A model generated the notes under the pieces. The model saw only the letters and a list, made by a program, of their open reading frames with translations, was not told the DNA's origin and ran no database searches. From Polyangium sp. 15x6 (lineage in GTDB: Bacteria > Myxococcota_A > Polyangia > Polyangiales > Polyangiaceae), in the NCBI RefSeq assembly GCF_029960785.1, contig NZ_JASBQE010000021.1, forward strand, positions 62,001-126,000: DNA of 64,000 bases, given 5' to 3'. Positions within the stretch are counted from its first letter, which is position 1. Each line of letters opens with the position of its first letter. Both the position numbers and the translations under genes were made by a program. Of this stretch, positions 1 through 64,000 are shown piece by piece.

Positions 1-2
1 GG

Positions 3-884
3 GAGGTGAATCCGACGCCGTTCGATTCGGCCACGGCGGGGCTCGTGTCGATCGCGCCCGATGTGCCGGTCGCGCTCGTGAACGACGGGGCCTTCGGGGC
101 TTCGTTGTGGTCGTTCACCGCGGCGGGGTGGAGCCTCGTCGACGATGTCCCGGCGGAGGGCACGAACCTGGCCCGGGGATTCGCGATCGGACAAACCGGT
201 GAGCTCTTCGCTGGATTTCGTGGTCCCGGGGACGAGCTGCTTTTCGGGAGGTATGGTTCGTCCTGGTCCGTCGAAAAGCTCGGCGGGACCCCCTTTCCGT
301 TCCCGGTCGCGGTCTCGCCCGAGGGCGTGCCGCACCTGATCGCGTGGGAAGCCGTGAATGGCGCGTGGGAGCTCCACTGGCATGCGCCGCCGTTCGCGCA
401 CGAGGTCGTCATGCCGCTCGGCTCGGGGACGCTGCAAGCGGATTCGTATCGCCTCGTGCTGGCCGCCACCGCGGCGGACGCGGCGAACACCCAGGGCAAA
501 CCTCACGTCCTCGCGTTACGCCAGCTCTCGGATTTCACGTTCGAGCTCGTGTACGCGACGCGCGAGGGGGCGAATGCGTGGACCGTCACGCCCATCGAAC
601 AAGTGCCGCAAGGGGTCACGGTGTATCCGCTGGGAATCGTGACGGACGAGGCGGGCTCCGTGCGACTCTTTTATTCGCGGCTCGAGATCGGCTCGCCGAC
701 GGCGGGGCAGCTCGTCGTGGCCTCGCCGCATCCCGGCGGTATCGCTCAGGCCGTCGTGACAGAGGGTTTTTCCCCGTTCGGCGCCACGTTCGACCGCGAC
801 GGGGCCGGCCGGCTCCACGTCGCGCTCTACGAGCTCGGAATCACGAGTGACGTCGGGATCCGATATCTCCTGCTGAGCCCGTGA
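3..884 (+). CDS. Hypothetical exported-type protein, 5' end outside window
   Basis: The reading frame is open from the left edge, so the true start probably lies upstream. The GTG at position 6 has purines directly against it, too close for a ribosome site. About 292 residues are visible. They carry repeated short Trp/Gly/Asp-rich beta segments of the kind seen in surface or secreted beta-propeller-like proteins, and no catalytic motif. It ends three bases before the convergent TonB receptor gene. I do not recognise a family; an extracytoplasmic role is inferred from the beta-repeat style only. Confidence 0.6.
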   Translation, partial: EVNPTPFDSATAGLVSIAPDVPVALVNDGAFGASLWSFTAAGWSLVDDVPAEGTNLARGFAIGQTGELFAGFRGPGDELLFGRYGSSWSVEKLGGTPFPFPVAVSPEGVPHLIAWEAVNGAWELHWHAPPFAHEVVMPLGSGTLQADSYRLVLAATAADAANTQGKPHVLALRQLSDFTFELVYATREGANAWTVTPIEQVPQGVTVYPLGIVTDEAGSVRLFYSRLEIGSPTAGQLVVASPHPGGIAQAVVTEGFSPFGATFDRDGAGRLHVALYELGITSDVGIRYLLLSP

Positions 885-887
885 TGG

Positions 888-3317
888 CTAGAATCCCCCC
901 TCGACTCCGATGCTCGGGATCACGAGGGGTCCGATCTCCTCGGGCGCGCATCCGTCCTGGAACGAGCATTCGTATTGCGTCACCTCCTTGCCGGCGGTCG
1001 CGTTCAGCACCTCCACGGTGAACGAGAGCCATTTGCCATTCGGGAACGTCCACCGTTTTTCCAGACGCACGTCGAGCCGGAAGAACGCGGGCAGGCGGTC
1101 GGGCAAATTCAGGCTCGCCACGTAGTTCGCGAGCAGCTTCTGCAGCTCCTCGCGCTGCGCGTGTTCTTCGGGAGTGTCCGGGAGATCCGGGCCATCGTCG
1201 GGGTCGTCCGGCAGGCCGAGATCGCGGCGGCGGACCCGGTAATCGAGGATCATCGGGGAGCCCGTATAAAAGACGATGCGGCCGCCGATCTTCCAGTTCC
1301 TTCCGAGGTCGTAGGAGGCCGCGAGGTTCACGACGTGCCTCCGATCGTAGGCCGATTCGAACGTCGAGTTGCCGATGTGGCGGAGCGAGCGCGAGAGCGT
1401 ATACGACAGAAACCCCCCGAGGCGCTTCGAAAGGCTGCGGCGCAGATGAAGCTCCATGCCGTACGTGCTGCCGATCCCCCGGAGCTCCGCTTGCCGAGCA
1501 TACCCGAGCTCGGTCCCGGGCGGGCGATTGCCGATCGGATCACTCAGGTTGAAGAACGCGCCACGAAAGCCCGTCACGGTCGCGCTGATGTCGAAGGGCA
1601 GGCTCATCTCGACGCCCGCGCTCGACAGGAGCCCCGTCTGCACGCCGCCCTGCAATCCGCCGATCTGGAGGCCCGGGGCCGCGCCGAGGAAGCTCGGGGG
1701 CTGGTGCGTCACGCCAAACGCGCTGACGACCGTGAAGCGTTTTCCAAGCTCGAGGCGGCTCGAGAGCCTCGGATCGAAGGTCGCCTTGGCGACGCCGTCG
1801 GACGTGAAGATGTCGGAGCGCACGCCGGGGATGAGCTCGAGCGCGGGGTGGGGGCGGATCACGGCGTCGGCCCAGACGGCCGCGGTGAAATCGTCGCGGC
1901 TCGTGAGCTGGCGCATGAGCGCGAGGTCGTTCGGGCTCGGCGCGTCGTCGTCGTTTTCCTCGATGTCGATCTCGAAGCGCTCGACGTACGCGTCGGCGCC
2001 CGCGCGCACGGTCACGATCTCCGAGGGGCGCAAGGTGAGCTCGGTGCGCGAGCCGAGCAGCCACGTTGTGCCGGCGTTCTGGCCGTCGCGGGCCTGGCTC
2101 TCGTCGTAGCCGAGCGTGATCGCGTGGCGCAATTTGCCGTGCTCGCCGAGCTTTCGATCATAGCGGAAATCGACGCGATGAAACTGCCCGGCCACGACGG
2201 TCTCCTTCTCGCCGTCGTCGTCGTCGATTTGCGCGAGGTAGTCGTGCGAGCCGAAGGCGAATACGCCGATGCGGTCGGAGGGCGTGAGGTCGTAATGAAG
2301 CCGCGCCTGGTAATCCCAGTAGCCGAGCTCGACGCCCGGGGAGGCCAGCTTCAGGACGAGCTCGGGATACGCATACCGGCCGGCGACGAGCGCGGCGCCG
2401 CGGCCATTCGCGAATGGCGCCTCGACCATGGCGCCGGCGTCGAACAGGCGGATGTTGCCCTCGCCGTGCAGACGGTTTTCGGGCTCGCGGATGGTGCCGG
2501 TGACGATGCCGCCCGTGAAACGGCCATAACGTGAAGGGAAGCCGCCGGGATAGAGGTCCACGCGATCGACGAGCCCGGGATGAATGACGCTCGGCCCCGC
2601 GGCCACGTGGAAGAGGAGCGGGACGCGGATGCCATCGATGAAATACCCCACGTTCCCGGGAGGCGCACCGCGCACGAAGAAATAAGGGACGCCCGAGGCG
2701 ATGGGCGTGACGCCGGGCATGGCCTCGATTGCGCGGAAGGGGTCGCCGAATGCGCCGGGGAGCTGGCGCACCTCGACGCGGGACATCGTGCGCGTCGTGG
2801 GGGCCTGGTGTTCGCCCTGGACGCGGACCTCGATGGCCTCCGGCGCCGGGGGTTTTGCCGGCGGCACGGCGGGGGCGGGCGCGCTCGGGTTTTGCGTGGG
2901 CGCGGGGGATGCTGCGGCGGGCGGCGCGGGCTCTTCGGGGGCGGGGGCGGGCGCGCGGAACGTGACGAGGAAGCGGATGCGGGCGCTGATGGGTTTTCCA
3001 TTGCGGCGCGCGGGCTCGAACTCCCACGTCGAGGCGGCGGCGGCCGCGGCGCTGGCGAAGGGCTCGGGGCCTTCGATCACGCGGGCCTCGGTGACCTTGC
3101 CGTCCGAGCGCACCAGAATGGCGAGCATGACGTCGGCGTCGCCCGTCGCGCCCTCGGGATAAGGCGGGATCGTGGGCCCGCGCGGCGAGGGCATGGTCGT
3201 CTCGGGCGGCGGCTCGCTCGCGGGCTGTGCGTGAGAGGGGGCCGTCACGAGGCCGAGGGCGAGGGCCGCCGCGCCGGTCACGAAGCCGCGGGCGAGGAGC
3301 GATCCCGGGTTCGGCAT
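888..3317 (-). CDS. TonB-dependent outer-membrane receptor with N-terminal TonB C-domain
   Basis: 809 residues with a signal peptide ending near residue 30 (hydrophobic core, then SHAQ). Residues about 45-130 match a TonB C-terminal domain (PPYPEGATGDADVMLAILV, then a WEFEPARRNGKP core). A Pro/Ala-rich linker follows, then a plug domain at about 175-290 (FVRGAPPGNVGYFIDGIRVP, VDLYPGGFPSRYGRFTGG) and a C-terminal beta-barrel. Fusion of a TonB-like domain to a receptor is common in myxobacterial outer-membrane transporters. The ligand cannot be told. It starts 43 bp downstream of the radical SAM operon on the same strand and could be read through from it. Confidence 0.9.
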   Translation of the reverse strand: MPNPGSLLARGFVTGAAALALGLVTAPSHAQPASEPPPETTMPSPRGPTIPPYPEGATGDADVMLAILVRSDGKVTEARVIEGPEPFASAAAAAASTWEFEPARRNGKPISARIRFLVTFRAPAPAPEEPAPPAAASPAPTQNPSAPAPAVPPAKPPAPEAIEVRVQGEHQAPTTRTMSRVEVRQLPGAFGDPFRAIEAMPGVTPIASGVPYFFVRGAPPGNVGYFIDGIRVPLLFHVAAGPSVIHPGLVDRVDLYPGGFPSRYGRFTGGIVTGTIREPENRLHGEGNIRLFDAGAMVEAPFANGRGAALVAGRYAYPELVLKLASPGVELGYWDYQARLHYDLTPSDRIGVFAFGSHDYLAQIDDDDGEKETVVAGQFHRVDFRYDRKLGEHGKLRHAITLGYDESQARDGQNAGTTWLLGSRTELTLRPSEIVTVRAGADAYVERFEIDIEENDDDAPSPNDLALMRQLTSRDDFTAAVWADAVIRPHPALELIPGVRSDIFTSDGVAKATFDPRLSSRLELGKRFTVVSAFGVTHQPPSFLGAAPGLQIGGLQGGVQTGLLSSAGVEMSLPFDISATVTGFRGAFFNLSDPIGNRPPGTELGYARQAELRGIGSTYGMELHLRRSLSKRLGGFLSYTLSRSLRHIGNSTFESAYDRRHVVNLAASYDLGRNWKIGGRIVFYTGSPMILDYRVRRRDLGLPDDPDDGPDLPDTPEEHAQREELQKLLANYVASLNLPDRLPAFFRLDVRLEKRWTFPNGKWLSFTVEVLNATAGKEVTQYECSFQDGCAPEEIGPLVIPSIGVEGGF

Positions 3318-3360
3318 GGTTTGACCACCAACATACCACGAAACCCCGGGAATGCAGGGC

Positions 3361-3570
3361 CTAGCCGCAGAGCATTTGCTGGAGAACGGCCGGGTCGAGG
3401 GCGAGGAGCAGCTCTTCGAGTTCCTTGGGCCGGACGGCGTCGCCGATCACCTCCACGCCGTCGGCCGTGGGCCGGATGCGGAGTTTTACCTTTCGGCCTT
3501 CGGGATCGGCCGCGTACTCCTCGGGCGTGATGAGATCCGGGAGAGACTCGACGAATTCGCGTTTCGTCAT
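3361..3570 (-). CDS. Small conserved-looking protein at the end of the WD40-vWA/amrS operon
   Basis: 69 residues starting MTKREFVESLPDLITPEEY. The ATG overlaps the amrS stop in an ATGA arrangement and is preceded by a GAGGTG ribosome site. It is predicted to be a compact alpha/beta protein with a charged central strand (KVKLRIRP) and a helical C-terminus (PKELEELLLALDP). The tight coupling suggests that it acts with the operon's radical SAM enzyme or with the propeller/vWA component. I do not recognise the family. Confidence 0.75.
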   Translation of the reverse strand: MTKREFVESLPDLITPEEYAADPEGRKVKLRIRPTADGVEVIGDAVRPKELEELLLALDPAVLQQMLCG

Positions 3571-4601
3571 GCTGGCACCTCGTCCCATCGCCCGGGGATG
3601 GCTTGTGAGCAATGGGGGCATTTCCCATGGACGAGGGCGTTCTCCGCGAGCACCCACACGTCCCTTCGAATCACGGCCTGGCCACAGCCCGCGCAATGTG
3701 TATTGTGCCCCTCCTCGCCGAGCGCGCGCTCGACGTACACGTGCGCGAGGCCGACGTCTCTAGCGATACGGACGGCGCGGCGGAGGAGGTCGGGGTGCGT
3801 CGGGGGCGCATCCTGGAGGCGGTAATCGGGGTGGAAACGGACGAGGTGCCACGGGGTCTCGGCGCCGAAGGAAAAGACGAGCGCGGCGAGGGCACGGAGC
3901 GAGGCGTCGTCCGTGTTCAGGCCCGGGATGAGCGGGGTCGAGATTTCGAGCCAGACGCCGCATTCTTTCCAGATCGAGAGGGCCTCGAGCACGGGCGCGA
4001 GGGGCGCGGCCGTGAGCTTGCGGTGCGAGGCGTCGGCGGGCGTCTTGAGGTCGACGTTGGCCGCGAGAAGGGCCGGGGCGACGAGGCGGGCGGCGGTTGT
4101 CGTGACGAAACCGTTGGTCTTCCAAAGGATCGAGGGGCGAGGGTCGCCCCGGAGATCGGCGACGTCGAGCGTGAGCTCGGCGGCGAGGATGGGCTCGGTG
4201 TACGAAAAGGCGAGGAGCGCGTCTTTCTCCGCGCATGCCGCGACGAGCTCGCGCGCCGTCACGGGGCGCGCGGACCATGATGCCTCGTTCGTGCGGCCAT
4301 ATTGCGACACGGAAAAGTTCTGGCAATAGGTGCAGGCGAACGTGCAGCCCGGCGCGGCCACGGTGAGGACGGTTTTTCCGGGATGAACATGATAAAGCGG
4401 TTTCCGTTCGATGGGCTGGGCGTGGAGGACGGACGTCGCGTAGGTCGCCGTTTCCATCGTGTCGCCGCGCCTCTGTCGCACATGGCAGCGGCCGCGATCG
4501 CCGTCCGCGAGCGCGCACGCGAATGGGCAGAGGGTGCAGGTGAGGCGGACGCCGTCGGTCCGGTAAAACCGCGCGGGGCGCCATTCCGGAGAAGACGTCA
4601 A
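3567..4601 (-). CDS. amrS: AmmeMemoRadiSam-system radical SAM enzyme (AmrS family)
   Basis: 344 residues, normal for AmrS. The N-terminus has the family's accessory Cys cluster (CTLCPFAC ... GRCHVR). The radical SAM CxxxCxxC motif is CTFACTYC, followed by QNF. The C-terminal part adds Cys pairs (CAGCG, CPHC), as in a zinc ribbon. AmrS proteins bind a 4Fe-4S cluster and cleave S-adenosylmethionine; their substrate is not firmly known and they often occur with AMMECR1 and Memo proteins, neither of which is seen here. The start is set to a TTG overlapping the WD40-vWA stop (TTGA), because residues just upstream belong to that gene in another frame. Coupling to a ternary-system gene is unusual. 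Confidence 0.85.
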   Translation of the reverse strand: MTSSPEWRPARFYRTDGVRLTCTLCPFACALADGDRGRCHVRQRRGDTMETATYATSVLHAQPIERKPLYHVHPGKTVLTVAAPGCTFACTYCQNFSVSQYGRTNEASWSARPVTARELVAACAEKDALLAFSYTEPILAAELTLDVADLRGDPRPSILWKTNGFVTTTAARLVAPALLAANVDLKTPADASHRKLTAAPLAPVLEALSIWKECGVWLEISTPLIPGLNTDDASLRALAALVFSFGAETPWHLVRFHPDYRLQDAPPTHPDLLRRAVRIARDVGLAHVYVERALGEEGHNTHCAGCGQAVIRRDVWVLAENALVHGKCPHCSQAIPGRWDEVPA

Positions 4602-6865
4602 GCGAGCACCTGCCCGAGTGCGGCCCCGAGCAGGCCTTCGTCGTCGGGGCCGAGGCAGACGGCGCGCTTGCAGCGCCTTTGCCACGCGGGCTCCCGGGGG
4701 TGGCCGGGGTAATGGACGAAGAAGCCGGCCAGATCCTTCGGCGCGGGGACGTCGAGGTCCTCCTCGCCGAAGGAGGGATGCGAGAGGACGATGATCGTGG
4801 GCTCGAGCGGTCCGTGCATGGGCAAAGAAGCGCAGAGCTCGGCGGCGAGGGTGAGGGTTTTTCCGGTATGCACGGGCTCTCGCGCGCGGGCCGTGAGCAA
4901 TTCGAAGAGGTCGGCGCGGTGCACGATCGCCCGCGCCTCGTTTTTCCCGCCCGCGGCGATGAAATAAGCGGGCAGGCCGACGTCGAGCAGGGACGCGGCG
5001 AGGGCGTGCGCGGCTTGCCGGAGCATGACCTCGACGGGGCCGAACGAGGTGGGCGAGACGTCGAGGACGAGCACGAGGGGGCGCAGGCGCGGCGGCTCGC
5101 GGCCGAAGCGGGCGCGGTAGAGCAGGCCGCCGTCGAGGGCGCGGTAATGCCGGAGATCGTCGGGCAAGGCCCATTGCGAGGGGACGAGGTGGAGGAGGTG
5201 GCCCGACGAGGAAAAACCCGAAGGTTCGAGCCACGGGCCCCGGGCCTCCGCGGCGCCGACGCTCTGCGCGGGGACACGCAAAGCGAGGAGCCGGCGATCG
5301 AGGGCAATCCGAGGCGTGAGCTGGGACAGCCGCCCGAGCATGACGAGCGGGAGCGTGGGATCGTCGGCGCACGCCTCGGGGCCGAGGGAGTCGAGCAAGG
5401 CGAGGAGGCGATCGTCGACGGTATCGAGGGCGCGCTCGAGGTACGCGAGGGGCAAGGGCGGCGCGTCGGGCTCGGAGGCGCTGCCGGCGAGCGCGTCGAT
5501 GAGGGAAAAACGGATCTCGGCGGCGGAGGTGTCGTTTGGCGGGGCGAACGAGGTGTCCTCGTAGTCGCGGAGCAGGAGCAAGACGAGCGCAATGCGGGCC
5601 CGGGGCGGCCAGCGGAGCGCGGCGAGGGCGCTCGCGCCGGGGTGGCGCGAGAGGCGCAGCGTGTCGGGCGACGAGGCCTGCCCCGCGGTGAGGGCGAGCA
5701 AATCGCGGAGGAGCGAGAGCGGCGCCGATCGATTCACGCGGAGCAGGGCGACGAGCGCGCCGGGGAGCGGATCGAGATCGGCGGCGAGCGGGCCTGCGCT
5801 GAGGAGGCGCGGCGCGGGCGCCACGGCTTTCACGGTGGTGCGCGTGTTCCAGAGGCGCGCCGTGCAAGGGTGCGTCGACGCGAGCAGGACGCCGTCGGGC
5901 GAAAAGGCGAGGCGATAAGCGAATTCTTCGGGGAATTCGTAGCGGGCGAGCGGGAGGCCGGTGTTCGCGTCCCAGATACGAATGGTGCGATCGGCCGATC
6001 CGGAGGCGACGCGGCGGCCCTCGGGGGACCAGGCGACGCAAAAGACGAGGCTCGTGTGGCCGGTGAGGCGGAGGATGGGATCTTTTGGGTGGAGGCCGCA
6101 GATGACGACGTCCTTGTCCTCGGAGCCAGTGACGAGGCGTTTTCCGTCGGGCGACCAGGCGACGCCGTGAATGTCACCCCGATGATGTTCGTGGGTGGCG
6201 AAGAGGCCGCCCGGCACGTTCCAGAGGCGGAGTTTGCCGCCCGATGCACCCTCGGCGAGAAGCGGCGCCTCGGGGGCGAACGAGACGGAATAGGTCATCG
6301 ACCAATGGCCCGGGGCGAGCTCGGTCTCGGCCGTCGTGCCGAGGTGCACGACCCGCGCCCCGCGCTGGCCGCCCATGGCGAGATACTGGCCGTCCTTCGA
6401 GAACGAGAGCTCGAAGACGGCATTGCTGCCCTTGATTTCGCGGAGCGTCCTGCCGGTCTCGGTCTCGGCGACGAGAACGGAGCCGGTCTTGCGCGCGTAG
6501 GCGATCTGCTTTCCGTCGCGGGACACGGCGACGCATAAAATGCCGCGCCCGTATTCGGATTCGCTCTGCTCCCAGACCAGCGTGCCCGTGGGCAGCGCGA
6601 GGCGCCGGAGCTTGCCGTCGTCGCGGCCGAAGTAGAGCGCGCGGCCGTCGGGGGCGAAGGTGACGGCGCCCGGGCCCTTGCCGAGGTAGCTCTCGGAGAA
6701 ATCGTCGATGATGCCGAGCGAGGCCGCGCCCGTGGCGCCCTTGAAGGGGCCGACGGGGCCGATCGTCGTGATGTCCTCGGCCACGGGCGCGCGCCCCACC
6801 GTGGCGGCCTGGCGCGCCACGTACGCGTCGAGCGCGGCCTTGGGTGCGTGCTGCGCCTCGCTCAT
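4598..6865 (-). CDS. WD40 beta-propeller / vWA-like fusion protein
   Basis: 755 residues. Residues about 60-360 are WD40 repeats (VAWSPDGKRLVTGSEDKDV; VAWSPEGRRVASGSADRT followed by IRIWD), enough for one propeller. A helical middle region follows. The C-terminal 160 residues look like a von Willebrand A domain: a hydrophobic strand leads into DVSPTS at about residue 602, a slightly altered DxSxS metal site, and later TIIVLSHP. vWA proteins typically pair with MoxR ATPases, and a MoxR gene lies in the divergent operon. Beta-propeller vWA partners are known in MoxR-vWA ternary systems. It is likely the target-sensing or scaffold part of the locus; that role is inferred. Confidence 0.85.
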   Translation of the reverse strand: MSEAQHAPKAALDAYVARQAATVGRAPVAEDITTIGPVGPFKGATGAASLGIIDDFSESYLGKGPGAVTFAPDGRALYFGRDDGKLRRLALPTGTLVWEQSESEYGRGILCVAVSRDGKQIAYARKTGSVLVAETETGRTLREIKGSNAVFELSFSKDGQYLAMGGQRGARVVHLGTTAETELAPGHWSMTYSVSFAPEAPLLAEGASGGKLRLWNVPGGLFATHEHHRGDIHGVAWSPDGKRLVTGSEDKDVVICGLHPKDPILRLTGHTSLVFCVAWSPEGRRVASGSADRTIRIWDANTGLPLARYEFPEEFAYRLAFSPDGVLLASTHPCTARLWNTRTTVKAVAPAPRLLSAGPLAADLDPLPGALVALLRVNRSAPLSLLRDLLALTAGQASSPDTLRLSRHPGASALAALRWPPRARIALVLLLLRDYEDTSFAPPNDTSAAEIRFSLIDALAGSASEPDAPPLPLAYLERALDTVDDRLLALLDSLGPEACADDPTLPLVMLGRLSQLTPRIALDRRLLALRVPAQSVGAAEARGPWLEPSGFSSSGHLLHLVPSQWALPDDLRHYRALDGGLLYRARFGREPPRLRPLVLVLDVSPTSFGPVEVMLRQAAHALAASLLDVGLPAYFIAAGGKNEARAIVHRADLFELLTARAREPVHTGKTLTLAAELCASLPMHGPLEPTIIVLSHPSFGEEDLDVPAPKDLAGFFVHYPGHPREPAWQRRCKRAVCLGPDDEGLLGAALGQVLA

Positions 6866-6929
6866 GCCCCGGAGCTCCCGACCTCCGGGTGTATCCGAAT
6901 CCGCGGGGATTTGCTAAGGTTCTTTGCGG
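6866..6929. promoter_or_regulatory. Divergent promoter gap of the ubiquitin-like locus
   Basis: Only 64 bp separate the start of the WD40-vWA gene (minus) from the RING-like gene (plus), so both operons must be driven from here or from within neighbouring coding DNA. AAGG at 6916-6919 is a weak ribosome site for the plus gene, and GGAGC sits before the minus start. No clear -35/-10 pair is visible. The arrangement implies co-regulation of the two operons. Confidence 0.4.
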
Positions 6930-7511
6930 ATGGCGAAGCGGGACACCGGGGAAGCGGCCCTCCACGAGGCGTTCGACCGAGGCCTCGGGAAGGGGCGGGA
7001 TCCGTCACGCAAGGATCCCGAAGCGGACGGGGGCAGGACCACGATCCGCTCGCCGTGGCTGGGAAAACCCTGCGCGCGCTGCGGGCACACGTTCCGGCGC
7101 GGTGATGTCGTGGAGCAGGCGACGGCGATGACGGACGAGGTTCGTCACGGCGGGGTTTGTCCAGACGAGGAGACGGCGTTCACGGCGGCGTCGTCGCGGG
7201 AGCGCGAGGCGTTTTACGCGGGGGTCGCGTCCGCGCATCCGCCACCGCCGGGGCTTTCGCTCGTGCGGCTCTTGCCGGGGGATCCGCGGCTCGCGGCGCC
7301 GGGGTCGGCGGGGCGGCGGCCGTCGTGCGTGATCTGCGGGCACACGCTCAGGCCGTTCGACGAGGTCGTGGTTTGTCCGTGTAGCCCCGAGGCGCCGCTC
7401 TGCCGCGGGGCCGTGCATCGTGACGCGATCCGGACGATGTATTGCTTCGACGAGTGGCAGAAGAGCAAGATCGGGCAGCATTGCCCCGTGACCTCGCGGA
7501 AGCTCACGTGA
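6930..7511 (+). CDS. Tandem treble-clef protein with RING-like C-terminal domain
   Basis: 193 residues. Two metal-binding modules are visible. The first has C48xxC51 with a possible second half at H73xxxC77. The second, at residues 133-185, has C133xxC136, C149xC151, C158, H163, C172 and C185 (CVICGHTLRPFDEVVVCPC, then LCRGAVHRD). This resembles bacterial RING or binuclear treble-clef domains found near E1, E2 and JAB genes. It heads the plus operon, and its stop overlaps the ThiF GTG start. An E3-like or adaptor role is inferred. The spacing is not the canonical RING C3HC4, so it could be another zinc knuckle. Confidence 0.75.
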   Translation: MAKRDTGEAALHEAFDRGLGKGRDPSRKDPEADGGRTTIRSPWLGKPCARCGHTFRRGDVVEQATAMTDEVRHGGVCPDEETAFTAASSREREAFYAGVASAHPPPPGLSLVRLLPGDPRLAAPGSAGRRPSCVICGHTLRPFDEVVVCPCSPEAPLCRGAVHRDAIRTMYCFDEWQKSKIGQHCPVTSRKLT

Positions 7512-8578
7512 GCGGTTTGCCCGAGCGGTTCGCGCGGCACGCGCTCGTGCCGGGATTCCGGCAGGATCGGCTCGCCGCGGCGACGGTGGTGATCGCGGGC
7601 GTGGGCGCGCTCGGGAACGTGGTCGCGGAGGCGCTCGCGCTCGCGGGCGTGGGGAAGCTCGTGCTCTGTGATCCGGACGTGGTCGCGACCTCGAATTTGA
7701 GCCGCGCGCCGCTGTTTCGCCCGGCGGACGTGGGGCGGCCGAAGGTGCTCGCGGCGAAGGAGACGCTCGCCGCGCTCGCGCCGGAGACGGTCGTTTCGGC
7801 GCGACGAGCTTCGCTCGTCTCGGGCGTGGGGCTCGCGGAGATGCGGGATGCGTCGCTCGTCGTGGGTTGTCTCGACAGCCGCGCGGCGCGGATGTCGCTC
7901 GCGGGGCGCGCGGGACTCGTGCGAGCGCGGTGGATCGACGCGGCGACGTCGGCGTGGGGCGGAGAGGTGCGGCCATTCGTGGATCCGGATGGGCCGTGTT
8001 ACGCGTGCGCGCTCTCGCCCGAGGAGCGCGCGAAGAGCGACGTGCCGTGGAGCTGCATGGATCCACGCAGGCCCGCGGAGCTCGGGGCGAGCGCGCCCGT
8101 CGCGGGCCTCGTGGGCGCGTGGGCGAGCGCGCTCGCGATGCGGGTGATCATGGGCGAGCCCGCGGCGACGCACGCAGTGGTGATCGACGTGCTGCGTGGC
8201 GCGGCCGAGCCGCTCGTGATCGAGCGCGCGCCCGATTGCCCGCTGCACGCGCCGATCGGGGGAGCGACGCGGATTCCGCTCGGGAGCGATGCGACGGTGG
8301 GGGCGCTTCGCGCGGCGCTCGGACCCGAGGCGCGGCCGCTCGCGTGGAGCCCGCTTTTGCAGAGGCTCGAATGTCCACGCGGGGATCACGCCGAGGATGC
8401 GTGGGGCACACGGGGAACCCGGGACTGCCCGCGCTGTGGTACGTTGATGCGCGCGCGGACGACGCTCCTCTTCGAGGGCGCGCCCGAGGGGGCGGTGTTG
8501 TCGGATCTGGGGGTGGCGCCGCGCGAGATCCTCGCGGTGCTCGGTCGATTCGGAATCACGTACGTGGAGCTTTCCTGA
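7508..8578 (+). CDS. ThiF/E1-like adenylating enzyme
   Basis: 356 residues from a GTG overlapping the preceding TGA. The Rossmann motif GVGALG (residues 31-36) is followed by CDPDVVATSNLSRAPLF, which is the ThiF/MoeB/E1 nucleotide-binding signature with its Asp and Arg. Two zinc-type Cys pairs are visible (CYAC near residue 166 and CPRCG near the C-terminus). The family adenylates the C-terminal glycine of ubiquitin-like or sulfur-carrier proteins. Its place next to an E2-domain protein and a JAB peptidase indicates a conjugation system rather than cofactor synthesis. The catalytic thiol cannot be assigned by eye. Confidence 0.9.
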   Translation: MSGLPERFARHALVPGFRQDRLAAATVVIAGVGALGNVVAEALALAGVGKLVLCDPDVVATSNLSRAPLFRPADVGRPKVLAAKETLAALAPETVVSARRASLVSGVGLAEMRDASLVVGCLDSRAARMSLAGRAGLVRARWIDAATSAWGGEVRPFVDPDGPCYACALSPEERAKSDVPWSCMDPRRPAELGASAPVAGLVGAWASALAMRVIMGEPAATHAVVIDVLRGAAEPLVIERAPDCPLHAPIGGATRIPLGSDATVGALRAALGPEARPLAWSPLLQRLECPRGDHAEDAWGTRGTRDCPRCGTLMRARTTLLFEGAPEGAVLSDLGVAPREILAVLGRFGITYVELS

Positions 8579-9972
8579 TGTCGAACGCGGGACTTCTTCT
8601 GGACAGGGCGGAGGCCGTAGACGAGCTCGGGCGCGTGGCAGAGACACGCGAAGACGCGCTCACGCTGCTCGGAGGCGCGATCCTCGCAGGCGTTCCGGGC
8701 CTCGAAGGCGCGCGCCTGCCGCGATTCGAAGGGCCGCCGCGCGATTACTTTCAGAAGGTCGCCGAGATCGTGGAGCAAGGCGGCGGGCGCGCCGGCGTCG
8801 CGGCGCTGCTCTCCGAGGCGTCGCGGCTCTTTCCCGGCAAGAGCGGCAAGGGCCGCGAGGCGGCGGCGCGTGATTCGGCGGCGCCCGCGCTGCCCATTTC
8901 GATCGCGCTCCAGGAGGACCTCGGCGACGAGCAGATCCTCGCGATCGTGAAGGCGTCGCGCGGCGTCGCGGCGTCGCTCGGGCTCCGGGCGGCGCTCGAT
9001 CTCGTGAGCCGCGAGGAAGGGGGCCTGTGCGTGTCGTTCGAAGGCGCGAGCGAGGACGAAGCAGAGGCGATCGTGCGGTCGCTGCGCGCGTCGATCGCGC
9101 CCTCGATGCGCGTTTCGGTCGCGCGCGAGGGCCACGCGTTCCGCGATTATTTCCTCGATCCGCTCCAGGCCGAGGGGCCGGATGGGCAGCGGTTCGTGCT
9201 CGATCACGTGCGAGCCTCGACGCGGCTCGTGGACGTGGCGCAGGCGATCCTCGAGGCGTACGAGGAGGCGTTCTGGCCCATGGGCAAGGGCGAAAAGGCG
9301 CTGCCCGTCGTGGATTTGCGTCGGCCCGGCGAGCGCGGGGCGCGGCGGCTCTTCTCGCAGCAGACGTTGCACGACGCGGGCGTGCGGCCGTTCGATCTGC
9401 TCGAAGTGCACCCGGAGCGGCGCGCGGGCAGCGTGAATCCGTTTCTCTTGACCGAGAGCCTCGCGATGGTGAAGAACCAGATCCTCGAGTTTGCCGGGAC
9501 GCACGCAGGCTTCGAGGTGCAGGCGAACGCGCTCGACGTGCCGACGGAGTACCTCGTGCGGTTTCGCGCGCCGGGGTTCGCCCCGGGATCGCCACCGCGG
9601 CGGATCGAGGAGCACGAGGTCTTGCTCGTGATGCCGCCCGATTTTCCGGTGAAGGCGCCGGAGGCGTATTTCCAGCGCGAGGTGTTCCACCCGAACGTGG
9701 ACGCGAAGACGGGGCTCGTTTGTCTGGGCGTGCTCGCGGAGAGCTACCGGCCCGGGCTGCATTTCGGTACGGTTTGTCAGATGCTCGTCGACATGGCGTC
9801 GTACCGGAACTACGAGCTGCGCGAGTTCTACAACGCCGAGGCCCACGCCTGGGCGTCCTCGCCCGAAGGGCAGGCGGCGATCGTGGCGATCGGCGGGCGC
9901 TCGCGCGGCGAGCTCGAAGGCGGAGCGGCGCGGCGCGCGCGCAGCGTGAGGATCGAGCGGCTCTCGGCATGA
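8578..9972 (+). CDS. Death-like domain / ubiquitin-like (YukD-type) domain / E2 conjugating domain fusion
   Basis: 464 residues; ATG in a TGATG overlap with the E1 stop. Residues about 8-90 form an all-helical N-terminus resembling effector-associated death-like domains (weak call). Residues about 100-190 are alpha/beta. Residues about 200-285 look like a beta-grasp ubiquitin-like domain (PVVDLRRPGERGARRLFSQQ, then TLHDAGVRPFDLLEVHPE). Residues 287-435 are an E2/UBC fold with HPN at 371-373 and the catalytic Cys at about 382 in GLVCLG. The ubiquitin-like domain is internal and lacks a free di-glycine tail, so it is probably a docking module rather than the modifier. It would accept an activated partner from the E1 gene product. 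Confidence 0.88.
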   Translation: MSNAGLLLDRAEAVDELGRVAETREDALTLLGGAILAGVPGLEGARLPRFEGPPRDYFQKVAEIVEQGGGRAGVAALLSEASRLFPGKSGKGREAAARDSAAPALPISIALQEDLGDEQILAIVKASRGVAASLGLRAALDLVSREEGGLCVSFEGASEDEAEAIVRSLRASIAPSMRVSVAREGHAFRDYFLDPLQAEGPDGQRFVLDHVRASTRLVDVAQAILEAYEEAFWPMGKGEKALPVVDLRRPGERGARRLFSQQTLHDAGVRPFDLLEVHPERRAGSVNPFLLTESLAMVKNQILEFAGTHAGFEVQANALDVPTEYLVRFRAPGFAPGSPPRRIEEHEVLLVMPPDFPVKAPEAYFQREVFHPNVDAKTGLVCLGVLAESYRPGLHFGTVCQMLVDMASYRNYELREFYNAEAHAWASSPEGQAAIVAIGGRSRGELEGGAARRARSVRIERLSA

Positions 9973-10568
9973 TCCGAGCGAAGAAGGCGTTCGGCGTGTC
10001 CCCGATCGAGGAGCCGCCGCCGCCCCTCGTGAAGAAAAGCGCGCTCGGTCCGCGCGCCCGCGCGTGGCCGGGAGCGGCGCGCGCGGAGGGGCCCGTGGGC
10101 GTGTTCGTCCGGGAAAACGTGCGCGAGGCGCTGGGGATTTCGTGGGCATTTTCGCGTGAGGTGGAGGAGGGCGGGTTCCTGTTCGGACAGGTGCATCGGG
10201 ACGCGGATGAGCCTTCGCGGTGGCTCGTGGTGGTGACGGAGGTGATCCGGGCCGAGCACGCGGAGGAGGCGCGCGACGCGCTCGTGTTTTCGCCGGAGTC
10301 GTTCGCGTCGATGCGGCGTCACGCCGAGGCGACGCGGGACGAGGCCTCGATCCTCGGGTGGTTTCACACGCACATCGTCACGGGCCCGGAGGATCGGGGT
10401 TTGTCCGTCGTGGACCGGGATCTGCATTTCTCCACGTTCCGAAGGCCCTGGCAGGTGGCGGCGCTCGTCTGCGTGGAGCCGGCGCGGGATCCCGAGGGGC
10501 GCGAGGTCTCGTTTTTCGCGCGGCAGGGCGATTTCCTCGCGCCTTGCGCCGTGGAGGTGCTCGCGTGA
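9969..10568 (+). CDS. JAB/JAMM metal-dependent isopeptidase
   Basis: 199 residues; ATGA overlap with the E2 gene. The full JAMM zinc signature is visible: an upstream Glu in EEGGFLFG (residues 66-67), H133-T-H135 in GWFHTH, then S146xxD149. JAB proteins remove ubiquitin-like proteins from targets or trim their C-termini. Residues 1-45 are a basic, Pro-rich leader that may bind a partner. With the E1 and E2 genes it completes a conjugation/deconjugation set. Confidence 0.9.
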   Translation: MIRAKKAFGVSPIEEPPPPLVKKSALGPRARAWPGAARAEGPVGVFVRENVREALGISWAFSREVEEGGFLFGQVHRDADEPSRWLVVVTEVIRAEHAEEARDALVFSPESFASMRRHAEATRDEASILGWFHTHIVTGPEDRGLSVVDRDLHFSTFRRPWQVAALVCVEPARDPEGREVSFFARQGDFLAPCAVEVLA

Positions 10569-11491
10569 CCGAGCTCGAACGGGGTGCGTCGGGACGAACC
10601 GCGGGGCGGATCGCGCCGGCCACGGCGATCGCGGCGGAGGTGATCGCGTGGGCGAGCGCGCGTGGCGGAGCACGGCCGCGCGGGAAGGCGCCGCTCGGCG
10701 AGATGGGGTTTCCGTCGCTGCTCACGCCGCCCGAGGTCGTGCGATCCGCGGCGGCGGCGCTCGCCTCGATCCACGCGGCGAAGCTCGGCCTGCGCGCGCC
10801 GCCGCTCGGGGATGCGCGGCCGCTCGGGCCCGGGGGCGTCGTGCTCGCGGCGGCCGTGGGGCTCGCAGAGTCGCCCAGCGTGGCGGAGGCGCTCGCGGAG
10901 GCCTGTCCGGAGCTCTCGGGGGCTTGGGATCTCGTGCTGCGGGACGCGATCACGTCGCGCGCGCTCGCGACGTCGATCGACGCGGATCTCGCGGACATGC
11001 TGCGCGCGCGTTCGCCGCTCTCGGCCGCGCTCGGCAGGCCCGCGCCCGGAGGCGAGGACGAGACGATCGCCACGATCGCGGCGCTCGTTCGGCATCCGGA
11101 CGGGAGAAGGTTGGTGGTCCAAACATTCGCGCGGCCGGGCGCTCCGCGGGATGTGCGGCGTTTTCGCGCGGCGGCGATGGAGCGGCTCCGCACGGGGGAC
11201 GCGGGCTTGCTCGATCTGGTGATCGAGGTGTACGAGGCGGCGCTCGTGTTTCACCGGGAGCGCGTGATCGAGGAGATCGCGGCGGCGCGCGGGGTGATCA
11301 CCGGGCGAGGGGATCCGGAGGCGAAGCTCGAGGACGCGCTCGCGGTGGCCGCTTTTTACGGCCCGCTCGGGCGGATCCGGAGGGCGCACGGCGAGCTCGT
11401 GCGAAAGCGCCACGGGCTCGATCTCGAAGGGATGCTCGAAGGGACGCGCCTGTTCCAGCTCGGCGCGCGCTTCTCCGGAGAGGAAACATGA
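10565..11491 (+). CDS. Helical protein of the ubiquitin-like/AAA operon, function unknown
   Basis: 308 residues from a GTG overlapping the JAB stop (GTGA). The sequence is Ala/Leu/Arg-rich and almost wholly helical, with no metal or nucleotide motif. It overlaps the AAA gene start (ATGA), so it is made in step with the ATPase and is probably an adaptor or substrate-recognition subunit. I do not recognise a family by eye; it may belong to the accessory families defined for FtsH-type ternary systems. Confidence 0.7.
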   Translation: MTELERGASGRTAGRIAPATAIAAEVIAWASARGGARPRGKAPLGEMGFPSLLTPPEVVRSAAAALASIHAAKLGLRAPPLGDARPLGPGGVVLAAAVGLAESPSVAEALAEACPELSGAWDLVLRDAITSRALATSIDADLADMLRARSPLSAALGRPAPGGEDETIATIAALVRHPDGRRLVVQTFARPGAPRDVRRFRAAAMERLRTGDAGLLDLVIEVYEAALVFHRERVIEEIAAARGVITGRGDPEAKLEDALAVAAFYGPLGRIRRAHGELVRKRHGLDLEGMLEGTRLFQLGARFSGEET

Positions 11492-13476
11492 GCCGGCCGC
11501 TCGTCTCGCTCGCGCCGCTCGGGGATGCCGAGGCGTTTCAGGATGCGCTGTTCAATGCGCAGGATCAGACGCTGCGGGTTTTGCTCGAAGCGTGGCCCGC
11601 GCTGTCCTTGGAGCCGCTCGCCGAGGTGCTCGATCGGCGCGTGTCGGATCTGCGGATCAAGGTGGTGGTGATCTCCGAGCGCACGCCGGTCTTCTGGCCG
11701 CCGGGGCTCCACCTGAAGGCAGCGCCCGCGCACCCGGAGCCGAAGGCGCCTGCGCCGGTCGCCGCAGCGCCGAAGCCGCCGCCCGTGCCCGCGCGAGCGC
11801 CCGCGGTCGAGGGGCATCCGCAGGCGATCTCGGAGGCGCAGGCCGTGGAGATCGCGTGTGGCGACGAGATCGAGCAGGTCGCGTCGTTCCTGCGCGCGGG
11901 CCTCTCGGCAATGGTCATTTGCGACAAACTCGTCGTGCGGCACCTCTGGCCGCGGATCGTGTCGGCCGCGCGGCTCGATCGGGTGGTGCTGGAGCTGCCG
12001 CCCGAGGACGCGGAAGCGGGGATCGTGCCGCGGGGGCTCCGGCAGATGCAGATCGCGCGGCTGCGGGAGCTGATCTTCGGGCTGAAGGAAGGGCAGGTGC
12101 TGGTGCTGCCGCACCTCGATCTGCTCGTGGCGGCGACCGAGCGCGGGATGTCGAGCGAGGCGCGGGAGATCACGGAGCTCTTGTACGAGGCGCCGGATCG
12201 GCCGCTGCTCGCGTTCGTCGATCGATCGCTCGTGGTGCCGGAGGTCGTGGCGGCGCGTTTTTCCGTGCGGATCTCGCTCTCGGGTTTGCCGCGGGAGGTC
12301 TCGGTGGACGGGCGGCGGGCGCCGGTGGGCGTGGCGCTCGTGACCCAGAAAGAAAGGGCGATGTTCGCCGATTACAGCCCGGCGGAGCTGTTCAAGCAGG
12401 TGGCGGGGCTCAATCCGATCCGCCTGCGGGACGCGATTGCGTACGCGGTGCAGATCGAGGCGCGGCGGGGGCATGGCGAGGCAAACCCCTCGCGCGTCGC
12501 GCGGCTCTACGAGTCGATCCGCGTGTTCAAGGCGCAGACATCCGAGGATTTCGTCATTCCCGACGTCACGATGGACGACATCGGGGGGTACGAGGACGTC
12601 AAAGCCTTGCTCTCGCGGGCGATCAAGCTGCTCGCCGGGGTTTTTCAGCTCCCGGATGACAAGCTGCGACGCGAGCTCATTCCGCGGGGTTTTCTGTTCC
12701 ACGGGCCGCCGGGGACGGGCAAGACGCTGTTCGCGAAGGCGATCGCGAACCAGATGAACGCGACGATCCGCGTCGTGTCCGGGCCGGAGGTGACGGACAT
12801 GTACGTGGGCGAGAGCGAGCGGAAGCTCCGCGCGATCTTCGCCGAGGCGCGGCGGAACGCGCCGAGCGTGGTGGTGTTCGACGAGTTCGATTCGATCGCG
12901 GCCAGGCGCAGCGGGCGGGACGACGGCGGGAGCCGCGCGGGCAACGCGCTCGTCGCGCAGATCCTGACGGAGATGGACGGGTTCCGGCCCGATGTGCCGA
13001 TGCTGGTGATTGGCACGACGAACCGGCTGAACCTCATCGACGAGGCGCTGCTGCGGCCGAGCCGGTTTCAGCCGATCGCCATCGGTTTGCCGGACGAGGC
13101 GGCGAGGCGGCGCATCGCCGAGGTGCACGCGAAGCATTTCCGGATCGAGGTGAGCCCGGCGCTGCTCGACGTGATCGCAGAGGCGACGCACGGGATGAAC
13201 GGCGATCAGATCCGGTCGATCTTCCGGGATGCGTGCGTGGGGCTGTTTTGCGAGACGCCGCCCGTCCCGGCGACGCCCGAGCGGATCGGGTTTCTGGTCG
13301 GCAGGATCCGCGCGGCGGCCGACGAGCAAAGGCTCGAAGGGGCCGCGCCGATCGTGGCGGTGGCCGCGCGCGCGCCGTCGGGGCCCGGGCCGCGGCGGCC
13401 GTCGGGCGCATTGTTCACGCTTTCGTCGGGGAATGGCCCCGGCGGCAATGGGATGTCCGGAGGAGGATCGACGTGA
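11488..13476 (+). CDS. FtsH/Cdc48-like AAA+ ATPase without protease domain
   Basis: 662 residues. A Pro/Ala linker at about 80-110 follows an N-terminal domain. Residues about 115-275 resemble a degenerate first AAA module: a strand like Walker B (VLVLPHLDLL) is present but no Walker A. The second module at about 355-590 is intact: GPPGTGKT (406-413), VVVFDEFDS (461 on), sensor TTN and arginines at LLRPSRF. It is closest in style to FtsH/p97, but no HExxH zinc-protease domain follows; the tail is Gly/Ser/Pro-rich. It probably remodels or unfolds proteins tagged by the neighbouring conjugation genes. Confidence 0.88.
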   Translation: MSRPLVSLAPLGDAEAFQDALFNAQDQTLRVLLEAWPALSLEPLAEVLDRRVSDLRIKVVVISERTPVFWPPGLHLKAAPAHPEPKAPAPVAAAPKPPPVPARAPAVEGHPQAISEAQAVEIACGDEIEQVASFLRAGLSAMVICDKLVVRHLWPRIVSAARLDRVVLELPPEDAEAGIVPRGLRQMQIARLRELIFGLKEGQVLVLPHLDLLVAATERGMSSEAREITELLYEAPDRPLLAFVDRSLVVPEVVAARFSVRISLSGLPREVSVDGRRAPVGVALVTQKERAMFADYSPAELFKQVAGLNPIRLRDAIAYAVQIEARRGHGEANPSRVARLYESIRVFKAQTSEDFVIPDVTMDDIGGYEDVKALLSRAIKLLAGVFQLPDDKLRRELIPRGFLFHGPPGTGKTLFAKAIANQMNATIRVVSGPEVTDMYVGESERKLRAIFAEARRNAPSVVVFDEFDSIAARRSGRDDGGSRAGNALVAQILTEMDGFRPDVPMLVIGTTNRLNLIDEALLRPSRFQPIAIGLPDEAARRRIAEVHAKHFRIEVSPALLDVIAEATHGMNGDQIRSIFRDACVGLFCETPPVPATPERIGFLVGRIRAAADEQRLEGAAPIVAVAARAPSGPGPRRPSGALFTLSSGNGPGGNGMSGGGST

Positions 13477-14639
13477 GTTATCCGGAGGCGACCCTTCGGA
13501 CGGTGGACCGGTTGTCGCGGCTCGCGAAGGAGCTCAAGCGGCAGTTTTTCCTGCGGGACGAGGCCGTCGACATCCTCGTGCTCGGCGCGGTTTGTCAGGA
13601 GCACGTGCTCTTGCTCGGGCCGCCGGGGACGGCGAAGAGTGATTTGCTGACGCGGTTCGCCGAGCAGATCGACGCGCCGAGGTTCCATTACCTGCTCACG
13701 CGGTTCACGGAGCCGGCCGAGATCTTCGGGCCGCTGGATCTGCCGGCATTTCAGGAGGGGCGATACCACGTGCGCACGGAGGGGATGTTGCCTTCGGCGA
13801 CGATCGCGTTCCTCGACGAGGTGTTCCAGGGCGGGAGCGCGATCTTGAACACGCTGCTCACGCTGGTGAACGAGCGCGTATTTCATAATGGTCCCGTCCG
13901 GCAGCGGGTGCCGCTCATGTCGCTCGTCGGCGCCTCGAACGAGCTGCCGGACGATCCGACGCTGAAGGCGTTCGCCGATCGATTCGCCCTCCGCGTGCTG
14001 GCCCCGCCGGCGCCGGACGAGGGGCTCGGCGAATTGCTCGATCGAGGCTGGGACCTGGAAGTCGAGCGGCTCGATGCGGCGAAGAGGAATGAGCGCGGGG
14101 AAGGGACGGCCGTTTTGCCGATGCTGAAGGAGTCGGCGGTGCGGGCGCTGCAATATCACCTCGCCGAGGTGAAGCTCTCCGAGGTGCGGCCGCTGTACGA
14201 GCAGATCCTGCGCGATACACGGGCCGAGGGGCTGGAGCTCTCGGATCGGCGGATCGTGAAGGGGCTCAGGCTCATGGCGGGCGCGGCGCTCCTCGCGGGG
14301 CGGGAGCAGGCGGCGGTCGAGGATCTGTGGCCGATCAAGCACGTGTGGTCGCGGCCGTCGGACGCGCCGATCCTGCGGCGCGTGGTGGAGACGCGGATGG
14401 CCGAGGCCGGAGGCGCGAAGGCGCCGCGGGCGCGCGGGCAAAGGCACATTCTCGCGGATCTCGAGACGCTGGAGGAGCGCGAGGGGAGCCTGCGCGGGGA
14501 GACGGCGATCTCCGCGCATTTGATGGCGCTGAATCGGCTGCGGCGCGAGGTCATTCTGGATCATCCGGACGGGCGGGAGCTCCGGGAGCGAATCGAGGGC
14601 GTCGTGCGCCGCGTGCTCGCGCGGCTCGAGGAGGCGTGA
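13473..14639 (+). CDS. MoxR/RavA-type AAA+ ATPase of the ternary system
   Basis: 388 residues; GTG start overlaps the previous TGA. Walker A is GPPGTAKS (49-56) and Walker B IAFLDEVF (111-118), with the MoxR-style loop NTLLTLVNERVF and sensor GASNELP. MoxR ATPases load or remodel vWA partners; the vWA domain here is in the divergent propeller gene. This supports one machine made from both operons. Confidence 0.9.
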   Translation: MSYPEATLRTVDRLSRLAKELKRQFFLRDEAVDILVLGAVCQEHVLLLGPPGTAKSDLLTRFAEQIDAPRFHYLLTRFTEPAEIFGPLDLPAFQEGRYHVRTEGMLPSATIAFLDEVFQGGSAILNTLLTLVNERVFHNGPVRQRVPLMSLVGASNELPDDPTLKAFADRFALRVLAPPAPDEGLGELLDRGWDLEVERLDAAKRNERGEGTAVLPMLKESAVRALQYHLAEVKLSEVRPLYEQILRDTRAEGLELSDRRIVKGLRLMAGAALLAGREQAAVEDLWPIKHVWSRPSDAPILRRVVETRMAEAGGAKAPRARGQRHILADLETLEEREGSLRGETAISAHLMALNRLRREVILDHPDGRELRERIEGVVRRVLARLEEA

Positions 14640-15415
14640 TGTGCAATCCGCGTCGAGTGGAGGTGACGGCGACACGCGCGATCGTGGAGGCCTGGGAGCG
14701 TGAGGTGCGGCGCGCGGCGTCGCGGACGGGGACGGTGCGTGGCGAGGTGAGGATCCGGCAATCGCTGGCAGGAACGCTCGGTGCGCCGGCGCTGGCCGCG
14801 CTGGAGCGCGCGCTCGACGCGGGAGATCTCGCGTGGCGGGAGGTCCCGGAAGGGTATCGATACGAGATCCACGGGGGATGGGCGCTTTATTCGCCCGACG
14901 ATCGGAGCTTGACGATCGTGGCCACGCAAAGCGAAGAGGTGGTCGGTCGGGGCGAGGCGGAGAGGTGTTTGTCGGGGCGCGTGGAGGAGCGGATCTCGGC
15001 GCGCGGGATGGGGGCGTATTACGACGACGGATACAACGGCCGGACGCGGGCGGCGGCAGACGCGGAGGCGCGGGCCTCGGCAGAGGTCGCGCTCGATGCG
15101 GAGGCGCGGGCGCGCGTCGCGCAGGTGGCGAGCGACGCGGAGGCGGTGGTGCGCGTGGAGCTGGAAGCGGAGGCGGCACGCGCGGCGGAGGCCGATTTCG
15201 AGGCGCGCGCGGCGACGCGGCAAGCGGAGCTCCAGCGGCAAGTGGAGGCGCGCGCGGATCGGGTGTTCGCAGAGGCGCGGCGGGCGTTTCATGCGCTGCT
15301 CGCGCGAGCCTATCGAGACGCGCTGCTCGCCATGGCGCGGCACCGGGGGGCGCAAGGGATTTCAGTGCACGAGGACGGCGATGTCCTCGAAATCGAGTTC
15401 GAGCTGCCGAGGTAG
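14639..15415 (+). CDS. Coiled-coil accessory protein starting MCNPRR
   Basis: 258 residues; ATG shares one base with the MoxR stop. A short alpha/beta N-domain (MCNPRRVEVTATRAIVEAWE) is followed by a central part and a long Ala/Glu/Arg coiled coil at about 140-230, ending in a small beta hairpin (VHEDGDVLEIEFELP). The MCNPRR start looks like an accessory family I associate with MoxR-vWA-FtsH systems; this is from memory. No enzyme motif is visible. Confidence 0.7.
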   Translation: MCNPRRVEVTATRAIVEAWEREVRRAASRTGTVRGEVRIRQSLAGTLGAPALAALERALDAGDLAWREVPEGYRYEIHGGWALYSPDDRSLTIVATQSEEVVGRGEAERCLSGRVEERISARGMGAYYDDGYNGRTRAAADAEARASAEVALDAEARARVAQVASDAEAVVRVELEAEAARAAEADFEARAATRQAELQRQVEARADRVFAEARRAFHALLARAYRDALLAMARHRGAQGISVHEDGDVLEIEFELPR

Positions 15416-15425
15416 GAGGCGCGTC

Positions 15426-15680
15426 ATGCCGACGCTCGTGCGATTTCGATTCAACAAGGTGACGGGGGAGGTCGAGGAGTTCCTGGTCGACGATCAGGAT
15501 CACCACCTGCCCGAGGCCGAGCACGACCGGATCGCCGCCGAGGTCGGGCGGTTTGTCGCGGCATTTCCGCGGTTGCGCGAGGTGGGCCCGGGGGGCACCG
15601 TTTTGCGTGAGGTCGAGGGCGCGCGCGAGGAGCCGGCCGAGGAGGCGGAAGGCGGGCCGCTCGTGCCGGAGGTCGAATGA
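15426..15680 (+). CDS. Small acidic accessory protein
   Basis: 84 residues; ATG at 15426 follows the previous gene by ten bases with a GGAGG site in that gene's end. An N-terminal beta hairpin (MPTLVRFRFNKVTGEVEEFL) leads into a helix (EHDRIAAEVGRFVAAF) and a Glu-rich tail ending in Glu. The size and beta-hairpin/helix layout are ubiquitin-like in scale, but there is no C-terminal glycine, so it is an unlikely modifier unless processed. It overlaps the next gene by ATGA. Confidence 0.7.
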   Translation: MPTLVRFRFNKVTGEVEEFLVDDQDHHLPEAEHDRIAAEVGRFVAAFPRLREVGPGGTVLREVEGAREEPAEEAEGGPLVPEVE

Positions 15681-16351
15681 CGTCGCCGCGGGAGCACTGG
15701 GCGTCGGCCGGGCGGTGCTGGCTGTCGATCGGGGACGAGGACGAGGCGCTCCGGTGCTTCGAGGCGGCCGCGGCGTGGGGGAGCCTCGGGGTGCTGCACG
15801 AGAGAAAAGGACGTTTTCTCGAAGCGGCCCGAGCTTACGAGCGCTCCCAACAATGGGTGGACGCGGCGCGCTGTTTTCACGCGGCGGGGAGATGGGAGCC
15901 GGCGGGGCGATGCCTCGCAAGGGCGGAGCTTCCGATGCGGCGGGCCTGGACGCTGGTGCACGAGATGGGGCTCGTGGCCGAGGCGGAGAAGGTGATCGAC
16001 GCGGCGCCGATGCGCGACGTGGCGGAGACGGTGTCGATGACGCTCGTGCGCGCGCGGTGCGACGTGGCGCGCGGGGATCACGCGGCGGCGGCGAAGAAGC
16101 TTCGAGACGTGTTTCCGGATCTCGCGCGGGTATCGCCGGCGTCGGGATATCGGTGCGTGACGGAATGGGCAGTGCTGATCGGGGAATCGATGCGGCGGCC
16201 GGATCTGTCGGCGCTGGCGCTGGCCGCGGGGCCGCGGGGCGTCGAGGCGGACGAATTGTGGGAGCGCTGGTCTTCGCGGGTGTTCGGGGAGGTGGTGCCG
16301 CCGCCATTCTCGCTGCACGCGCGGGAGGACGAGGAGGCGAACGCCGGATGA
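15677..16351 (+). CDS. TPR-like helical-repeat protein
   Basis: 224 residues of short helix pairs with TPR/SEL-like spacing (GDEDEALRCFEAAAAWGSLG, then FLEAARAYERSQQWVDAARC). Such solenoids bind partner proteins. It is coupled on both sides by ATGA overlaps, consistent with a scaffold for the AAA/MoxR machine. No signal peptide is present, so it is cytoplasmic. Confidence 0.75.
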   Translation: MTSPREHWASAGRCWLSIGDEDEALRCFEAAAAWGSLGVLHERKGRFLEAARAYERSQQWVDAARCFHAAGRWEPAGRCLARAELPMRRAWTLVHEMGLVAEAEKVIDAAPMRDVAETVSMTLVRARCDVARGDHAAAAKKLRDVFPDLARVSPASGYRCVTEWAVLIGESMRRPDLSALALAAGPRGVEADELWERWSSRVFGEVVPPPFSLHAREDEEANAG

Positions 16352-18207
16352 GCGAGGGCAAACCCGCGACGTTCTGGCAGCGGCTTCTCGGGCGCGCAGG
16401 CGATGTGGCGCGCTCGGACGAGGCGCCGGCGAAGGAAGACCCGCCGCCGCCTCCGCCACCACCGCCGCCGCCTCCCCGGAGAAAAAAGGCGCCCGCGGAT
16501 GTGACGCGGGTGGTGGCGCCGGCGACGCCGCCGCCGGCCGAATCGCCGCCGCCTGCCATTGCGCCTCCTGCTGCGGCTCCGCCTCCGCAATCCCCGGCCG
16601 TGGCGGAGTTTTCCCAGGCGCCCGCAGGGCAGGCGATGGCGCTCCTGGAGGCGAATCTCTGCGGCGCGATGTTCTCCGGCGCGGGCGAGGCCCTCGCATT
16701 TCTCGGGGCGCTCGGCGGGGCGCGGCTCGCGGCGCGGGCGGTTTGTCGGAGAGGTCCAAAAGGAAAGGTCTGGGTCGAGGCGGCCGCGCCGCCCGAGAAG
16801 GCGGCGATGCTCGCGCGGCTCGCCGGAGGGCGCGCATTCACGGGCCTCGTCGCAGGCGCTGGGGAGGAGCCGATCCTGGGCGAGCCGCGGGCGTGGGTCG
16901 CCCTGTTGCCGGATGGCAAACCGATGCCGCCGCGGATTCTGTTGCCGCAGGGGCAATCGCGTACGGTGCTGGTCACGGGGCGCGAGGTGGAGCGGCTCGA
17001 GTGGACGCTCTGGAGCAAGGCGCCGCTGCCCACGCTGCTCGAATCGACGTCGCTGCGCGCCGAGCGCGCGCGGGCGCGGAGTGAAATCGCAGCCGTGGTG
17101 CCGCCGGAGCTCGCGCGCTGGGTCGTGGGGCGGTGTCTCGCGCTCGGGCTCGTGGTATCGCTCGCGCCGGCCGCGCGGCGCGAGATCGCCGAGGAAGGGG
17201 AGGGCGCGGGCGTGGTGTGGATGCGCGTGCACGCGCCGAAAGGCGTGGTGCCGGCGTCGTGGATCTCGCGGCTCGCGGATCTGCCGGGCGTGATGGTCGC
17301 GTATGCGGCGGGCGGGGATGCGCGGCTCTTCGTGGATGCGCGGTGCGACGCCCCGGCGTGGGCGCCGTTTTTCGCGTCGTTCCTCGGTAGGGACGAGGTG
17401 TGGGTGCTCGGCGCGGTGGACGTGGGGCACGCGCGCCTGCGTCTGCTCGGCGAAATGGTCCCCGGCGGATCCCTCGTGACCCTGCCGGATCGAGCGGCGG
17501 CGCCGATCGAAATGGGGAGAGCGGCAGCGCGTTTGCCGGAGCCTATCCAGGTGGAGCTCGTGCACGACGGGCGCGCGACGCGGATCGACGGCGTCTTGCT
17601 GGACGGAGACGAGCTCGCCTGGGCGCGGCAATGGCTCGTGCGGCTGCCGGCGGGGGACGCGGTGTATCTCGCGTTCGGCGAAGATCGGCACCTCTTGCTC
17701 GCGGCGGACGAGACCGCTTCGCGCATGCCATTTGGCATCGCGCTGTCGCGGATCGGCCCGGGGGCGATTTACGTCGAGCAGGGGCTCGGTTTTTTCCCGG
17801 CCATGCCCCCCGAGGCGCGGCGCCGGGTCTTCGGGCCGAAGGAGGGCGAGCTCGTGGTCGTCACGCGCGGCGGGTCGTTCGTCTTTCGGATCGATTCGCT
17901 TTCGCCGGCCTGGTCGGCCTGGATCGCAGAGCCGCCGCCCATGCACGCCGAGCCGTTCGGTCAGGCGAAGAAGAAGCTCGCGGAGATCGAGCGGCAAGCG
18001 CGCGCGGACGGGGAGCGCGCGGCGGCCCGGAAGCTGCCCGTCGAATTCGATGTGCAGGACGGAGACATCGACGAGGCCAAGATTCGGGAGCAAGCCGCGC
18101 GCGCGCTCGCCGGCGGGAGCCTCGTCCGCGCCGCGCAGCTCTACGAGCGAATCGGCGATCTCCGCGCGGCCGCGCAGCTCTACGAGCGCGCCGCGCGTGG
18201 CGAATGA
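16348..18207 (+). CDS. Large ternary-system-associated protein with Pro-rich N-terminus and C-terminal TPR-like repeat
   Basis: 619 residues. The N-terminus has an uninterrupted poly-Pro tract (residues about 32-43) and a second Pro/Ala-rich stretch to about 90. The bulk is mixed alpha/beta with several repeated small domains, and the last 40 residues form a TPR-like pair (RAAQLYERIGDL, RAAAQLYERAA). It is the last gene of the run. I recall accessory domains of MoxR-vWA-beta-propeller systems (Pfam bpX series) with this style, but cannot test it. No catalytic motif seen. Confidence 0.7.
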   Translation: MSEGKPATFWQRLLGRAGDVARSDEAPAKEDPPPPPPPPPPPPRRKKAPADVTRVVAPATPPPAESPPPAIAPPAAAPPPQSPAVAEFSQAPAGQAMALLEANLCGAMFSGAGEALAFLGALGGARLAARAVCRRGPKGKVWVEAAAPPEKAAMLARLAGGRAFTGLVAGAGEEPILGEPRAWVALLPDGKPMPPRILLPQGQSRTVLVTGREVERLEWTLWSKAPLPTLLESTSLRAERARARSEIAAVVPPELARWVVGRCLALGLVVSLAPAARREIAEEGEGAGVVWMRVHAPKGVVPASWISRLADLPGVMVAYAAGGDARLFVDARCDAPAWAPFFASFLGRDEVWVLGAVDVGHARLRLLGEMVPGGSLVTLPDRAAAPIEMGRAAARLPEPIQVELVHDGRATRIDGVLLDGDELAWARQWLVRLPAGDAVYLAFGEDRHLLLAADETASRMPFGIALSRIGPGAIYVEQGLGFFPAMPPEARRRVFGPKEGELVVVTRGGSFVFRIDSLSPAWSAWIAEPPPMHAEPFGQAKKKLAEIERQARADGERAAARKLPVEFDVQDGDIDEAKIREQAARALAGGSLVRAAQLYERIGDLRAAAQLYERAARGE

Positions 18208-18379
18208 GCGGCGGAATCGACGCCACCCCCGACAAGACAGGTTTTGCGCCCCGGGCATTCTCGTGTTTCGAGCGCCGTTCCCGCGTGCTCCTCACCCTCG
18301 GTCGTTGTAGTCTGGGTTACTTTGCTGGGGGCCGAAGGCGTGAAGCATGCGCGTTCGGCGAATGAAATAGGGAGGATGC

Positions 18380-19780
18380 ATGCAACGACGACGGATGGCG
18401 GGCGTGGCGCTCGGCGTGGGGCTTCTTCTCGGTCTCGGGGCTTGTAGCAAGAACGATGAAACCCGTACCGAGACCTCGACGGGGCCTGCGGCCTCGGGTC
18501 CTGCGATGTGGTCGAACGCGCTCGGCGCCGACGGCAGGCAGGCAGGATGGTTCATCGGCGCGTCCAAGACGGGTGAGCTCGTCCTGGTCGGGACGATGGA
18601 AGGCTCCGTGAGATTCGGCGACGCCGGGACGCTGCAAGCGAGGACGAAGAGCGACCTCTTCGTGGCGTGGCTCGGGCAGGACGGGAAGATCAAGCGCGCG
18701 CGGCGATTCGGCGAGTCGGGCCGCCACGTGCCCGTGGGAATGGCTGTCGATCCGCAAGGCGGCGTGGTGATCTCGGGCCTCGCCGACGGGAACATCGATT
18801 TCGGCGGCGGGCCGCTCGCGGACCTCGGCGGCGGCGACGCCTTCGTGGCCTCGCTCGGTCCGAACGGCGAGCTGCGTTTCGCGCTGCGCGTCGGCGACGC
18901 GATGATGCAGAACGGCGGCGAGGTGGTGCTCGCTGCCGACGGGAGCGTCTACTGGTCCGGTTCGTTCGACGGGAAGATCGATATCGGCGGACAAACCCTG
19001 ACGAGCGCCGGAAACTCGGACGTGTTCGTCGCGCGGATCGAGCCGACGGGCAAGGTGAGCTGGGCGAAATCGCTCGGCGGGGCGGGGACCGAATCGGATG
19101 GCTCGCTCGTGGTCGACGCGAAGGGCCAGATCCTCGTGTCCGGTTATTACGAGGGCGCGCCGAACCTGGGCGCGGGCGCGCTGCCGGACACCGGACAGGC
19201 GGACGGCGAAATGATCGTCGCCCTCGATTCCACAGGCAAGGTGCTGTGGTCGAAGGGCGCGCCGAACAAGACCGGGTTCTTCGGGTTCGGTATGCATGCC
19301 GGCGAGAACGGGACGTTCCTCGTCGGCAGCGTGGCGGGGTCGATCGATTTCCTCGGCAAGACGCTCACCGGGCAGGGCGGCTCGGGCGAGGGGCTCGGGG
19401 TCGTGCTGATCGACAGCACGGGCAAGGTGCTGCGCGCGGACGTCTTCCCGGTCGAGCGGCTCGGGCAGGTCTACGCGGCGCCGGTGAAGGGCGGCGGTCT
19501 CGTCCTGGGTGGCCATTTCCAGGGCTCGATCGATCTCGGCGGGCAGAAGCTCACGAGCGCCGGTGAAGAGGACCTGTTCGTGGCCTGGATGAACCCGCAA
19601 GGGCGCATCGAGCGTCGCGAGCGGCTCGGCGGCAAGGAACACGAGCGTCTCGGCGACCTCGCCGTGACGCCGGACGGGCACGTGGCGCTGACCGGCATGT
19701 TCGAGGGGACGATGAACCTCGGCGCCGGTGATCTGATGAGCGGCAAGGGGCCGGACGCGTTCGTCGCGATCCTGCGGTAA
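18380..19780 (+). CDS. Lipoprotein with beta-propeller-like repeats
   Basis: 466 residues with a lipoprotein signal (LLLGLGAC, Cys about 22). The mature part holds seven or eight repeats of about 50 residues with the core DxFVAxL...G and FGG/LGG turns (IDIGGQTLTSAGNSDVFVAR; IDLGGQKLTSAGEEDLFVAW), the SBBP-type pattern of extracellular beta-propellers. GGAGG at 18371 sets the start at 18380. The 172 bp before it separate it from the ubiquitin-like operon and presumably hold its own promoter. The role is unknown. Confidence 0.8.
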   Translation: MQRRRMAGVALGVGLLLGLGACSKNDETRTETSTGPAASGPAMWSNALGADGRQAGWFIGASKTGELVLVGTMEGSVRFGDAGTLQARTKSDLFVAWLGQDGKIKRARRFGESGRHVPVGMAVDPQGGVVISGLADGNIDFGGGPLADLGGGDAFVASLGPNGELRFALRVGDAMMQNGGEVVLAADGSVYWSGSFDGKIDIGGQTLTSAGNSDVFVARIEPTGKVSWAKSLGGAGTESDGSLVVDAKGQILVSGYYEGAPNLGAGALPDTGQADGEMIVALDSTGKVLWSKGAPNKTGFFGFGMHAGENGTFLVGSVAGSIDFLGKTLTGQGGSGEGLGVVLIDSTGKVLRADVFPVERLGQVYAAPVKGGGLVLGGHFQGSIDLGGQKLTSAGEEDLFVAWMNPQGRIERRERLGGKEHERLGDLAVTPDGHVALTGMFEGTMNLGAGDLMSGKGPDAFVAILR

Positions 19781-19857
19781 TGCAATAAGGACCAACGGAG
19801 CGCGTCGGGCTCGCTTTGGGCAGGGCGGGCCCGGCGCGCTCGCTTTTCTTCGCTTCG

Positions 19858-20478
19858 TTATCGCGTGGGCTTGAGGTGGAACGCGCCGCAGCCCGGGAAC
19901 GTGATCTTGCCGGCGAAGAGCGAGCCGTCGGTGGCGATTTCGCCTTCCATGCTGACCATGACGTAATCCTCGGGCTGCACGATCCAGCGGCTCGGATCGA
20001 AGCGCACGCGGCGGGTCTCGGGCTCGTAGGTGCCCGAGATGAGGTAGGAGCCGGCCGCGCCCGAGGGGACGTGCTGGAAGTCGAAGACCGCGCGCACGAC
20101 GCGGCCGCGGACATCGACGATGCGGAGCGCGAGGCCGGTGTTCCCCTGGACGCAGTCGTAGTCGCCGACCCAGGTGCGCGAGCGCTGGAAGGGGTTTTCC
20201 GCGGGGAACTCGCGCGGGATCCAGTCGCTCTCGTCCTGGGTGACGATCTCGGGCGCCGCGGTGCCCTCGGGCTGGTTGACGATGATGTAGATGGCCGTGG
20301 GCTCGGGCGCGGGTGCGACGACCTCCACCGGATCAGGAGGCAGCGGCGCCGGGGCGCGGACATAGTGCGGGCCGCCCCCACACCCGAGAGCGGACAAGGC
20401 CCCGACGAGGAGCGCCCCCCAGGCAGAGACGGCCCCCAACCACTCCGCGACCCTTCCCTCGGACGAGCTCAAGAACAT
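19858..20478 (-). CDS. Hypothetical lipoprotein
   Basis: 206 residues. The start is placed at the ATG preceded by GGAGGA five bases upstream, giving a lipoprotein signal (GALLVGALSALGC). A Pro-rich linker follows, then an all-beta domain (WVGDYDCVQGNTGLALRIVD; VRAVFDFQH; GTYEPETRRVRFDP) that looks like a lipocalin-type or other small barrel. Myxobacterial genomes carry many such lipoproteins. It is convergent with the propeller lipoprotein. Confidence 0.7.
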   Translation of the reverse strand: MFLSSSEGRVAEWLGAVSAWGALLVGALSALGCGGGPHYVRAPAPLPPDPVEVVAPAPEPTAIYIIVNQPEGTAAPEIVTQDESDWIPREFPAENPFQRSRTWVGDYDCVQGNTGLALRIVDVRGRVVRAVFDFQHVPSGAAGSYLISGTYEPETRRVRFDPSRWIVQPEDYVMVSMEGEIATDGSLFAGKITFPGCGAFHLKPTR

Positions 20479-20708
20479 CGTCTCCTCCCCGGCTCGCGTG
20501 CCTTCGTGACCCGCGGCGGCCGGCCGCATGGGGGGAGAATAGCGCGTTTTCCCAGAAAGCACGTGCATTTCGCGCGCTCCGCGAGAGGCACGTCACCCTG
20601 GACATGATCCCGCGCATCGCCCCGGAGGTCCTGACGGCATTTCCCGAGCCCCCCTCGGTCAACAGCGAAGGTGCAGGACCTCGCAGTACGGAGTAGAGAT
20701 CACATGTC

Positions 20709-21260
20709 ATGGATCTCCTACTATTCCGACACGGCGAGGCCGTGGAGAACGCTCCCGGGCTCGGTGACGCAGGCAGGTGGCTGACGGCGAAAGGCCGGCG
20801 CGTGACGCGAAAGGTCGCGCGCTGGCTCGATGAACGATCGTCGCGCAGGCCCACGGCGATCTGGACCTCGAGCCTGGTGCGCTCGGTGCAGTCGGCGGAG
20901 ATCCTCGCGGCCGAGATCGGGCTGGCAGAGGAGATCCTCGTGCGGCCGGAGCTCGCGCCGAGCGGGGATCTCGCGGATCTGGTGCGTCTGATCGAGGCGC
21001 ATCGCGGACGCGGGCCGCTCGCGCTCGTGGGCCACGAGCCGAGTTTGTCGATGCTCGCGCGGAACCTGCTCGGCGACGTGACCTGGCCCGGGATCAAGAA
21101 GAGCGGGGTCGCGGCGATCCGGTTCACGCCCGCCGAGGGCGGGGACGGCCGGCGCGCGGCGAGCTTCCGGTTCTTGCTCCAGCCGAAGGGGCTCGAGGTC
21201 GTGCGCTCGCTCGACGTGATCTCGCTGGAAGAAGCGGCGCCGCAGCAGCCGTCGGCCTGA
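20709..21260 (+). CDS. sixA: SixA-type phosphohistidine phosphatase
   Basis: 183 residues. The histidine phosphatase signature LLLFRHGEA is at the N-terminus, the second catalytic His is in LVGHEPSLS, and SSLVRSVQSAEIL is the SixA family pattern. SixA proteins dephosphorylate phosphohistidine in phosphorelay or PTS proteins. It is preceded by a 230-bp gap after the divergent lipoprotein; that gap shows no other gene. Confidence 0.88.
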   Translation: MDLLLFRHGEAVENAPGLGDAGRWLTAKGRRVTRKVARWLDERSSRRPTAIWTSSLVRSVQSAEILAAEIGLAEEILVRPELAPSGDLADLVRLIEAHRGRGPLALVGHEPSLSMLARNLLGDVTWPGIKKSGVAAIRFTPAEGGDGRRAASFRFLLQPKGLEVVRSLDVISLEEAAPQQPSA

Positions 21261-21279
21261 GCGACGCCTTCACCCCCGG

Positions 21280-21303
21280 CCCCTCTCGCTCGCGGGAGAG
21301 GGG
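21280..21303. terminator. Hairpin between convergent sixA and moxR-like genes
   Basis: An 8-bp perfect stem (CCCCTCTC/GAGAGGGG) with an 8-base loop lies between two convergent stops. It lacks a U tract on either strand. It may act as a bidirectional terminator, or be one copy of a common CT/GA-rich palindromic repeat of high-GC genomes. Confidence 0.5.
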
Positions 21304-21308
21304 GGAAC

Positions 21309-22322
21309 TCAGCGCAAGCTCTTCGCTGCCGCTTCGAGGACGTCGACGTCACGTACGCCGTCGGCCTCGGCGCGGTAGGAGAGGACGATGCGGTGGCGGA
21401 GCGCGGGCACGAGCATGGCGCGCACGTCGTCGACGTCGGCGGCAGCCTCGCCGCGCAGGGCGGCGCGCGCCTTGGCGGCGAGGACGAGGGCCTGGCTGCC
21501 ACGCGGGCCGGCGCCGTAACGCACGTACTCCTTGACCTCGCGCGCGACCTTGCCCGTCGTGGGACGCGTGGCCCGGCAGAGCGAGACGGCCAGGGAGACG
21601 GCCTCGTCCGTGACCGGGATGCGCGGGACGAGCTTGCCGATCGCGCGCACGTCGGCGGCGTGGAGGACGGGCTCGATCTGCGGAGCCTTGCCGCTCGTGG
21701 TGCGGCGTGCGACCTCGCGCTCCTCTTCCTCGCTCGGGTAGTCGACGTGGATTTCGAGGAGGAAGCGGTCGAGCTGGGCCTCGGGCAGGGGGTACGTGCC
21801 CTCCTGCTCGATCGGATTGCGGGTCGCAAACACCTGGAAGGGATCCGGGAGCGGGTGCGTCGCGGCGCCGACCGTGACCTTGCGCTCCTGCATCGCTTCG
21901 AGGAGCGCGGCCTGGGTCTTCGGGGGCGTGCGGTTGATCTCGTCGGCCAGGATCAGGTTGTGGAAGATCGGGCCGGGCATGAAGCGCAGCGTGCGGCTTC
22001 CGTGCTGCTCGTGGAGGACGTCGGTGCCGGTGATGTCGGCCGGCAAGAGGTCGGGCGTGAACTGGACGCGGCCGAACGAGAGGTCGAGGGCGCGGGCCAG
22101 GGAGGCCACGAGCAGGGTCTTGGCGAGGCCCGGGACGCCGACGAGCAGGGCGTGGCCGCGCGCGGCCAGGGTCACGAGCATGGATTCGACGACCGCGTCC
22201 TGGCCGACCACGGCCTGGGCCACGGCGGTGCGGAGGCGCTTGGCGGCGGCCTCGGTCTTTTCGAGCAGCTCGGCGTCGGAGAGTTCGGCCTCTCCCGTGT
22301 CGGTCGTCGTGTCGGTGGACAT
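21309..22322 (-). CDS. MoxR-family AAA+ ATPase
   Basis: 337 residues from the ATG giving [20 protein letters not shown]. It is a classical MoxR: Walker A GVPGLAKT, Walker [21 protein letters not shown], sensor [20 protein letters not shown]. This is the APE2220-like subfamily usually followed by a DUF58/vWA gene, but none follows here because the next gene is convergent. It is distinct from the RavA-like MoxR at 13.5 kb. Confidence 0.9.
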
Positions 22323-22339
22323 GGGGGTTCGGGGGCCGA

Positions 22340-22360
22340 GCTCCGCTCGCGGAGCGGAGC
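22340..22360. promoter_or_regulatory. Inverted repeat in the leader of the MoxR gene
   Basis: Perfect 9-bp arms (GCTCCGCTC/GAGCGGAGC) with a 3-base loop lie 17 bp upstream of the MoxR start on the minus strand, inside the 146-bp divergent gap to the DUF1704 gene. It could be an operator or a leader hairpin covering the ribosome site. It is not tied to a known regulator. Confidence 0.35.
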
Positions 22361-22468
22361 CCCTGAGCGTCGTACGGCGCTGGCCTCGTACCGCGAGCGT
22401 CGTGCCCGAGCAAGGCTTCCGGAACTTCCCATGATCCGTCCGGGCCCAACTGTGTGACAATCATCGCG

Positions 22469-24043
22469 ATGCCCCCCAAGCAGGAGCCTCGCGAAAAAGA
22501 GCCGCGGGAGGTCGCCGCGTTCGCCGTGCCGCCGCCGCCCCTCGTCCCCGCCGAGGCGGAAGAGGGCCGGGAGGCCAAGGACGTGGCCGAGGAGCCCTCG
22601 AAAGAGCGAGAGCGGCCGCCGGAGCGGCCGTCGAGCCCGGGAAAACGGAACGGAAACGGGAACGGCTCGACGAAAGGGCAGGTCGCCGAGCACGCCGCGA
22701 CGGCGCCACTCGAGTCGCTCAGCCTGCGCGACGAGCCGATCCCGTCGGTGCCGCCGCCGCCCGCGGCAGGTCCGTGGCGCTCGTACAAGGAGATCCTGGC
22801 GAAGCTCTCGCAGCGCGTGCTGGAGGCGCAGCGGCCGATCCGGATCCTGCAGGCGCTGCGCTGGGAGTCGGCGGTGGAGGAGCAATTTCTCCGGGGCAAG
22901 CAGCGTGATCTGCCGAAGGTGACGTACGCCTCCGACCTCGGCTTCGACGCGGACGCGAAGACCGCCGAGCTCGAGGAGATCCTGCGCGACGCGGAGCGCG
23001 AGCTCGGGAAGAACGACAGGCTCGGGCACATCCTGCGGCAAACCGCGGCGGAGTACCGCGACGTCGTGCGTATGCTGAAGGCGCGCGGGAAGAAGGATTT
23101 TTACAAGCTGTCGCGGGTCCTCTACGGGTCGCCGAAGGACAAGCTGCCCGACGGTCAGACGAGCGTGCGTGACATGGGGATCGTGCTCTACGACGTGCTC
23201 ACGGCGATCGGGGGCGAGAAGCTCGGGCCCCCGGAGCGGCGCGAGATCACGGCCGAGATGGCGGCGATGGAGCTGAACGCGCGCTTCGATCGGTTCTTCG
23301 GGAGCGCGGCGATCCGCGTGCAGGTGGACGACTCGATCCTCGCGGACGCGGCGGCCGGCAGCGACTACGTGAAGATCCGGAGCGGCGCGACGTTCTCGAC
23401 GCGGGACATCGACATCCTCGAGGCGCACGAGGGCTGGGTGCACGTGGCGACGAACCTGAACGGGCAGGCGCAGCCCGTGGCGCGCTGGCTCGGCAAGGGT
23501 CCGCCGCGCACGACGGCGGTGCAGGAGGGGCTCGCGGCGCTGGTCGAGATCTTCACGTTCCGGTCCTCGCCGCGGCGCGCGAAGAAGCTGAACGATCGGA
23601 TCCTCGCGGTGGACAAGGCCGAGGACGGCGCGAGCTTCCTCGACGTGTTCGAGTGGTACCGGACCGAGGGCTACGAGGAAGACGAGTGCTTCCAGAACGC
23701 GCGTCGCGTCTTCCGCGGCGGGCTGCTCGAAGGCGGCGGGCCGTTCACGAAGGACGCCTGTTACTGCAAGGGGATCGTGCTCAACTACGCGTTCATGCGG
23801 GCCGCGATCCAGCAGGACAAGGCCGCCCTGATCCCGTTCTTGTTCGTGGGGAAGGTGGCGCACGAGGACGTGCCGGTGCTCTATGCCCACGTCACCGACG
23901 GGATCGTGAAGCCTCCGCCGTACCTGCCGCCGCTCTTCGACGACATGAACGGGCTCGCGATCTGGATGTGTTACTCGTCCTTCTTCTCACGGCTCGGGGC
24001 CACGGCGATCGCCGAGCACTACAGCAAGGTGATGGCGCTGTAG
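22469..24043 (+). CDS. DUF1704/QEGLA-motif protein (MATCAP-like putative metallopeptidase)
   Basis: 524 residues. About 90 N-terminal residues are disordered and charged. The conserved core has HEGWVHVATNLNGQ, then TTAVQEGLAALVE, the motif naming the 'flavohemoglobin expression-modulating QEGLA motif' family. Downstream FTKDACYCKG and a C-terminal helical part also fit. The family is related to eukaryotic MATCAP tyrosine carboxypeptidases and likely binds zinc through the HE..H and QEGLA elements. Its substrate in bacteria is not known. The start could be the GTG at 22454; the ATG at 22469 is preferred. Confidence 0.8.
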   Translation: MPPKQEPREKEPREVAAFAVPPPPLVPAEAEEGREAKDVAEEPSKERERPPERPSSPGKRNGNGNGSTKGQVAEHAATAPLESLSLRDEPIPSVPPPPAAGPWRSYKEILAKLSQRVLEAQRPIRILQALRWESAVEEQFLRGKQRDLPKVTYASDLGFDADAKTAELEEILRDAERELGKNDRLGHILRQTAAEYRDVVRMLKARGKKDFYKLSRVLYGSPKDKLPDGQTSVRDMGIVLYDVLTAIGGEKLGPPERREITAEMAAMELNARFDRFFGSAAIRVQVDDSILADAAAGSDYVKIRSGATFSTRDIDILEAHEGWVHVATNLNGQAQPVARWLGKGPPRTTAVQEGLAALVEIFTFRSSPRRAKKLNDRILAVDKAEDGASFLDVFEWYRTEGYEEDECFQNARRVFRGGLLEGGGPFTKDACYCKGIVLNYAFMRAAIQQDKAALIPFLFVGKVAHEDVPVLYAHVTDGIVKPPPYLPPLFDDMNGLAIWMCYSSFFSRLGATAIAEHYSKVMAL

Positions 24044-24095
24044 CGCAAGTCGTACGGCATGAAGCCGCGGCCCTGTCAAGGAAAAAGGACAGGAC

Positions 24096-24830
24096 ATGAG
24101 ATCGCGGATGATGACGTACGGGGTGAGCGTGGTGCTTCTTTGCGTCGCGCTCGTCGGGTGTGGAGAAGGCGGCGGGACGGGCGGCACGGCCGGCGCGGGC
24201 GCGTCGAGCACGGGCACGGGCACGGGCGGCGCCGGCGGCAGCGGGGGCGACGGCGGCGGCGGGACGGGCGGCGCCGGCGGCGACGGCGGCGGGACCGTGG
24301 ACAAGGCGAAAGATTGCGCCGACACGTTCGGCGACGCGCTCACGAGCGCGTTCGGGCGCGTGGACGGAACGGTGCTCGCCATCGTGAAGCCGACCGATAC
24401 GCAATGCGCGATGCCGAATGACGATCACGTGGTCGTGCAGGTCATGATGGACGGCAAGGCGTATCGGATGGTGGTGAACGTGGAATCGAGCTTCGGGGAT
24501 CCGAACGTCGGATACCTCGAGACCACGCACGGGATGCCCGGCCCCGCGTGGCAGGAAGGCTGGCATACCGGAGTTTCCCTCGATTATGCGACCGACCTCG
24601 GGGTCCAGGCGGAGGAATTCACGGCGTACGACATGCCCACGCTGTCGGACATGATTGCCGACGTGATCCCGCTCGGCGAGAAGATCAGCGTATTTGCCCA
24701 CAGCTCGGGCGGGGCGAGCGCGCACAAGGTGCACCGGAACAGCGCGGCCCAGGACGGGGTCATCGTGCTCGACCCGGAGAGCGCCGCGCCGAAGATGCTG
24801 CTCTTCCGGTTCTCGAATCAGGTATTCTGA
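24096..24830 (+). CDS. Chromosomal lipoprotein whose 3' end is the attachment site
   Basis: 244 residues with a lipoprotein signal (VVLLCVALVGCGEG), a Gly/Thr/Ser-rich linker, and a globular domain (DKAKDCADTFGDALTSAFGR ... TLSDMIADVIPLGEKISVFA). Its last codons and stop (CAG GTA TTC TGA, QVF*) lie inside the attL repeat, so insertion of the mobile element leaves the protein unchanged while removing its native downstream DNA. AGGA lies before the ATG. No function is recognised. Confidence 0.75.
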   Translation: MRSRMMTYGVSVVLLCVALVGCGEGGGTGGTAGAGASSTGTGTGGAGGSGGDGGGGTGGAGGDGGGTVDKAKDCADTFGDALTSAFGRVDGTVLAIVKPTDTQCAMPNDDHVVVQVMMDGKAYRMVVNVESSFGDPNVGYLETTHGMPGPAWQEGWHTGVSLDYATDLGVQAEEFTAYDMPTLSDMIADVIPLGEKISVFAHSSGGASAHKVHRNSAAQDGVIVLDPESAAPKMLLFRFSNQVF

Positions 24831-24831
24831 G
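24815..24831 (+). repeat. attL core repeat
   Basis: GAATCAGGTATTCTGAG; the last 13 bases recur exactly at 46275-46287 and the full 17 with one mismatch at 46271-46287. It marks the left boundary of the element and holds the stop codons of two convergent genes: the chromosomal lipoprotein on plus and the element's first gene on minus. Confidence 0.8.
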
Positions 24832-25222
24832 TCTTAGCGCCTACACCCCCTCCGGTGTAGGCCTCTCGGGTCCACCGGTACACGTACCCGTCGCGAGTCT
24901 TCTTCGCGGAGACGAGTCCCGATTTCACAATTTGGGTGAGCGCATCGCGGCACGTGTCCACGTGATACCCAGTAATTGTGTGCATCAGCGGCCCGGTCAT
25001 GTGGCACACCCCGTCCCTCTGCGTGTGCCTTGCGAGCTGAAACGCCACGAGCTGCACCGTGCCCTTGAACCGGGCTTGAATCAGCCTCGCCACCGGCCCC
25101 CACGGTCGGAAGGGTCCCGGGGGGGACATATCCTGTCCGGCCTCCACGTCGCCCGCGCTGGGTGCGCTTGACGAACCGCTCGCCGGTGCGGTAGACTCTT
25201 CGTTACAGGTCGAATCCGACAC
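24818..25222 (-). CDS. Winged-helix DNA-binding protein at the element's left end
   Basis: 134 residues from a GTG with a strong AGGAGG site six bases upstream. After a disordered Ser/Ala-rich N-terminus comes a helix-turn-helix-like region (HMTGPLMHTITGYHVDTCRD, then ALTQIVKSGLVSAKK) with a beta wing (RDGYVYRWT). It is placed next to the integrase and ends inside attL, the usual place for an excisionase or integration-control protein. The function is inferred from position. Confidence 0.65.
   Translation of the reverse strand: MSDSTCNEESTAPASGSSSAPSAGDVEAGQDMSPPGPFRPWGPVARLIQARFKGTVQLVAFQLARHTQRDGVCHMTGPLMHTITGYHVDTCRDALTQIVKSGLVSAKKTRDGYVYRWTREAYTGGGVGAKTQNT
24839..24862. repeat. Perfect inverted repeat next to attL
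   Basis: Nine-base arms GCCTACACC/GGTGTAGGC with a six-base spacer begin eight bases inside the left core. It lies within the C-terminal codons of the winged-helix gene. It could be an arm-binding site for recombinase or excisionase, or a terminator for one of the two genes that converge at attL. Confidence 0.45.
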
Positions 25223-25755
25223 AAAGACCTCCTAGACCCCCGGGGCCCTGACTTTGCGGGCCTGGCCTCGGGGGTTTAGCTTTTTGTCTGTCTGCCCACC
25301 GAGGCCTGGACGGGCTCAGCGGGGATGCTCGGAGGGTGCACGCCTCCCCTCCGGAAATCAAGTCCTGAGACCCGCGCGCTGCGCTGCGTTTCGAAAATCC
25401 TCCGGATCCCTAAGAAGAACGCGCGCGCGAGGACACGGAACTAGACCTGTTCCAACAACGGGCTGATGCCTGCACGTAGCAGGAATGGTTCCTGGACCTG
25501 ACTACGCCTTGACATGCTGCAACGCGTATGTATGCGGCAACCAACGTGTTAGCGGCATTGCTGCTTGGCGGATTGACAAGCAAGTGGTGTCCTCGTGTGG
25601 TGATGACGGACACGCTGTGGGCTTGCGTAGGTCTACGCGGCGTGGTTGGGCGTTGACAAGTGGTGAGTCTTGTGTAGTCAAGCGGCGCGTCCGTGGGCAA
25701 ACGCGCATACGGACCAACGTGTCCAGGTGGCATGAGGGTAAGGTGCGTGCTGACG
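25223..25755. promoter_or_regulatory. Control region between the winged-helix gene and integrase
   Basis: 533 bp without a supported gene and visibly richer in A/T than its surroundings. It holds three TTGACA hexamers (25509, 25573, 25653), two of them in a longer direct repeat TTGACAAG followed closely by GTGGTG, and a TGACTACGCC word at 25499 that recurs at 31124. Clear -10 partners are lacking. The region probably carries the promoters and operators for integrase and for the leftward gene. Confidence 0.5.
25236..25275 (+). terminator. GC-rich hairpin followed by T-rich stretch
   Basis: Arms ACCCCCGGGGCC and GGCCTCGGGGGT pair over 12 positions with one G-U, loop 16 bases, followed on the plus strand by TTAGCTTTTTG. 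The form is that of an intrinsic terminator for rightward transcription, which would insulate the integrase from chromosomal readthrough. On the minus strand it lies just upstream of the winged-helix ribosome site. Confidence 0.5.
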
Positions 25756-26715
25756 ATGACGCTCGTACCGCCGAGGCCTGGAGAGCTCGCAAGCACCAGG
25801 CAGGACCCACCGAATCCCGCGCTTACGTACATGAGCCGGCTCAGCAAAGAGTCGGCGGCCACCGTCCGCGGCCGGCTCAACCGCGTGGCGCACTTCTTCC
25901 GACCAGGGGCGACCGCCGCGACGTTCCCGTGGCACGAGCTGCGCTACGAGGACATCCAGCGGCTACGCGGGCATCTGGCCGACGCGGGCGCGCCGACGAC
26001 GGCAAACACGACCCTTTCCTTTGTGCGCGAGACGCTCCGCACAGCGTGGCGCCTCGGCCTGCTCGACGCCGAGGAGCTCGAGCGCGTGCTCGACGTCGAG
26101 CGCGTCCGTGGCGAGAGCCTGCCGGCCGGGCGGGCGCTCGCACTCCACGAGGTGCGCGCGCTCATCAACGCGGCGGGCAAGGACGTTCGGCGCTGGCGTG
26201 CGCGGCGCGATGCGGCGCTCGTCGTGATCCTGTACTGCGCGGGCATCCGCCGGTTCGAGGCGGCGCAGCTCCAGGTCGAGGAGGTCGAAGACGACAACGG
26301 GCGCTTGTGGCTCATCGTGCGGGGCAAGGGCAACAAGAAGCGCCGCGTGCCGCTGCCTCGGGACGCCCGGGCGGTCGTCGATGCGTGGCTCAAGACCCTT
26401 GGACGAGCGACCGGGCCGCTCTTCCCCGCCGGGGCGCGGCGAGGAAGGCGACTCGCGGGGAAGTCGATGCGGAAGGAGAACGTGGGGAAGATCATCAAGC
26501 GGCTCGTCGAGCGCGCGGCCCTCGACCACGCGAGCCCGCACGACTTCCGGCGGACGTTCATCTCGAACCTGCTCGACGAGAGCGGGGACGTCGGGGCGAT
26601 TCAGAAGCTCGCTGGCCATGCCGACGTGACGACGACGCTTCGGTACGACCGGCGAGGGGAGAGGGCGAAGGTGGCGGCGGTGGACAAACTTCCGTTGCCG
26701 TTCGGTGGGCCCTGA
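25756..26715 (+). CDS. Tyrosine recombinase (integrase)
   Basis: 319 residues from the ATG at 25756; GTG at 25693 is an alternative. The N-terminal SAM-like core-binding domain is helical. In the catalytic domain all family residues are visible: Arg in CAGIRRFEAAQL, Lys in VRGKGNKKRRVPLP, HxxR in SPHDFRRTF, His in LAGHADVTTT and the Tyr nucleophile in LRYDRR. It would recombine the attachment repeats described here. It lies 0.9 kb from attL. Confidence 0.92.
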   Translation: MTLVPPRPGELASTRQDPPNPALTYMSRLSKESAATVRGRLNRVAHFFRPGATAATFPWHELRYEDIQRLRGHLADAGAPTTANTTLSFVRETLRTAWRLGLLDAEELERVLDVERVRGESLPAGRALALHEVRALINAAGKDVRRWRARRDAALVVILYCAGIRRFEAAQLQVEEVEDDNGRLWLIVRGKGNKKRRVPLPRDARAVVDAWLKTLGRATGPLFPAGARRGRRLAGKSMRKENVGKIIKRLVERAALDHASPHDFRRTFISNLLDESGDVGAIQKLAGHADVTTTLRYDRRGERAKVAAVDKLPLPFGGP

Positions 26716-26763
26716 GGTTGCGCGGACCAGGCCCGTGGTGGTGCCCTCGGCCAGCGCACCCGC

Positions 26764-27219
26764 TCAAGTCTTGTCACTGGGTGGCGTTAGGTTGCCCATA
26801 AGGAGGTTGAGCAGTCGCGTGAGCGCGATGCTCACCGGAGTCGCGACCGCTGCACCAGCCACGACGACCACGGCGATGGCGAGCGCCGAGTCGAGGCCAA
26901 TAAGCTTCGTCATGACGGTGATCGCCAGCATGAAGCCGAGCATGCCGCCGATGATGCCCGCCAGGTACCTCATCGCCGTTCGTACCGGCGCAACGTATCG
27001 CTCGCGTGCCAAAGCCACCTGAGCCTGCGCGATTTTGATCTGTGCCTCAGCAGCATGAGCCGTCATGTCAAACACCTGACGTTGGTTGATGTTGACGTCC
27101 GAGCGCGAGTATGTCGCCTTCACGAATGTGAGCCCGGGTATGGGCTGCTCTGCCTCCTCAAGGGGATCCGCTACGTCTAGGTGGTCGCGCTCCGACGTTT
27201 GTAGCCGTTTATCGGGCAT
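26764..27219 (-). CDS. Small membrane protein with two TM helices
   Basis: 151 residues from the ATG with GAGGG upstream. A polar N-terminus and an amphipathic helix (QIKIAQAQVALARERY) are followed by two hydrophobic helices (AGIIGGMLGFMLAITVMTKL; ALAIAVVVVAGAAVATPVSI). It is the last gene of the leftward block and its start overlaps the preceding gene. It could be holin-like, but nothing proves this. Confidence 0.65.
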   Translation of the reverse strand: MPDKRLQTSERDHLDVADPLEEAEQPIPGLTFVKATYSRSDVNINQRQVFDMTAHAAEAQIKIAQAQVALARERYVAPVRTAMRYLAGIIGGMLGFMLAITVMTKLIGLDSALAIAVVVVAGAAVATPVSIALTRLLNLLMGNLTPPSDKT

Positions 27220-27508
27220 TTGCAGCACCCTCGACGATGAGGTTCCACGCATATTGCGCGACGAAGCAGCACTGACCGCACGTCATCACCGCCAGAGGCA
27301 TCACGCGCGAGGGGAACGGCTTTAGAGTACCGTTGCTGTCCTTCTCCAAGGCCGGACACATGTACAAGCCGTGGAAATGCCAATTTTGGGCGCGGCACAT
27401 GGGACATGCAGGCAGCCGCGACCGCATGTGCTCGGCGAAGACTGAGTTTTCCTGAGAAGAGGCAGGCATGACGGTCGTTGCGCAGGCTAGCACGTCCGCT
27501 TGCGACAT
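27209..27508 (-). CDS. Small Cys-rich (zinc-ribbon-like) protein
   Basis: 99 residues; ATG in a TGATG overlap with the gene before it. CPMC near residue 36 and CGQCC near residue 76 form two Cys pairs that could hold one zinc. No known domain recognised. It belongs to the coupled leftward block of the element. Confidence 0.6.
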   Translation of the reverse strand: MSQADVLACATTVMPASSQENSVFAEHMRSRLPACPMCRAQNWHFHGLYMCPALEKDSNGTLKPFPSRVMPLAVMTCGQCCFVAQYAWNLIVEGAANAR

Positions 27509-27879
27509 CACGACACCCGTCCTTCAGGCCCGATGCGCGGCAGGCCGCGCGAGGCCTGCCGCGCGCGCATGAGAGCGACGTGGGGCGCGATAGCTTGCTC
27601 GCGGCGAATCATCTTGACCAAGAGGACGCGCCGCGCCCTGGCCACGCCCCAGGCGAGTAGGAACCACACGGACGAGACGAGGCCTACGACGGCGAGCGCG
27701 ACGTGCACGGCGAAGCGCGTGGGCGATGCCGACACGGGAAGGAACGCCTGCGCGAGGGCAAACCCGAGGCTGCCCGTGCAGAACGCCACGGCGTGCCGCT
27801 CCCGCGCCATGACGTCCTCCAGGGCGTCGAGTTCGTCGGCGCCGAGCTGCCCCGTCTCGTCCGTGTGGTGAGGGCTCAC
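27508..27879 (-). CDS. Two-TM membrane protein
   Basis: 123 residues from a GTG overlapping the previous TGA. Two hydrophobic helices (FCTGSLGFALAQAFLPVSA; VALAVVGLVSSVWFLLAWGV) are flanked by an acidic N-terminus and a basic C-terminus (RRVLLVKMIRREQ). The topology is holin-like or that of a small virion membrane protein; not further assignable. Confidence 0.6.
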   Translation of the reverse strand: MSPHHTDETGQLGADELDALEDVMARERHAVAFCTGSLGFALAQAFLPVSASPTRFAVHVALAVVGLVSSVWFLLAWGVARARRVLLVKMIRREQAIAPHVALMRARQASRGLPRIGPEGRVS

Positions 27880-28151
27880 GGGTTCACCGGCGCGCGATCG
27901 TCGTCCAGCAGAGTGGCCACGACGCCAGCTTCCCTCGGCCGCGGCCAAACCGGAACGGGCATGTGCATCGAGCGAAGCGACTCGTTGAGCATGCCGTCGA
28001 GGCCGCGCGCCGTGGCCTCGTTGATGATGTCCGACGTGGCCTGCTTTTTCAGAGCCGCGCCGCTGCAAGTCGCACTCTCCTCGGCGAGCGCGAGCAGCAG
28101 CTTGACCTTGGCATCGGCGACGGGGTTCAACGCGATGGTGTGCTTCGACAT
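27876..28151 (-). CDS. Small helical element protein
   Basis: 91 residues, ATG preceded by AAGGAG at four bases. MSKHTIALNPVADAKVKLLL followed by helices looks like a short DNA-binding or ribbon-type N-terminus, but no motif is certain. It is coupled to the downstream two-TM gene by a GTGA overlap. Confidence 0.6.
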   Translation of the reverse strand: MSKHTIALNPVADAKVKLLLALAEESATCSGAALKKQATSDIINEATARGLDGMLNESLRSMHMPVPVWPRPREAGVVATLLDDDRAPVNP

Positions 28152-28234
28152 GGGTCTCCTTCGGGGCCAACGGGCCCGGGGTTGGTGTCCTCGGCTGGCA
28201 GAGGCCAGAAAAGCGAAATGAAGTGGCAACAAGA

Positions 28235-28492
28235 TCACGACGGCGGCCCCTTCGTCCGTTGCTGACCGCAAAGCGCGCGGATGGCGCGCACGGCGTCGTC
28301 AAAGTCTGCATCCGTCAGGCCCGACGCGTGGAACGCGCCGATGGTGACTGCAAGAAGGAGCATGCACGACGAGGTGCCGAACTTGTCGGCGTACCGCTGA
28401 AGAACCGGGCGAAGCTCTGCCACGAATTCTTCCACGTCGCGGAACGTACGCTCCCCCAGCACAGCGAGCAGTTCGGCAGTAATCGCCGTCAT
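28235..28492 (-). CDS. Small helical protein of unknown function
   Basis: 85 residues; ATG overlaps the preceding stop (ATGA). All-helical (ITAELLAVLGERTFRDVEEF; ADFDDAVRAIRALC). No recognisable motif. The 83 bp between this gene and the next leftward gene hold only that gene's ribosome site. Confidence 0.55.
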   Translation of the reverse strand: MTAITAELLAVLGERTFRDVEEFVAELRPVLQRYADKFGTSSCMLLLAVTIGAFHASGLTDADFDDAVRAIRALCGQQRTKGPPS

Positions 28493-28689
28493 CGCCCACT
28501 CACCCCCGGCCGTTTGCCAGCGCCTGTACGCACGGCATCGAGCATCACGTCGAGCTCGACGCCGGCCATCGTCGCCGCGGCCGCAACGGCCTTCAGGAGG
28601 TCGACGGCGATAGCCGTGGGCTCCCGCTTGTACTTGACGAACAGCTTGCCGAGAAAAGCGACCGTCTCGATTGTTTCCCACGTGTCCAC
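28489..28689 (-). CDS. Small helical protein of unknown function
   Basis: 66 residues from a GTG with GGAGGT five bases upstream, inside the end of the regulator gene. Helical and Ala-rich (TAIAVDLLKAVAAAATMAGV). It is coupled to the following gene by ATGA. Confidence 0.55.
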   Translation of the reverse strand: MDTWETIETVAFLGKLFVKYKREPTAIAVDLLKAVAAAATMAGVELDVMLDAVRTGAGKRPGVSGR

Positions 28690-28692
28690 AGC

Positions 28693-29055
28693 TCACCTCC
28701 CAAGCTCTGCAAGTCGCGTGATGCCCGCCCTGAGCGCCTCATGCCGAGCGGACAGATCTGCCATCTCGCGGCGGAGCCGTTCGCACTCGGCAGAACGTTC
28801 CTCAAATGCCGCCTCCAGGTCCGCGACGCGCTGGCGCAGCTCGCGCACGGTTCGCACCGTGGGCTCGTGCGTGGGCGCGTCTCCGAGCTCGACGCCCAGA
28901 AGCGTGGCGACCGTTGCCGCTGCAGAAGGGTCGAGCGTCCGCTCTCCTGTAAGCCACCTATTGACCGTGGAACGGTTGACCCCAAGTCGGCGAGCCAGAC
29001 GAGCCTGCGAGAACCCTCGCTCGCTCATCGCCTTGCGAATCGCCTCGACATTCAC
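28693..29055 (-). CDS. XRE-type helix-turn-helix regulator with coiled-coil tail
   Basis: 120 residues from a GTG that overlaps the preceding stop (GTGA) and follows GGAG. A clear HTH lies near the start (GFSQARLARRLGVNRSTVNR, then WLTGERTLDP). Residues about 65-115 form a coiled coil (VRELRQRVADLEAAFEERSA). It is a candidate repressor of the element; operator words repeated in its intergenic regions are noted separately. Confidence 0.75.
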   Translation of the reverse strand: MNVEAIRKAMSERGFSQARLARRLGVNRSTVNRWLTGERTLDPSAAATVATLLGVELGDAPTHEPTVRTVRELRQRVADLEAAFEERSAECERLRREMADLSARHEALRAGITRLAELGR

Positions 29056-29912
29056 CCTTTTCTCCGCGACCACATCCAGGTGAGGAACCCCCCGGCGAGA
29101 GCGATACCGAGCGCGAGCCCGCCCCCGCCGCCCGACGACGAGCTCGGGACCGGCGCAGGCGCAGGGGCCGGCATTGGGCCGGGGGATGGGGTCGGCGCGA
29201 TGTTCGCGCGGGCGCTGCTCGCCGAAATCGGCAAGCTCGTCGCCTGGAGGAACGGCCCGCCTCGAAGAGCCGGCCGGGCGAGCTTGTGCGCATGGTCGCC
29301 ATGTTTGAGGCGATTCCCGTAGTCGAGCCAGAGGACGGAACCTCGGCTATGCGCGGCGACGGGCGCGGGCACACCCTCGACGTCACGCAGGGCCGGCGGC
29401 GCCTCGGGGCCGACATTCTCCAGGCCGAGGGCCGAGGCTAGGGGGCGGATAGACTCCGTCGCGCTCGGGTGCTCGGCCCGCGTGCTCCCAAATTTCCGGT
29501 AGCCCTCGTGCGTCGACGTCGTGAGCCAGGCTGGTAGGCCGCGCTCGAGCGCAAGCCGAAGCCAGGCCAGATAGCCTGGCTTCGGCGTACTCACGCCCCA
29601 AGCGCTGTAATACGCATCGAGCGCAAGGAGCCCGATTACCCGCGGGTCACGCGCCCACGCGGCCTGGCCGAGCAGGATTTCGATGGCACCGTGGGCCGCC
29701 GAGAAGCCCCCGATGACGATGCGGGGAGCGTCTGGCGCGAGTCTCGCCAAGGCGTTCGGCCCGAGTCCGACCGCCCACGCGCGGAACGCGTCGGAGTTCG
29801 TGCCATCGTTCGCTCCACGGTTGTACGTCCGGACGACCCATCCCGCGGGCATCGCAGGAGCGACGATGTCCGTGCTCACGGGCCCGAGCCAAAGAAAGAC
29901 GTTATCGCTCAC
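29052..29912 (-). CDS. Alpha/beta-hydrolase-like protein with C-terminal membrane anchor
   Basis: 286 residues from a GTG. The N-terminal 200 residues have an alpha/beta-hydrolase look: a strand, then GFSAAHG as the nucleophile elbow (Ser about 71), and later DHAHKL as a possible His loop. After that come a Pro/Ala linker (TPSPGPMPAPAPAPVPSSSS), a Gly run, one TM helix (LALGIALAGGFLTWMW) and a basic tail SRRKG. This is the layout of a surface or virion-anchored esterase. It may cut a host envelope polymer; this is inference. Confidence 0.6.
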   Translation of the reverse strand: MSDNVFLWLGPVSTDIVAPAMPAGWVVRTYNRGANDGTNSDAFRAWAVGLGPNALARLAPDAPRIVIGGFSAAHGAIEILLGQAAWARDPRVIGLLALDAYYSAWGVSTPKPGYLAWLRLALERGLPAWLTTSTHEGYRKFGSTRAEHPSATESIRPLASALGLENVGPEAPPALRDVEGVPAPVAAHSRGSVLWLDYGNRLKHGDHAHKLARPALRGGPFLQATSLPISASSARANIAPTPSPGPMPAPAPAPVPSSSSGGGGGLALGIALAGGFLTWMWSRRKG

Positions 29913-29914
29913 GA

Positions 29915-30145
29915 TCAGCCGACCTTTTCGCGTTCGATGAGTTGTTGCAGAAGGCTCAGGCCTATCTCGCCGATGAGTCGGCGACGTCGGGCGGCGGGCA
30001 GGCCCGAGAGCACCTCGCGCAGCGCGTTTGTCACACGAGAATAATCGTCGTCGAACACCTCGACGGGCTTCGTCATGCGCGAGAGCGCGACGTGCAGTTC
30101 AAGGACAGGGTCGTTCGTGAGCCGCGTGGGCTCTCCTGCCTTCAT
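29915..30145 (-). CDS. Small helical element protein
   Basis: 76 residues from an ATG with GGAG nine bases upstream (MKAGEPTRLTNDPVLELHVA). The C-terminal half is helical (RRLIGEIGLSLLQQLIERE). It is first in the well-supported leftward run. Function unknown. Confidence 0.55.
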   Translation of the reverse strand: MKAGEPTRLTNDPVLELHVALSRMTKPVEVFDDDYSRVTNALREVLSGLPAARRRRLIGEIGLSLLQQLIEREKVG

Positions 30146-30329
30146 TGTCTGCGCTCCCAACGGGTCCAGCACAAAGCGCCGCGTCCGTGTAGCCCACGGT
30201 GGGCCCAAGGCTCCGCGCACCGTACGCCAGCAGGACCGCGCCGGCCGCATCGCATACGAGCCGAGCGAAACACGACTCCTCGAATTCGACGCACGCACTC
30301 GTTACAGCACAGGGCTCGTGGTTCGCCAA
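30099..30329 (-). CDS. Possible small Cys-containing protein
   Basis: 76 residues from a TTG without a visible ribosome site. The composition is protein-like (ACVEFEESCFARLVCDAAGA), but it overlaps the next gene by 47 bases and ends in a low-complexity tail. It may be a leader-region chance frame. Confidence 0.3.
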   Translation of the reverse strand: MANHEPCAVTSACVEFEESCFARLVCDAAGAVLLAYGARSLGPTVGYTDAALCAGPVGSADNEGRRAHAAHERPCP

Positions 30330-30410
30330 TGGTTGACTACATAATTCGTCTTGCGCCTACATCCGCACGCGGGCGCGCAATCGCAGTACGCTCGATGGTG
30401 GAGGTGCCTC
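30330..30410 (+). promoter_or_regulatory. Divergent promoter of the rightward block
   Basis: TTGACT at 30333 with CTACAT 18 bases further fits a weak sigma-70 promoter reading right. TGACTAC at 30334 overlaps the -35 and recurs in two other intergenic regions of the element. GGAGG at 30400 is the ribosome site of the first gene. Confidence 0.35.
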
Positions 30411-30659
30411 ATGGCCCAGCAGGTCTTTACGGAGCAAGAGAAGCAGCATGCCGCGCACGCCTATAACCTCATGATGCGACAGGTTGCGATGGGCCTGCCG
30501 CCCGCGCTCGCGGTGTCCGTTCTGGCCATGGCCGCGGGGTCGGTTGCGCATGACGCGGGCGTTCCGCGGGAAGACCTGCCGAACCTCATTCCCATCATGC
30601 AACAAGCGTTCGACGGGCAAGCGGCAGGAGCGAGCCACGCGAAGGCGGGCGGGAGATGA
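30411..30659 (+). CDS. Small helical protein, first of rightward block
   Basis: 82 residues, start fixed by GGAGG six bases upstream. Helical, with a moderately hydrophobic centre (PALAVSVLAMAAGSVAHDAG). No family recognised. ATGA overlap with the next gene. Confidence 0.6.
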   Translation: MAQQVFTEQEKQHAAHAYNLMMRQVAMGLPPALAVSVLAMAAGSVAHDAGVPREDLPNLIPIMQQAFDGQAAGASHAKAGGR

Positions 30660-31093
30660 GCGCGGAGCAAGACGCACCGCTCCCCCCCCGCGTGGCGGAG
30701 ATTCTGGAGGAGCGGGACGACTCGTCGAAGACGCCGCCCCCACCGCCGGAGCCGGCCGCGTCCGAGGCCGCGCCTCCGCTCAAGGCTGCGCCGCCGGATG
30801 AGACGAGGCAGGAGGCGGTGAGCAACGCAGACGAGCAGAGCTCGACGAGCGCCGCCGCTGCCGACCTGCTCGCCGTCCTTGGCGAGGCCGACCCGCTCCG
30901 GCAGCTCGTCGCCGAGGGCTACTCCCACGAGGAGCTGCTCGAGCACGAGGCGAACGACCCGAACCTTTGCCTGACGCCCGAGCAAGACGAGCTCCTCGCC
31001 CATCAAGCCCACCTCTTCGTCGCGGAGCCGTTCGCAGGGTTCGACGTCGACGAGCTCCTCGCCGAACACGACTACGCGCCCTTTGGCAATTAG
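30656..31093 (+). CDS. Acidic, largely disordered protein
   Basis: 145 residues, Pro/Glu/Ala-rich to residue 65 and then acidic helices (LRQLVAEGYSHEELLEHEAN; FDVDELLAEHDYAPFGN). It could be a scaffolding or DNA-mimic-like protein because of its charge, but there is no direct evidence. Confidence 0.55.
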   Translation: MSAEQDAPLPPRVAEILEERDDSSKTPPPPPEPAASEAAPPLKAAPPDETRQEAVSNADEQSSTSAAAADLLAVLGEADPLRQLVAEGYSHEELLEHEANDPNLCLTPEQDELLAHQAHLFVAEPFAGFDVDELLAEHDYAPFGN

Positions 31094-31184
31094 CCGACAG
31101 CCGAGCCTGACACCGTGGCGCACTGACTACGCCGCGCGGGCGAATGACTACGAATATGGGCGCTTGACAATTGCGCGTTGATAC

Positions 31185-31712
31185 TCATCCAACCCGCGCG
31201 CTCAGGCGAAAGCCCGCGCGCGCGGCCGCCATGAGCCTATCTACGGCGGCGACAAACGTGCCCTCGTCCGTCACATCGAACCCGAGCTCGCGCATCTTCT
31301 CCGCGCACGCGAGTGGCAGAAGCACGCCGCCACGCGCACGCCTCCAGGCCTCGTGCAGCTCTTCCGCGCGCTCGGGCGGAAGACGAAGCGCGATGACGAC
31401 ATCGACAACGGACTTGCCCTTCTCGAACATCTCGAACGCGGCGCCCGCAAGCTGACCGTTCGACATGCGCTTGACGAGCTCGGCATCTTTCATGCGCGCG
31501 ACGTCCTCGGCGCGGATGACGACAAGCGGTTGTTTGCCCCCGCCGGGGCGGCCTTTGAAGCCGCGAGCCTGCGAGACCGGCACAGGCGTGACGAGGCCCC
31601 TCCGTTCGAGCGTGAGCCACGCCGTGAGGCCGATGCCGAGCGCCTTCGCCGCTTGCGAACGGGTGAACCAACGTTTGACGTTCAGAGCCCCTAACTCGTT
31701 GATATTGCGCAC
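31185..31712 (-). CDS. Helix-turn-helix (MerR-like) DNA-binding protein
   Basis: 175 residues from a GTG. Residues about 13-45 (VKRWFTRSQAAKALGIGLTA, then WLTLERRGLVTPV) look like an excisionase/MerR-type winged HTH, followed by helical segments. It is the only leftward gene within the rightward half and is divergent from the virion-like genes across 98 bp that contain a short ATTCG/CGAAT inverted repeat. A regulator of late genes is plausible. Confidence 0.6.
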   Translation of the reverse strand: MRNINELGALNVKRWFTRSQAAKALGIGLTAWLTLERRGLVTPVPVSQARGFKGRPGGGKQPLVVIRAEDVARMKDAELVKRMSNGQLAGAAFEMFEKGKSVVDVVIALRLPPERAEELHEAWRRARGGVLLPLACAEKMRELGFDVTDEGTFVAAVDRLMAAARAGFRLSARVG

Positions 31713-31810
31713 GGTTGAAAGGGTACCAGAGCGATTCGTTTGGAGCCGAGCGAATGAATCACGGTCGGTGGGGTCTCGACGCCGCCCGGCCAGCCCGTAC
31801 CGTTACACCC

Positions 31811-32383
31811 ATGGCAGCGCAGATCGACAAGGGACGAATGGAGAGGTTCTATGAATCGGTGAAGGCGAAGACCAAGGACCAGGTCAACCGGCTCAAGAAC
31901 CGAATTGCCGCTGCCGATGCGACGAGCAAGCAGGTTGGCCTGGAGGTGCTTGCGGCCCTGGAAATCGCTGGCGTCGCCTACACGTTCGGCTTCATCAGGG
32001 GCTATTACGGCGAGAAAAAGCTCCTCAAGGTGCCCGTCGAGCTCTGGGCCACCGTCGCTTTTCACGGGGTCGGGCTCTACCTCGACTTCAAGGCTTCGCC
32101 GACGAAGGAAGGAGATTTCGACCGCATCCTCGCGAGGCAGCTCCACAACCTCGGCAACGGCGCCGCGGCGGCCTACGCCCACACGCTCGGCGCGTCGATG
32201 GGTGCAGAGATGCGGCAGGAGAAGTCCCAGTCCCAGTCCCAACAGCTCGTGTCGCAACCCGTCGCGGCCGGGATGCTGCCGAGCGTCGGCGGTCCTGCCC
32301 TGCCCGCGGGCAGGGCGCATGAGCCGTACATCAACGAACCCGTTACCCAAGCCGAACTGATGGGCATGGCGGGCCAGGTCTGA
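31811..32383 (+). CDS. Possible membrane-associated virion protein
   Basis: 190 residues from the ATG giving MAAQIDKGRMERFYESVKAK. Two moderately hydrophobic helices (VGLEVLAALEIAGVAYTFGF; ELWATVAFHGVGLYLDF) precede a Gln/Ser-rich tail. It stands immediately before the capsid candidate. Confidence 0.5.
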   Translation: MAAQIDKGRMERFYESVKAKTKDQVNRLKNRIAAADATSKQVGLEVLAALEIAGVAYTFGFIRGYYGEKKLLKVPVELWATVAFHGVGLYLDFKASPTKEGDFDRILARQLHNLGNGAAAAYAHTLGASMGAEMRQEKSQSQSQQLVSQPVAAGMLPSVGGPALPAGRAHEPYINEPVTQAELMGMAGQV

Positions 32384-32426
32384 ACCCCCGGCGCGCGGGT
32401 CTGCGCGTTTCTACAGGAGAACGTCG

Positions 32427-33260
32427 ATGTTTTACCCGGATGAGAACTACCCTTACGTTTCGGCGGGCGGTGACATCGTGATGGGCGGCGACCCGTTCCT
32501 CGATCAGGTGCTCCAGCCTGTGAGCACGGCGGGTCCGGAGATTTTCGTCGGTGCGCCCGTCGTCGACCCCGACATTGCCGCGCTGACAAACCTCGTTCAA
32601 ACGTCCGGCTGGGGCAACGTGGCCGTCGGCGGCCCGGACATCCTCGTCGGAGCTCCGTACGGAGCTCCGTATTTCGACGAATCCGTCATCTTCACGGGCG
32701 CGCCCGTGCCCCGGCAGCTGCGCTTTCCCATGCGCGCGAACCCGCAGCAGCAGCTCGCGGCGCAGCAGGCACAGCAGCAGCAGCTCGCGGCGCAGCAGGC
32801 GCAAACCCGCGCGCTGCAGCAGCAGAACGCCGCGTTGAAGGCCCAGCTAGCGCGCGCGCAGCAGGCGCCCGCGACGCGCCCCGTTGGCACGCCTGCGAGG
32901 GTCGAGGAGGTCGGGCGCGAGAAGTACCGCAAAATCCCGCTGCCGATCAGCTCGAACGGCGACGTTCTCGCCAACCAAACGATGCTCGTCACCGCACGGC
33001 CGCAGATGATGGCGAAGCCCTACCGACTCGTCATCGAAAACTCGCAGTGGTGGCGTATTCGCGACGTGAAGGTGGGGAACAAGAGCCAGTTCATCGCCGC
33101 TGGAACCCTCCCGGGCGTTCTGTTCTCGCCCGACGCGATGGACGTGACGCTCGTGGGCGACACCGCGCAGGTGTCGCAGGACATCATCATCGAAGTCGAG
33201 AACAAGACCGGCGCGGACCACAAGTTCGAAGGCGCCCTCATCTGCCACGTCGTCGACTGA
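32427..33260 (+). CDS. Candidate capsid protein (beta-sandwich C-terminal domain)
   Basis: 277 residues with GGAG before the ATG. Residues 1-100 are Gly/Pro-rich with repeated GAP motifs. Residues about 105-150 are a Gln/Ala coiled coil (QQQLAAQQAQQQQLAAQQAQ). Residues about 155-277 are all-beta with regular strand spacing (YRLVIENSQWWRIRDVKVGN, then SQFIAAGTLPGV; VSQDIIIEVENKTGADH), about the size of a single jelly roll. Single jelly-roll proteins form the shells of some tailless membrane-containing phages. The assignment is structural guesswork from sequence pattern and position. Confidence 0.5.
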   Translation: MFYPDENYPYVSAGGDIVMGGDPFLDQVLQPVSTAGPEIFVGAPVVDPDIAALTNLVQTSGWGNVAVGGPDILVGAPYGAPYFDESVIFTGAPVPRQLRFPMRANPQQQLAAQQAQQQQLAAQQAQTRALQQQNAALKAQLARAQQAPATRPVGTPARVEEVGREKYRKIPLPISSNGDVLANQTMLVTARPQMMAKPYRLVIENSQWWRIRDVKVGNKSQFIAAGTLPGVLFSPDAMDVTLVGDTAQVSQDIIIEVENKTGADHKFEGALICHVVD

Positions 33261-33296
33261 CCAGGGCTACCAGCGGGAGCACGAGAAAGGCGCGCC

Positions 33297-33782
33297 ATGA
33301 GTGGTTATCGTGTCACGTTCGAGTCGTCTCTGTTTTCGCCGCAAGGCGCGGACAGGGAGGAGTCGCATGAGACCTTGCAGCTCTATCTGGACACGCTTGT
33401 CCGGGCAAACTGCATCATCATGGCGCGCCGGCAGCTCCCCTTGCTGTACGCGTCCGGCGCGCGCTACGAGGCGGAGCCGCGCGGCCAGGAAAACTGGCAG
33501 GACGCACTCCGCGTCCTCGCTCGGAAGCGCGCCGACTGCGAGGACCTCGCGAGCTACCGCGCGGCCGAGCTGCGGACGCGGTTCGGCGTGTCGCAGGCCC
33601 GGGCCATCTTCACGTTCTGGCAGAGCCCGCAGACGCTCGAACAGCGCTACCACTGCCTCGTGCGCTACCCCATGCCCCCCACGGGGTCGCGTCCCTACGT
33701 TCACCCGTCGGCGCGTGTCGTCGACGGCAACCTGCTCGAGGAGGACCCCTCCAAGGTTCTCGGCATGCGAGGAGCTTTCTGA
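33297..33782 (+). CDS. Transglutaminase-like cysteine peptidase
   Basis: 161 residues. WQDALRVLARKRADCEDLAS contains the Trp and catalytic Cys (about 81) of bacterial transglutaminase-like peptidases; the His follows at about 119 (YHCLVRYP), with a possible Asp at about 143. It lies between capsid-like and LysM genes, so a role in capsid maturation, cross-linking or wall degradation is likely. It overlaps the next ATG by one base. Confidence 0.7.
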   Translation: MSGYRVTFESSLFSPQGADREESHETLQLYLDTLVRANCIIMARRQLPLLYASGARYEAEPRGQENWQDALRVLARKRADCEDLASYRAAELRTRFGVSQARAIFTFWQSPQTLEQRYHCLVRYPMPPTGSRPYVHPSARVVDGNLLEEDPSKVLGMRGAF

Positions 33783-34792
33783 TGCTCGCCGCCCTGATTC
33801 CGCTGCTCGCGCTCGTCGGCGTGGGCATTGCCGTCGCTTCGCGTGGTGCGGCAGAGCCTGCGAAACCGCCGCCCGCGCCGACGCCGACGGGCCCGGCGAC
33901 GATTCCCGGGCAGCCCACCGCGGCAGAACTCACGTTCTTCGACATTCGCGCCGACGGCACGCGCGTGTGGAAGCCGCAGATGCGCGATGCGATTTTGCAG
34001 TACCTCGCGCAGTGGGGGTTCGTCCTCCTGCAGCCGAACGACCCGACGTACATTCAGCTCGTGCCGCGCAAGACGACGGCCGACGCGACGGCGAAGGACT
34101 GGGCCGAGCTCTACGCCGCGACGAAAGTCGTCCTGACCACGCGCTTTCTCATGGGCGACCAGAGCGTTCCGAAGGTTCTCCGAGCGGTCGCGCCCGGCGA
34201 AGAGGCCTTATGGGCTGGCGCGAGCTCGCAGGCAACCTTCGCGGTGCTCCTGGAGCGGGGCGCCGTGCCTCAGCAGCCGAGCCCGCAGCTCCCGAACCTG
34301 CCGGCCCCGCCCCCAGCGCCCGCAACGCCCGATGCGTTCACGCCGCTCGGCCCCGAGCTCGCCGACCAGGTGCGCGCCCTCATGCGGGACGCGACCGACC
34401 CAACGAAGCTCGTGCTCATGGCCGACAGCCTGGAGGGCAAAGAGCCGGTGAAGTACGGGCCCGCGGCCGAAGCGCTCCGGAAGCGCGCGAAGGAGCTCGA
34501 AACGCAGGCCGAGCTCGCGGCCATCAACTCGGGGCGCATTTACATCGTGCGGCCTGACGACCTGCAATCCGAGCTTGCGCAATGGTACACCGGTGACGCG
34601 AACCGGTGGCGCGAGCTCGGGAAGACGAACCCGAAGCTCCGCCTCATGCAGGGCGACGATGGGAACGGCCGCAAGTTCCAGTATTTCGCGCCGTGGGTTG
34701 CGGGCGACAAAATCGTCCTGCCCCCGGGCTGGGACGTGTCCAAAGGTTTGCCGCCGCGGCGCCCTCGGGGCGAACCGAAGGCGGCCGCGTGA
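33782..34792 (+). CDS. Membrane-anchored protein with C-terminal LysM-like domain
   Basis: 336 residues. An N-terminal TM helix (LAALIPLLALVGVGIAVASR) is followed by a Pro linker, a central domain at about 45-150, a second Pro linker, a helical part, and a C-terminal LysM-like fold (IYIVRPDDLQSELAQWYTGD, then WRELGKTNP and WVAGDKIVLPPGW). LysM binds peptidoglycan. Anchor plus LysM suits a virion membrane protein that engages the wall during entry. Confidence 0.65.
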   Translation: MLAALIPLLALVGVGIAVASRGAAEPAKPPPAPTPTGPATIPGQPTAAELTFFDIRADGTRVWKPQMRDAILQYLAQWGFVLLQPNDPTYIQLVPRKTTADATAKDWAELYAATKVVLTTRFLMGDQSVPKVLRAVAPGEEALWAGASSQATFAVLLERGAVPQQPSPQLPNLPAPPPAPATPDAFTPLGPELADQVRALMRDATDPTKLVLMADSLEGKEPVKYGPAAEALRKRAKELETQAELAAINSGRIYIVRPDDLQSELAQWYTGDANRWRELGKTNPKLRLMQGDDGNGRKFQYFAPWVAGDKIVLPPGWDVSKGLPPRRPRGEPKAAA

Positions 34793-35574
34793 AGAAAGGG
34801 AGCCCGGTCGTGTACAAGTCAACCGTCACCCTCACGTTGGGCTCAGGGAGAACGCTTCCCGTCGAGCTCATGACCGCTCGCCGAGACGGCGATTGGTTCG
34901 TCGGCGCCACGTTCACCATCAATGGGAGCCCTATCCGGCTCGCGGCGACGGCGAGCGAAGCGACGGTCCGCGCAGCGCTCGCAAAGCTCGGCCACATCGC
35001 CGAGCCGAGCACGGGCGGCTTTTTCGACACCATCGCGAATGCGATTTCGAAGTTCGCCCGCTCGAAGGCCGTCCAGTCGGTATTGCAAGGCGTGGCCACG
35101 GTCGCGAAAAACCCCATGGTGCGTGACCTCGCGAAGGCGTGGCCGGCCATGGGAACCGCGCTCGACTACATCGGCAAGGGCGCGGAGGCGGCCGCGAGCG
35201 CGCAAAGCCTCATCATGCGGTCGCAGAATGGCGACGCCAAGGCGAAGGCGGCCATCGCCAGCGTGTCGACCGCAGCGCGCCAGGGCAACCCGAACGCGCA
35301 GGTCATGCACCGTGTCCTTGGCTCGGTCTACGGGCGGCACAAGCAAGAGCAGGCCGCGCAAGCGCAAAGGCCGCCGCCGCCGCGGCCTGCTGCCCCGCCG
35401 CCAAGCGCGCCGCGGCTGCGGTTCCCCATGTACCCCCAGCCCGCGCCGCCGAACCCCTACGGCCCGCAGACGCAGCCGGTCTACCCCTACGGCCCGCCGG
35501 TGTCCGCCGGTGCGGCGCTGGACGCGGACCCGGACCTCATCGCCCTCGCACGTACCGTGCGTGCGACGGGCTAA
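34789..35574 (+). CDS. Virion-like protein with Pro/Tyr-rich tail
   Basis: 261 residues from a GTG overlapping the previous TGA. The N-terminal beta part (STVTLTLGSGRTLPVELMTA) is followed by helices with Ala/Gly (VQSVLQGVATVAKNPMVRDL), then a Pro-rich, Tyr-rich tail. It could be a minor capsid or internal protein; no family is recognised. Confidence 0.55.
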   Translation: MKKGSPVVYKSTVTLTLGSGRTLPVELMTARRDGDWFVGATFTINGSPIRLAATASEATVRAALAKLGHIAEPSTGGFFDTIANAISKFARSKAVQSVLQGVATVAKNPMVRDLAKAWPAMGTALDYIGKGAEAAASAQSLIMRSQNGDAKAKAAIASVSTAARQGNPNAQVMHRVLGSVYGRHKQEQAAQAQRPPPPRPAAPPPSAPRLRFPMYPQPAPPNPYGPQTQPVYPYGPPVSAGAALDADPDLIALARTVRATG

Positions 35575-35601
35575 CGCAGGCTCACGACGAGAGAAACGAA
35601 C

Positions 35602-35913
35602 ATGTACCAAGCTGCAGCAGCAACGGTTCTGGGGTCGACCACCCCCACCTTCCGACGGAACCAGGGGTTCGCAGCCGCCATCGTGCGCAACGGCGCGGGC
35701 GACTACACGCTTACCCTCGACGAGGCGTTCGCGGCCGACGAACTCAATATCCAGTGCACTGGCGCGGAGGTGGGCGCCAGCGCCGTGTGTAGCGGCACGG
35801 CCCACGGCGGGACGGCGACACTGACGACGATTCGGGTGAACACCATTGGCGACGGTGGCACGCCCGCGGACGTCGACTTCTTCATCTCCGTATCCGCCTA
35901 CGACCCGGATTGA
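35602..35913 (+). CDS. Small all-beta protein, capsid or spike candidate
   Basis: 103 residues, ATG after GAGAGAAACGAAC. Regular beta strands throughout (YTLTLDEAFAADELNIQC; ATLTTIRVNTIGDGGTPADV; DFFISVSAYDPD) with no helix predicted by eye. Proteins like this are common as phage decoration or spike proteins. Confidence 0.55.
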   Translation: MYQAAAATVLGSTTPTFRRNQGFAAAIVRNGAGDYTLTLDEAFAADELNIQCTGAEVGASAVCSGTAHGGTATLTTIRVNTIGDGGTPADVDFFISVSAYDPD

Positions 35914-35924
35914 TGAGGTAGCGC

Positions 35925-36614
35925 GTGGAAGGCCGTCAAGACGTTCTCTCCGTTGCAGACGGCCGCCATAGCGGCGGATGGGCCGAGCTGAAGCCCGGCG
36001 GCGCTGACGTCAGCGTCATGAAGGCGGACGGCAAAGACCAGAGCCCGCAGGTGCTCACGATTGCGTGGAGCACGCAGATTTTTGCCGGCCGCCCCGAGCC
36101 GCTCGCAAGCCCCAAGCCATTCAAGGTGTTCGGCGTTCTCGACTGGGGGCAGGTCGGCGTCCAGCACCGAGCGACCTTCGATTGGGGGCGAGGCGGCGCC
36201 CTCACCATCACGGCCACGGCGTTCCACCTCCAGGCCCGAAACCTCGCGGCCGACGGGCCCACCATCACGGTGCGCGCCACGGCGAGCTACGCGCCTCGGC
36301 CTGGTCACGAGGCAAACCGCGTGACCCTGACCGACCGGTTCGAGGCGCTCGCTCCAGGCGCGCCGTTCGTCACGCCCGTGCCCCCGTTCGCACGCATGGC
36401 GACGGCGCTTCTCGAAGATTGGAGCGTGCTCGACCGCGGGGAGGTGACCGTGCAGTTCCTCGGGCTCGACAACGTGACGCTGTACGAATACACGCCGAAA
36501 AACTGCCGCATCGCCGACTCGGTCGAGATCCCGAACGACGTCGTCTTTGTCCAGGTTACGAAAACCGCGCCGGGTCCCGTCAATGGCGCGCTCTGCTTTC
36601 ACCTGTCGCTATGA
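35925..36614 (+). CDS. Beta-rich virion-like protein
   Basis: 229 residues from a GTG with GAGG upstream. Long beta strands dominate (VLTIAWSTQIFAG; GALTITATAFHLQARNLAAD; ITVRATASYAPRP; GEVTVQFLGLDNVTLYEY). With the 32427 and 35602 products it makes three beta-rich candidates for capsid, penton or spike. Its stop overlaps the hydrolase start (ATGA). Confidence 0.55.
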   Translation: MEGRQDVLSVADGRHSGGWAELKPGGADVSVMKADGKDQSPQVLTIAWSTQIFAGRPEPLASPKPFKVFGVLDWGQVGVQHRATFDWGRGGALTITATAFHLQARNLAADGPTITVRATASYAPRPGHEANRVTLTDRFEALAPGAPFVTPVPPFARMATALLEDWSVLDRGEVTVQFLGLDNVTLYEYTPKNCRIADSVEIPNDVVFVQVTKTAPGPVNGALCFHLSL

Positions 36615-39154
36615 AGGCCAGCGAGTTCCTTGCTACAATTCGAGGGCAATCAGCGAGCGCCGCGCGGGACGCGAAGGTCGTGGAGGCGGCGCGTGCTGGC
36701 GGCCTCGTCGAGTGGCCCTGGGTCGAGGTGCCGCTCAAGAACGGTCGCGGCGCGTTTCGTGTGGCGAGCGACTACGTCAGCATCGGTGAGCACTACCCGA
36801 CCCGAAAGTCGAACCGGGGCGATGATTGGGTCCGCGTCCCGATGGGAGGAGCCGCGGCGCAGTCCATCGCCGACTTGGTAGGCGCGGTTTTGCCGTCGGG
36901 CTACATGGTGGACCTGATTTGGGATGCTGCAGAGCTGAAACTGCGCCCCATCACGTTTCCCACCGCTGGGATGATGACGACGGAGAAGTTTGTCGAGCAT
37001 CACCGCCGCATCGAAGAGCAGCGCGGCGGACGCGATGGGCTCGTCGCGGGCATCAAAAAAGACACCGTCGTCACGAACAAGCTCCTGAAGAAGCCCCAGG
37101 CCACGGCCATTTACGGCTGGCATCACCCGGACGGCAAACCCATTCAGCCGGTTTCGACGGCGCACGGCGAGCCGTGGTATTCCGACTACAGCCACGGCGT
37201 GCGGCTCGTCGCGCCGGAGATGGTGCTCGACGGCCGCACGGTGCTCGTGCAGGACGTGCTCCGGGACCCGAGCCTCGCCGCAGTGCTCACCGGTGGCGCC
37301 GCCTGGGGCGCGCGCCACGACGCGCCGAACGACGGCGTGCTCCAGGTCGTGCGCTACGGCAGCCAGCCGCGTGCGCCCGAGGTCGCACAGGTGATGCCCG
37401 TGGCGAGCTCGACCCCGAGCTCGGGGCGAGACCTCGGGGTCGCGGCGGTCGAGTGGTGTCTCGCAGAACTCGCGGCCGGCGTGCGAGAAGAGCCGCCGGG
37501 CTCGAACACAAGCCCACGCATTCGAGAGTACCTCGCGCCTGCCCGCCGTCGAGAGACCGGCAAGCTCGTCGGCCTCACCGCGGGCGAGTGGTGTGCCGCT
37601 GGGCAGTCGGCCGCGCTCGCGGCCGTTGCCCGTCCTGGCGAGTACGTGCCCCACGGCTACCGCATCGCGGTGTGGGAGCTGCGGGAGGATGCGAAGGCGA
37701 CGGGCGCGTGGGTGCCCATCGCGGATGTCCGGGCGGGCCGGTACCGCATCCAGCGCGGCGACCTCCTCGTCTCGACGCGCGGCGCGCCCGGCCTCGGTCA
37801 CGTCGCACGCGTCGACGTTCCCCCGAACGACCACGGCGAGGTCGTCACCATCGGCGCGAACGAAAACAACGCGTGGACGCGCCGCACGCGGAACCTAAGC
37901 GAGCCCGAGCTCGAGGGCGTCATCAAGTATCGCGACTATCGGCCCGTGATGACGCTCGATGCTCCTGCGCCCGCGAATGTCGCCGCTCGCCCCGCGCCCG
38001 CGCCTTCGACGCCCTCCCCCGCACCGGGGCAGTCGATTGACGCGTGGGCGCGGGGCGTCTTTCTCCAGGCCTGGGAGAAGGAGTTTCCCGGGACGCAGCC
38101 GACGGCGCAGGAGTTCCAGGGCATCATGGCCATCGCGCGTTACGAGCGCATGTACGGCCACGCTGCGAAGCCCGAGGCCGGGCGCGGGGCGAACAACTGG
38201 GGCGGCGTCCAATGCCCGAGCCGCGCTCCATGCAAAGAGGGATGCTACCCCGGCGGCGACAAGGACAAGGCCGGACAGGGGTATGCCGCGTGCTTCAAGA
38301 AGTACGACACGCCGCTCGACGGCGCGCGCCACCTCATCCAGCTCGTGACGCGACGCCGGCCACACGTACACGCAGCGCTTCGGTCTGGCGACCTTCTACG
38401 CGTCGGGACGGAGATGGGAACGAAGCGGACCATCGACGGGAAGGATTACCTCGCCTACCACGAGACCGACCCGCCGGTGTACGGCCGCAACATCTTCCAC
38501 CATGCAAAGGAGCTCGCGAAAGCTCTTGGACAGCCGCTTGCCGTTCGCCTCGGCGAAACCACGGCAAGTTCAAGCGCTTCCGTGACGGACCCGCCGGCGG
38601 CGGTGCGCCCCGTCGCGCCCACGACGACACCCGCGAGCTCGAGCTCGTCGAACGCGTCCAGCATGCAGGCGGGCATTCGCGCCATTGTGGCGTCGCGTGC
38701 GCCGACCCTCGCGCGGGTCGTCGTGGGCGCGCCCATTGCGCCGTGCGAACTCGCTCCGGCGGTCACGACGGGCGTCGCGTCGTCGCTTTCGGTTCGTGAC
38801 TACGCCGAGCGCGTCAATGACTACATTCGCGCTCTCCACGCCATCATCGAAGAGGAGCGGAAGATTCGTCAGCAGCCCGACGGGTTTCCGTGGAATGAGT
38901 GGGCGGCTTTTCGAGTCTCGTGGTCCGAGGCCTATTTTCAGGTGTCCCACGCCCTCATTCCGTGGTTTGATGACAGCGTGGTGAAGACCTACGACGGGCT
39001 CAGCCGGAAGTGGGCTGACGTCGTGCAAAAGCACTACGGCCGCCGCCCGGCAACCCCACTCCTGGACCCGCCGTCGCCGATTCCCAAGGCGGTCTGGTAT
39101 GCGCTTGGCGGGTCGCTCGCCGTCGGTCTGCTCACCCGTTTCGTCATGAGGTGA
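36611..39154 (+). CDS. Three-domain cell-wall hydrolase with C-terminal TM
   Basis: 847 residues. Domain 1 (about 1-235) has the pattern AIYGWHHPDGKPIQPVS then YSDYSHGVRLVAPEM, a conserved domain of unknown activity with paired His/Asp. Domain 2 (about 270-450) looks like a CHAP/NlpC-type amidase: LTAGEWCAAGQSAA for the Cys and GLGHVARVD for the His. Domain 3 (about 475-640) resembles a muramidase/glucosaminidase (NNWGGVQCPSRAPCKEGC, then ACFKKYDTPLDGARHLIQL). A Ser-rich linker and one C-terminal TM (AVWYALGGSLAVGLLTRFVM) follow. It likely opens peptidoglycan at entry or exit. Confidence 0.65.
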   Translation: MKASEFLATIRGQSASAARDAKVVEAARAGGLVEWPWVEVPLKNGRGAFRVASDYVSIGEHYPTRKSNRGDDWVRVPMGGAAAQSIADLVGAVLPSGYMVDLIWDAAELKLRPITFPTAGMMTTEKFVEHHRRIEEQRGGRDGLVAGIKKDTVVTNKLLKKPQATAIYGWHHPDGKPIQPVSTAHGEPWYSDYSHGVRLVAPEMVLDGRTVLVQDVLRDPSLAAVLTGGAAWGARHDAPNDGVLQVVRYGSQPRAPEVAQVMPVASSTPSSGRDLGVAAVEWCLAELAAGVREEPPGSNTSPRIREYLAPARRRETGKLVGLTAGEWCAAGQSAALAAVARPGEYVPHGYRIAVWELREDAKATGAWVPIADVRAGRYRIQRGDLLVSTRGAPGLGHVARVDVPPNDHGEVVTIGANENNAWTRRTRNLSEPELEGVIKYRDYRPVMTLDAPAPANVAARPAPAPSTPSPAPGQSIDAWARGVFLQAWEKEFPGTQPTAQEFQGIMAIARYERMYGHAAKPEAGRGANNWGGVQCPSRAPCKEGCYPGGDKDKAGQGYAACFKKYDTPLDGARHLIQLVTRRRPHVHAALRSGDLLRVGTEMGTKRTIDGKDYLAYHETDPPVYGRNIFHHAKELAKALGQPLAVRLGETTASSSASVTDPPAAVRPVAPTTTPASSSSSNASSMQAGIRAIVASRAPTLARVVVGAPIAPCELAPAVTTGVASSLSVRDYAERVNDYIRALHAIIEEERKIRQQPDGFPWNEWAAFRVSWSEAYFQVSHALIPWFDDSVVKTYDGLSRKWADVVQKHYGRRPATPLLDPPSPIPKAVWYALGGSLAVGLLTRFVMR

Positions 39155-39158
39155 AACC

Positions 39159-39998
39159 GTGGACGCTGCAACGGTTGCGCAATGGCTCGACGAGGTGCGG
39201 GGCAGACACAAGGCGTCGGGGACGCTCACTCTCACCCTCAACAACTATCGCGACGACGGGCGCGGGGTGCAGCTCGACGCATGGGACCTTCCCCAGGACC
39301 TCGACGTCGCCGAGCTCTGGCGAAGCATGTCGGAGCTCGCGCGCCTCGAGGCCGATTGCCTGAAGGGCGTGCAGACCTACGCCATCTGCGTCCACGCAGG
39401 CGGCGCGCTCGTCGCGCGCAGGCTGTTCCAGCTTGAGGGCGGTAGGGCAGACGTGCCCCTGCGACGCGAGGGAGACGGCGCGCACGAGGCCTTGCAGCTC
39501 CTCCTCAAGCATATTGAGGGGAAGGAAGCGGCCATCGCCCGAAAAGATGATCTCATCATGAAAATGGCGACCGGCTACGTTGGTGGCTTCGCGAAGGAGC
39601 TCGAACGCCTGCAGACCCGGAACGAGGCGCTCGAGCTCCGCGACATGACCCGTGCCGAGGGGTACGAAAAGCTGCTCTCAAAGCAGCACGAGCGCGAGCT
39701 CGCGGCGAAGAAGACCGAGCACGGCATGCAAATGACGCAGGAGCTCGTGCACGGCGTGCGCATGCTCGCGCCGTTCATCGGGAACAAAATCATTGGCGAG
39801 AAGGCCCTGCCGACGGGCACGCTCTCGCCCAAAGAGCAGGCATTGCAGGCGTTACTGGAGTCAGTCACGCCCCAGCAAATGCAGCAACTTCAAACCGTCC
39901 TGAACCCCTACCAGGCCATCGCCATCATGGAGTTCTGGCAGGACTACGTCGGCAAAAAGGACGAAACGCCTGCGGACAAGGCGCAGGAGAAGCGGTGA
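39159..39998 (+). CDS. Coiled-coil structural protein
   Basis: 279 residues from a GTG with GAGGT seven bases upstream. An N-terminal alpha/beta part of about 95 residues is followed by long coiled-coil helices (GGFAKELERLQTRNEALELR; EQALQALLESVTPQQMQQLQ). No nucleotide-binding loop is present, so it is not the packaging ATPase. A scaffold or internal-membrane protein is possible. Confidence 0.55.
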   Translation: MDAATVAQWLDEVRGRHKASGTLTLTLNNYRDDGRGVQLDAWDLPQDLDVAELWRSMSELARLEADCLKGVQTYAICVHAGGALVARRLFQLEGGRADVPLRREGDGAHEALQLLLKHIEGKEAAIARKDDLIMKMATGYVGGFAKELERLQTRNEALELRDMTRAEGYEKLLSKQHERELAAKKTEHGMQMTQELVHGVRMLAPFIGNKIIGEKALPTGTLSPKEQALQALLESVTPQQMQQLQTVLNPYQAIAIMEFWQDYVGKKDETPADKAQEKR

Positions 39999-40002
39999 CG
40001 CA

Positions 40003-40365
40003 ATGGCGACGGACAAAGAGCTGCAGCAAATGGCGAAGCAACTCGACGCGGCAGCGCGTCGCAAGCGTCGCACGGGCCCGAAGAAGAAGCCGGCCGCGAA
40101 GAAGAGGGCCGCGAGCGCGCCGACGAAACGCCGCAGTCCACGCGCCAGCGCCCCGAAGCGAGCCAAGCGCGCCACGAAGAAGCGCGCCCCGAAAGGGTGC
40201 TCGACGAACGCGCTCACGGTCATGCTTCCCAAGGGCTCGCACCTCTCCGTCGTCGGCCAGACGTTCGAAGTCGTCGGAAAGGGCGGCGCTCCGTCGAAGG
40301 GCTCCGCTCCGAGCAAACCCAAAGCGTCGCCTCGGAAGGGGCGAAGGAAGGCCAAGCGGTCGTGA
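40003..40365 (+). CDS. Histone H1-like basic protein
   Basis: 120 residues dominated by Lys/Arg/Ala/Pro (RRTGPKKKPAAKKRAASAPT, KRATKKRAPKG, SPRKGRRKAKRS), with a short beta motif at about 70-92 (LTVMLPKGSHLSVVGQTFEV). Such proteins neutralise DNA. In a virion gene block it may condense the packaged genome, as core proteins do in some tailless viruses. Confidence 0.65.
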   Translation: MATDKELQQMAKQLDAAARRKRRTGPKKKPAAKKRAASAPTKRRSPRASAPKRAKRATKKRAPKGCSTNALTVMLPKGSHLSVVGQTFEVVGKGGAPSKGSAPSKPKASPRKGRRKAKRS

Positions 40366-40610
40366 ACAACAAGCCCAAGTTTTACCTGGACCCCCAGCAG
40401 TTCGGCGCGGGAACCGAGGACCTCGCGCAGAAGCTGCAGGCGCGTTTCGCTGACGTCCGCATCGCCGTCGGACCGAAGCAGTACAACGCGAACGCCCCGT
40501 CCGAGCACCGGGGCCGCATCGAGCAGCTCCAGGACTACGCCGAGCACGTCGGCGGCGCAGCCACGACGGGCCGCTCGCCGAGCTCGCCCGCGCCGAGCGG
40601 CGGAGGCTGA
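40362..40610 (+). CDS. Small element protein
   Basis: 82 residues from a GTG overlapping the basic protein stop (GTGA). MNNKPKFYLDPQQFGAGTED is followed by a helical, partly disordered C-terminus rich in Ser/Gly. Possibly a minor structural protein. Confidence 0.5.
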   Translation: MNNKPKFYLDPQQFGAGTEDLAQKLQARFADVRIAVGPKQYNANAPSEHRGRIEQLQDYAEHVGGAATTGRSPSSPAPSGGG

Positions 40611-40613
40611 CCC

Positions 40614-41102
40614 GTGGACCGGGGCCTCGACGCCATCGTCGCAAGCCGTCGCGGTGGGCAACCGGCGCCGAGGCCTGCCAGCGTCGTCCACGTCGGTGGC
40701 GACGCCGGGACGGTTGCAATCATCGCGAGTCGCCGTCCGGACGTCGCGACCGGCTTCGTGTCGCTGGGGCAGGCGACGGACCCGCTCATCGTTGCGGTGC
40801 ACGAATCCCTTTCGAGGTCGCGCGACCGCATCTACACCACCACCACGCCCCTTCCCGCGGAGCAGGTCGCGCAGTTCGAGCAGCTCTGGGGGGAATGGGT
40901 GCCGTTCTTTACGGTGCCGTTCGTCCGCGGGCCGAACGCCCGGGAGCGCGCGGAGAAGTTCGCGGCATCGGCGAACTATTGGGAGAAGGTGCTCGATGCG
41001 CGGGAGGTACAGCCGGAGGCGCCGCCGTCACGGTGGCCGCTCGTCGTGGCCGCGGTGCTCGGCATCGGGGTGGTCGCCGCGGCTGCCTACAAGCCCAGAT
41101 AG
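40614..41102 (+). CDS. Single-TM protein ending the virion-like block
   Basis: 162 residues from a GTG three bases after the previous stop. The soluble domain has alternating strands and helices. One C-terminal TM (WPLVVAAVLGIGVVAAAAY) ends in KPR. It converges with the second leftward block at 41102/41115. Confidence 0.55.
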   Translation: MDRGLDAIVASRRGGQPAPRPASVVHVGGDAGTVAIIASRRPDVATGFVSLGQATDPLIVAVHESLSRSRDRIYTTTTPLPAEQVAQFEQLWGEWVPFFTVPFVRGPNARERAEKFAASANYWEKVLDAREVQPEAPPSRWPLVVAAVLGIGVVAAAAYKPR

Positions 41103-41114
41103 ACCGCGGCCCGT

Positions 41115-41291
41115 CTACTCGTCCGCTTCGTCGTCCTGCTCTTCGTACCATTCATCGTGACACGTGCATTCGCACGGGTCGTCTTCTGGCGCCTCGAACG
41201 TGGGTTCGAGAGCCTCTTTGATGTCGACACGGTACCGAACGCGAATGCACTCATGCGGGCTCGTTCTCGGGCACGCGCAACGGTCGGTCAC
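41115..41291 (-). CDS. Small acidic Cys-rich protein
   Basis: 58 residues; GTG overlaps the previous TGA and is preceded by AAGGAGG. Four to six Cys (DRCACPRTSPHECI; CECTCHDEW) and an acidic tail. Zinc binding is possible. Function unknown. Confidence 0.55.
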   Translation of the reverse strand: MTDRCACPRTSPHECIRVRYRVDIKEALEPTFEAPEDDPCECTCHDEWYEEQDDEADE

Positions 41292-41620
41292 GGTGCACCT
41301 CCTTCGACGCACTCACCGACCATGCAAATCCCTGCGTCCCCCAAGCACGGGGCGTTGTCTGCGGTCCACACGACGACGCACGCGCCCAATACGCAGGTCG
41401 GGGCGAAGCATGGGCCGGGCGGGCAGCAGTCGGCCGTGACGTCGCAGTGGGCCCCGTCGTCCGGCGGAACGAGCGTCGGGCACGTCTCCGCGCCAGGCTC
41501 GACGTACACGTCGGCGCTGCAACCCGCGACCAGCGTGCCCAGCACGAGGCCGAGCACAAGCCCCCCCAACGCGCACCAGCGCAAGGGTTCTTGGTGGGTC
41601 ATCTTCGCGGCGCGGGTCAT
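41288..41620 (-). CDS. Element-encoded Cys-rich lipoprotein
   Basis: 110 residues; ATG overlaps the preceding stop (ATGA). Signal and lipobox LGLVLGTLVAGC, then many Cys in the mature part (HCDVTADCCPPGPCF, CVLGACV, GICMVGECV). Lipoproteins in prophages often modify the host surface or block superinfection; that is a possibility only. Confidence 0.6.
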   Translation of the reverse strand: MTRAAKMTHQEPLRWCALGGLVLGLVLGTLVAGCSADVYVEPGAETCPTLVPPDDGAHCDVTADCCPPGPCFAPTCVLGACVVVWTADNAPCLGDAGICMVGECVEGGAP

Positions 41621-41868
41621 GACGTGAACGCCTTTCGCACGGCCTCTTCGTCGCGCCGCTGTTTCGCGGCCTCGTCCAGCACAGCGAAACACAGCGAGCG
41701 CAGGCTCGACGATGGCATCGGGATGCACCTCGTCGGGTCCACCTGAATCGCCTCGCAAATGCGGCGGACGTCGAGCATCCAGTCGGCGGGATCCTGCACG
41801 CGTTTCGCGATGGCCCGTGCCATCTCGTCGCTGAGTGCTCCAATTGCGCTTCCCATCAACGTCGCCAT
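41617..41868 (-). CDS. Small helical protein
   Basis: 83 residues from the ATG following GGAGGG. MATLMGSAIGALSDEMARAI, then a helical body with two Cys. No family recognised. ATGA overlap with the lipoprotein gene. Confidence 0.5.
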   Translation of the reverse strand: MATLMGSAIGALSDEMARAIAKRVQDPADWMLDVRRICEAIQVDPTRCIPMPSSSLRSLCFAVLDEAAKQRRDEEAVRKAFTS

Positions 41869-41885
41869 ATTCCCTCCTCGTTTGG

Positions 41886-42164
41886 TCAATCAATATCCAC
41901 GCGAACATCACAGCGACGGACGCGCGCGTGGCCGCACCCGTCGAGAAACAGCACGTAGAGAAACCCCGGCGTTACCCACGCCGTGAGGGGCGGTGCGAGC
42001 GTCACTGCCGCTCGTCCCGCGTGCGGCCCGCCGACGATGCGGACGGGCGTCAAGTGCGGCAGGTCCGGCAGAGCTGCCCACCAAAGCCAACCGGGATAAA
42101 AGCCCAGCGACGCCACTGCCCCGAGCAACCCGAGGAAGAGCACGATGACGAGCACCTCAGCCAT
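41886..42164 (-). CDS. Small membrane protein
   Basis: 92 residues with AAGGAGG before the ATG. One or two N-terminal TM segments (VLVIVLFLGLLGAVASLGFY), then a small beta domain (VRIVGGPHAGRAAVTLAPPL) resembling an SH3-type barrel. Confidence 0.55.
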   Translation of the reverse strand: MAEVLVIVLFLGLLGAVASLGFYPGWLWWAALPDLPHLTPVRIVGGPHAGRAAVTLAPPLTAWVTPGFLYVLFLDGCGHARVRRCDVRVDID

Positions 42165-42177
42165 GCGTGCCCCTCCT

Positions 42178-42504
42178 TCAATGCGTCACCTGGGCTCGTG
42201 CCCCCCGGACCATGTCCCGCAGCCTCATGAGGAGCGGCGCGCGGTCGTTGAGGAACGTGGTTCCCGGCCCGTATTCGCGCCAAAGGCGCCCGAGCTCGTC
42301 GCGCTGCTTGATGGTGCTCTCGATGTGGCGTACGGCGGCGTGGTAGCTGCCGGCGTGCGCCGCGGCGAGCGTCACGCAATATTCGAAACCAAACGGGTTC
42401 GGGTGGCTCGTCGGGCGTTCCTCGCTGTAGATGCCGACGCGCGTGATGATGCAAAGCGGCCCGATGCGGAGCACGTGAGCCACAAGAAACGCGTGCGTAG
42501 TCAT
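42178..42504 (-). CDS. Element protein of unknown function
   Basis: 108 residues, ATG preceded by GGAGGG. Alpha/beta N-terminus (AFLVAHVLRIGPLCIITRVG), then helices (HIESTIKQRDELGRLWREYG). No motif recognised. Confidence 0.5.
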   Translation of the reverse strand: MTTHAFLVAHVLRIGPLCIITRVGIYSEERPTSHPNPFGFEYCVTLAAAHAGSYHAAVRHIESTIKQRDELGRLWREYGPGTTFLNDRAPLLMRLRDMVRGARAQVTH

Positions 42505-42520
42505 TCTGTCCGCCCTCCGA

Positions 42521-42775
42521 CTACAGAACTCGAAACAGTCGTAGCTGCTCGCGAGGAGCGCCAGGCCTTCGCCACGGAATGCGCGCCTGCGCGAGCTGCC
42601 GCCTCACTTCGGCCAACCAAACACGGTAGGCCCATCCGCAGCGCTCCCCGAACGGGTAGGCCGCGCGAATGGCGCGCCGAACCTCCAGGGGCTCGGCGCG
42701 CCGGTGTTGAGCGAGGACCTCGGCGACAATAGGCGCCGCCTTCGTCCTCCAGGTCTCACGCTCCGGCGAAGGCAT
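42521..42775 (-). CDS. Small phage-type protein with YPFGER motif
   Basis: 84 residues; ATG lies 20 bases inside the end of the upstream gene. The core AAYPFGERCGWAYRVWLAEV resembles a small conserved protein seen in many phages and plasmids (aYPFGxR..yPYkvWl), function unknown. This is pattern memory, not a search. Confidence 0.6.
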   Translation of the reverse strand: MPSPERETWRTKAAPIVAEVLAQHRRAEPLEVRRAIRAAYPFGERCGWAYRVWLAEVRRQLAQARIPWRRPGAPREQLRLFRVL

Positions 42776-43379
42776 AGCCGCCGCCGGCTTTCTCGTAGCC
42801 GTCGCACGAGCAATGCGCGATGACGCAGCGGCCCGAGGTCGGCCTGTGCTCGTGCAGCGGGTGCCCACATTTGCACGGCGCGTCCAGGCCGGCGAGGAGC
42901 TCGCGCATGGCCGTCCACGGCTTCGGTGGGTGGTACGGCCGCCCCTCCGCGTACGCCTCGACGAGCTCGACGAGTTCGGCGTTCGAGAGAGCGAAGAGCC
43001 TGCGCGTCGCGCCACCGCTCGGCCACGCCGAGCAGGCCGCGTTGCCGACGAACTGCCCGAACCGCTGCGCGCTAACTCGGGGCCGTGCGTGCGCCGCCTG
43101 AATGCGTGCCCATTGCTCGGCGGTGAGCACGTTGTAGGCGGGGTCGTCCGGCTCGGGAGTCGGACGCCACGACGGCGGGAGCGCGGCGACGAGCCGGACG
43201 AGCTCCTCGTTCCAGACCTGCAAAAGCACGCGCACAGGGCGCTCGGAACGAAGCTGCATTGCCTGCATCAGCAGGCTGCCAAAGTTCTGCCGCGCCCGTC
43301 GGGTGTGCGCAGCGCGGAGCTCGTCGACCTGGTGCTCGTCGAGCGACTTCGGGTCGGGGGCGCTGGTGAAGAGGTTCAT
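42756..43379 (-). CDS. Protein with C-terminal zinc-binding Cys/His cluster
   Basis: 207 residues; ATG overlaps the large gene's stop. A helical body precedes a C-terminal CKCGHPLHEHRPTSGRCVIA, then HCSCDGY cluster, the usual small zinc knuckle. No enzyme motif. Confidence 0.55.
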   Translation of the reverse strand: MNLFTSAPDPKSLDEHQVDELRAAHTRRARQNFGSLLMQAMQLRSERPVRVLLQVWNEELVRLVAALPPSWRPTPEPDDPAYNVLTAEQWARIQAAHARPRVSAQRFGQFVGNAACSAWPSGGATRRLFALSNAELVELVEAYAEGRPYHPPKPWTAMRELLAGLDAPCKCGHPLHEHRPTSGRCVIAHCSCDGYEKAGGGYAFAGA

Positions 43380-45763
43380 GCCGCCGCCCCCTCTGCGCGC
43401 TCGGCGCCCCGCGTCTCCTTCCCCTCACGCGAGGCCGCGCAGGTCGCACAGTCTGGCGTCGTGTCGGGCGCTGGTCTCCACGTTGTTGTGTCCCAGTCGC
43501 CCAGGTGGACGTTGCAGACCGCGAAATCCGCGCTCCCGCGCTCCTTACGGCGCGTGTGCGCCACGTCGTGGTGCCTATCCCACACGCGGTCCCATCGCGC
43601 CTCGACCTTCGGCAGGTCCGCAACCCTGGCCCCCCGCGAGGACTCCGATTCGCGCATGCGGACGCAGGACTTGCACTCGATTGCACGCCGCCCCGGAATG
43701 GTGGGGGCTTGCAGTTTCACGCCGCAAACGGCCACCCACGGGCGCGCTTTGAGGCTATGAAGCTCGACCGTGTGCGCTACAGCCGAGTTGACGCCCTGGT
43801 GTTTGCAGCGGAGCACCCATTCCGACGGGCTCGGCGCGTCCGAGGCCAGCCCGGACGCCCGCTTCTTCTTCGCTGCCAGTCGGGCCGCCTTCGTCGCGGT
43901 GGTCACCGGCGTCGAGCCAGTGGTCTCCGCTGCGCCGTCGTCAGCAACGGGACGCAGATGTTCGCGCGCGATGCGCTGTAGCTGCTTTTCCCCCCGCACT
44001 TTCACGCAGGGCCGATTGGGGTCCTCCGAGATGCCAATCTTGCCCCTCTTCCCTGCGAAGGAGCCGCCCACAATCTCGACCCTCGTGCCCGTTGCCAGTG
44101 GTTCGAGGTCAATGTCTCGGTACCCGGAAAGCCAGGCCTCGACCAGGTGCGGCTCCATGTCGGCAATCCGCACGCGCCAACCTTCGCGCCCCTGATTGCT
44201 TCGAACGGCGGGGTGGTCGCCTGGGACCCGGTGAAACTCGCCGTCCGGCGTGTCGACGTCGTACACGACACGGCTCGCGAGCTCGAGCTCGTCGGTCGCG
44301 AACACCAGCTCGTCCTCCCCGCACTTGAGGCGCACCCAGGGCGGGCCGCCCTTGGCGGGGCCCGCGTACTCCAGCACGCTGCCACGCTCCAGACCGGCTC
44401 TGACGCACCTCGGAGTTACGACAGCGACGAGCGTGCCCTCCGGCCAGTCAAACCCGCGAGGGGCGGCGCAATCGGTCTCCTCGTGCTCGCGAAGGCAAGG
44501 CTTCAAGTCACAGGTCCACGCGCCGCACACGCATTTGCGCCGCGGCGCGTGCTTGCAGCTAGACCTGGCCGGGCGTTCGCTCTCGGGCGCGCGCGCGGCC
44601 GGCTTGGCGGCAAATTGGTCGGTGTACCACCCGAGGACGTCGCCCGTTTCGAGGTTGACGAGTCGCGCTTTATCGTGTGCCCATCCGGCACGAATCGCCG
44701 TTCCTGGGATGTCCACTTCGTGGACGGCATCCAACCCCACGTGCGGCGCGTGCGCGTTTCGGTCGCAGACGAGGCCCGACGCGTGCCGTGTCCCGCACGG
44801 CGAGCCGGCCGATGCATGCACGCGCTCGCTCTTGGCGCGTGCGTTCCGCGGTCCGACTTTCCACCGGTCGCCGCCAGCGTCGAGGTGTAGAAGTCCCCGC
44901 CGTTCGCCCTCGAGGAGCGCAGCGAGCACGAACCCCCGCGCCGACTCGCCGAGCGGAAGCTCGACCTCTTCGTCCAGCGCCACCTCGGCGATGAGCGTTT
45001 CCTCCGTGGCGCCCTTGTCGCCCGCGAGGTCGAGCGCCATCACGCACCGCTGCAAGACAGCTTCCGAGGCCTGCGACCGTGCCACAATGGCGCGCGCCTC
45101 CGCAGCGGTGTGCTCGTTGGCGAGGTTGTCCTGTACCTCGCGGTACCCCCGGCCGAGCCGCAGACGCGTGTGCCGCAGCTCGGGTACCGTCTCTTCGCGT
45201 AGGGCCGCCCGTTCGTGGGCGCGCGCCGCGGCCTCGTACTCTCGGGCGAGCGGCCCATTGCCTGCCGCCTGCGAGGCGCGGGCCCGCCACCGGCAGATTT
45301 GCGCCGCGGCGGCCGGCGCGAGCTCGGCCTCGCAGGTGTCGCAGAAAATCAGGAACCCCGCGTTGCTCGCTCTCGGGTTTTTGCAGCATACCCCGGGTGG
45401 CGCCTCCCGCGTGCTCGTCCCTTCGTCGACGAGCTGCTCGCCACGTGCGTCGAGGTCAGCCGCCCAGCTCGGAACCTCGTCGCCGGCCGCGCGAGCTGCG
45501 CGCACGTACTGCCCGACGAGCTGCGCGAGCGCTGGCCAGCTCCGAAGGCGCGGCGTGAACGCGAACGTCGCCTGCGGGCTTTTCCAACACTTCACATCGA
45601 AAACCACCTCAGGCCCGAGGAGTAGCGACGCGTCCAGGAGCACGAGCTCGCGCACGTAGGCGCTTTCGCTCTTCGCTTGCCGGATTTCGACCAGCTTGTG
45701 AAGGATTTCTTCCTCCGCGGGTCGGAGGCGGAAGGAATGCGGAACAACGCGCGAATCGACCAT
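43376..45763 (-). CDS. Large multi-Cys protein with RHH-like N-terminus and KOW-like motif
   Basis: 795 residues with GGGAGG before the ATG. The first 50 residues (HSFRLRPAEEEILHKLVEIR) resemble a ribbon-helix-helix DNA-binding unit. Several Cys groups follow (VCCKNP, FCDTCEAE, KCVCGAWTC, CKSC, CATC). Near residue 590 GTRVEIVGGSFAGKRGKIG matches a KOW motif; its GxxxxGKR is not a Walker A. It is the largest leftward gene and I do not recognise the family. A nucleic-acid role is inferred. Confidence 0.5.
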   Translation of the reverse strand: MVDSRVVPHSFRLRPAEEEILHKLVEIRQAKSESAYVRELVLLDASLLLGPEVVFDVKCWKSPQATFAFTPRLRSWPALAQLVGQYVRAARAAGDEVPSWAADLDARGEQLVDEGTSTREAPPGVCCKNPRASNAGFLIFCDTCEAELAPAAAAQICRWRARASQAAGNGPLAREYEAAARAHERAALREETVPELRHTRLRLGRGYREVQDNLANEHTAAEARAIVARSQASEAVLQRCVMALDLAGDKGATEETLIAEVALDEEVELPLGESARGFVLAALLEGERRGLLHLDAGGDRWKVGPRNARAKSERVHASAGSPCGTRHASGLVCDRNAHAPHVGLDAVHEVDIPGTAIRAGWAHDKARLVNLETGDVLGWYTDQFAAKPAARAPESERPARSSCKHAPRRKCVCGAWTCDLKPCLREHEETDCAAPRGFDWPEGTLVAVVTPRCVRAGLERGSVLEYAGPAKGGPPWVRLKCGEDELVFATDELELASRVVYDVDTPDGEFHRVPGDHPAVRSNQGREGWRVRIADMEPHLVEAWLSGYRDIDLEPLATGTRVEIVGGSFAGKRGKIGISEDPNRPCVKVRGEKQLQRIAREHLRPVADDGAAETTGSTPVTTATKAARLAAKKKRASGLASDAPSPSEWVLRCKHQGVNSAVAHTVELHSLKARPWVAVCGVKLQAPTIPGRRAIECKSCVRMRESESSRGARVADLPKVEARWDRVWDRHHDVAHTRRKERGSADFAVCNVHLGDWDTTTWRPAPDTTPDCATCAASREGKETRGAERAEGAAA

Positions 45764-45775
45764 GTCGTCCTCCCT

Positions 45776-46195
45776 TCACGCCGCCGCCGATTTGTTGAGC
45801 TTGGCCAAGACGCCCTTGGAACCGGCCAGGAATTCTTTCTGCTCCTCACGCGACCGCTCTCGCAGCGTCGCCACGAACGCGGGCTTTGGCAGAGCCGCCG
45901 CCGCCTTCGCCTTATCGCGGACGATGAGCGCCGTTGCTACGTCTGCAAAGTCCTGGCAGAGGCGCGCAAGCGGATGCTTTTGGTTCCGCAGAAAGTTGTC
46001 GTTGCCGGGGCGGTCGAACCACGCCGCCATCACCTCGGCTGCGTTGCGCTGGAGAGCATCGCCCGGGCCCTCGCCTTCCGCTTGCCGCGTCTCGGCCAGC
46101 CATTGGATGTTTTCCCGGAGTTCAACCTGCTGCTCAGACGTCAAATGCGCCCGACGTCGAGCGGACGGAAGATTGGACGGCGTCTTATATTGCAC
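45776..46195 (-). CDS. Helical protein at the element's right end
   Basis: 139 residues from a GTG with a poorly placed ribosome site, so the start is uncertain. All-helical, charged (AHLTSEQQVELRENIQWLAE; FADVATALIVRDKAKAAAAL). It is the first gene of the second leftward block, starting about 80 bp inside attR. Confidence 0.5.
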   Translation of the reverse strand: MQYKTPSNLPSARRRAHLTSEQQVELRENIQWLAETRQAEGEGPGDALQRNAAEVMAAWFDRPGNDNFLRNQKHPLARLCQDFADVATALIVRDKAKAAAALPKPAFVATLRERSREEQKEFLAGSKGVLAKLNKSAAA

Positions 46196-46253
46196 CTCAT
46201 GCTGTGCTTGCCATGCAGCAAAAATTACCGCGTCGACGTCGGCAGCCGCAAGG

Positions 46254-46272
46254 TCACCCCAAGAGGGGGTGA
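46254..46272. repeat. Perfect inverted repeat next to attR
   Basis: TCACCCC and GGGGTGA with a five-base spacer end two bases inside the right 13-bp core. It mirrors the inverted repeat beside attL, though with different sequence. It may be an arm site for recombination proteins. Confidence 0.4.
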
Positions 46273-46287
46273 AACAGGTATTCTGAG
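46271..46287 (+). repeat. attR core repeat
   Basis: GAAACAGGTATTCTGAG matches attL except at the fourth base. It marks the right boundary of the element. Sequence after it should be the original DNA downstream of the lipoprotein gene. Confidence 0.8.
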
Positions 46288-46303
46288 CTTCTCGCCACGT
46301 TGT

Positions 46304-46336
46304 GCCGCGCGGCCCTGAAAACGGGACCCGCGCGGC
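46304..46336 (+). terminator. GC-rich hairpin, likely displaced terminator
   Basis: Arms GCCGCGCGG and CCGCGCGGC with a 15-base loop lie 17 bp after attR. No U tract. Before insertion this would have stood just behind the lipoprotein stop now at 24830. The 366 bp from 46196 to 46561 otherwise hold attR, this hairpin and the upstream region of the next lipoprotein gene. Confidence 0.4.
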
Positions 46337-46458
46337 GCGGGACGGGCCTCGGCACGGCCCGTAGGGGCGCGCCCATAAGATTTTTCCTGCGTCGGGCGAA
46401 CGCCCGCGACACGTATTTCATTGACGGACCGCTCGACGTTCCGGCGCCCGGGCTGAAT

Positions 46459-46475
46459 GAATTCGCTTGGGGTCG
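46459..46475 (+). promoter_or_regulatory. Conserved upstream box, copy 1
   Basis: GAATTCGCTTGGGGTCG lies 86 bp before the first Gly/Tyr-rich lipoprotein gene and recurs with one change at 47509-47525 before its paralog. The ribosome region AACAGGGGGAGGTT is also shared. Conservation between diverged paralogs suggests a common promoter or regulator site. Confidence 0.5.
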
Positions 46476-46561
46476 AACCCCTGCGCAAGCGAGCACATCG
46501 TTGCTTTTTTCTTCGCGCTGGGGAAAGGCCTCACCGAACAGAAAACAGGGGGAGGTTTTGT

Positions 46562-47293
46562 ATGAAGAACGTGTCGAGGATCGTTGCGCTGATCCTGTCC
46601 GCGTCCGCCGGCGTGTGGCTGACCGGTTGCGCTGCCGAGCTCGATGATCCGAGCGAGGATACGGATTCCGCGCTCGCCAACGTGCACGAGGGCAAGGGCA
46701 TCACGAAGGGGCGTCTGGGCGGACAGGCGGACATCCCGGTGATCTCGAAGGGCAGGGGCATGGGCGGCGGCCAATTCGAGGGCAGCGGCCATCTCGGCAA
46801 GGGCGCGCGGGTCTCGGGCGCCGATACGCAGGTCGACAATCCGGCGATCGGCGGCCAGCTCGGTGGTCAGCTCGGTGGTCAGCTCGGTGGTCAGCTCGGC
46901 GGCCGGCTCGGCGGTCAGCTCGGCGGTCAGCTCGGCGGTCAGGCCGGGGCCGAGGAGAAGTTCGAAGACACCCAGCGGGCCGGGGCCGGGGCCGGGGCCG
47001 GGGCCGGGGCCGGGGCCGAGGGGCAGATCGAGGATCAGGGCCTCCGCCACGACGAGAGCGCGGGCCAGGTCGAGGAAGAGGGCGATACGGCGTCGTCGCA
47101 AGAGGCGCTGTCCTCTTGGTGGGGGGCTTATTACCCCCGCGGGTACCGGTACGGCTGGCGTGGTTATGGGTACTATCCCGGGCGGTTCTTCTATGGCGGC
47201 TACCCGTACTACGGCTGCGGCGGCTACGGCTACGGCGGCTACGGCGGCTACTACGGCGGTTGCGATCTCGGGTTGCCCGGCGGCTACTGGTGA
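46562..47293 (+). CDS. Gly/Gln-repeat lipoprotein with Tyr/Gly-rich C-terminus (paralog 1)
   Basis: 243 residues; GGGGGAGG sets the ATG. Signal and lipobox ASAGVWLTGC. The mature part has about seven GQLGG repeats (residues about 97-126), an Ala-Gly run coded by a hexanucleotide repeat, an acidic stretch and a C-terminus of Tyr/Gly (GYGYGGYGGYYGG). Such tails are adhesive or matrix-like. The N-terminal 35 residues match the next lipoprotein closely, so the two genes arose by duplication. Confidence 0.75.
   Translation: MKNVSRIVALILSASAGVWLTGCAAELDDPSEDTDSALANVHEGKGITKGRLGGQADIPVISKGRGMGGGQFEGSGHLGKGARVSGADTQVDNPAIGGQLGGQLGGQLGGQLGGRLGGQLGGQLGGQAGAEEKFEDTQRAGAGAGAGAGAGAEGQIEDQGLRHDESAGQVEEEGDTASSQEALSSWWGAYYPRGYRYGWRGYGYYPGRFFYGGYPYYGCGGYGYGGYGGYYGGCDLGLPGGYW
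46981..47016 (+). repeat. Hexanucleotide tandem repeat (CGGGGC)6
   Basis: Six perfect copies of CGGGGC inside the lipoprotein gene code for alternating Ala-Gly. Each unit is two codons, so slippage changes length but not frame. Its G-runs could form a quadruplex. An upstream 15-bp unit repeat coding GQLGG spans about 46850-46940. Confidence 0.85.
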
Positions 47294-47338
47294 TCCCTCG
47301 GGACATCGCCGCAATGGCCTCCTGACATGAGCTTACGG

Positions 47339-47370
47339 GCCCGCTAGGACTTCTCGGAGTTCGAGCGGGC
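47339..47370 (+). terminator. Terminator-like hairpin after paralog 1
   Basis: GCCCGCT pairs with AGCGGGC across an 18-base loop. The same block (GAGC-TACGGGCCCG ... CGGGC) follows paralog 2 at 48475. There is no long U tract. The 315 bp from 47294 to 47608 hold this hairpin and the second copy of the upstream box (47509-47525), nothing else. Confidence 0.5.
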
Positions 47371-47508
47371 TCGTTTCATTTCCATGCTCCACCATTTTCC
47401 AAGCAAACGAACCTGCTCCGGACATGGGCTTTTTCGAGGCAGCGGGCGATCCGCGTCCCGCACGTTCCCGCGCCGAGACCGCTCGACGTCGGGCCGCCCC
47501 GGCCAAAG

Positions 47509-47525
47509 GAATTCGCTTGTGGTCG
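47509..47525 (+). promoter_or_regulatory. Conserved upstream box, copy 2
   Basis: GAATTCGCTTGTGGTCG, 83 bp before the second lipoprotein ATG; one base differs from copy 1. Flanking CTCGACGT and the purine-rich ribosome region are also shared. Confidence 0.5.
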
Positions 47526-47608
47526 GAGCCTCTCGCCGAATGCGAACGAATTGCTGTTCGCGGCGAGGGAGGAAGGCCGCTGCGAAGTGGAAACAGGGGG
47601 AGGTTCGT

Positions 47609-48430
47609 ATGAAGAACGTGTCGAAAATCGTGGCGCTGATCCTTTCGGCGTCCGCGGGCGTCTGGATCACGGGTTGCGCGGCCGAGGTCGGGGATCTCGA
47701 GGAGACCGACAACGCGCTCGCCAACGTGGAAAAGGGCGCGGGGATCACCAAGGGGCACATCGGCGGAACGACGGGCATCTCGGCGGGTCAGGACAGCCAG
47801 CTCGGCGAGGACCTGTCCCTGGGCGGCCAGATCGCGGGCGAGATCCAGGGCGGTCAGCTCGGCAAGGGCCTCGGCAAGGGTATGGGGAAGGAGCTCGGCA
47901 AGGGCTTCGCGCAGGGCGGCCTCGGCAAGGGCATCGTGAAGAGGCGGCTCAGCAAGGGTATCGAGCAGGACCTCGGCAAGGGCTTCAGCAAGACCGCCCC
48001 GATCCCGGCGCAGGAGAAGGCTGCGGAGCAGCCGGCGCTCGGGCAGGAAGAGGAGAGCGGGCAGGTCGCGGGTGTGGAGAGCATCGAAGAGACCCAGGTG
48101 CCGGGCCACGAGGAGATCGCGGGCCAGGCGGCCGGCAGCGAGGAGATCGCGGGCCAGGCGGCCGCGGGTGAGGAAGAGCTCGCCCTGGCCGAGGAAGAGA
48201 CCGGCGAGTCCCAGGAAGCGCTTTCGTCGCAGTATTGGCGCGGCCGGCATCGCGGCTGGTACGGCGGGTATTACGGCGGGTACGGACGGCATGGATACCG
48301 CTATCCGTACTACGGTTACTACCCGCGCTACGGCCACTACCCGTACTACGGCTACTACCCGCGCTACGGCCACTACCCGTACTACGGCGGCTACCCTTAC
48401 TACCGGCATCATCGCCGTTACTGGTGGTGA
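47609..48430 (+). CDS. Gly/Lys-repeat lipoprotein with Tyr-rich C-terminus (paralog 2)
   Basis: 273 residues. The signal region MKNVSKIVALILSASAGVW is nearly identical to paralog 1, with lipobox ITGC. The centre has LGKG repeats (GKGLGKGMGKELGKGFAQGG), then an acidic Glu-rich part, and a C-terminus of repeated YGYYPRYGHYPYYG units rich in Tyr, His and Arg. It is probably an exported, surface-attached matrix or coat protein. It shares regulatory and terminator sequence with paralog 1. Confidence 0.75.
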   Translation: MKNVSKIVALILSASAGVWITGCAAEVGDLEETDNALANVEKGAGITKGHIGGTTGISAGQDSQLGEDLSLGGQIAGEIQGGQLGKGLGKGMGKELGKGFAQGGLGKGIVKRRLSKGIEQDLGKGFSKTAPIPAQEKAAEQPALGQEEESGQVAGVESIEETQVPGHEEIAGQAAGSEEIAGQAAAGEEELALAEEETGESQEALSSQYWRGRHRGWYGGYYGGYGRHGYRYPYYGYYPRYGHYPYYGYYPRYGHYPYYGGYPYYRHHRRYWW

Positions 48431-48474
48431 GCGGTCGAATGACTTCGGCGCGATGACTTGATGGCGTGAGCATA

Positions 48475-48512
48475 CGGGCCCGGTCGGTCTCTTCGGAGGT
48501 CGATCGGGCCCG
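48475..48512 (+). terminator. Terminator-like hairpin after paralog 2
   Basis: CGGGCCCGGTCG pairs with CGATCGGGCCCG (one mismatch) over a 14-base loop, followed by GTTCCTTT. It is the homolog of the hairpin after paralog 1. Confidence 0.55.
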
Positions 48513-48643
48513 GTTCCTTTGGGCCATCGCCTCGCCGTCACCGCTTCCGTCCCCGGTCCGCGTCCGCCGCCCTCTCCACCTGCGCCCGCCCTTCCTTCCT
48601 TTCCCCTTCCGCTCCCGTCCGCCCCGGTGGCATCATCCTCCGC

Positions 48644-50197
48644 GTGAGGATCTGCCCCGCGTGCTCGCGCGAGTACCCCGATGCGCGCTCGCATTGTCAG
48701 GATGACGGGATCAAGCTCGTCATCCTGGACAAGACGGCGGCGATCCGGGCCGGAGAGCTCGTGGGGCAGCTCGTCGACGGGCGCTATCGGATCGAGCGCG
48801 TCCTCGGCCACGGCGGCATGGGCACCATCTACGCCTGCCGGCACGTGGTCGTCGGCAAGGCGTTCGCGATGAAGGTGCTGCGTCCGCCGCGCAGCGGGCA
48901 CAACGAGGGTGTGCTCGCGCGCTTCATCCGCGAGGCGCAGACGGCGAACGCGCTGAAGAGCCGGCACATCATCGAGACGACGGACTTCGGGCAGCTCGCC
49001 GACGGCCCGTTCTACGTGGTGATGGAGCTGCTCGAGGGCTTCGATCTCGCGCGGGCGATGCGCGAGTCGAGGCTCGGTCCCGCGCAGCTCCTGCACGTGT
49101 TCATCCAGATCGCCGACACGCTCGAGCTCGTGCACGCGCACGGGATCGTCCACCGCGATCTGAAGCCGGACAACGTGTTCCTCGTGCAGGAGAACGGCGA
49201 TCCGCTGTTCGTGAAGCTCCTGGATTTCGGGATCGCGAAGGTGCTGCACAGCGGTTCGTCGGAGCTGACCGAGGAGGGGATGATCCTCGGCACACCGCAC
49301 TACATGGCGCCCGAGCAAGCGCGCAGCGAGGGCGTGGATCACCGCGCCGACGTGTACTCGCTCGGCGTGATGATGTACCGCGCCTTCACGGGGAGGCTGC
49401 CGTTCACCGCGGAGTCGACGATCGGTGTGATCACGCGGCACGCGATGGAAGCGCCGGAGCCGCCGAGCCGGTTCTGCGCGATGGACGGGCAGCTCGAAGC
49501 GGTGATCCTGCGCTGCATGGCGAAGCGGCCCGAGGAGCGGCCGCAACGCATGGCCGAGGTGTCGCGCGATCTGCGCGCGCTCGCGATGAAGTCGTCGGGC
49601 CAGGGCTGGCCCGTGCCGAATCCCACGAGCCCCCCAGGACACGCGCCGGGGCCGTACGCGACGGGGAACTTCGCGCGGATCTCGACAGGCAACGCGGCCG
49701 TGCCGATGCCCGCGGCGACGCCGAGCCAGGCGCCGCCGCCGATGGGGGAGAGCGGCGCGACGCAGCGCGGGTTCGTCACGTCCGCCACGGGAGCGCACAA
49801 GGCGCCGCCGAAGCGCAGCGCGGCCGTGCTCGTGTCCCTCGTCGTAGCGGCGCTCGCGATGAGCGGGATCGGCGCGGTGCTCGCGTTCGCCGTGATGCGC
49901 GGAGGCCGAAGCCCGCAAGAGAACGCGAGCGCGTCGAGCGCAGAGGCGCCCGACCCGAGCGCGAGCCCGACGTCGCCGTCGCGAGCGCTCGCCGCGACGG
50001 CGCCGCCCGAGCCGACGTCGCCGCCGCCCGCGACCTCGGCCGCGTCGTCGCCGACGTCCGCGCCGACGACGACGCCCGCGTCCACGCAGTCGCAAGCTCG
50101 CACGACGTCGCCCGGGCCCGTTCGTACGGCAGCGCCGCCGCCCACGACCACCAGCAAAACGGGCCGCAGGTCGGAGATCCGGAGTCCTTTCGAATGA
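48644..50197 (+). CDS. Membrane-anchored Hanks-type Ser/Thr protein kinase
   Basis: 517 residues from a GTG. A short N-terminal zinc-ribbon-like unit (CPAC ... C) precedes the kinase domain at about 48-310: glycine loop LGHGGMGTIY, VAIK-equivalent AMKVL, catalytic HRDLKPDNVF, DFG in LLDFGIAKV, and APEQ. A Pro-rich juxtamembrane part and one TM helix (LVSLVVAALAMSGIGAVLAF) follow, then a Ser/Thr/Pro tail outside. Myxobacteria have very many such kinases. It is coupled to the next gene by ATGA. Confidence 0.92.
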   Translation: MRICPACSREYPDARSHCQDDGIKLVILDKTAAIRAGELVGQLVDGRYRIERVLGHGGMGTIYACRHVVVGKAFAMKVLRPPRSGHNEGVLARFIREAQTANALKSRHIIETTDFGQLADGPFYVVMELLEGFDLARAMRESRLGPAQLLHVFIQIADTLELVHAHGIVHRDLKPDNVFLVQENGDPLFVKLLDFGIAKVLHSGSSELTEEGMILGTPHYMAPEQARSEGVDHRADVYSLGVMMYRAFTGRLPFTAESTIGVITRHAMEAPEPPSRFCAMDGQLEAVILRCMAKRPEERPQRMAEVSRDLRALAMKSSGQGWPVPNPTSPPGHAPGPYATGNFARISTGNAAVPMPAATPSQAPPPMGESGATQRGFVTSATGAHKAPPKRSAAVLVSLVVAALAMSGIGAVLAFAVMRGGRSPQENASASSAEAPDPSASPTSPSRALAATAPPEPTSPPPATSAASSPTSAPTTTPASTQSQARTTSPGPVRTAAPPPTTTSKTGRRSEIRSPFE

Positions 50198-51048
50198 TCC
50201 GTCGCTCCATGCCGCTCGTCGCGGCGTCGCTCCTCGGTTTGTCCTTCCTCGTCGCGAGCCCCGTCGTCTCGGCCCAGGCGAAGAAGCCCGCGCCGGCCGC
50301 CCCGGCGACGAAGAAGAAGCCGCCGAACAAGAACGATCCGAAGCTCGTCGAGGCCAAGCGTCTGTTCCAGCAGGGCGAGGATCTCTACACGAAGGGCGAC
50401 TACGAGAAGGCGATCGAGGTGTGGGAGATGTCCTACGAGCTCTCGCAGCGAGAGCTGATCCTCGAGAGCATCGCGAACGCCTACGAGCGGCTCGGGAAGG
50501 CCGAGAAGGCGCGCGAGTACCTCGGCCGCTGGCGTGAAGCCGCGCCGCCGGAGGAGCACGCCGATCTCGACGCGCGGCTCGCGAAGCTCGACGAGCGCAT
50601 CGCGAAGGAGAAGGCAGACAAGGACGCGAAGGACAAGGCCGACCAGGACGCGAAGGACAAACGCGAAGCCGACGAACGAGCGAAGCGCGAGGGCGGCAAG
50701 CTCTTCATGCCAGGCGTGATCATCGCGGCCGCGGGCGGAGCCATGGCGCTCGGCGGCGGCGTGCTCGACATCCTGGCCGCGACGCGCAGGCCCGACGAGT
50801 CGGTCGTGTGCGGAAAGACGGCAGATGGAAGGCAGCTCTGCCGCTCGTCAGCGCAAGACGACATCGAGACGTCGAACACCTTCGCGACCGTCGGCGACAT
50901 CATGCTGATCGGCGGAGGCGTGGCCGCAGTGGTAGGCGTGGTCCTCGTGGTGACGCAGAGCGGCGGGAAGAAGAGCGCAGAGAAGACCGCCGTCGCGCCG
51001 TGGTTCCTGCCCGGCGGCGGCGGCATCGTGGCAGGCGGGTCGTTCTAG
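50194..51048 (+). CDS. Exported TPR-containing protein paired with the kinase
   Basis: 284 residues with a signal peptide (SLLGLSFLVASPVVSAQA). A TPR-like part (LFQQGEDLYTKGDYEKAIEV, then ESIANAYERLGKAEKA) is followed by a Lys/Asp-rich coiled coil, two TM helices (VIIAAAGGAMALGGGVLDIL; IMLIGGGVAAVVGVVLVV) and a Gly-rich end. TPR partners behind such kinases are common in myxobacteria. Probable envelope scaffold. Confidence 0.8.
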   Translation: MIRRSMPLVAASLLGLSFLVASPVVSAQAKKPAPAAPATKKKPPNKNDPKLVEAKRLFQQGEDLYTKGDYEKAIEVWEMSYELSQRELILESIANAYERLGKAEKAREYLGRWREAAPPEEHADLDARLAKLDERIAKEKADKDAKDKADQDAKDKREADERAKREGGKLFMPGVIIAAAGGAMALGGGVLDILAATRRPDESVVCGKTADGRQLCRSSAQDDIETSNTFATVGDIMLIGGGVAAVVGVVLVVTQSGGKKSAEKTAVAPWFLPGGGGIVAGGSF

Positions 51049-51078
51049 TTCGCGAGACGATTGTCAAGCGTCTCGTCT

Positions 51079-51195
51079 TGGGGACGCCGCGCCGGGGCGC
51101 TGCCCCGGGCCCCGCGGGGGCTGTCCGCCCCTCGACCCGGACCAGGGCAAGCCCTGGACTCGGGTTGGAAGAACTGCGCAATGCGCAGTTCTTCC
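51079..51195 (+). repeat. Structured dispersed repeat, copy A
   Basis: Starts near TGGGGACGCCGCGCC and ends with a near-perfect hairpin GGAAGAACTGCGCA/TGCGCAGTTCTTCC at 51167-51195. Internal hairpins are CCGGGGC/GCCCCGG and CCAGGGC/GCCCTGG. Two further copies lie at 57181 and 57381 (inverted). It fills the gap after the TPR gene, where it could also act as a terminator. Confidence 0.75.
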
Positions 51196-51246
51196 CCGAG
51201 CGCCAACGCTTGTCGCCCGAGGGCCGCGCGTGCTACGCGGCCCTCC

Positions 51247-52179
51247 ATGTCGACTCGTGCACTCGTGGGGCACTACACGGAAGAACGCGCTTGGCGCGCA
51301 GTTTGGGTTCATTACGACGGCGCGCCAGAAGAGCTTGGTGCGCGCCTGTGTCGCGCGGTGCAGTTGAGTGGCGGCGATTCTGCTCTCGTGCTCGAGCATG
51401 TGTTCTCCACCAACGGCTGGTCCTCCTGGCCCGACCGTCCTCACCACCCCTTGGACCCGGATGACCAGGTCCTCACATCGGCCAAAGGGGACGCCGACTT
51501 TGACTGGTACTACCTATTCAGCCGAGTCGACCGAAGGCTGGACGTCATCCCCGCCGGGAAAAAGGGCCTCGAGCCAAAGTGGCAGGTTCGATTCGGGGTC
51601 GATGGGAGGCCGAGTCACGCGCTCGGTGTCTCCGATCTCCAGCTCGCGGACCTGAGATCGGTCCGAGATGCCTGGGAACGACGCTGTCGAGAACCGCTCT
51701 CCGGCGTGCTGTCCGGGCTGCTGGACGATCTCGGATTGCCTCTAGGTCATATCGGTCTCGGGACCGAGCCGGCGGGTGGGCCCTCGATGCGTGAGCTCCA
51801 TGTGGGTGCTCGCATCATTCACCTGGAGACGATGGGTTCGGAAGGCCGACAGGAGTTTTGCGCCGGCGGGCGTCGTATTCCCTTCCCATCCCCGTCGGCC
51901 TGGTTCGAGAAGCACGGTGGCCACTTGCAAGGCATCGGAGAGGCGCTCGGAGCGGAGCTCGAGCTCTACGGCGAAGACGAGCTCTTCTGCTTTCGGCGGG
52001 TCGTGGAGTCCGTAGAGGACGAAAAGCGCGAAATGGGACTCGAAGAGGCCCATCAGCTCGATCCCGAGGCCGTCGTCGGAAACTCCATCGGCGAGCTCGT
52101 GGCACGTCGGCACGTGGTCTGGCGCTGGCTCTTCGATGAAGCCTGGAAGAATGCCACCGGGCTGGCGACGCGGCCGTAG
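51247..52179 (+). CDS. Hypothetical cytoplasmic protein
   Basis: 310 residues. The ATG at 51247 (MSTRALVGHYTEERAWRAVW) is chosen because upstream in-frame codons are the dispersed repeat. The first 110 residues look like a small domain (WVHYDGAPEELGARLC ... DADFDWYYLF). The rest is alpha/beta without motif. I do not recognise it. Confidence 0.65.
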   Translation: MSTRALVGHYTEERAWRAVWVHYDGAPEELGARLCRAVQLSGGDSALVLEHVFSTNGWSSWPDRPHHPLDPDDQVLTSAKGDADFDWYYLFSRVDRRLDVIPAGKKGLEPKWQVRFGVDGRPSHALGVSDLQLADLRSVRDAWERRCREPLSGVLSGLLDDLGLPLGHIGLGTEPAGGPSMRELHVGARIIHLETMGSEGRQEFCAGGRRIPFPSPSAWFEKHGGHLQGIGEALGAELELYGEDELFCFRRVVESVEDEKREMGLEEAHQLDPEAVVGNSIGELVARRHVVWRWLFDEAWKNATGLATRP

Positions 52180-52240
52180 CATCGCTCGACGGAGTTGCGT
52201 CATCGTCGAGAGCGGGAGCGGAGCGTGATAAGCTCGGCCC

Positions 52241-53383
52241 GTGCGGCAAGAAACCCAGATCGAGCTGATCTGCCGGGCGCTCGACAACATCGATCGACGT
52301 CGGAGCGACGCGGATGGCGAGCCGTTCGAGCTCCCGGTCGAGCGTTATCTCGATCCTTCGATATTTGAACGAGAGCGCGCGCTCCTCCGCTCGCGCCCTG
52401 TCGTTGTCGGCTTTGCCTCGCAGGTCGCTTCGCCTGGCGATTTCATCACGCATGACCACGCTGGCGTTCCTCTCGTCGTGACGCACGATCATGACGGCGT
52501 GCTTCGCGCGTTCGTCAACGTCTGCCGCCATCGCGGGGCGCGTATTGCCGACGCGTGTGGCCATGCCCAGCGCCTGGTCTGCCCGTATCACGGGTGGTCT
52601 TACAACTTGTCGGGCCGCCTCGAAGGCGTGCCGCATCGACAGGAGTTTGCCGGCGTCGATCTCGAGCAGCGCGGCTTGATCGAGCTCCCGGTATGGCGGC
52701 GCTTCGGCCTCGTCTTCGCGTGCCTCACGCCGGGGCCGGCGACGCGCGCGTTTCCCTTTGCCGAGGACCTGGAGGAGCTCGACAGCCACGTGCTTCATGC
52801 TCCCAGCGAGCGCACCCGCCGCATGAACTGGAAGCTGATGATGGACGGCTCGTGGGAGACGTACCATTTCCGGGTCACGCACGCGAAGACGATTGCATCG
52901 CATTTCTTCGACAATACGGGCGTCTTCGATTTCGTGGAGCCGGACATCCGGATGGTGCTTCCCAAGCGGAGCATCGTCGATCTGCGCCACGAGGATCCCG
53001 CGACCTACCGGATCCGCCAGCATGCGAACCTGCTCTACGGCCTGTTCCCCAACACGATCGTGCTGGTGCAGCCCGATCACGCCATGGTGGTGACGATGTG
53101 GCCGACTTCGATCGATCGCACCACCATCGTCGCCGGGATGCTGATCCCGGAACCCCCGCAGACCGAGAAGGCGCGCGCTCACTGGCAAAAGAACGAGGCG
53201 ATCTTCTGGAACGCGATCGAGGAAGACATCGCGATGGGGGAGCGGATCCAGAGCACGCTCTCGTCCGGCGTGAATCGATCCTTTCTGTTCGGCCGCTGCG
53301 AGCACCTGATCGGCAAGTTTCACCGGGTCCTGGAGGAGGCCATCACCGACGCCACGTCGCGCAAGACCGTCTCCCGCGAATGA
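52241..53383 (+). CDS. Rieske-type aromatic ring-hydroxylating/choline monooxygenase-like oxygenase
   Basis: 380 residues from a GTG. The Rieske 2Fe-2S motif is CRHRGA ... CPYHGW at about 94-115. The catalytic domain shows the mononuclear iron ligands in MDGSWETYHFRVTH and a later Asp. The family uses a separate reductase and oxygen to hydroxylate substrates; no reductase gene is adjacent. The substrate is unknown. The 183 bp after it (to 53566) show no gene. Confidence 0.88.
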   Translation: MRQETQIELICRALDNIDRRRSDADGEPFELPVERYLDPSIFERERALLRSRPVVVGFASQVASPGDFITHDHAGVPLVVTHDHDGVLRAFVNVCRHRGARIADACGHAQRLVCPYHGWSYNLSGRLEGVPHRQEFAGVDLEQRGLIELPVWRRFGLVFACLTPGPATRAFPFAEDLEELDSHVLHAPSERTRRMNWKLMMDGSWETYHFRVTHAKTIASHFFDNTGVFDFVEPDIRMVLPKRSIVDLRHEDPATYRIRQHANLLYGLFPNTIVLVQPDHAMVVTMWPTSIDRTTIVAGMLIPEPPQTEKARAHWQKNEAIFWNAIEEDIAMGERIQSTLSSGVNRSFLFGRCEHLIGKFHRVLEEAITDATSRKTVSRE

Positions 53384-53566
53384 TCTGAATCATGGCTTTC
53401 CTTGGCTTCGAGTTGAAACGCCACCGTGCCCGATCGTCGAAGTGACGTCAACCGACGGCCGGCACGAGGGATGAGGCAGCCATGTTTCCGCGGGCGGGAG
53501 CGGACGTGGGGGCTTGGATCAGAAGATCCCCGCGGGACGAGGCCCTCGTCCGCGCGGACCTCGCCT

Positions 53567-54556
53567 TCATCCGCTGCAGTAGCAGTCCAGATGGTGCAGC
53601 GGTTTGCCTAGATTGTTGGGGTCGGTGGCCTTCGGCGTGGCGTTGCACTCGGCGCTGAACTCGTAGTCTTGGGGGGCATAGGCAGCCACTGCGTATTCGC
53701 ATTCGAGGCCATGCGCGCTGCACACGCTGTCGCACGTGGCGAGCTCGGTCGTGGTGATGATGGATTCACACGAACCACCCGAGCAGTGGTAGTCGCCCCA
53801 GACGACGCCTGGGCACTGCCGCCCGCACGTGCCGCAGTTCGAGGGGTCCGAGCCGAGGGATTTGCAGACGCCGTCACAGGACGTTTGCCCCTGCTTGCAC
53901 GTCCCCTGGCCATCGACGCACACCGGCTCGGGGTTGTTGCAGGTTCCGCAATGATTGGGGCTCGTCAGGAGATCCACGCACGTCTTGCCGTCGCACCTCT
54001 CGGCGTTGGCCTGGCAAATCGCCCTGCCTTCGACACACGTCCCGGCCCCGGCGGGCACGTTGCAGGCGCCGCAGTGGTCCGGATCGGTCAGGAGATCATG
54101 GCATTGGCCATCGCAGATGCCGCACGTGCCGGTCTTCAGCGGTGCCTGGTATCGGTCTCCGCTCCCCTCGGCCGTGTAGGCGACGAGCGAGGTCGTTTCA
54201 TTGGCGGGCGCGGTGAAGACGATCGTGCAGCGCGTGTTTCCCCCGGGGGCGAGGGACGCGGTCGATTTGCACCCCTGGGGATGGGCCTCGGTGACCGCGT
54301 CTCCCATGAATTCGAGACCATTGGGCGTCTGCACCGAGAAAAGCGGGGCCAGGATCCTGTGGCTCACGCTGGAGTTGTTCCGGAGCACGAGGTCGACGAC
54401 GACGAACGCGTCGCCGGACGGGGCCGAGACCCCTCCGACCTCCGTGGTACGAACGGAGCCCACGGGCTCGAGAACGAAGTCGCTCCCGCTGCAAGCAAAG
54501 AGGTTCAACAGCGACAGGCATGCGAGTCCCGCCCAAAAATGATTTTTCCTTACCAT
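53567..54556 (-). CDS. Cys-rich lipoprotein with Stig1-like repeats
   Basis: 329 residues; AAGGA eight bases before the ATG. Lipobox LLNLFAC. A beta domain at about 35-135 (VVDLVLRNNSSVSHRILAP) is followed by at least four Cys repeats of the form CDGKTCVDLLTSPNHCGTCN, the Stig1-like pattern typical of myxobacterial exported proteins. Likely at the cell surface. Role unknown. Confidence 0.8.
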   Translation of the reverse strand: MVRKNHFWAGLACLSLLNLFACSGSDFVLEPVGSVRTTEVGGVSAPSGDAFVVVDLVLRNNSSVSHRILAPLFSVQTPNGLEFMGDAVTEAHPQGCKSTASLAPGGNTRCTIVFTAPANETTSLVAYTAEGSGDRYQAPLKTGTCGICDGQCHDLLTDPDHCGACNVPAGAGTCVEGRAICQANAERCDGKTCVDLLTSPNHCGTCNNPEPVCVDGQGTCKQGQTSCDGVCKSLGSDPSNCGTCGRQCPGVVWGDYHCSGGSCESIITTTELATCDSVCSAHGLECEYAVAAYAPQDYEFSAECNATPKATDPNNLGKPLHHLDCYCSG

Positions 54557-54747
54557 CGATTGATTCCTTGCCGTATTCGATAGGGGGTTCGTGATCGGCG
54601 GATCATCGGACATCCTGTCCGATGGTCGAGCGCCGTCACATGGGTCCGTCAGGGACGCCACCCTCGTACATCAGTATTCTACCTTGCCCCACGTTCATCG
54701 GGGAAGGACAAGAACGCGCCGCAGACGGGAAGCCAGCCCGTGAGGAG

Positions 54748-54791
54748 CTTGCTCCACATCACCCAGCCGGCCGCGAAGGACCAGAGCGGGT
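54748..54791 (-). pseudogene. Fragment of an Mpo1-like gene
   Basis: Forty-four bases match 57632-57675 inside the intact Mpo1-like gene with one difference. On the minus strand they code for PLWSFAAGWVMWSKLL against PLWSFAADWVMWSKML in the intact gene. Flanking sequence is unrelated. It lies in the 327-bp gap 54557-54883, which holds no other gene. Confidence 0.7.
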
Positions 54792-54883
54792 GCTCTTCCA
54801 AGGTGACCTCCGCGCGTGGGGACCTGTCGTTGCGCCCCTTCCACGTTGACACGAATACACGACCGGACGAGACTCCCCGCCGC

Positions 54884-55426
54884 ATGGGAAGCCAATTCCT
54901 CGACCTTCTCCTCGTGGACCCTGCGCTCCTCCAGGCGCGTCTTCGCGGCGATGCCCCCGATCTCGTCGATGCCGTCTACCGTGCGGCCGACGCGCCCGAC
55001 GAGAGGTTGCGCCCTGCATTCGAGGTGATGGCGCGGGGCACGTTCGTCTTTTTGTCGAAGGGCGTGGAGCATCCCGAGGGGGCGATGTATGGGCGCGCGG
55101 TGGAGCATCTTCTCTCCACGCTCGCGCATCGGAAGTGGTGCCTCGAATATTATCCCGACGAGAGCGAGCACCCGCTCTGGGAGCTCTCGTATCGGAGATG
55201 CGACGCGGAATGGCTGGACTTGCCCGCGTCCGAATCTGGCATTCCGGCGATCGCTTGGCGTAGCCCCGAGACGTGCCGGAGCCTCTCCGGCTCGATTGCG
55301 CACGCGCTCTCCTCTCGGACGTTCAACGAGCGGTATAGCCCCGAGGCGACGCTCCGCGAGGCGAAGGACGCGCTCGCGGAGGCGTCCTCGTCGGGCCATG
55401 GGCTGTTCACGATTTTTCAGGGATAG
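54884..55426 (+). CDS. Hypothetical protein, first of SWIM cluster
   Basis: 180 residues from the ATG giving MGSQFLDLLLVDPALLQARL. Upstream in-frame codons cover the Mpo1-like fragment and are excluded. Contains KWCLEYYPDESEHPLWELSY and a C-terminal helical part. No family recognised. Eleven bases separate it from the SWIM gene. Confidence 0.6.
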   Translation: MGSQFLDLLLVDPALLQARLRGDAPDLVDAVYRAADAPDERLRPAFEVMARGTFVFLSKGVEHPEGAMYGRAVEHLLSTLAHRKWCLEYYPDESEHPLWELSYRRCDAEWLDLPASESGIPAIAWRSPETCRSLSGSIAHALSSRTFNERYSPEATLREAKDALAEASSSGHGLFTIFQG

Positions 55427-55437
55427 AGGGGGACGCC

Positions 55438-55755
55438 ATGACCTGGCTCGGCTCGTTGACGGTCGATCGCGTGCAAGCGCTGGCGTCGGACGCCCGTGCA
55501 TTTTCGGATGGCAAGAAGCTCGCGAAGGCCTCGGCCTGGCGCAGGCTGGGCCGCGAGGGAGATGCCGTGTGGGGCGTGGCGCTCGGCTCGAAGGGCGACG
55601 CCTATGCGGTCTTCGCGCGCTCGGCGGACGATGCGCGGTGTAGCTGCCCGAGCCGCAAAAGGCCCTGCAAGCACGCGCTCGGGCTATTGCTCCTCGCGGC
55701 GAATGGGCATACGTTCGTGGAGGAGGCCTTGCCGGCGGGGCATCGGTATACTTGA
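55438..55755 (+). CDS. SWIM zinc-finger protein
   Basis: 105 residues. The SWIM pattern CxC...CxH is in ARCSCPSRKRPCKHALGLLL. The upstream strand AVFARSADD fits the fold. SWIM domains bind DNA or protein and in bacteria often accompany AAA/vWA genes, none of which is next to it here. Stop overlaps the next gene's start region. Confidence 0.8.
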   Translation: MTWLGSLTVDRVQALASDARAFSDGKKLAKASAWRRLGREGDAVWGVALGSKGDAYAVFARSADDARCSCPSRKRPCKHALGLLLLAANGHTFVEEALPAGHRYT

Positions 55756-56702
55756 TGGCCCTCGCGTCCTTCTTGTCGACGACGACCTTTCCTCCACCAG
55801 GGCCACTTCCGCCGCACGACGACGCGGACCTGCCTCTCCTCGTGCGTACGGCCCAGGGGGCGCCGGGTGAGCCTGTCTGGCCCGGGCTCTTCCCGCGATC
55901 TCCCGCGAAGCTCGCTCGGCTCTTGTTATCGTCTCGCGGGTATTTCCCGGCGACCTCGGTGCTCGCCGCCGCGCAGCGCGCATATCCGACGGATCCGCAT
56001 GGGGCTCCACGAGAGAAGCGCGTGTATGACGCGCACGACGCATTTGCTTGTGCGCTCGTCCATCCCGGCCTGGCACCGAACGTGCGCGCAAAGCTCGTGG
56101 AGGCGACGATAGGAGCAGAGGCCGCCGGACGAGGATGGCGCTCGCGGCGCAAGAGCTTCGCCATCTTCCGCTGGGCAGCCGAGCATGGTCATGTCGACCG
56201 CTCGCTCCTGTCGGCTCCTCTCGCGGAGCGTGTGGACATTCGACCGCCGCGCGGGCCGAAGAAGCCCGCGCTCGATCCTCATCCCCAGGGCGGCCGAGGC
56301 GCGCTCGCCTGCTTCGCGGCCGTCTGGCCACGCTTTCGCCAGAGGCTCGAATCGGAGCGCGAACACGAATCCTGGCTCGATTATCCAGGCATCGCCGACA
56401 TGGGACGGAGGCACGCGCGCGCATTCACGAGCGGCTGCAAAGCGCCGTGGGTGCAAGACGTGTTCGAGGCGATGGAGCACGTGCTCGTCCACGGGGACGG
56501 TGAAGCGAAAAACCTCGTCGTCGTGGGCCTGATGGAGGCCGTCCAGGCATGGGCCTACCCGGCAGGGCGAGCGGGCGACCGATACGAAGCGATGCTCCCC
56601 CCGAATGCCGCGAAAGCATGGGCAGATCTCATCGAAGGGTGGACGGGGGAGGGGATTCGCACGCTCGATGCATGGCGGAAAAAGGGGACGACGGGCGCAT
56701 AG
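55755..56702 (+). CDS. Protein with C-terminal immunity-like domain
   Basis: 315 residues from the ATG sharing one base with the SWIM stop. The N-terminal 200 residues are helical. The last 100 (FEAMEHVLVHGDGEAKNLVV, then VGLMEAVQAWAY ... AWADLIEGW) resemble the DUF7674-type domain of polymorphic-toxin immunity proteins; this is from memory. No toxin gene is adjacent. Confidence 0.6.
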   Translation: MALASFLSTTTFPPPGPLPPHDDADLPLLVRTAQGAPGEPVWPGLFPRSPAKLARLLLSSRGYFPATSVLAAAQRAYPTDPHGAPREKRVYDAHDAFACALVHPGLAPNVRAKLVEATIGAEAAGRGWRSRRKSFAIFRWAAEHGHVDRSLLSAPLAERVDIRPPRGPKKPALDPHPQGGRGALACFAAVWPRFRQRLESEREHESWLDYPGIADMGRRHARAFTSGCKAPWVQDVFEAMEHVLVHGDGEAKNLVVVGLMEAVQAWAYPAGRAGDRYEAMLPPNAAKAWADLIEGWTGEGIRTLDAWRKKGTTGA

Positions 56703-57180
56703 CGTCGCCGTCGACGGTCGACGCCCCTTTTCGCTCGGCCGACCGCCTCCCGAAAACCCTCACCCTCGCATTCCAGGCGCCCGCTCCGGCACCTGCACCC
56801 GCACGCCCACCCGCAAGCGCACCCGCAAGCGCACGCGCGCGCGCGCCTCCGCCTTCGCGTTGCCCCCGCCCACCCGCAAACCTTCGCCGCCCCCCATCGC
56901 CAGGCCGATCACCCGCCGCGTGCTCTCGACGAAACGAAGTCGCATCCTCTCGACCCCCCGCCGACCCTCGACGGAAGCCAGTCCGGCTCCGACCGCCTCC
57001 CGTCGCCCCTCGACGGCAGCCAGTCCGGCGCCCATCGCCCCCGTCGCCCCTCGACGAGCGCCCGTCGGCCGCCCGGATCCACCTCGCGTCGCGCGCCTCG
57101 GCCCGACAGCCACCTGGAACCTCACGTCGAGGATCGACGCGGAGATCCATGTGGTTTGAGCACTGGTCTCATCGGGAGCC
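56703..57180. other. Low-complexity non-coding region
   Basis: No supported gene. It has tandem (GCACCC GCAAGC)-type units at about 56790-56860 and three imperfect repeats built on CCTCGACGG-AGCCAGTCCGG at about 56955-57060. Frames on the minus strand give Arg/Gly/Ala-rich sequence without domain features, so a decayed gene is possible but unproven. Confidence 0.5.
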
Positions 57181-57290
57181 GTCGCGCCGGGGCTCTGCCC
57201 CGGACCCCGCGGGGGCTGTTCGCCCCTCGACCCGAACCAGGGCAAGCCCTGGACTCGGGGTGGAAGAACTGCGCTCCGCGCAGTTCTTCC
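57181..57290 (+). repeat. Structured dispersed repeat, copy B
   Basis: Same order of elements as copy A: GCCGGGGC...GCCCCGG, CCCCGCGGGGG, CCAGGGC AA GCCCTGG, then the terminal hairpin GGAAGAACTGCGC/GCGCAGTTCTTCC at 57262-57290. The terminal loop differs (TCC instead of AA). Confidence 0.75.
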
Positions 57291-57380
57291 AACGGGCCCG
57301 TGAGAGAGCCTTGCACGTCGAAAGGGCAGCGCGGCTGTCTTGATGGGCAGGGTCGTCGCCGGTCTTGACTCGGCCTGCTC

Positions 57381-57494
57381 GATGAACTGCGCATCGCGCA
57401 GTTCATCGACCCCGGGTCCAGCGCTTGCGCTGGTCCGGGTCCAGGGGCGGATAGCCCCGGTGGGGTCTGGGGCGAAGCCCCAGCGCAGCGTCCC
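57381..57494 (-). repeat. Structured dispersed repeat, copy C (inverted)
   Basis: On the minus strand it reads TGGGGACGCTGCGCTGGGGC and ends in GATGAACTGCGC/GCGCAGTTCATC (57381-57407). Stem bases differ from A and B in a paired way (CCAGCGC/GCGCTGG for CCAGGGC/GCCCTGG). It directly abuts the end of the Mpo1-like gene and could be its terminator. Confidence 0.75.
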
Positions 57495-57499
57495 CAGGC

Positions 57500-57913
57500 T
57501 CAGTTCACCCCGTTCGTGCCCGCCTGATAGTGCGTGTAGCCGGCCGTGGTTTCTTCCTCGGCGTGGCCCTGGCCGTTGCTGTTCGCCGCCATCACGCGTT
57601 CGACCTCGGCGTCCATCGTGCCCTCGAGCATCTTGCTCCACATCACCCAGTCGGCCGCGAAGGACCAGAGCGGGTACTTGAAGCTCGCGGGTTTGTTCTT
57701 CTCGATGAAGAAGTGCGAGACCCACGCGGGCCCGTAGCCGGCCACGAGCGCGACCGGGATCAGGGCCGGACGACGGAGCGCGATCGCCGCGAGGGCCGTG
57801 AGCCCCGCCGCGGTCGTCCCCACGAAGTGGAAGACGCGCGTCGCCTTCTTGCTGTGCTCGCGCACGTAAAACGGCCAGAATTCTTCGAAGCTCTGGATGT
57901 CCTTCGTCGACAT
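57500..57913 (-). CDS. Mpo1-like/DUF962 membrane protein
   Basis: 137 residues. Family motifs FHFVGTTAAG and SHFFIEKNKPASFKYPLWSF are clear, with two hydrophobic helices between them (LTALAAIALRRPALIPVALV). Yeast Mpo1 is a dioxygenase of fatty-acid alpha-oxidation; bacterial members are uncharacterised. The tail is longer and polar. It lies beside lipid genes, in line with a lipid role. Confidence 0.85.
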   Translation of the reverse strand: MSTKDIQSFEEFWPFYVREHSKKATRVFHFVGTTAAGLTALAAIALRRPALIPVALVAGYGPAWVSHFFIEKNKPASFKYPLWSFAADWVMWSKMLEGTMDAEVERVMAANSNGQGHAEEETTAGYTHYQAGTNGVN

Positions 57914-57943
57914 GCGTGAAAGGCTACCACGCCGCGCCGAAGT

Positions 57944-58735
57944 TCACTTGCCCTGGAACGACGCCTTGCGTTTCTCCACGTAGGCCGCGATGCCCTCGCG
58001 GGCGTCGTCCGAGGCGAAGAGCTCGGCCTGGAGCTCTCGCTCGAAGGCGAGGCCCTGCTCGAGGCCCATCTCCAGGCCCGTCTGCACCGCGCGCTTGATG
58101 CGCCCGACGGCCAGGGACGCGCGGCCCGGGGTCGTGAAGCCCTGGGCATACGCGATCGCCCGATCGAGGAACGCGGCGTGGGTCTCGGTCTCCCAGACCT
58201 CGTCGACGAGGCCGTAGGCGAGGGCCGTGTCGAAGTCGAAGGTCGTGCCCTCGCACATGAGCTTGATGGCGCGGGGCTTGCCGACGAGGCGCGCGAGGCG
58301 CTGCGTGCCGCCCGTGCCGGGCAGGACGCCGAGCGCGACCTCGGGCAGGCCGACCTTCCCGGCGCCACGACGCGCGACGCGCAGATCGCAAGCGAGCGCG
58401 ATCTCCAGGCCTCCGCCGACGGTGTGGCCGTTCAGCGCGGCGATGACGAGCTTCGGGGTGTGCTCGAGGCGCAGGAGGGTCTCGTTCGCGTGGAGGCAGA
58501 ACTGGTACTTGAAGCTCGGCGACGCGGCCTCGAGCATGTTGATGTTGGCGCCGGCGCAGAAGAACTTCTCGCCGTGACCGGTCACGACGAGGGCCTGCAC
58601 CGCGTCATCGAAGCGCGCCGCGAGGATCGCCGCGTCGAGCTCCTTCATCATCTCGTGCGTGTAGCCGTTCACCGGCGGGTCGTTCAGCGTGAGGACCGCG
58701 ACGCGGGATTTTGTTTCGCACTCGACAAGAGCCAT
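57944..58735 (-). CDS. Enoyl-CoA hydratase/isomerase
   Basis: 263 residues from the ATG giving MALVECETKSRVAVLTLNDP; a start four codons upstream is possible. The crotonase fold is shown by FFCAGANINML (oxyanion hole), NGHTVGGGLEIALACDLRVA and LPEVALGVLPGTGGTQRL with the catalytic Glu positions. It hydrates enoyl-CoA or acts on related acyl thioesters. It is divergent from the ACP/KS cluster and may feed it. Confidence 0.9.
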   Translation of the reverse strand: MALVECETKSRVAVLTLNDPPVNGYTHEMMKELDAAILAARFDDAVQALVVTGHGEKFFCAGANINMLEAASPSFKYQFCLHANETLLRLEHTPKLVIAALNGHTVGGGLEIALACDLRVARRGAGKVGLPEVALGVLPGTGGTQRLARLVGKPRAIKLMCEGTTFDFDTALAYGLVDEVWETETHAAFLDRAIAYAQGFTTPGRASLAVGRIKRAVQTGLEMGLEQGLAFERELQAELFASDDAREGIAAYVEKRKASFQGK

Positions 58736-58909
58736 GGCGCGCCCCATTTACCGTGACGGCGCGACCGGATCCACCGTCGCCGCTACAGCGGGCCCGCTCG
58801 CGCGGCCCGCGTGTTTTCCTTGCTCGTCGCGACGCCGGCCTCGGGCGCGGCGGGCGATCCACCTTCAAACGGGGCACGGTTTCGTGCTACCTGGGACGCG
58901 TTGATACCC

Positions 58910-59176
58910 ATGGATCCTGCGGACGTGCGGCAGAAGCTCAAGGAACTCATGGTCACCGAGCTCAACCTCGAGGGGAAGGAGCCGACGGACATCGACGACG
59001 CGGCGCCGCTCTTCGGCTCCGGGCTCGGGCTCGATTCGCTCGATGCGCTGCAGCTCGCCATGTCCGTGGAAGAGAAGTTCGGCGTGCGTATCCCGGAGGG
59101 AGACGACGCCAGGAGCATCTTCGCCTCGGTCAACGCGCTCGCCGACCACATCGTGAGCGCGAAGGCCGCGGCCTGA
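58910..59176 (+). CDS. Acyl carrier protein
   Basis: 88 residues from ATG at 58910. The 4'-phosphopantetheine site is the Ser in GLGLDSLDALQL; acidic helices surround it. It carries the growing chain for the ketosynthases that follow. Confidence 0.9.
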   Translation: MDPADVRQKLKELMVTELNLEGKEPTDIDDAAPLFGSGLGLDSLDALQLAMSVEEKFGVRIPEGDDARSIFASVNALADHIVSAKAAA

Positions 59177-59236
59177 CGAGGATCTTTGTCGCCCGGCCGA
59201 ACGCGCCGGGGACTCCGTGACGAGGCCGAGGGGCGC

Positions 59237-61462
59237 ATGCGCATCTGGGTGACCGGCATTGGCGTCGTCTCGCCGCTCGGGCGCGGGGCAGGCGTCACGA
59301 TGGACAGGCTGCTCGCGGGCGATCGCGCCTTCGGCGAGCTTTCGCTCTTCAACCTGCCCGAGATGCGCACGCGGCTCGCCGCGGAGGTCCGGGGGCTCTC
59401 GGCGGCCGAGGTCGCGCCCGAGGGCGACGCCGAGGCGTGGTCGCGCACGGACGCGATGAGCGTGCTCGCGGTGCGCGAGGCGCTCGCGCAGGCCGGCGTC
59501 GCGCCAACGCGCGGGCCGATCGATCTGATCGTCGGCGGCACGACGGCCGGGATGTACGAGACCGAAGATCTGCTCGCGGAGCTGTCGCGGGACGCGGACG
59601 CGATCAAGCCGCTGCGGGCGATGCTCACGCATCCGCTCTCGTCGACGGCCGATCACGTGCGCGCGGCGGTGGGTCCGTTCCGCCGCGTGCGCAGCGTGTG
59701 CAGCGCGTGTTCGAGCGGAGCGAACGCGCTCCTGCTCGCGGCGGCCTGGATCCGCGCGGGCGTCTCGCGCTGCGTGGTCGCGGGCGGGGCCGACGGGCTC
59801 TGCCGGCTCACGTACACGGGGTTCGGCGCGCTCTCGGCGGTCGACCCGAACCCGTGTCGCCCCTTCGACAAGCGCCGCGCGGGCCTGAACCTCGGCGAGG
59901 GCGCGGCGTTCCTGGTGCTCGAACCCGAGGAGGCGAGCCGCGCGCGCGGCGTGACGCGGCCGATCGCGGAGCTCGTCGGCTGGGGCGTGGGCGCCGAGGC
60001 GCACCACATCACGAACCCCGAGCGCGAGGGGCGCACGGCGGCGCGCGTGATGCAGGCGGCGCTCGCGAAGGCGCGCCTGTCGCCCGCGGACATCGACCAC
60101 GTGAACGCGCACGGGACGGCGACGCCGCTGAACGACTCGATGGAGGCGGCGGCGATCCGCGCTTGTTTCGGGCCGGAAGCGGAGCGCGTCCTGGTCTCGT
60201 CCGTGAAGGGCCAGATCGGGCACACGCTCGGAGCGGCGGGCGCGATCGAGGCGGCCGTGTCGGTCATGACGATCGCGCGCGGCGAGGTCCCGCCGACGAT
60301 GGGGCTCGAAGAGGTCGATCCCGCCTGCCCGCTCGCGCACACGACGCGCGCGACGAAGGCGAACGTTCGTGCCGTGATGTCGAATTCGTTCGGCTTCGGA
60401 GGAACGGACACGTCGCTCGTGTTCGCCGCGCCGGACGTGTTCGCCGCGCCGGAGGTGCCGGCGCGACGATCGGTGGTGGTGGTCTCCGCGGCGACCATCG
60501 GTCCGCTCGGCGTGCTCGGCGCGCGGGAGAACGATGCGTATCTGGAGCCCGGTCCCGCGCCCGCGCCGGGTCCGATCCACTTCCAGGCGTCCGAGCACCT
60601 CGACGTGGGCCGCGCGCGAAGGCTCGATCGTGCGGGCCGTCTGTCGGCGGTGGCGATCCAGCGGGCGCTCGGGGATGCGAACCTGGATCCGCTCGATCCC
60701 TCGATCGGCGCGGAGGTGGGCGCGATCCTCGGCGCGGCGTTCGGCAGCGTGGACGGCTCGACCGCGTTCATGCGGCGCATCTACGAGAAGGGCGTGAAGT
60801 TCGCGAGCCCGGCGGATTTCCCGAACCTCGTGCCCTCGTCGCCCGTGGGGCACGCGTCGATCTACCTGGGGCTGCGCGGTCCGGTGTTCGCCGTGGCCGA
60901 CCTCGGCGTGACGGCCGAGTGCGCGGTGGTGACGGCGGCGGATCTGATCGCGGTGGGCGAGGGGGAGGTGCTCGCGGCCGGCAGCGTGGAGGAGGCGAGC
61001 CCGATGATCGAGCGGTGCCTCGGGCCCGTCTGTTCGGGCGAGGCGCGCGGCGTCCGCAGCGAGGGCGCGAGCGCGATCCTGCTCGAAGCCGAGGAGCACG
61101 CGAAGGCGCGCGGGATCCGGCCGCTCGCGCATCTGCCCTGGTGGACGTCGTGGCGCGGCGCGGGCGAAGGTGCGCTCGACGGCGCGCCGGAGCCGCCCAA
61201 GCGCGCCGCGATTCTCACCGGACAGGAGGATCTCCCGCCTGGCCTGTGTTTGCCCGAGGCCTGGGCGGCTGTCCCGCACCGCGCCGTGGCGCCGCGGTCG
61301 GGCGTGCACGAGGGCGCGGGCGGGTTCGCCATGGCCGCGGCCCTCGCCGCGATCGCGCGGGGCGAGCTCGACGCGGCGCTCGTCGTGGGGCACGCGCCCG
61401 AGCGGGGGTACGCGCTGCTGCTCACGGCCGAGCGATCTCCGGACGAACCTGGTTCGTCGTGA
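59237..61462 (+). CDS. Ketosynthase fused to a degenerate second ketosynthase lobe
   Basis: 741 residues; start at MRIWVTGIGVVSPLGRGAGV. The first KS (to about 410) has the full Cys-His-His set: VCSACSSGANAL, NAHGTATPLND and GQIGHTLGAAGA. Residues about 420-741 look like a second KS N-terminal half (IGAEVGAILGAAFGSVDGST; FAVADLGVTAECAVVTAADL) without the His pair, so it is probably structural, like a chain-length factor. Such KS pairs occur in type II polyketide and aryl-polyene clusters. Confidence 0.85.
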   Translation: MRIWVTGIGVVSPLGRGAGVTMDRLLAGDRAFGELSLFNLPEMRTRLAAEVRGLSAAEVAPEGDAEAWSRTDAMSVLAVREALAQAGVAPTRGPIDLIVGGTTAGMYETEDLLAELSRDADAIKPLRAMLTHPLSSTADHVRAAVGPFRRVRSVCSACSSGANALLLAAAWIRAGVSRCVVAGGADGLCRLTYTGFGALSAVDPNPCRPFDKRRAGLNLGEGAAFLVLEPEEASRARGVTRPIAELVGWGVGAEAHHITNPEREGRTAARVMQAALAKARLSPADIDHVNAHGTATPLNDSMEAAAIRACFGPEAERVLVSSVKGQIGHTLGAAGAIEAAVSVMTIARGEVPPTMGLEEVDPACPLAHTTRATKANVRAVMSNSFGFGGTDTSLVFAAPDVFAAPEVPARRSVVVVSAATIGPLGVLGARENDAYLEPGPAPAPGPIHFQASEHLDVGRARRLDRAGRLSAVAIQRALGDANLDPLDPSIGAEVGAILGAAFGSVDGSTAFMRRIYEKGVKFASPADFPNLVPSSPVGHASIYLGLRGPVFAVADLGVTAECAVVTAADLIAVGEGEVLAAGSVEEASPMIERCLGPVCSGEARGVRSEGASAILLEAEEHAKARGIRPLAHLPWWTSWRGAGEGALDGAPEPPKRAAILTGQEDLPPGLCLPEAWAAVPHRAVAPRSGVHEGAGGFAMAAALAAIARGELDAALVVGHAPERGYALLLTAERSPDEPGSS

Positions 61463-62250
61463 TGCGCCGCGCGGGCTTGCTCGGGGCCTGCGTGTTCTGC
61501 CTCGGCACGACCTCGTGCGCGGCGCCGGACGCGCTCGCCCCGCGCGCGGCGGAGGCGCCGACGCTCGCGAGCTGGCGTGAGGCGCGGCGGAAGCTCGCGG
61601 CGCTTTCGAAGGAAGCAGAAGGGCAGGGCGCGCGGACGCTGAAGCTCGCGCTCGCGCTGCGGGAGCCTTTGACGGGCCGCACGCTGGAGGCGCGCGGCGC
61701 CGTGGCGATCGCGCCGCCGGACTCGCTGCGCATGATCCTGCTCGGGCCGGGCGGCACCACGGCGCTCGACCTCTGGGTGCGCGGGGAGCGCTTTCGTTTC
61801 GCGGTCCCCGCGATCGATCTGCTGAAGCGCGGCGACGCCTCGACGCCCCGCGCCGCGATGCGCGGCCTGCCCGTGGATTTCCTCCGCTGGTGGCTGCTCC
61901 GGCCCGCGTCGGGGAGGCTGCTCTGGCACGAGGTCGAGCCCGCGGGGGATCGTTTCATGCTGCGCGACGGCGCGGCGGTGATCGACCTCTACGCGGCGGA
62001 CTCGGGGGCGCTCTCGGCGCGGCGAACGACGTGGTCGGGTGAGGGGACAGGCGCGAAAAAACTCGACGAGGAGGTCGTGGAGGCCGATCGGATCGGGTGC
62101 GGCACGGTGCGGTATCGCCAGGCTTCGACGGGGCTCACGGTGACGGTGACGTGTGAGGGCGAGGAGACGGGGCGCGCGCCGAACCCGCGCGCCTTCGCGG
62201 ATCCGGACGCGCCCGCGGAGGTCGATGCGGCGGGAGGAGGGGCGTCGTGA
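61462..62250 (+). CDS. LolB/DUF4292-like lipoprotein
   Basis: 262 residues; ATG overlaps the KS stop (TGATG), GTG three bases earlier is an alternative. Lipobox FCLGTTSC. The mature domain has LolA/LolB-style beta strands (LEARGAVAIAPPDSLRMILL; LDLWVRGERFRFAVP). In aryl-polyene-like clusters such proteins are thought to carry the lipid product to the outer membrane. Confidence 0.75.
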   Translation: MRRAGLLGACVFCLGTTSCAAPDALAPRAAEAPTLASWREARRKLAALSKEAEGQGARTLKLALALREPLTGRTLEARGAVAIAPPDSLRMILLGPGGTTALDLWVRGERFRFAVPAIDLLKRGDASTPRAAMRGLPVDFLRWWLLRPASGRLLWHEVEPAGDRFMLRDGAAVIDLYAADSGALSARRTTWSGEGTGAKKLDEEVVEADRIGCGTVRYRQASTGLTVTVTCEGEETGRAPNPRAFADPDAPAEVDAAGGGAS

Positions 62251-64000
62251 GTGATGCATGCGTGATCGCGGTGGGCGCGGTCTCGGGGCTCGGCGTGGGC
62301 CCGAGCGCCTATCACGCGGGCGAGGTCGGCGAGCCGGCGCGGGTGGTCCTCGCGCGCGACGAGGAGCTCGCCCGCGCCGGCCTCGCGCGTCCCTTCGCGG
62401 CACGCGCGGCGCTGCCCCGCGAGGATTCGCCCTTCGAGGATCACGCGGCAACGCTGCTCGCCTGCGCGCTCGGGCAGATCGTGCGTTCCCTCGACGAGGC
62501 GCGCCCCGGCTTTCGCGGCGAACGCCTCGGGATCGCCGTCGGCACGTCGAGCGGCGGCATGCTCGGGGCGACGCGGTTTTTCGCGGCCCGCGAAGCGTGG
62601 GCCCGCGGCGAGCAGGTGCGCGAGGACGAGCGCGCCGCGCTCGCGAGGCGCGCCACCTACTTCGCGCCGTTCGACGAGGCCTTCGCCGCGGCAGGTCTTT
62701 CGAGCTCGTACGTTCGCCGTCGGGTGCACCTCGTCGCCGCGTGCGCCGCCTCGACCCTGGCGATCGGCCTCGGCCTGCGGTGGCTCGAGCGAGGCGCCTG
62801 TGACCTCGTGATCGCGGGCGGCTACGACGCGGTGTCGGGCTTCGTCGCCACCGGCTTCGAGGCCCTGCGCGCGACGACGGCTTCGCGGCCTCGGCCTTTT
62901 CGCGTCGGCCGCGACGGCATGAGCCTCGGCGAGGGCGCCGGTCTCGTCGCGCTCGTGCGCGAGGAGAACACGCGCGGCGCCTCGGTGTTCGTCCGCGTCG
63001 CGGGCTTCGGCGCCTCGACGGACGCCGTGCACATCACGGCGCCCGATCGCACCGGCGACGGTCTCGCGCGCGCGGGCGCCGCGGCGATCGCCGACAGCGG
63101 ACTCGCGCCCGCGGCGATCGGGCTCGTCAGCGCGCACGCGACGGCGACGCCCTTCAACGACGCGATGGAGTCCCGCGCGATCGCCCGGGTCTTCGAAGGC
63201 GTCGCCGCGCCGATCGTGCATCCCTTCAAGGCGCAGATCGGCCACACGCTCGGCGCGGCCGGCGTGCTCGAATCCCTCGCCGCGGGGGACGCGTTGCGAC
63301 GCGGGGTCGCGCCCGCCGCGGCAGGGGAAGGGGAGCTCGATCCGGACGCCGCGGTCTCTCGGCTCGACCGCGCCGAAGCACGCCCGCTCGATGCCGCGCT
63401 CAAGCTCTCGGCGGCATTCGGCGGCGCGAACGCCGCACTCGTGCTCACGCGCGCGCCGAGCGGACGCACGCGAAGGCAAGCGCGCCCCGTGTACCTGCAC
63501 GCGCACGCCGCGATCACGAGCGTCGATCTCGTCGAGCTCGCCGAGCTCACCGGTGTCCCGCGGGATCGTCTCGCGCGGCTCGATCCGCTCTGTCGCCTCG
63601 GCATGCGCGCCGTCGCCGAGCTCGCTCGCAACGTCGGTCGCGAGTCCCTCGCAGGCGCCGGCATCGTCGCGGGACACGCGCTCGCCACGCTCGACACGAA
63701 CGATCGTTTCGACGCACGTCGCCGCGCGCGTGGCCCCGCCGCCGTGGATCCACGCCTCTTCCCGGCCACGTCGCCGAACGCGGTCGCAGGCGAGTGCGCG
63801 ATCGTCTACCAGCTTCGCGGTCCGAGCTTCGCCGTGAACGCAGGCCTCGACGGCGGCACCGAGGCGCTCAGCGTGGGCGCCGAGCTCGTCGCGATGGGCG
63901 ACGCGGATCGGATCGTCGTGCTCGCGGTCGACGACGCCGGCCCCGCGGGGCGTGATCTTCTGTCATGCACGTCCGCGTCGGGCCGCGCCTACGCCGAGGG
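62247..64000 (+). CDS. Second ketosynthase, truncated by the window end
   Basis: GTG overlaps the lipoprotein stop (GTGA). At least 584 residues, open at the right edge. Active-site Cys in LVAACAASTLAIG, His in SAHATATPFND and in AQIGHTLGAAG. A second KS-like part starts near residue 415 (VYLHAHAAITSVDLVELAEL ... NAVAGECAIVYQLRGPSFAV), so it repeats the KS plus second-lobe layout of the first gene. Confidence 0.85.
   Translation, partial: MSDACVIAVGAVSGLGVGPSAYHAGEVGEPARVVLARDEELARAGLARPFAARAALPREDSPFEDHAATLLACALGQIVRSLDEARPGFRGERLGIAVGTSSGGMLGATRFFAAREAWARGEQVREDERAALARRATYFAPFDEAFAAAGLSSSYVRRRVHLVAACAASTLAIGLGLRWLERGACDLVIAGGYDAVSGFVATGFEALRATTASRPRPFRVGRDGMSLGEGAGLVALVREENTRGASVFVRVAGFGASTDAVHITAPDRTGDGLARAGAAAIADSGLAPAAIGLVSAHATATPFNDAMESRAIARVFEGVAAPIVHPFKAQIGHTLGAAGVLESLAAGDALRRGVAPAAAGEGELDPDAAVSRLDRAEARPLDAALKLSAAFGGANAALVLTRAPSGRTRRQARPVYLHAHAAITSVDLVELAELTGVPRDRLARLDPLCRLGMRAVAELARNVGRESLAGAGIVAGHALATLDTNDRFDARRRARGPAAVDPRLFPATSPNAVAGECAIVYQLRGPSFAVNAGLDGGTEALSVGAELVAMGDADRIVVLAVDDAGPAGRDLLSCTSASGRAYAE

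Follow-up and report, generated by a model that had tools for sequence, protein, structure and literature searches.

A candidate integrated tailless virus of Polyangium sp. 15x6 and its relatives among Myxococcota

Tailed viruses make up the majority of the phages described so far; the known single-jelly-roll membrane viruses include examples from salt lakes and hot springs. In the Halopanivirales/Helvetiavirae of the realm Singelaviria (HHIV-2, HCIV-1, P23-77), for which an FtsK/HerA-type packaging ATPase is a hallmark, the plan of HHIV-2 and HCIV-1 combines a small VP7 of one jelly roll with a larger VP4 of two stacked domains, as outlined in excerpts of PMC6414509. According to the excerpted text of PMC8812541, packaging ATPases are lacking in the archaeal virus SPV1 and in FLiP, a tailless membrane phage of Flavobacterium, the latter being set apart by its description in parts of PMC6260650 and PMC6356626, which give it a double jelly-roll capsid protein and a ssDNA genome. 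The unclassified SSIP-1 is likewise a tailless, membrane-containing phage (PMC6356626, in excerpt), with a transglutaminase-like structural protein, gp34, and an AAA_25 ATPase, gp40.

Here we describe an element of 21,456 bp (24,832-46,287) that is integrated, with sharp borders, in a window of 64,000 nucleotides, by which we mean the whole stretch of Polyangium sp. 15x6 DNA that was analysed. Its G+C content is 0.675 as against 0.701 in the remaining window, and it contains the complete set of genes that an earlier note on this DNA had read as a single rightward run at 30411-41102, extending well beyond them on both sides (Table 1). The left att repeat overlaps the stop codon of an ORF at 24096-24830. 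The site is free of the element in all five other genomes of the genus, the element thus being present in one genome out of six; in four of the five the flanks adjoin with an overlap of 17-20 bp, and in the fifth the right flank has diverged. Site-specific integration, att repeats and an empty site, as expected of a temperate provirus, are accordingly all found here, and a distant relative of the integrase (30% over 188 aa, blastp E=3.5e-15) is encoded on a contig, L074 (G400), that carries the same gene module. An integrase with att sites would equally suit a conjugative or mobilisable integrative element, but no relaxase or type IV secretion protein was matched by Pfam among 20 element proteins, and we have rejected that explanation as scarcely credible.

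Table 1. Features of the integrated element, in window coordinates
Feature	Coordinates	Strand	Basis
134-aa protein, possible replication-initiation-like domain (weak)	24818..25222	-	phrog_678 E=0.028
attL core, 13-bp direct repeat	24819..24831	.	repeat search, empty sites in genus
tyrosine integrase	25693..26715	+	Pfam PF00589 E=2.6e-27; phrog_1
CI/Cro-like repressor	28693..29073	-	HTH_3 E=9.2e-12; phage repressor PHROGs
small protein, first of rightward run	30411..30659	+	ORF; no PHROGs match
acidic 145-aa protein	30656..31093	+	ORF
conserved divergent protein adjoining module	31185..31712	-	L020 relative in same place, 33.5% over 161 aa, E=1e-16
family 31715, hydrophobic in its middle part; candidate major membrane protein	31811..32383	+	hydropathy; 29/37 loci
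candidate capsid protein; low-complexity arm, single jelly-roll-like domain at C-terminus	32427..33260	+	AlphaFold, structural neighbours, loci
transglutaminase-like Cys-His-Asp protein	33297..33782	+	Pfam below cut-off; conserved residues
N-terminal TM helix; C-terminus possibly wall-binding	33782..34792	+	hydropathy; relative in L053
conserved protein (family 34789), Pro-rich tail	34789..35574	+	relatives in L016-L019, L058, L060, L065, L068
103-aa predicted beta protein	35602..35913	+	ORF
candidate large capsid protein, two tandem beta-sandwiches	35925..36614	+	AlphaFold; 24/37 loci
847-aa multidomain protein	36611..39154	+	phage match of N-part; L053 match
conserved protein (family 39159), coiled-coil-like by eye	39159..39998	+	relatives in 9/37 loci
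very basic 120-aa protein, 31% Lys+Arg	40003..40365	+	composition
small protein, start uncertain	40359..40610	+	ORF
162-aa protein with C-terminal TM helix	40614..41102	+	hydropathy
leftward gene block incl. 795 aa (43376-45763) and 139 aa (45776-46195)	41115..46195	-	ORFs
attR core, same 13-bp repeat as attL	46275..46287	.	repeat search, empty sites

The element is probably an integrated and apparently intact temperate virus making tailless particles, known here from its sequence and from models, and the best reading of its type is a vertical jelly-roll virus, perhaps with an internal membrane; the particles, the membrane and the packaging route are what we infer. The tailless lineage proposed in the earlier note gains support because jelly-roll-like models, the lack of tailed-phage hallmarks, the integrase with its att sites and the presence of the module in three viral contigs coincide. 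No account of such a lineage was found in the literature searched, which was mainly open-access.

Three all-beta proteins had been read from the sequence of the run, and AlphaFold models bear this out for the C-terminal domain of the 32427 protein and for the 35925 protein; the 35602 protein matched no Pfam or PHROGs family at E<=0.03. The 32427 model (pLDDT 85.9) contains a single jelly-roll-like domain at residues about 160-277, and the 35925 model, of middling quality (pLDDT 74.9, pTM 0.63), two beta-sandwiches at residues about 10-125 and 128-229. In a structural neighbour search the 32427 domain lies near capsid chains of HHIV-2 (6h82_b, Z 7.8, rmsd 5.4 over 111), SPV1 (6oj0_A, Z 7.3, rmsd 3.4 over 113) and HCIV-1 (6h9c_M, Z 6.2, rmsd 5.0 over 112), and the C-terminal half of 35925 near P3 of PRD1 (1hqn_B, Z 7.9, rmsd 3.5 over 100) and, at Z about 7, capsid chains of picornavirus, IBDV and PBCV-1. 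All viral capsid neighbours of both models thus stand at Z below 8, values near 7-8 being, by the tool's own note, the usual top score for models without a clear match, and non-viral domains score equally or higher: PHM at Z up to 8.0 for the 32427 domain, GOLD at Z 9.5 for the N-terminal half of 35925 and the bacterial mitogen 1pm4 at Z 8.2 for its C-terminal half. Parts of tailed viruses also occur among the neighbours of the 32427 domain (a baseplate cup at Z 7.0, the HFTV1 turret at Z 6.8), and the Foldseek lists for the models include tail fibres, the search of the 32427 domain against the PDB giving no match at E<=0.001. By sequence, alignment A3 of the capsid candidates found nothing at E<=1 among solved structures, and alignment A4 retrieved from the PDB non-viral rows only, the best (E=0.0067) being a designed protein. 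Searches of BFVD with the models gave weak and mixed matches, many of them nameless, and no SSIP-1 protein was named among the 50 best matches listed per query.

The pairing of one single and one tandem candidate is similar to the plan of HHIV-2 and HCIV-1. The element nevertheless differs from the Halopanivirales/Helvetiavirae in that it has no candidate for their hallmark ATPase, its capsid candidates have no sequence similarity to solved capsid chains, and its host, like those of its relatives, belongs to the Myxococcota. SPV1, whose capsid chain is a neighbour of the 32427 domain at the Z given and which likewise lacks a packaging ATPase, differs as an archaeal virus and in the same absence of a sequence match to the candidates in the PDB set.

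The transglutaminase-like peptidase of the earlier note, the 33297 protein, falls below the Pfam cut-off (Transglut_core, E=0.013), and comparison with 50,697 phage records brought up nothing at E<=1. Of 43 aligned rows, the window row counted, 41 retain its Cys, 41 its His and 42 its Asp. A profile of its family, made free of SSIP-1, scores SSIP-1 gp34 at 32.5 bits (E=4.2e-10, 114 sequences), a match that the control marks as unspecific: since three transglutaminase-like frames of unrelated context, from genomes of relatives (L044, L045, L047), reach 66-70 bits with this profile and so outscore gp34, the link, as judged from these scores, is at the superfamily level only, and gp34 is no closer to 33297 than other transglutaminase-like proteins are. 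Weak matches of the profile (about 22-30 bits) are probably other transglutaminases. Several SSIP-1 proteins have by eye a C-terminal hydrophobic tail, a likeness to the element, which differs in encoding no counterpart of the ATPase gp40. Profiles of the 31715, 32427, 35925 and 39159 families found nothing at E<=10 among 57 SSIP-1 proteins, nor did blastp match SSIP-1 gp43 to the giant proteins of relatives. A gp34 scan of viral contigs returned SSIP-1 alone. Stretches of a 4.5-kb fecal phage and of Geoglobus acetivorans pleomorphic virus 1 are similar to gp34 as well.

The remaining genes of the run fit the earlier reading unevenly. The 33782 protein, taken for a TM-LysM protein, does begin with a hydrophobic helix and has no LysM match in Pfam, and the 40614 protein, which ends in such a helix, agrees with the further single-TM proteins of that note. 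The three-domain wall hydrolase with a TM segment, at 36611, was not borne out: Pfam gave no match, the lone PDB match is at chance level and the hydropathy scan flagged no TM. This protein has one partial match among the 50,697 phage records (32% identity over about 236 aa of its N-part, to a 485-kb uncultured phage) and another, of 37% over 169 aa, to an L053 protein, and on inspection by eye it is possibly a cell-wall hydrolase. The divergent 31185 protein is likely DNA-binding as its sequence reads, and the 40003 protein a possible DNA-condensing candidate. The 31715 protein has a weak scaffolding match in PHROGs (E=0.092). The 30411 and 30656 proteins have no relatives among the loci searched, and three proteins scanned from the leftward block gave no Pfam match at E<=0.05.

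Searches of 20 element proteins with Pfam and 20 with PHROGs brought up, at E<=0.001, no terminase, portal or tail gene, in agreement with the earlier note, and no HK97 capsid gene. As regards the P-loops, whose absence that note had also claimed, a six-frame scan of 23-47 kb for [GA]xxxxGK[ST] showed no P-loop ATPase; it gave two matches only, the first lying within the integrase and the second on an antisense reading. That the integrase and repressor match PHROGs, mostly of tailed phages, and that the coil region of 32427 has a weak tail-fibre match (E=0.029) could be taken as signs of a tailed phage that has lost its packaging and tail genes. Yet the three viral relatives (G466, G467, G468), like SSIP-1, have no match to TerL or to an HK97 capsid and share the core order, so that such a remnant, now very improbable, was rejected.

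Related loci number 41, a count that takes L017 and L018 as one, sets aside L067 as a duplicate of L053 and leaves out the copies L054, L055, L056, L063 and L064. Core genes recur in fixed order in most of them, and wherever the 31715 and 32427 families are both present (30 of the 41) their order and strand are the same. Among the 37 loci fetched by the 33297 profile alone, 31 have the 32427 family by iterated profile, 29 have 31715 and 24 have 35925, counts to be read with the fact that these profiles were built over the same loci and that low-complexity arms can inflate the matches of 32427; its jelly-roll-domain profile without iteration finds 18, as against 31. The recurrence of other families in loci fetched by 33297 exceeds chance on these profile counts, and the relatives, as recognised in this way, are spread across the Myxococcota. 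A weak extra match of 32427 at 27762-28832 of G466 and its match in G139 are probably of low-complexity origin. Contig G451 carries the 31715 and 32427 families.

The module is present in three IMG/VR viral contigs, with two to six families recognised in each; scans of viral contigs with single window proteins or with alignment A5 yielded nothing useful. G466, of 29.9 kb with identical 97-bp ends (a terminal repeat), is apparently a complete circular virus genome and has six core families in common with the element. Up to nine matches of the 33297 profile in one genome show the module to be multi-copy in some genomes, as would suit a domesticated, non-viral structure of myxobacteria, gene-transfer-agent-like or secretory, built from beta-sandwich proteins; the presence of the element in a single genome of the genus, together with its integrase and att repeats and the empty sites elsewhere, and of the module on viral contigs, one with a terminal repeat, makes this improbable.

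Among the 56 ORFs called in G466, none has a Walker A motif and none matches AAA_25, in keeping with the claimed absence of an ATPase; that claim does not extend to all relatives, a RadA-like (AAA_25) ATPase adjoining the module in L020, L058 and G467. The element, at 21.5 kb, is smaller than all three viral contigs, and the Pfam and PHROGs scans recognised no replication gene in it, which together with the missing ATPase would agree with a satellite or cryptic element having its own shell genes and depending on a helper virus to be packaged or replicated. We think this unlikely, though less so than domestication, because the element has its own core of capsid-like genes and has six core families in common with the apparently complete G466, which likewise shows no ATPase.

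In the virus that we favour, 32427 and 35925 would be the small and large capsid proteins, like VP7 and VP4 of HHIV-2 and HCIV-1, and 31715 with the other TM proteins would reside in an internal membrane, which the hydrophobic helices suggest. The 33297 protein may form part of the virion, perhaps as a peptidase that processes other proteins or opens the wall, and the 36611 protein may open the host wall. DNA would be packaged without a virus-encoded motor, either by condensation, perhaps through the basic 40003 protein, with the shell assembling around it, or by a borrowed host ATPase. Such ATPase-free packaging has precedent because SPV1 and FLiP, in the excerpts of PMC8812541 cited above, have no packaging ATPases.

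More tentatively, and with somewhat less than even confidence, the Myxococcota proviruses may represent a deep, undescribed and widespread lineage of tailless vertical jelly-roll viruses, having a shell of one single and one tandem jelly-roll protein and a transglutaminase-like virion protein, of which some members, G466 included, would package without a virus-encoded ATPase as a bacterial counterpart of SPV1. If this is true, viruses of a related kind would be present throughout a large phylum of bacteria, some genomes having several copies, and the question of how a DNA virus fills its shell without a motor of its own would become testable. It would also bear on the idea, discussed in the excerpted text of PMC8812541, that packaging ATPases are later additions to jelly-roll lineages.

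The rightward gene run that the earlier note had placed at 30411-41102 is present, but it forms only part of a longer element (24,832-46,287; 21,456 bp), which has a G+C content of 0.675 against 0.701 in the remainder of the window and lies within contig C133 of the 13.4-Mb host genome, taken to be that of a myxobacterium. This element is mobile and integrated, with a conserved capsid-like core, and no packaging motor was found in it. On the left, DNA matches to all five other genomes of the genus compared end at window positions 24,831-24,834; on the right, the match restarts at 46,271 in four of the five, the flanks overlapping there by 17-20 bp, and G178, the fifth, has a diverged right flank and no element at the site. 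The left copy of a 13-bp repeat (see table) overlaps the stop codon of an ORF at 24,096-24,830, and in the genome G440, the only one read by eye, the identical 13 bp connects the left and right flanks. The element encodes a tyrosine integrase (Pfam) and a CI-like repressor (Pfam and PHROGs).

Portal, terminase and tail genes had been reported missing, and the profile scans agree: neither Pfam nor PHROGs, each run on 20 element proteins in sets differing by one protein, matched a terminase, portal or tail family, or one of relaxases or secretion proteins, at E<=0.001. The coil region of the candidate capsid protein 32427 matched a tail-fibre PHROG at E=0.029 and, below the cut-off, Pfam DivIC at E=3.3e-5; the candidate membrane protein 31715 matched a scaffolding PHROG at E=0.092. 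A GxxxxGK[ST] loop had likewise been reported missing; a six-frame search of 23-47 kb for [GA]xxxxGK[ST] revealed no P-loop ATPase and gave two matches, of which one falls within the integrase and the other is antisense.

The module was recovered in three IMG/VR contigs; it is also present in other genomes and in eight loci of genome_contigs (by title five myxobacterial, two from Deltaproteobacteria and one from Alphaproteobacteria). A five-row profile of the transglutaminase-like Cys-His-Asp family 33297 matched 28 of the 317 genomes surveyed in the class (E<=0.001) and 37 of the 377 surveyed in the phylum (E<=1e-5), 29 of these 37 outside the class, with at most nine matches per genome across the phylum; the weakest are probably other transglutaminases. 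This profile fetched 37 distinct loci; 32427 was recognised by iterated profiles in 31 of them, 31715 in 29, 35925 (the second capsid candidate) in 24 and 39159 in nine, the count for 32427 varying with iteration (18/37 with a profile of its modelled domain alone); the iterated matches extend across its entire C-terminal domain. Adding four loci that the 32427 protein had first detected brought the set compared for gene order to 41. Both 31715 and 32427 are present in 30, invariably as 31715-32427 on one strand, followed by 35925-33297 in 14, by 33297-35925, as in the window, in nine, and without 35925 in seven; 33297 alone was recognised in three of the 41, and some contigs stop within the module.

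Several other features of these loci may be recorded. One genome (G507) has nine 33297-profile matches, and the three of its loci that were fetched (L123, L124 and L136) all carry the four-gene core. Locus L020 (genome G158) has tandem 32427-type genes (12944-14683 and 14125-14910) with nearly identical C-terminal domains and differing N-terminal arms. A giant methyltransferase/helicase-like protein lies close to the module in L125, L128, L129, L130 and the viral contig G468 (L098), where it has 2,350 aa and about 43% identity over 197 aa to the other copies. In the window, the N-terminal part of the putative wall protein 36611 (36602-37327; query residues 7-242) is 32% identical to the 485-kb uncultured phage LR745208.

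Of the viral contigs, G466 (29,914 bp) has ends identical over 97 bp, which suggests a complete circle, and six module families were recognised in it (31715, 32427, 33297, 34789, 35925 and 39159). Among its 56 called ORFs (44 scanned with PHROGs, 10 with Pfam), methyltransferase, nucleotide kinase, wall-binding and transglycosylase families were found; every tail-labelled PHROGs match falls on the transglycosylase protein, and one endolysin family matched by the wall-binding proteins carries the head and packaging label. Walker A is absent from the 56 called ORFs, and a six-frame scan gave one match, whose 106-aa frame runs opposite to called genes. A 779-aa protein (L091, 3870-6209), made by eye of GGGxxN-type repeat units, is possibly a trimeric spike. 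G467 (49.6 kb, G+C 0.37) and G468 (77.3 kb, G+C 0.69) both have replication genes, and two and four module families, respectively, were recognised in the parts of them designated L061 and L062; no end repeat was found in either. Profiles of TerL (phrog_2) and the HK97 capsid (PF05065), which matched 13 and four of 14 control genomes, respectively, gave no match in these three contigs or in the tailless membrane phage SSIP-1 (NC_017983).

A 33297 profile free of SSIP-1 (43 rows), tested on the 57 SSIP-1 proteins and their 57 reversed counterparts, had gp34, annotated as structural, as its sole match (32.5 bits, E=4.2e-10). Seven loci have transglutaminase-like matches outside the profile, three with frames at 66-70 bits and one at 32.4 bits; since the frames of three loci score well above gp34, the latter is, as judged from sequence, a superfamily relative of 33297 and not a near one. 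Otherwise gp34 matched, in the phage collection, a 4.5-kb fecal phage and Geoglobus acetivorans pleomorphic virus 1, both with weak similarity, and four other module profiles had no match among the 57 proteins. SSIP-1 gp40 belongs to the broad RadA/AAA_25 family, and an ATPase of this type adjoins the module in L020 and L058 and occurs in G467; none was found in the window element or in G466. A GIY-YIG-like protein (by eye) adjoins the module in L020 (1261-1827), L058 (15361-15759) and L019 (near 5375), in the first two as a neighbour of the RadA-like ATPase.

The jelly-roll search proposed earlier, made with models of 32427 and 35925, did return viral capsid proteins, but non-viral neighbours score as high or higher. 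The 32427 C-terminal domain (12-row alignment; pLDDT 85.9, pTM 0.75) is predicted to have six strands and a short helix; the 50 VIA-align entries listed include 14 of PHM (best Z 8.0), counted among cellular double jelly-roll proteins in the available text of PMC8812541, six capsid proteins with jelly rolls, from small or tailless viruses (see table), and also tailed-virus parts (baseplate cup, Z 7.0; HFTV1 turret, Z 6.8). Foldseek alone gave nothing for this domain against the PDB at E<=0.001. The matched HHIV-2 chain is probably the penton protein, because it covers residues 39-173 and residues 1-40 of that protein are described as disordered in the part of PMC6414509 available.

Repeat at the element borders and viral neighbours of the 32427 domain
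Feature	Window positions	Z	rmsd	Aligned	Source
13-bp repeat	24,819-24,831 and 46,275-46,287				repeat search
HHIV-2		7.8	5.4	111	VIA-align
Satellite tobacco mosaic virus		7.4			VIA-align
SPV1		7.3	3.4	113	VIA-align
FBNSV		7.2			VIA-align
HCIV-1		6.2	5.0	112	VIA-align
XSV		6.2			VIA-align

The 35925 model (8-row alignment; pLDDT 74.9, pTM 0.63) consists of two beta-sandwiches, the N-terminal half having GOLD and SIDT domains as neighbours (best Z 9.5, rmsd 2.5, 95 aligned) and the C-terminal half the bacterial mitogen 1pm4 (Z 8.2, rmsd 2.9, 89 aligned), PRD1 P3 (Z 7.9, rmsd 3.5, 100 aligned) and, at Z of about 7, picornavirus, IBDV and PBCV-1 capsid proteins and PNGase F. In the same portion of PMC6414509, VP4 of HCIV-1 and HHIV-2 has two stacked jelly rolls and VP7 one, a plan which the modelled 35925/32427 pair appears to match; this is a resemblance and not a proof, because Z values below 8 may reflect a common arrangement.

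Searches of the available literature turned up no account of a virus of this kind in myxobacteria; Helvetiavirae are now placed in the realm Singelaviria, according to the available text of PMC12714852. We consider the element to be, with fair probability, a tailless jelly-roll virus, in which the integrase and repressor would establish lysogeny and, on induction, membrane proteins would collect a vesicle that the 32427 and 35925 proteins would then tile; for an internal membrane in the virion the chances seem about even. The DNA could be condensed and the shell assembled around the condensate, or it could be packed by a host ATPase, and packaging free of an ATPase is put forward more tentatively than the membrane. 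The Cys-His-Asp and putative wall proteins may work in maturation or entry.
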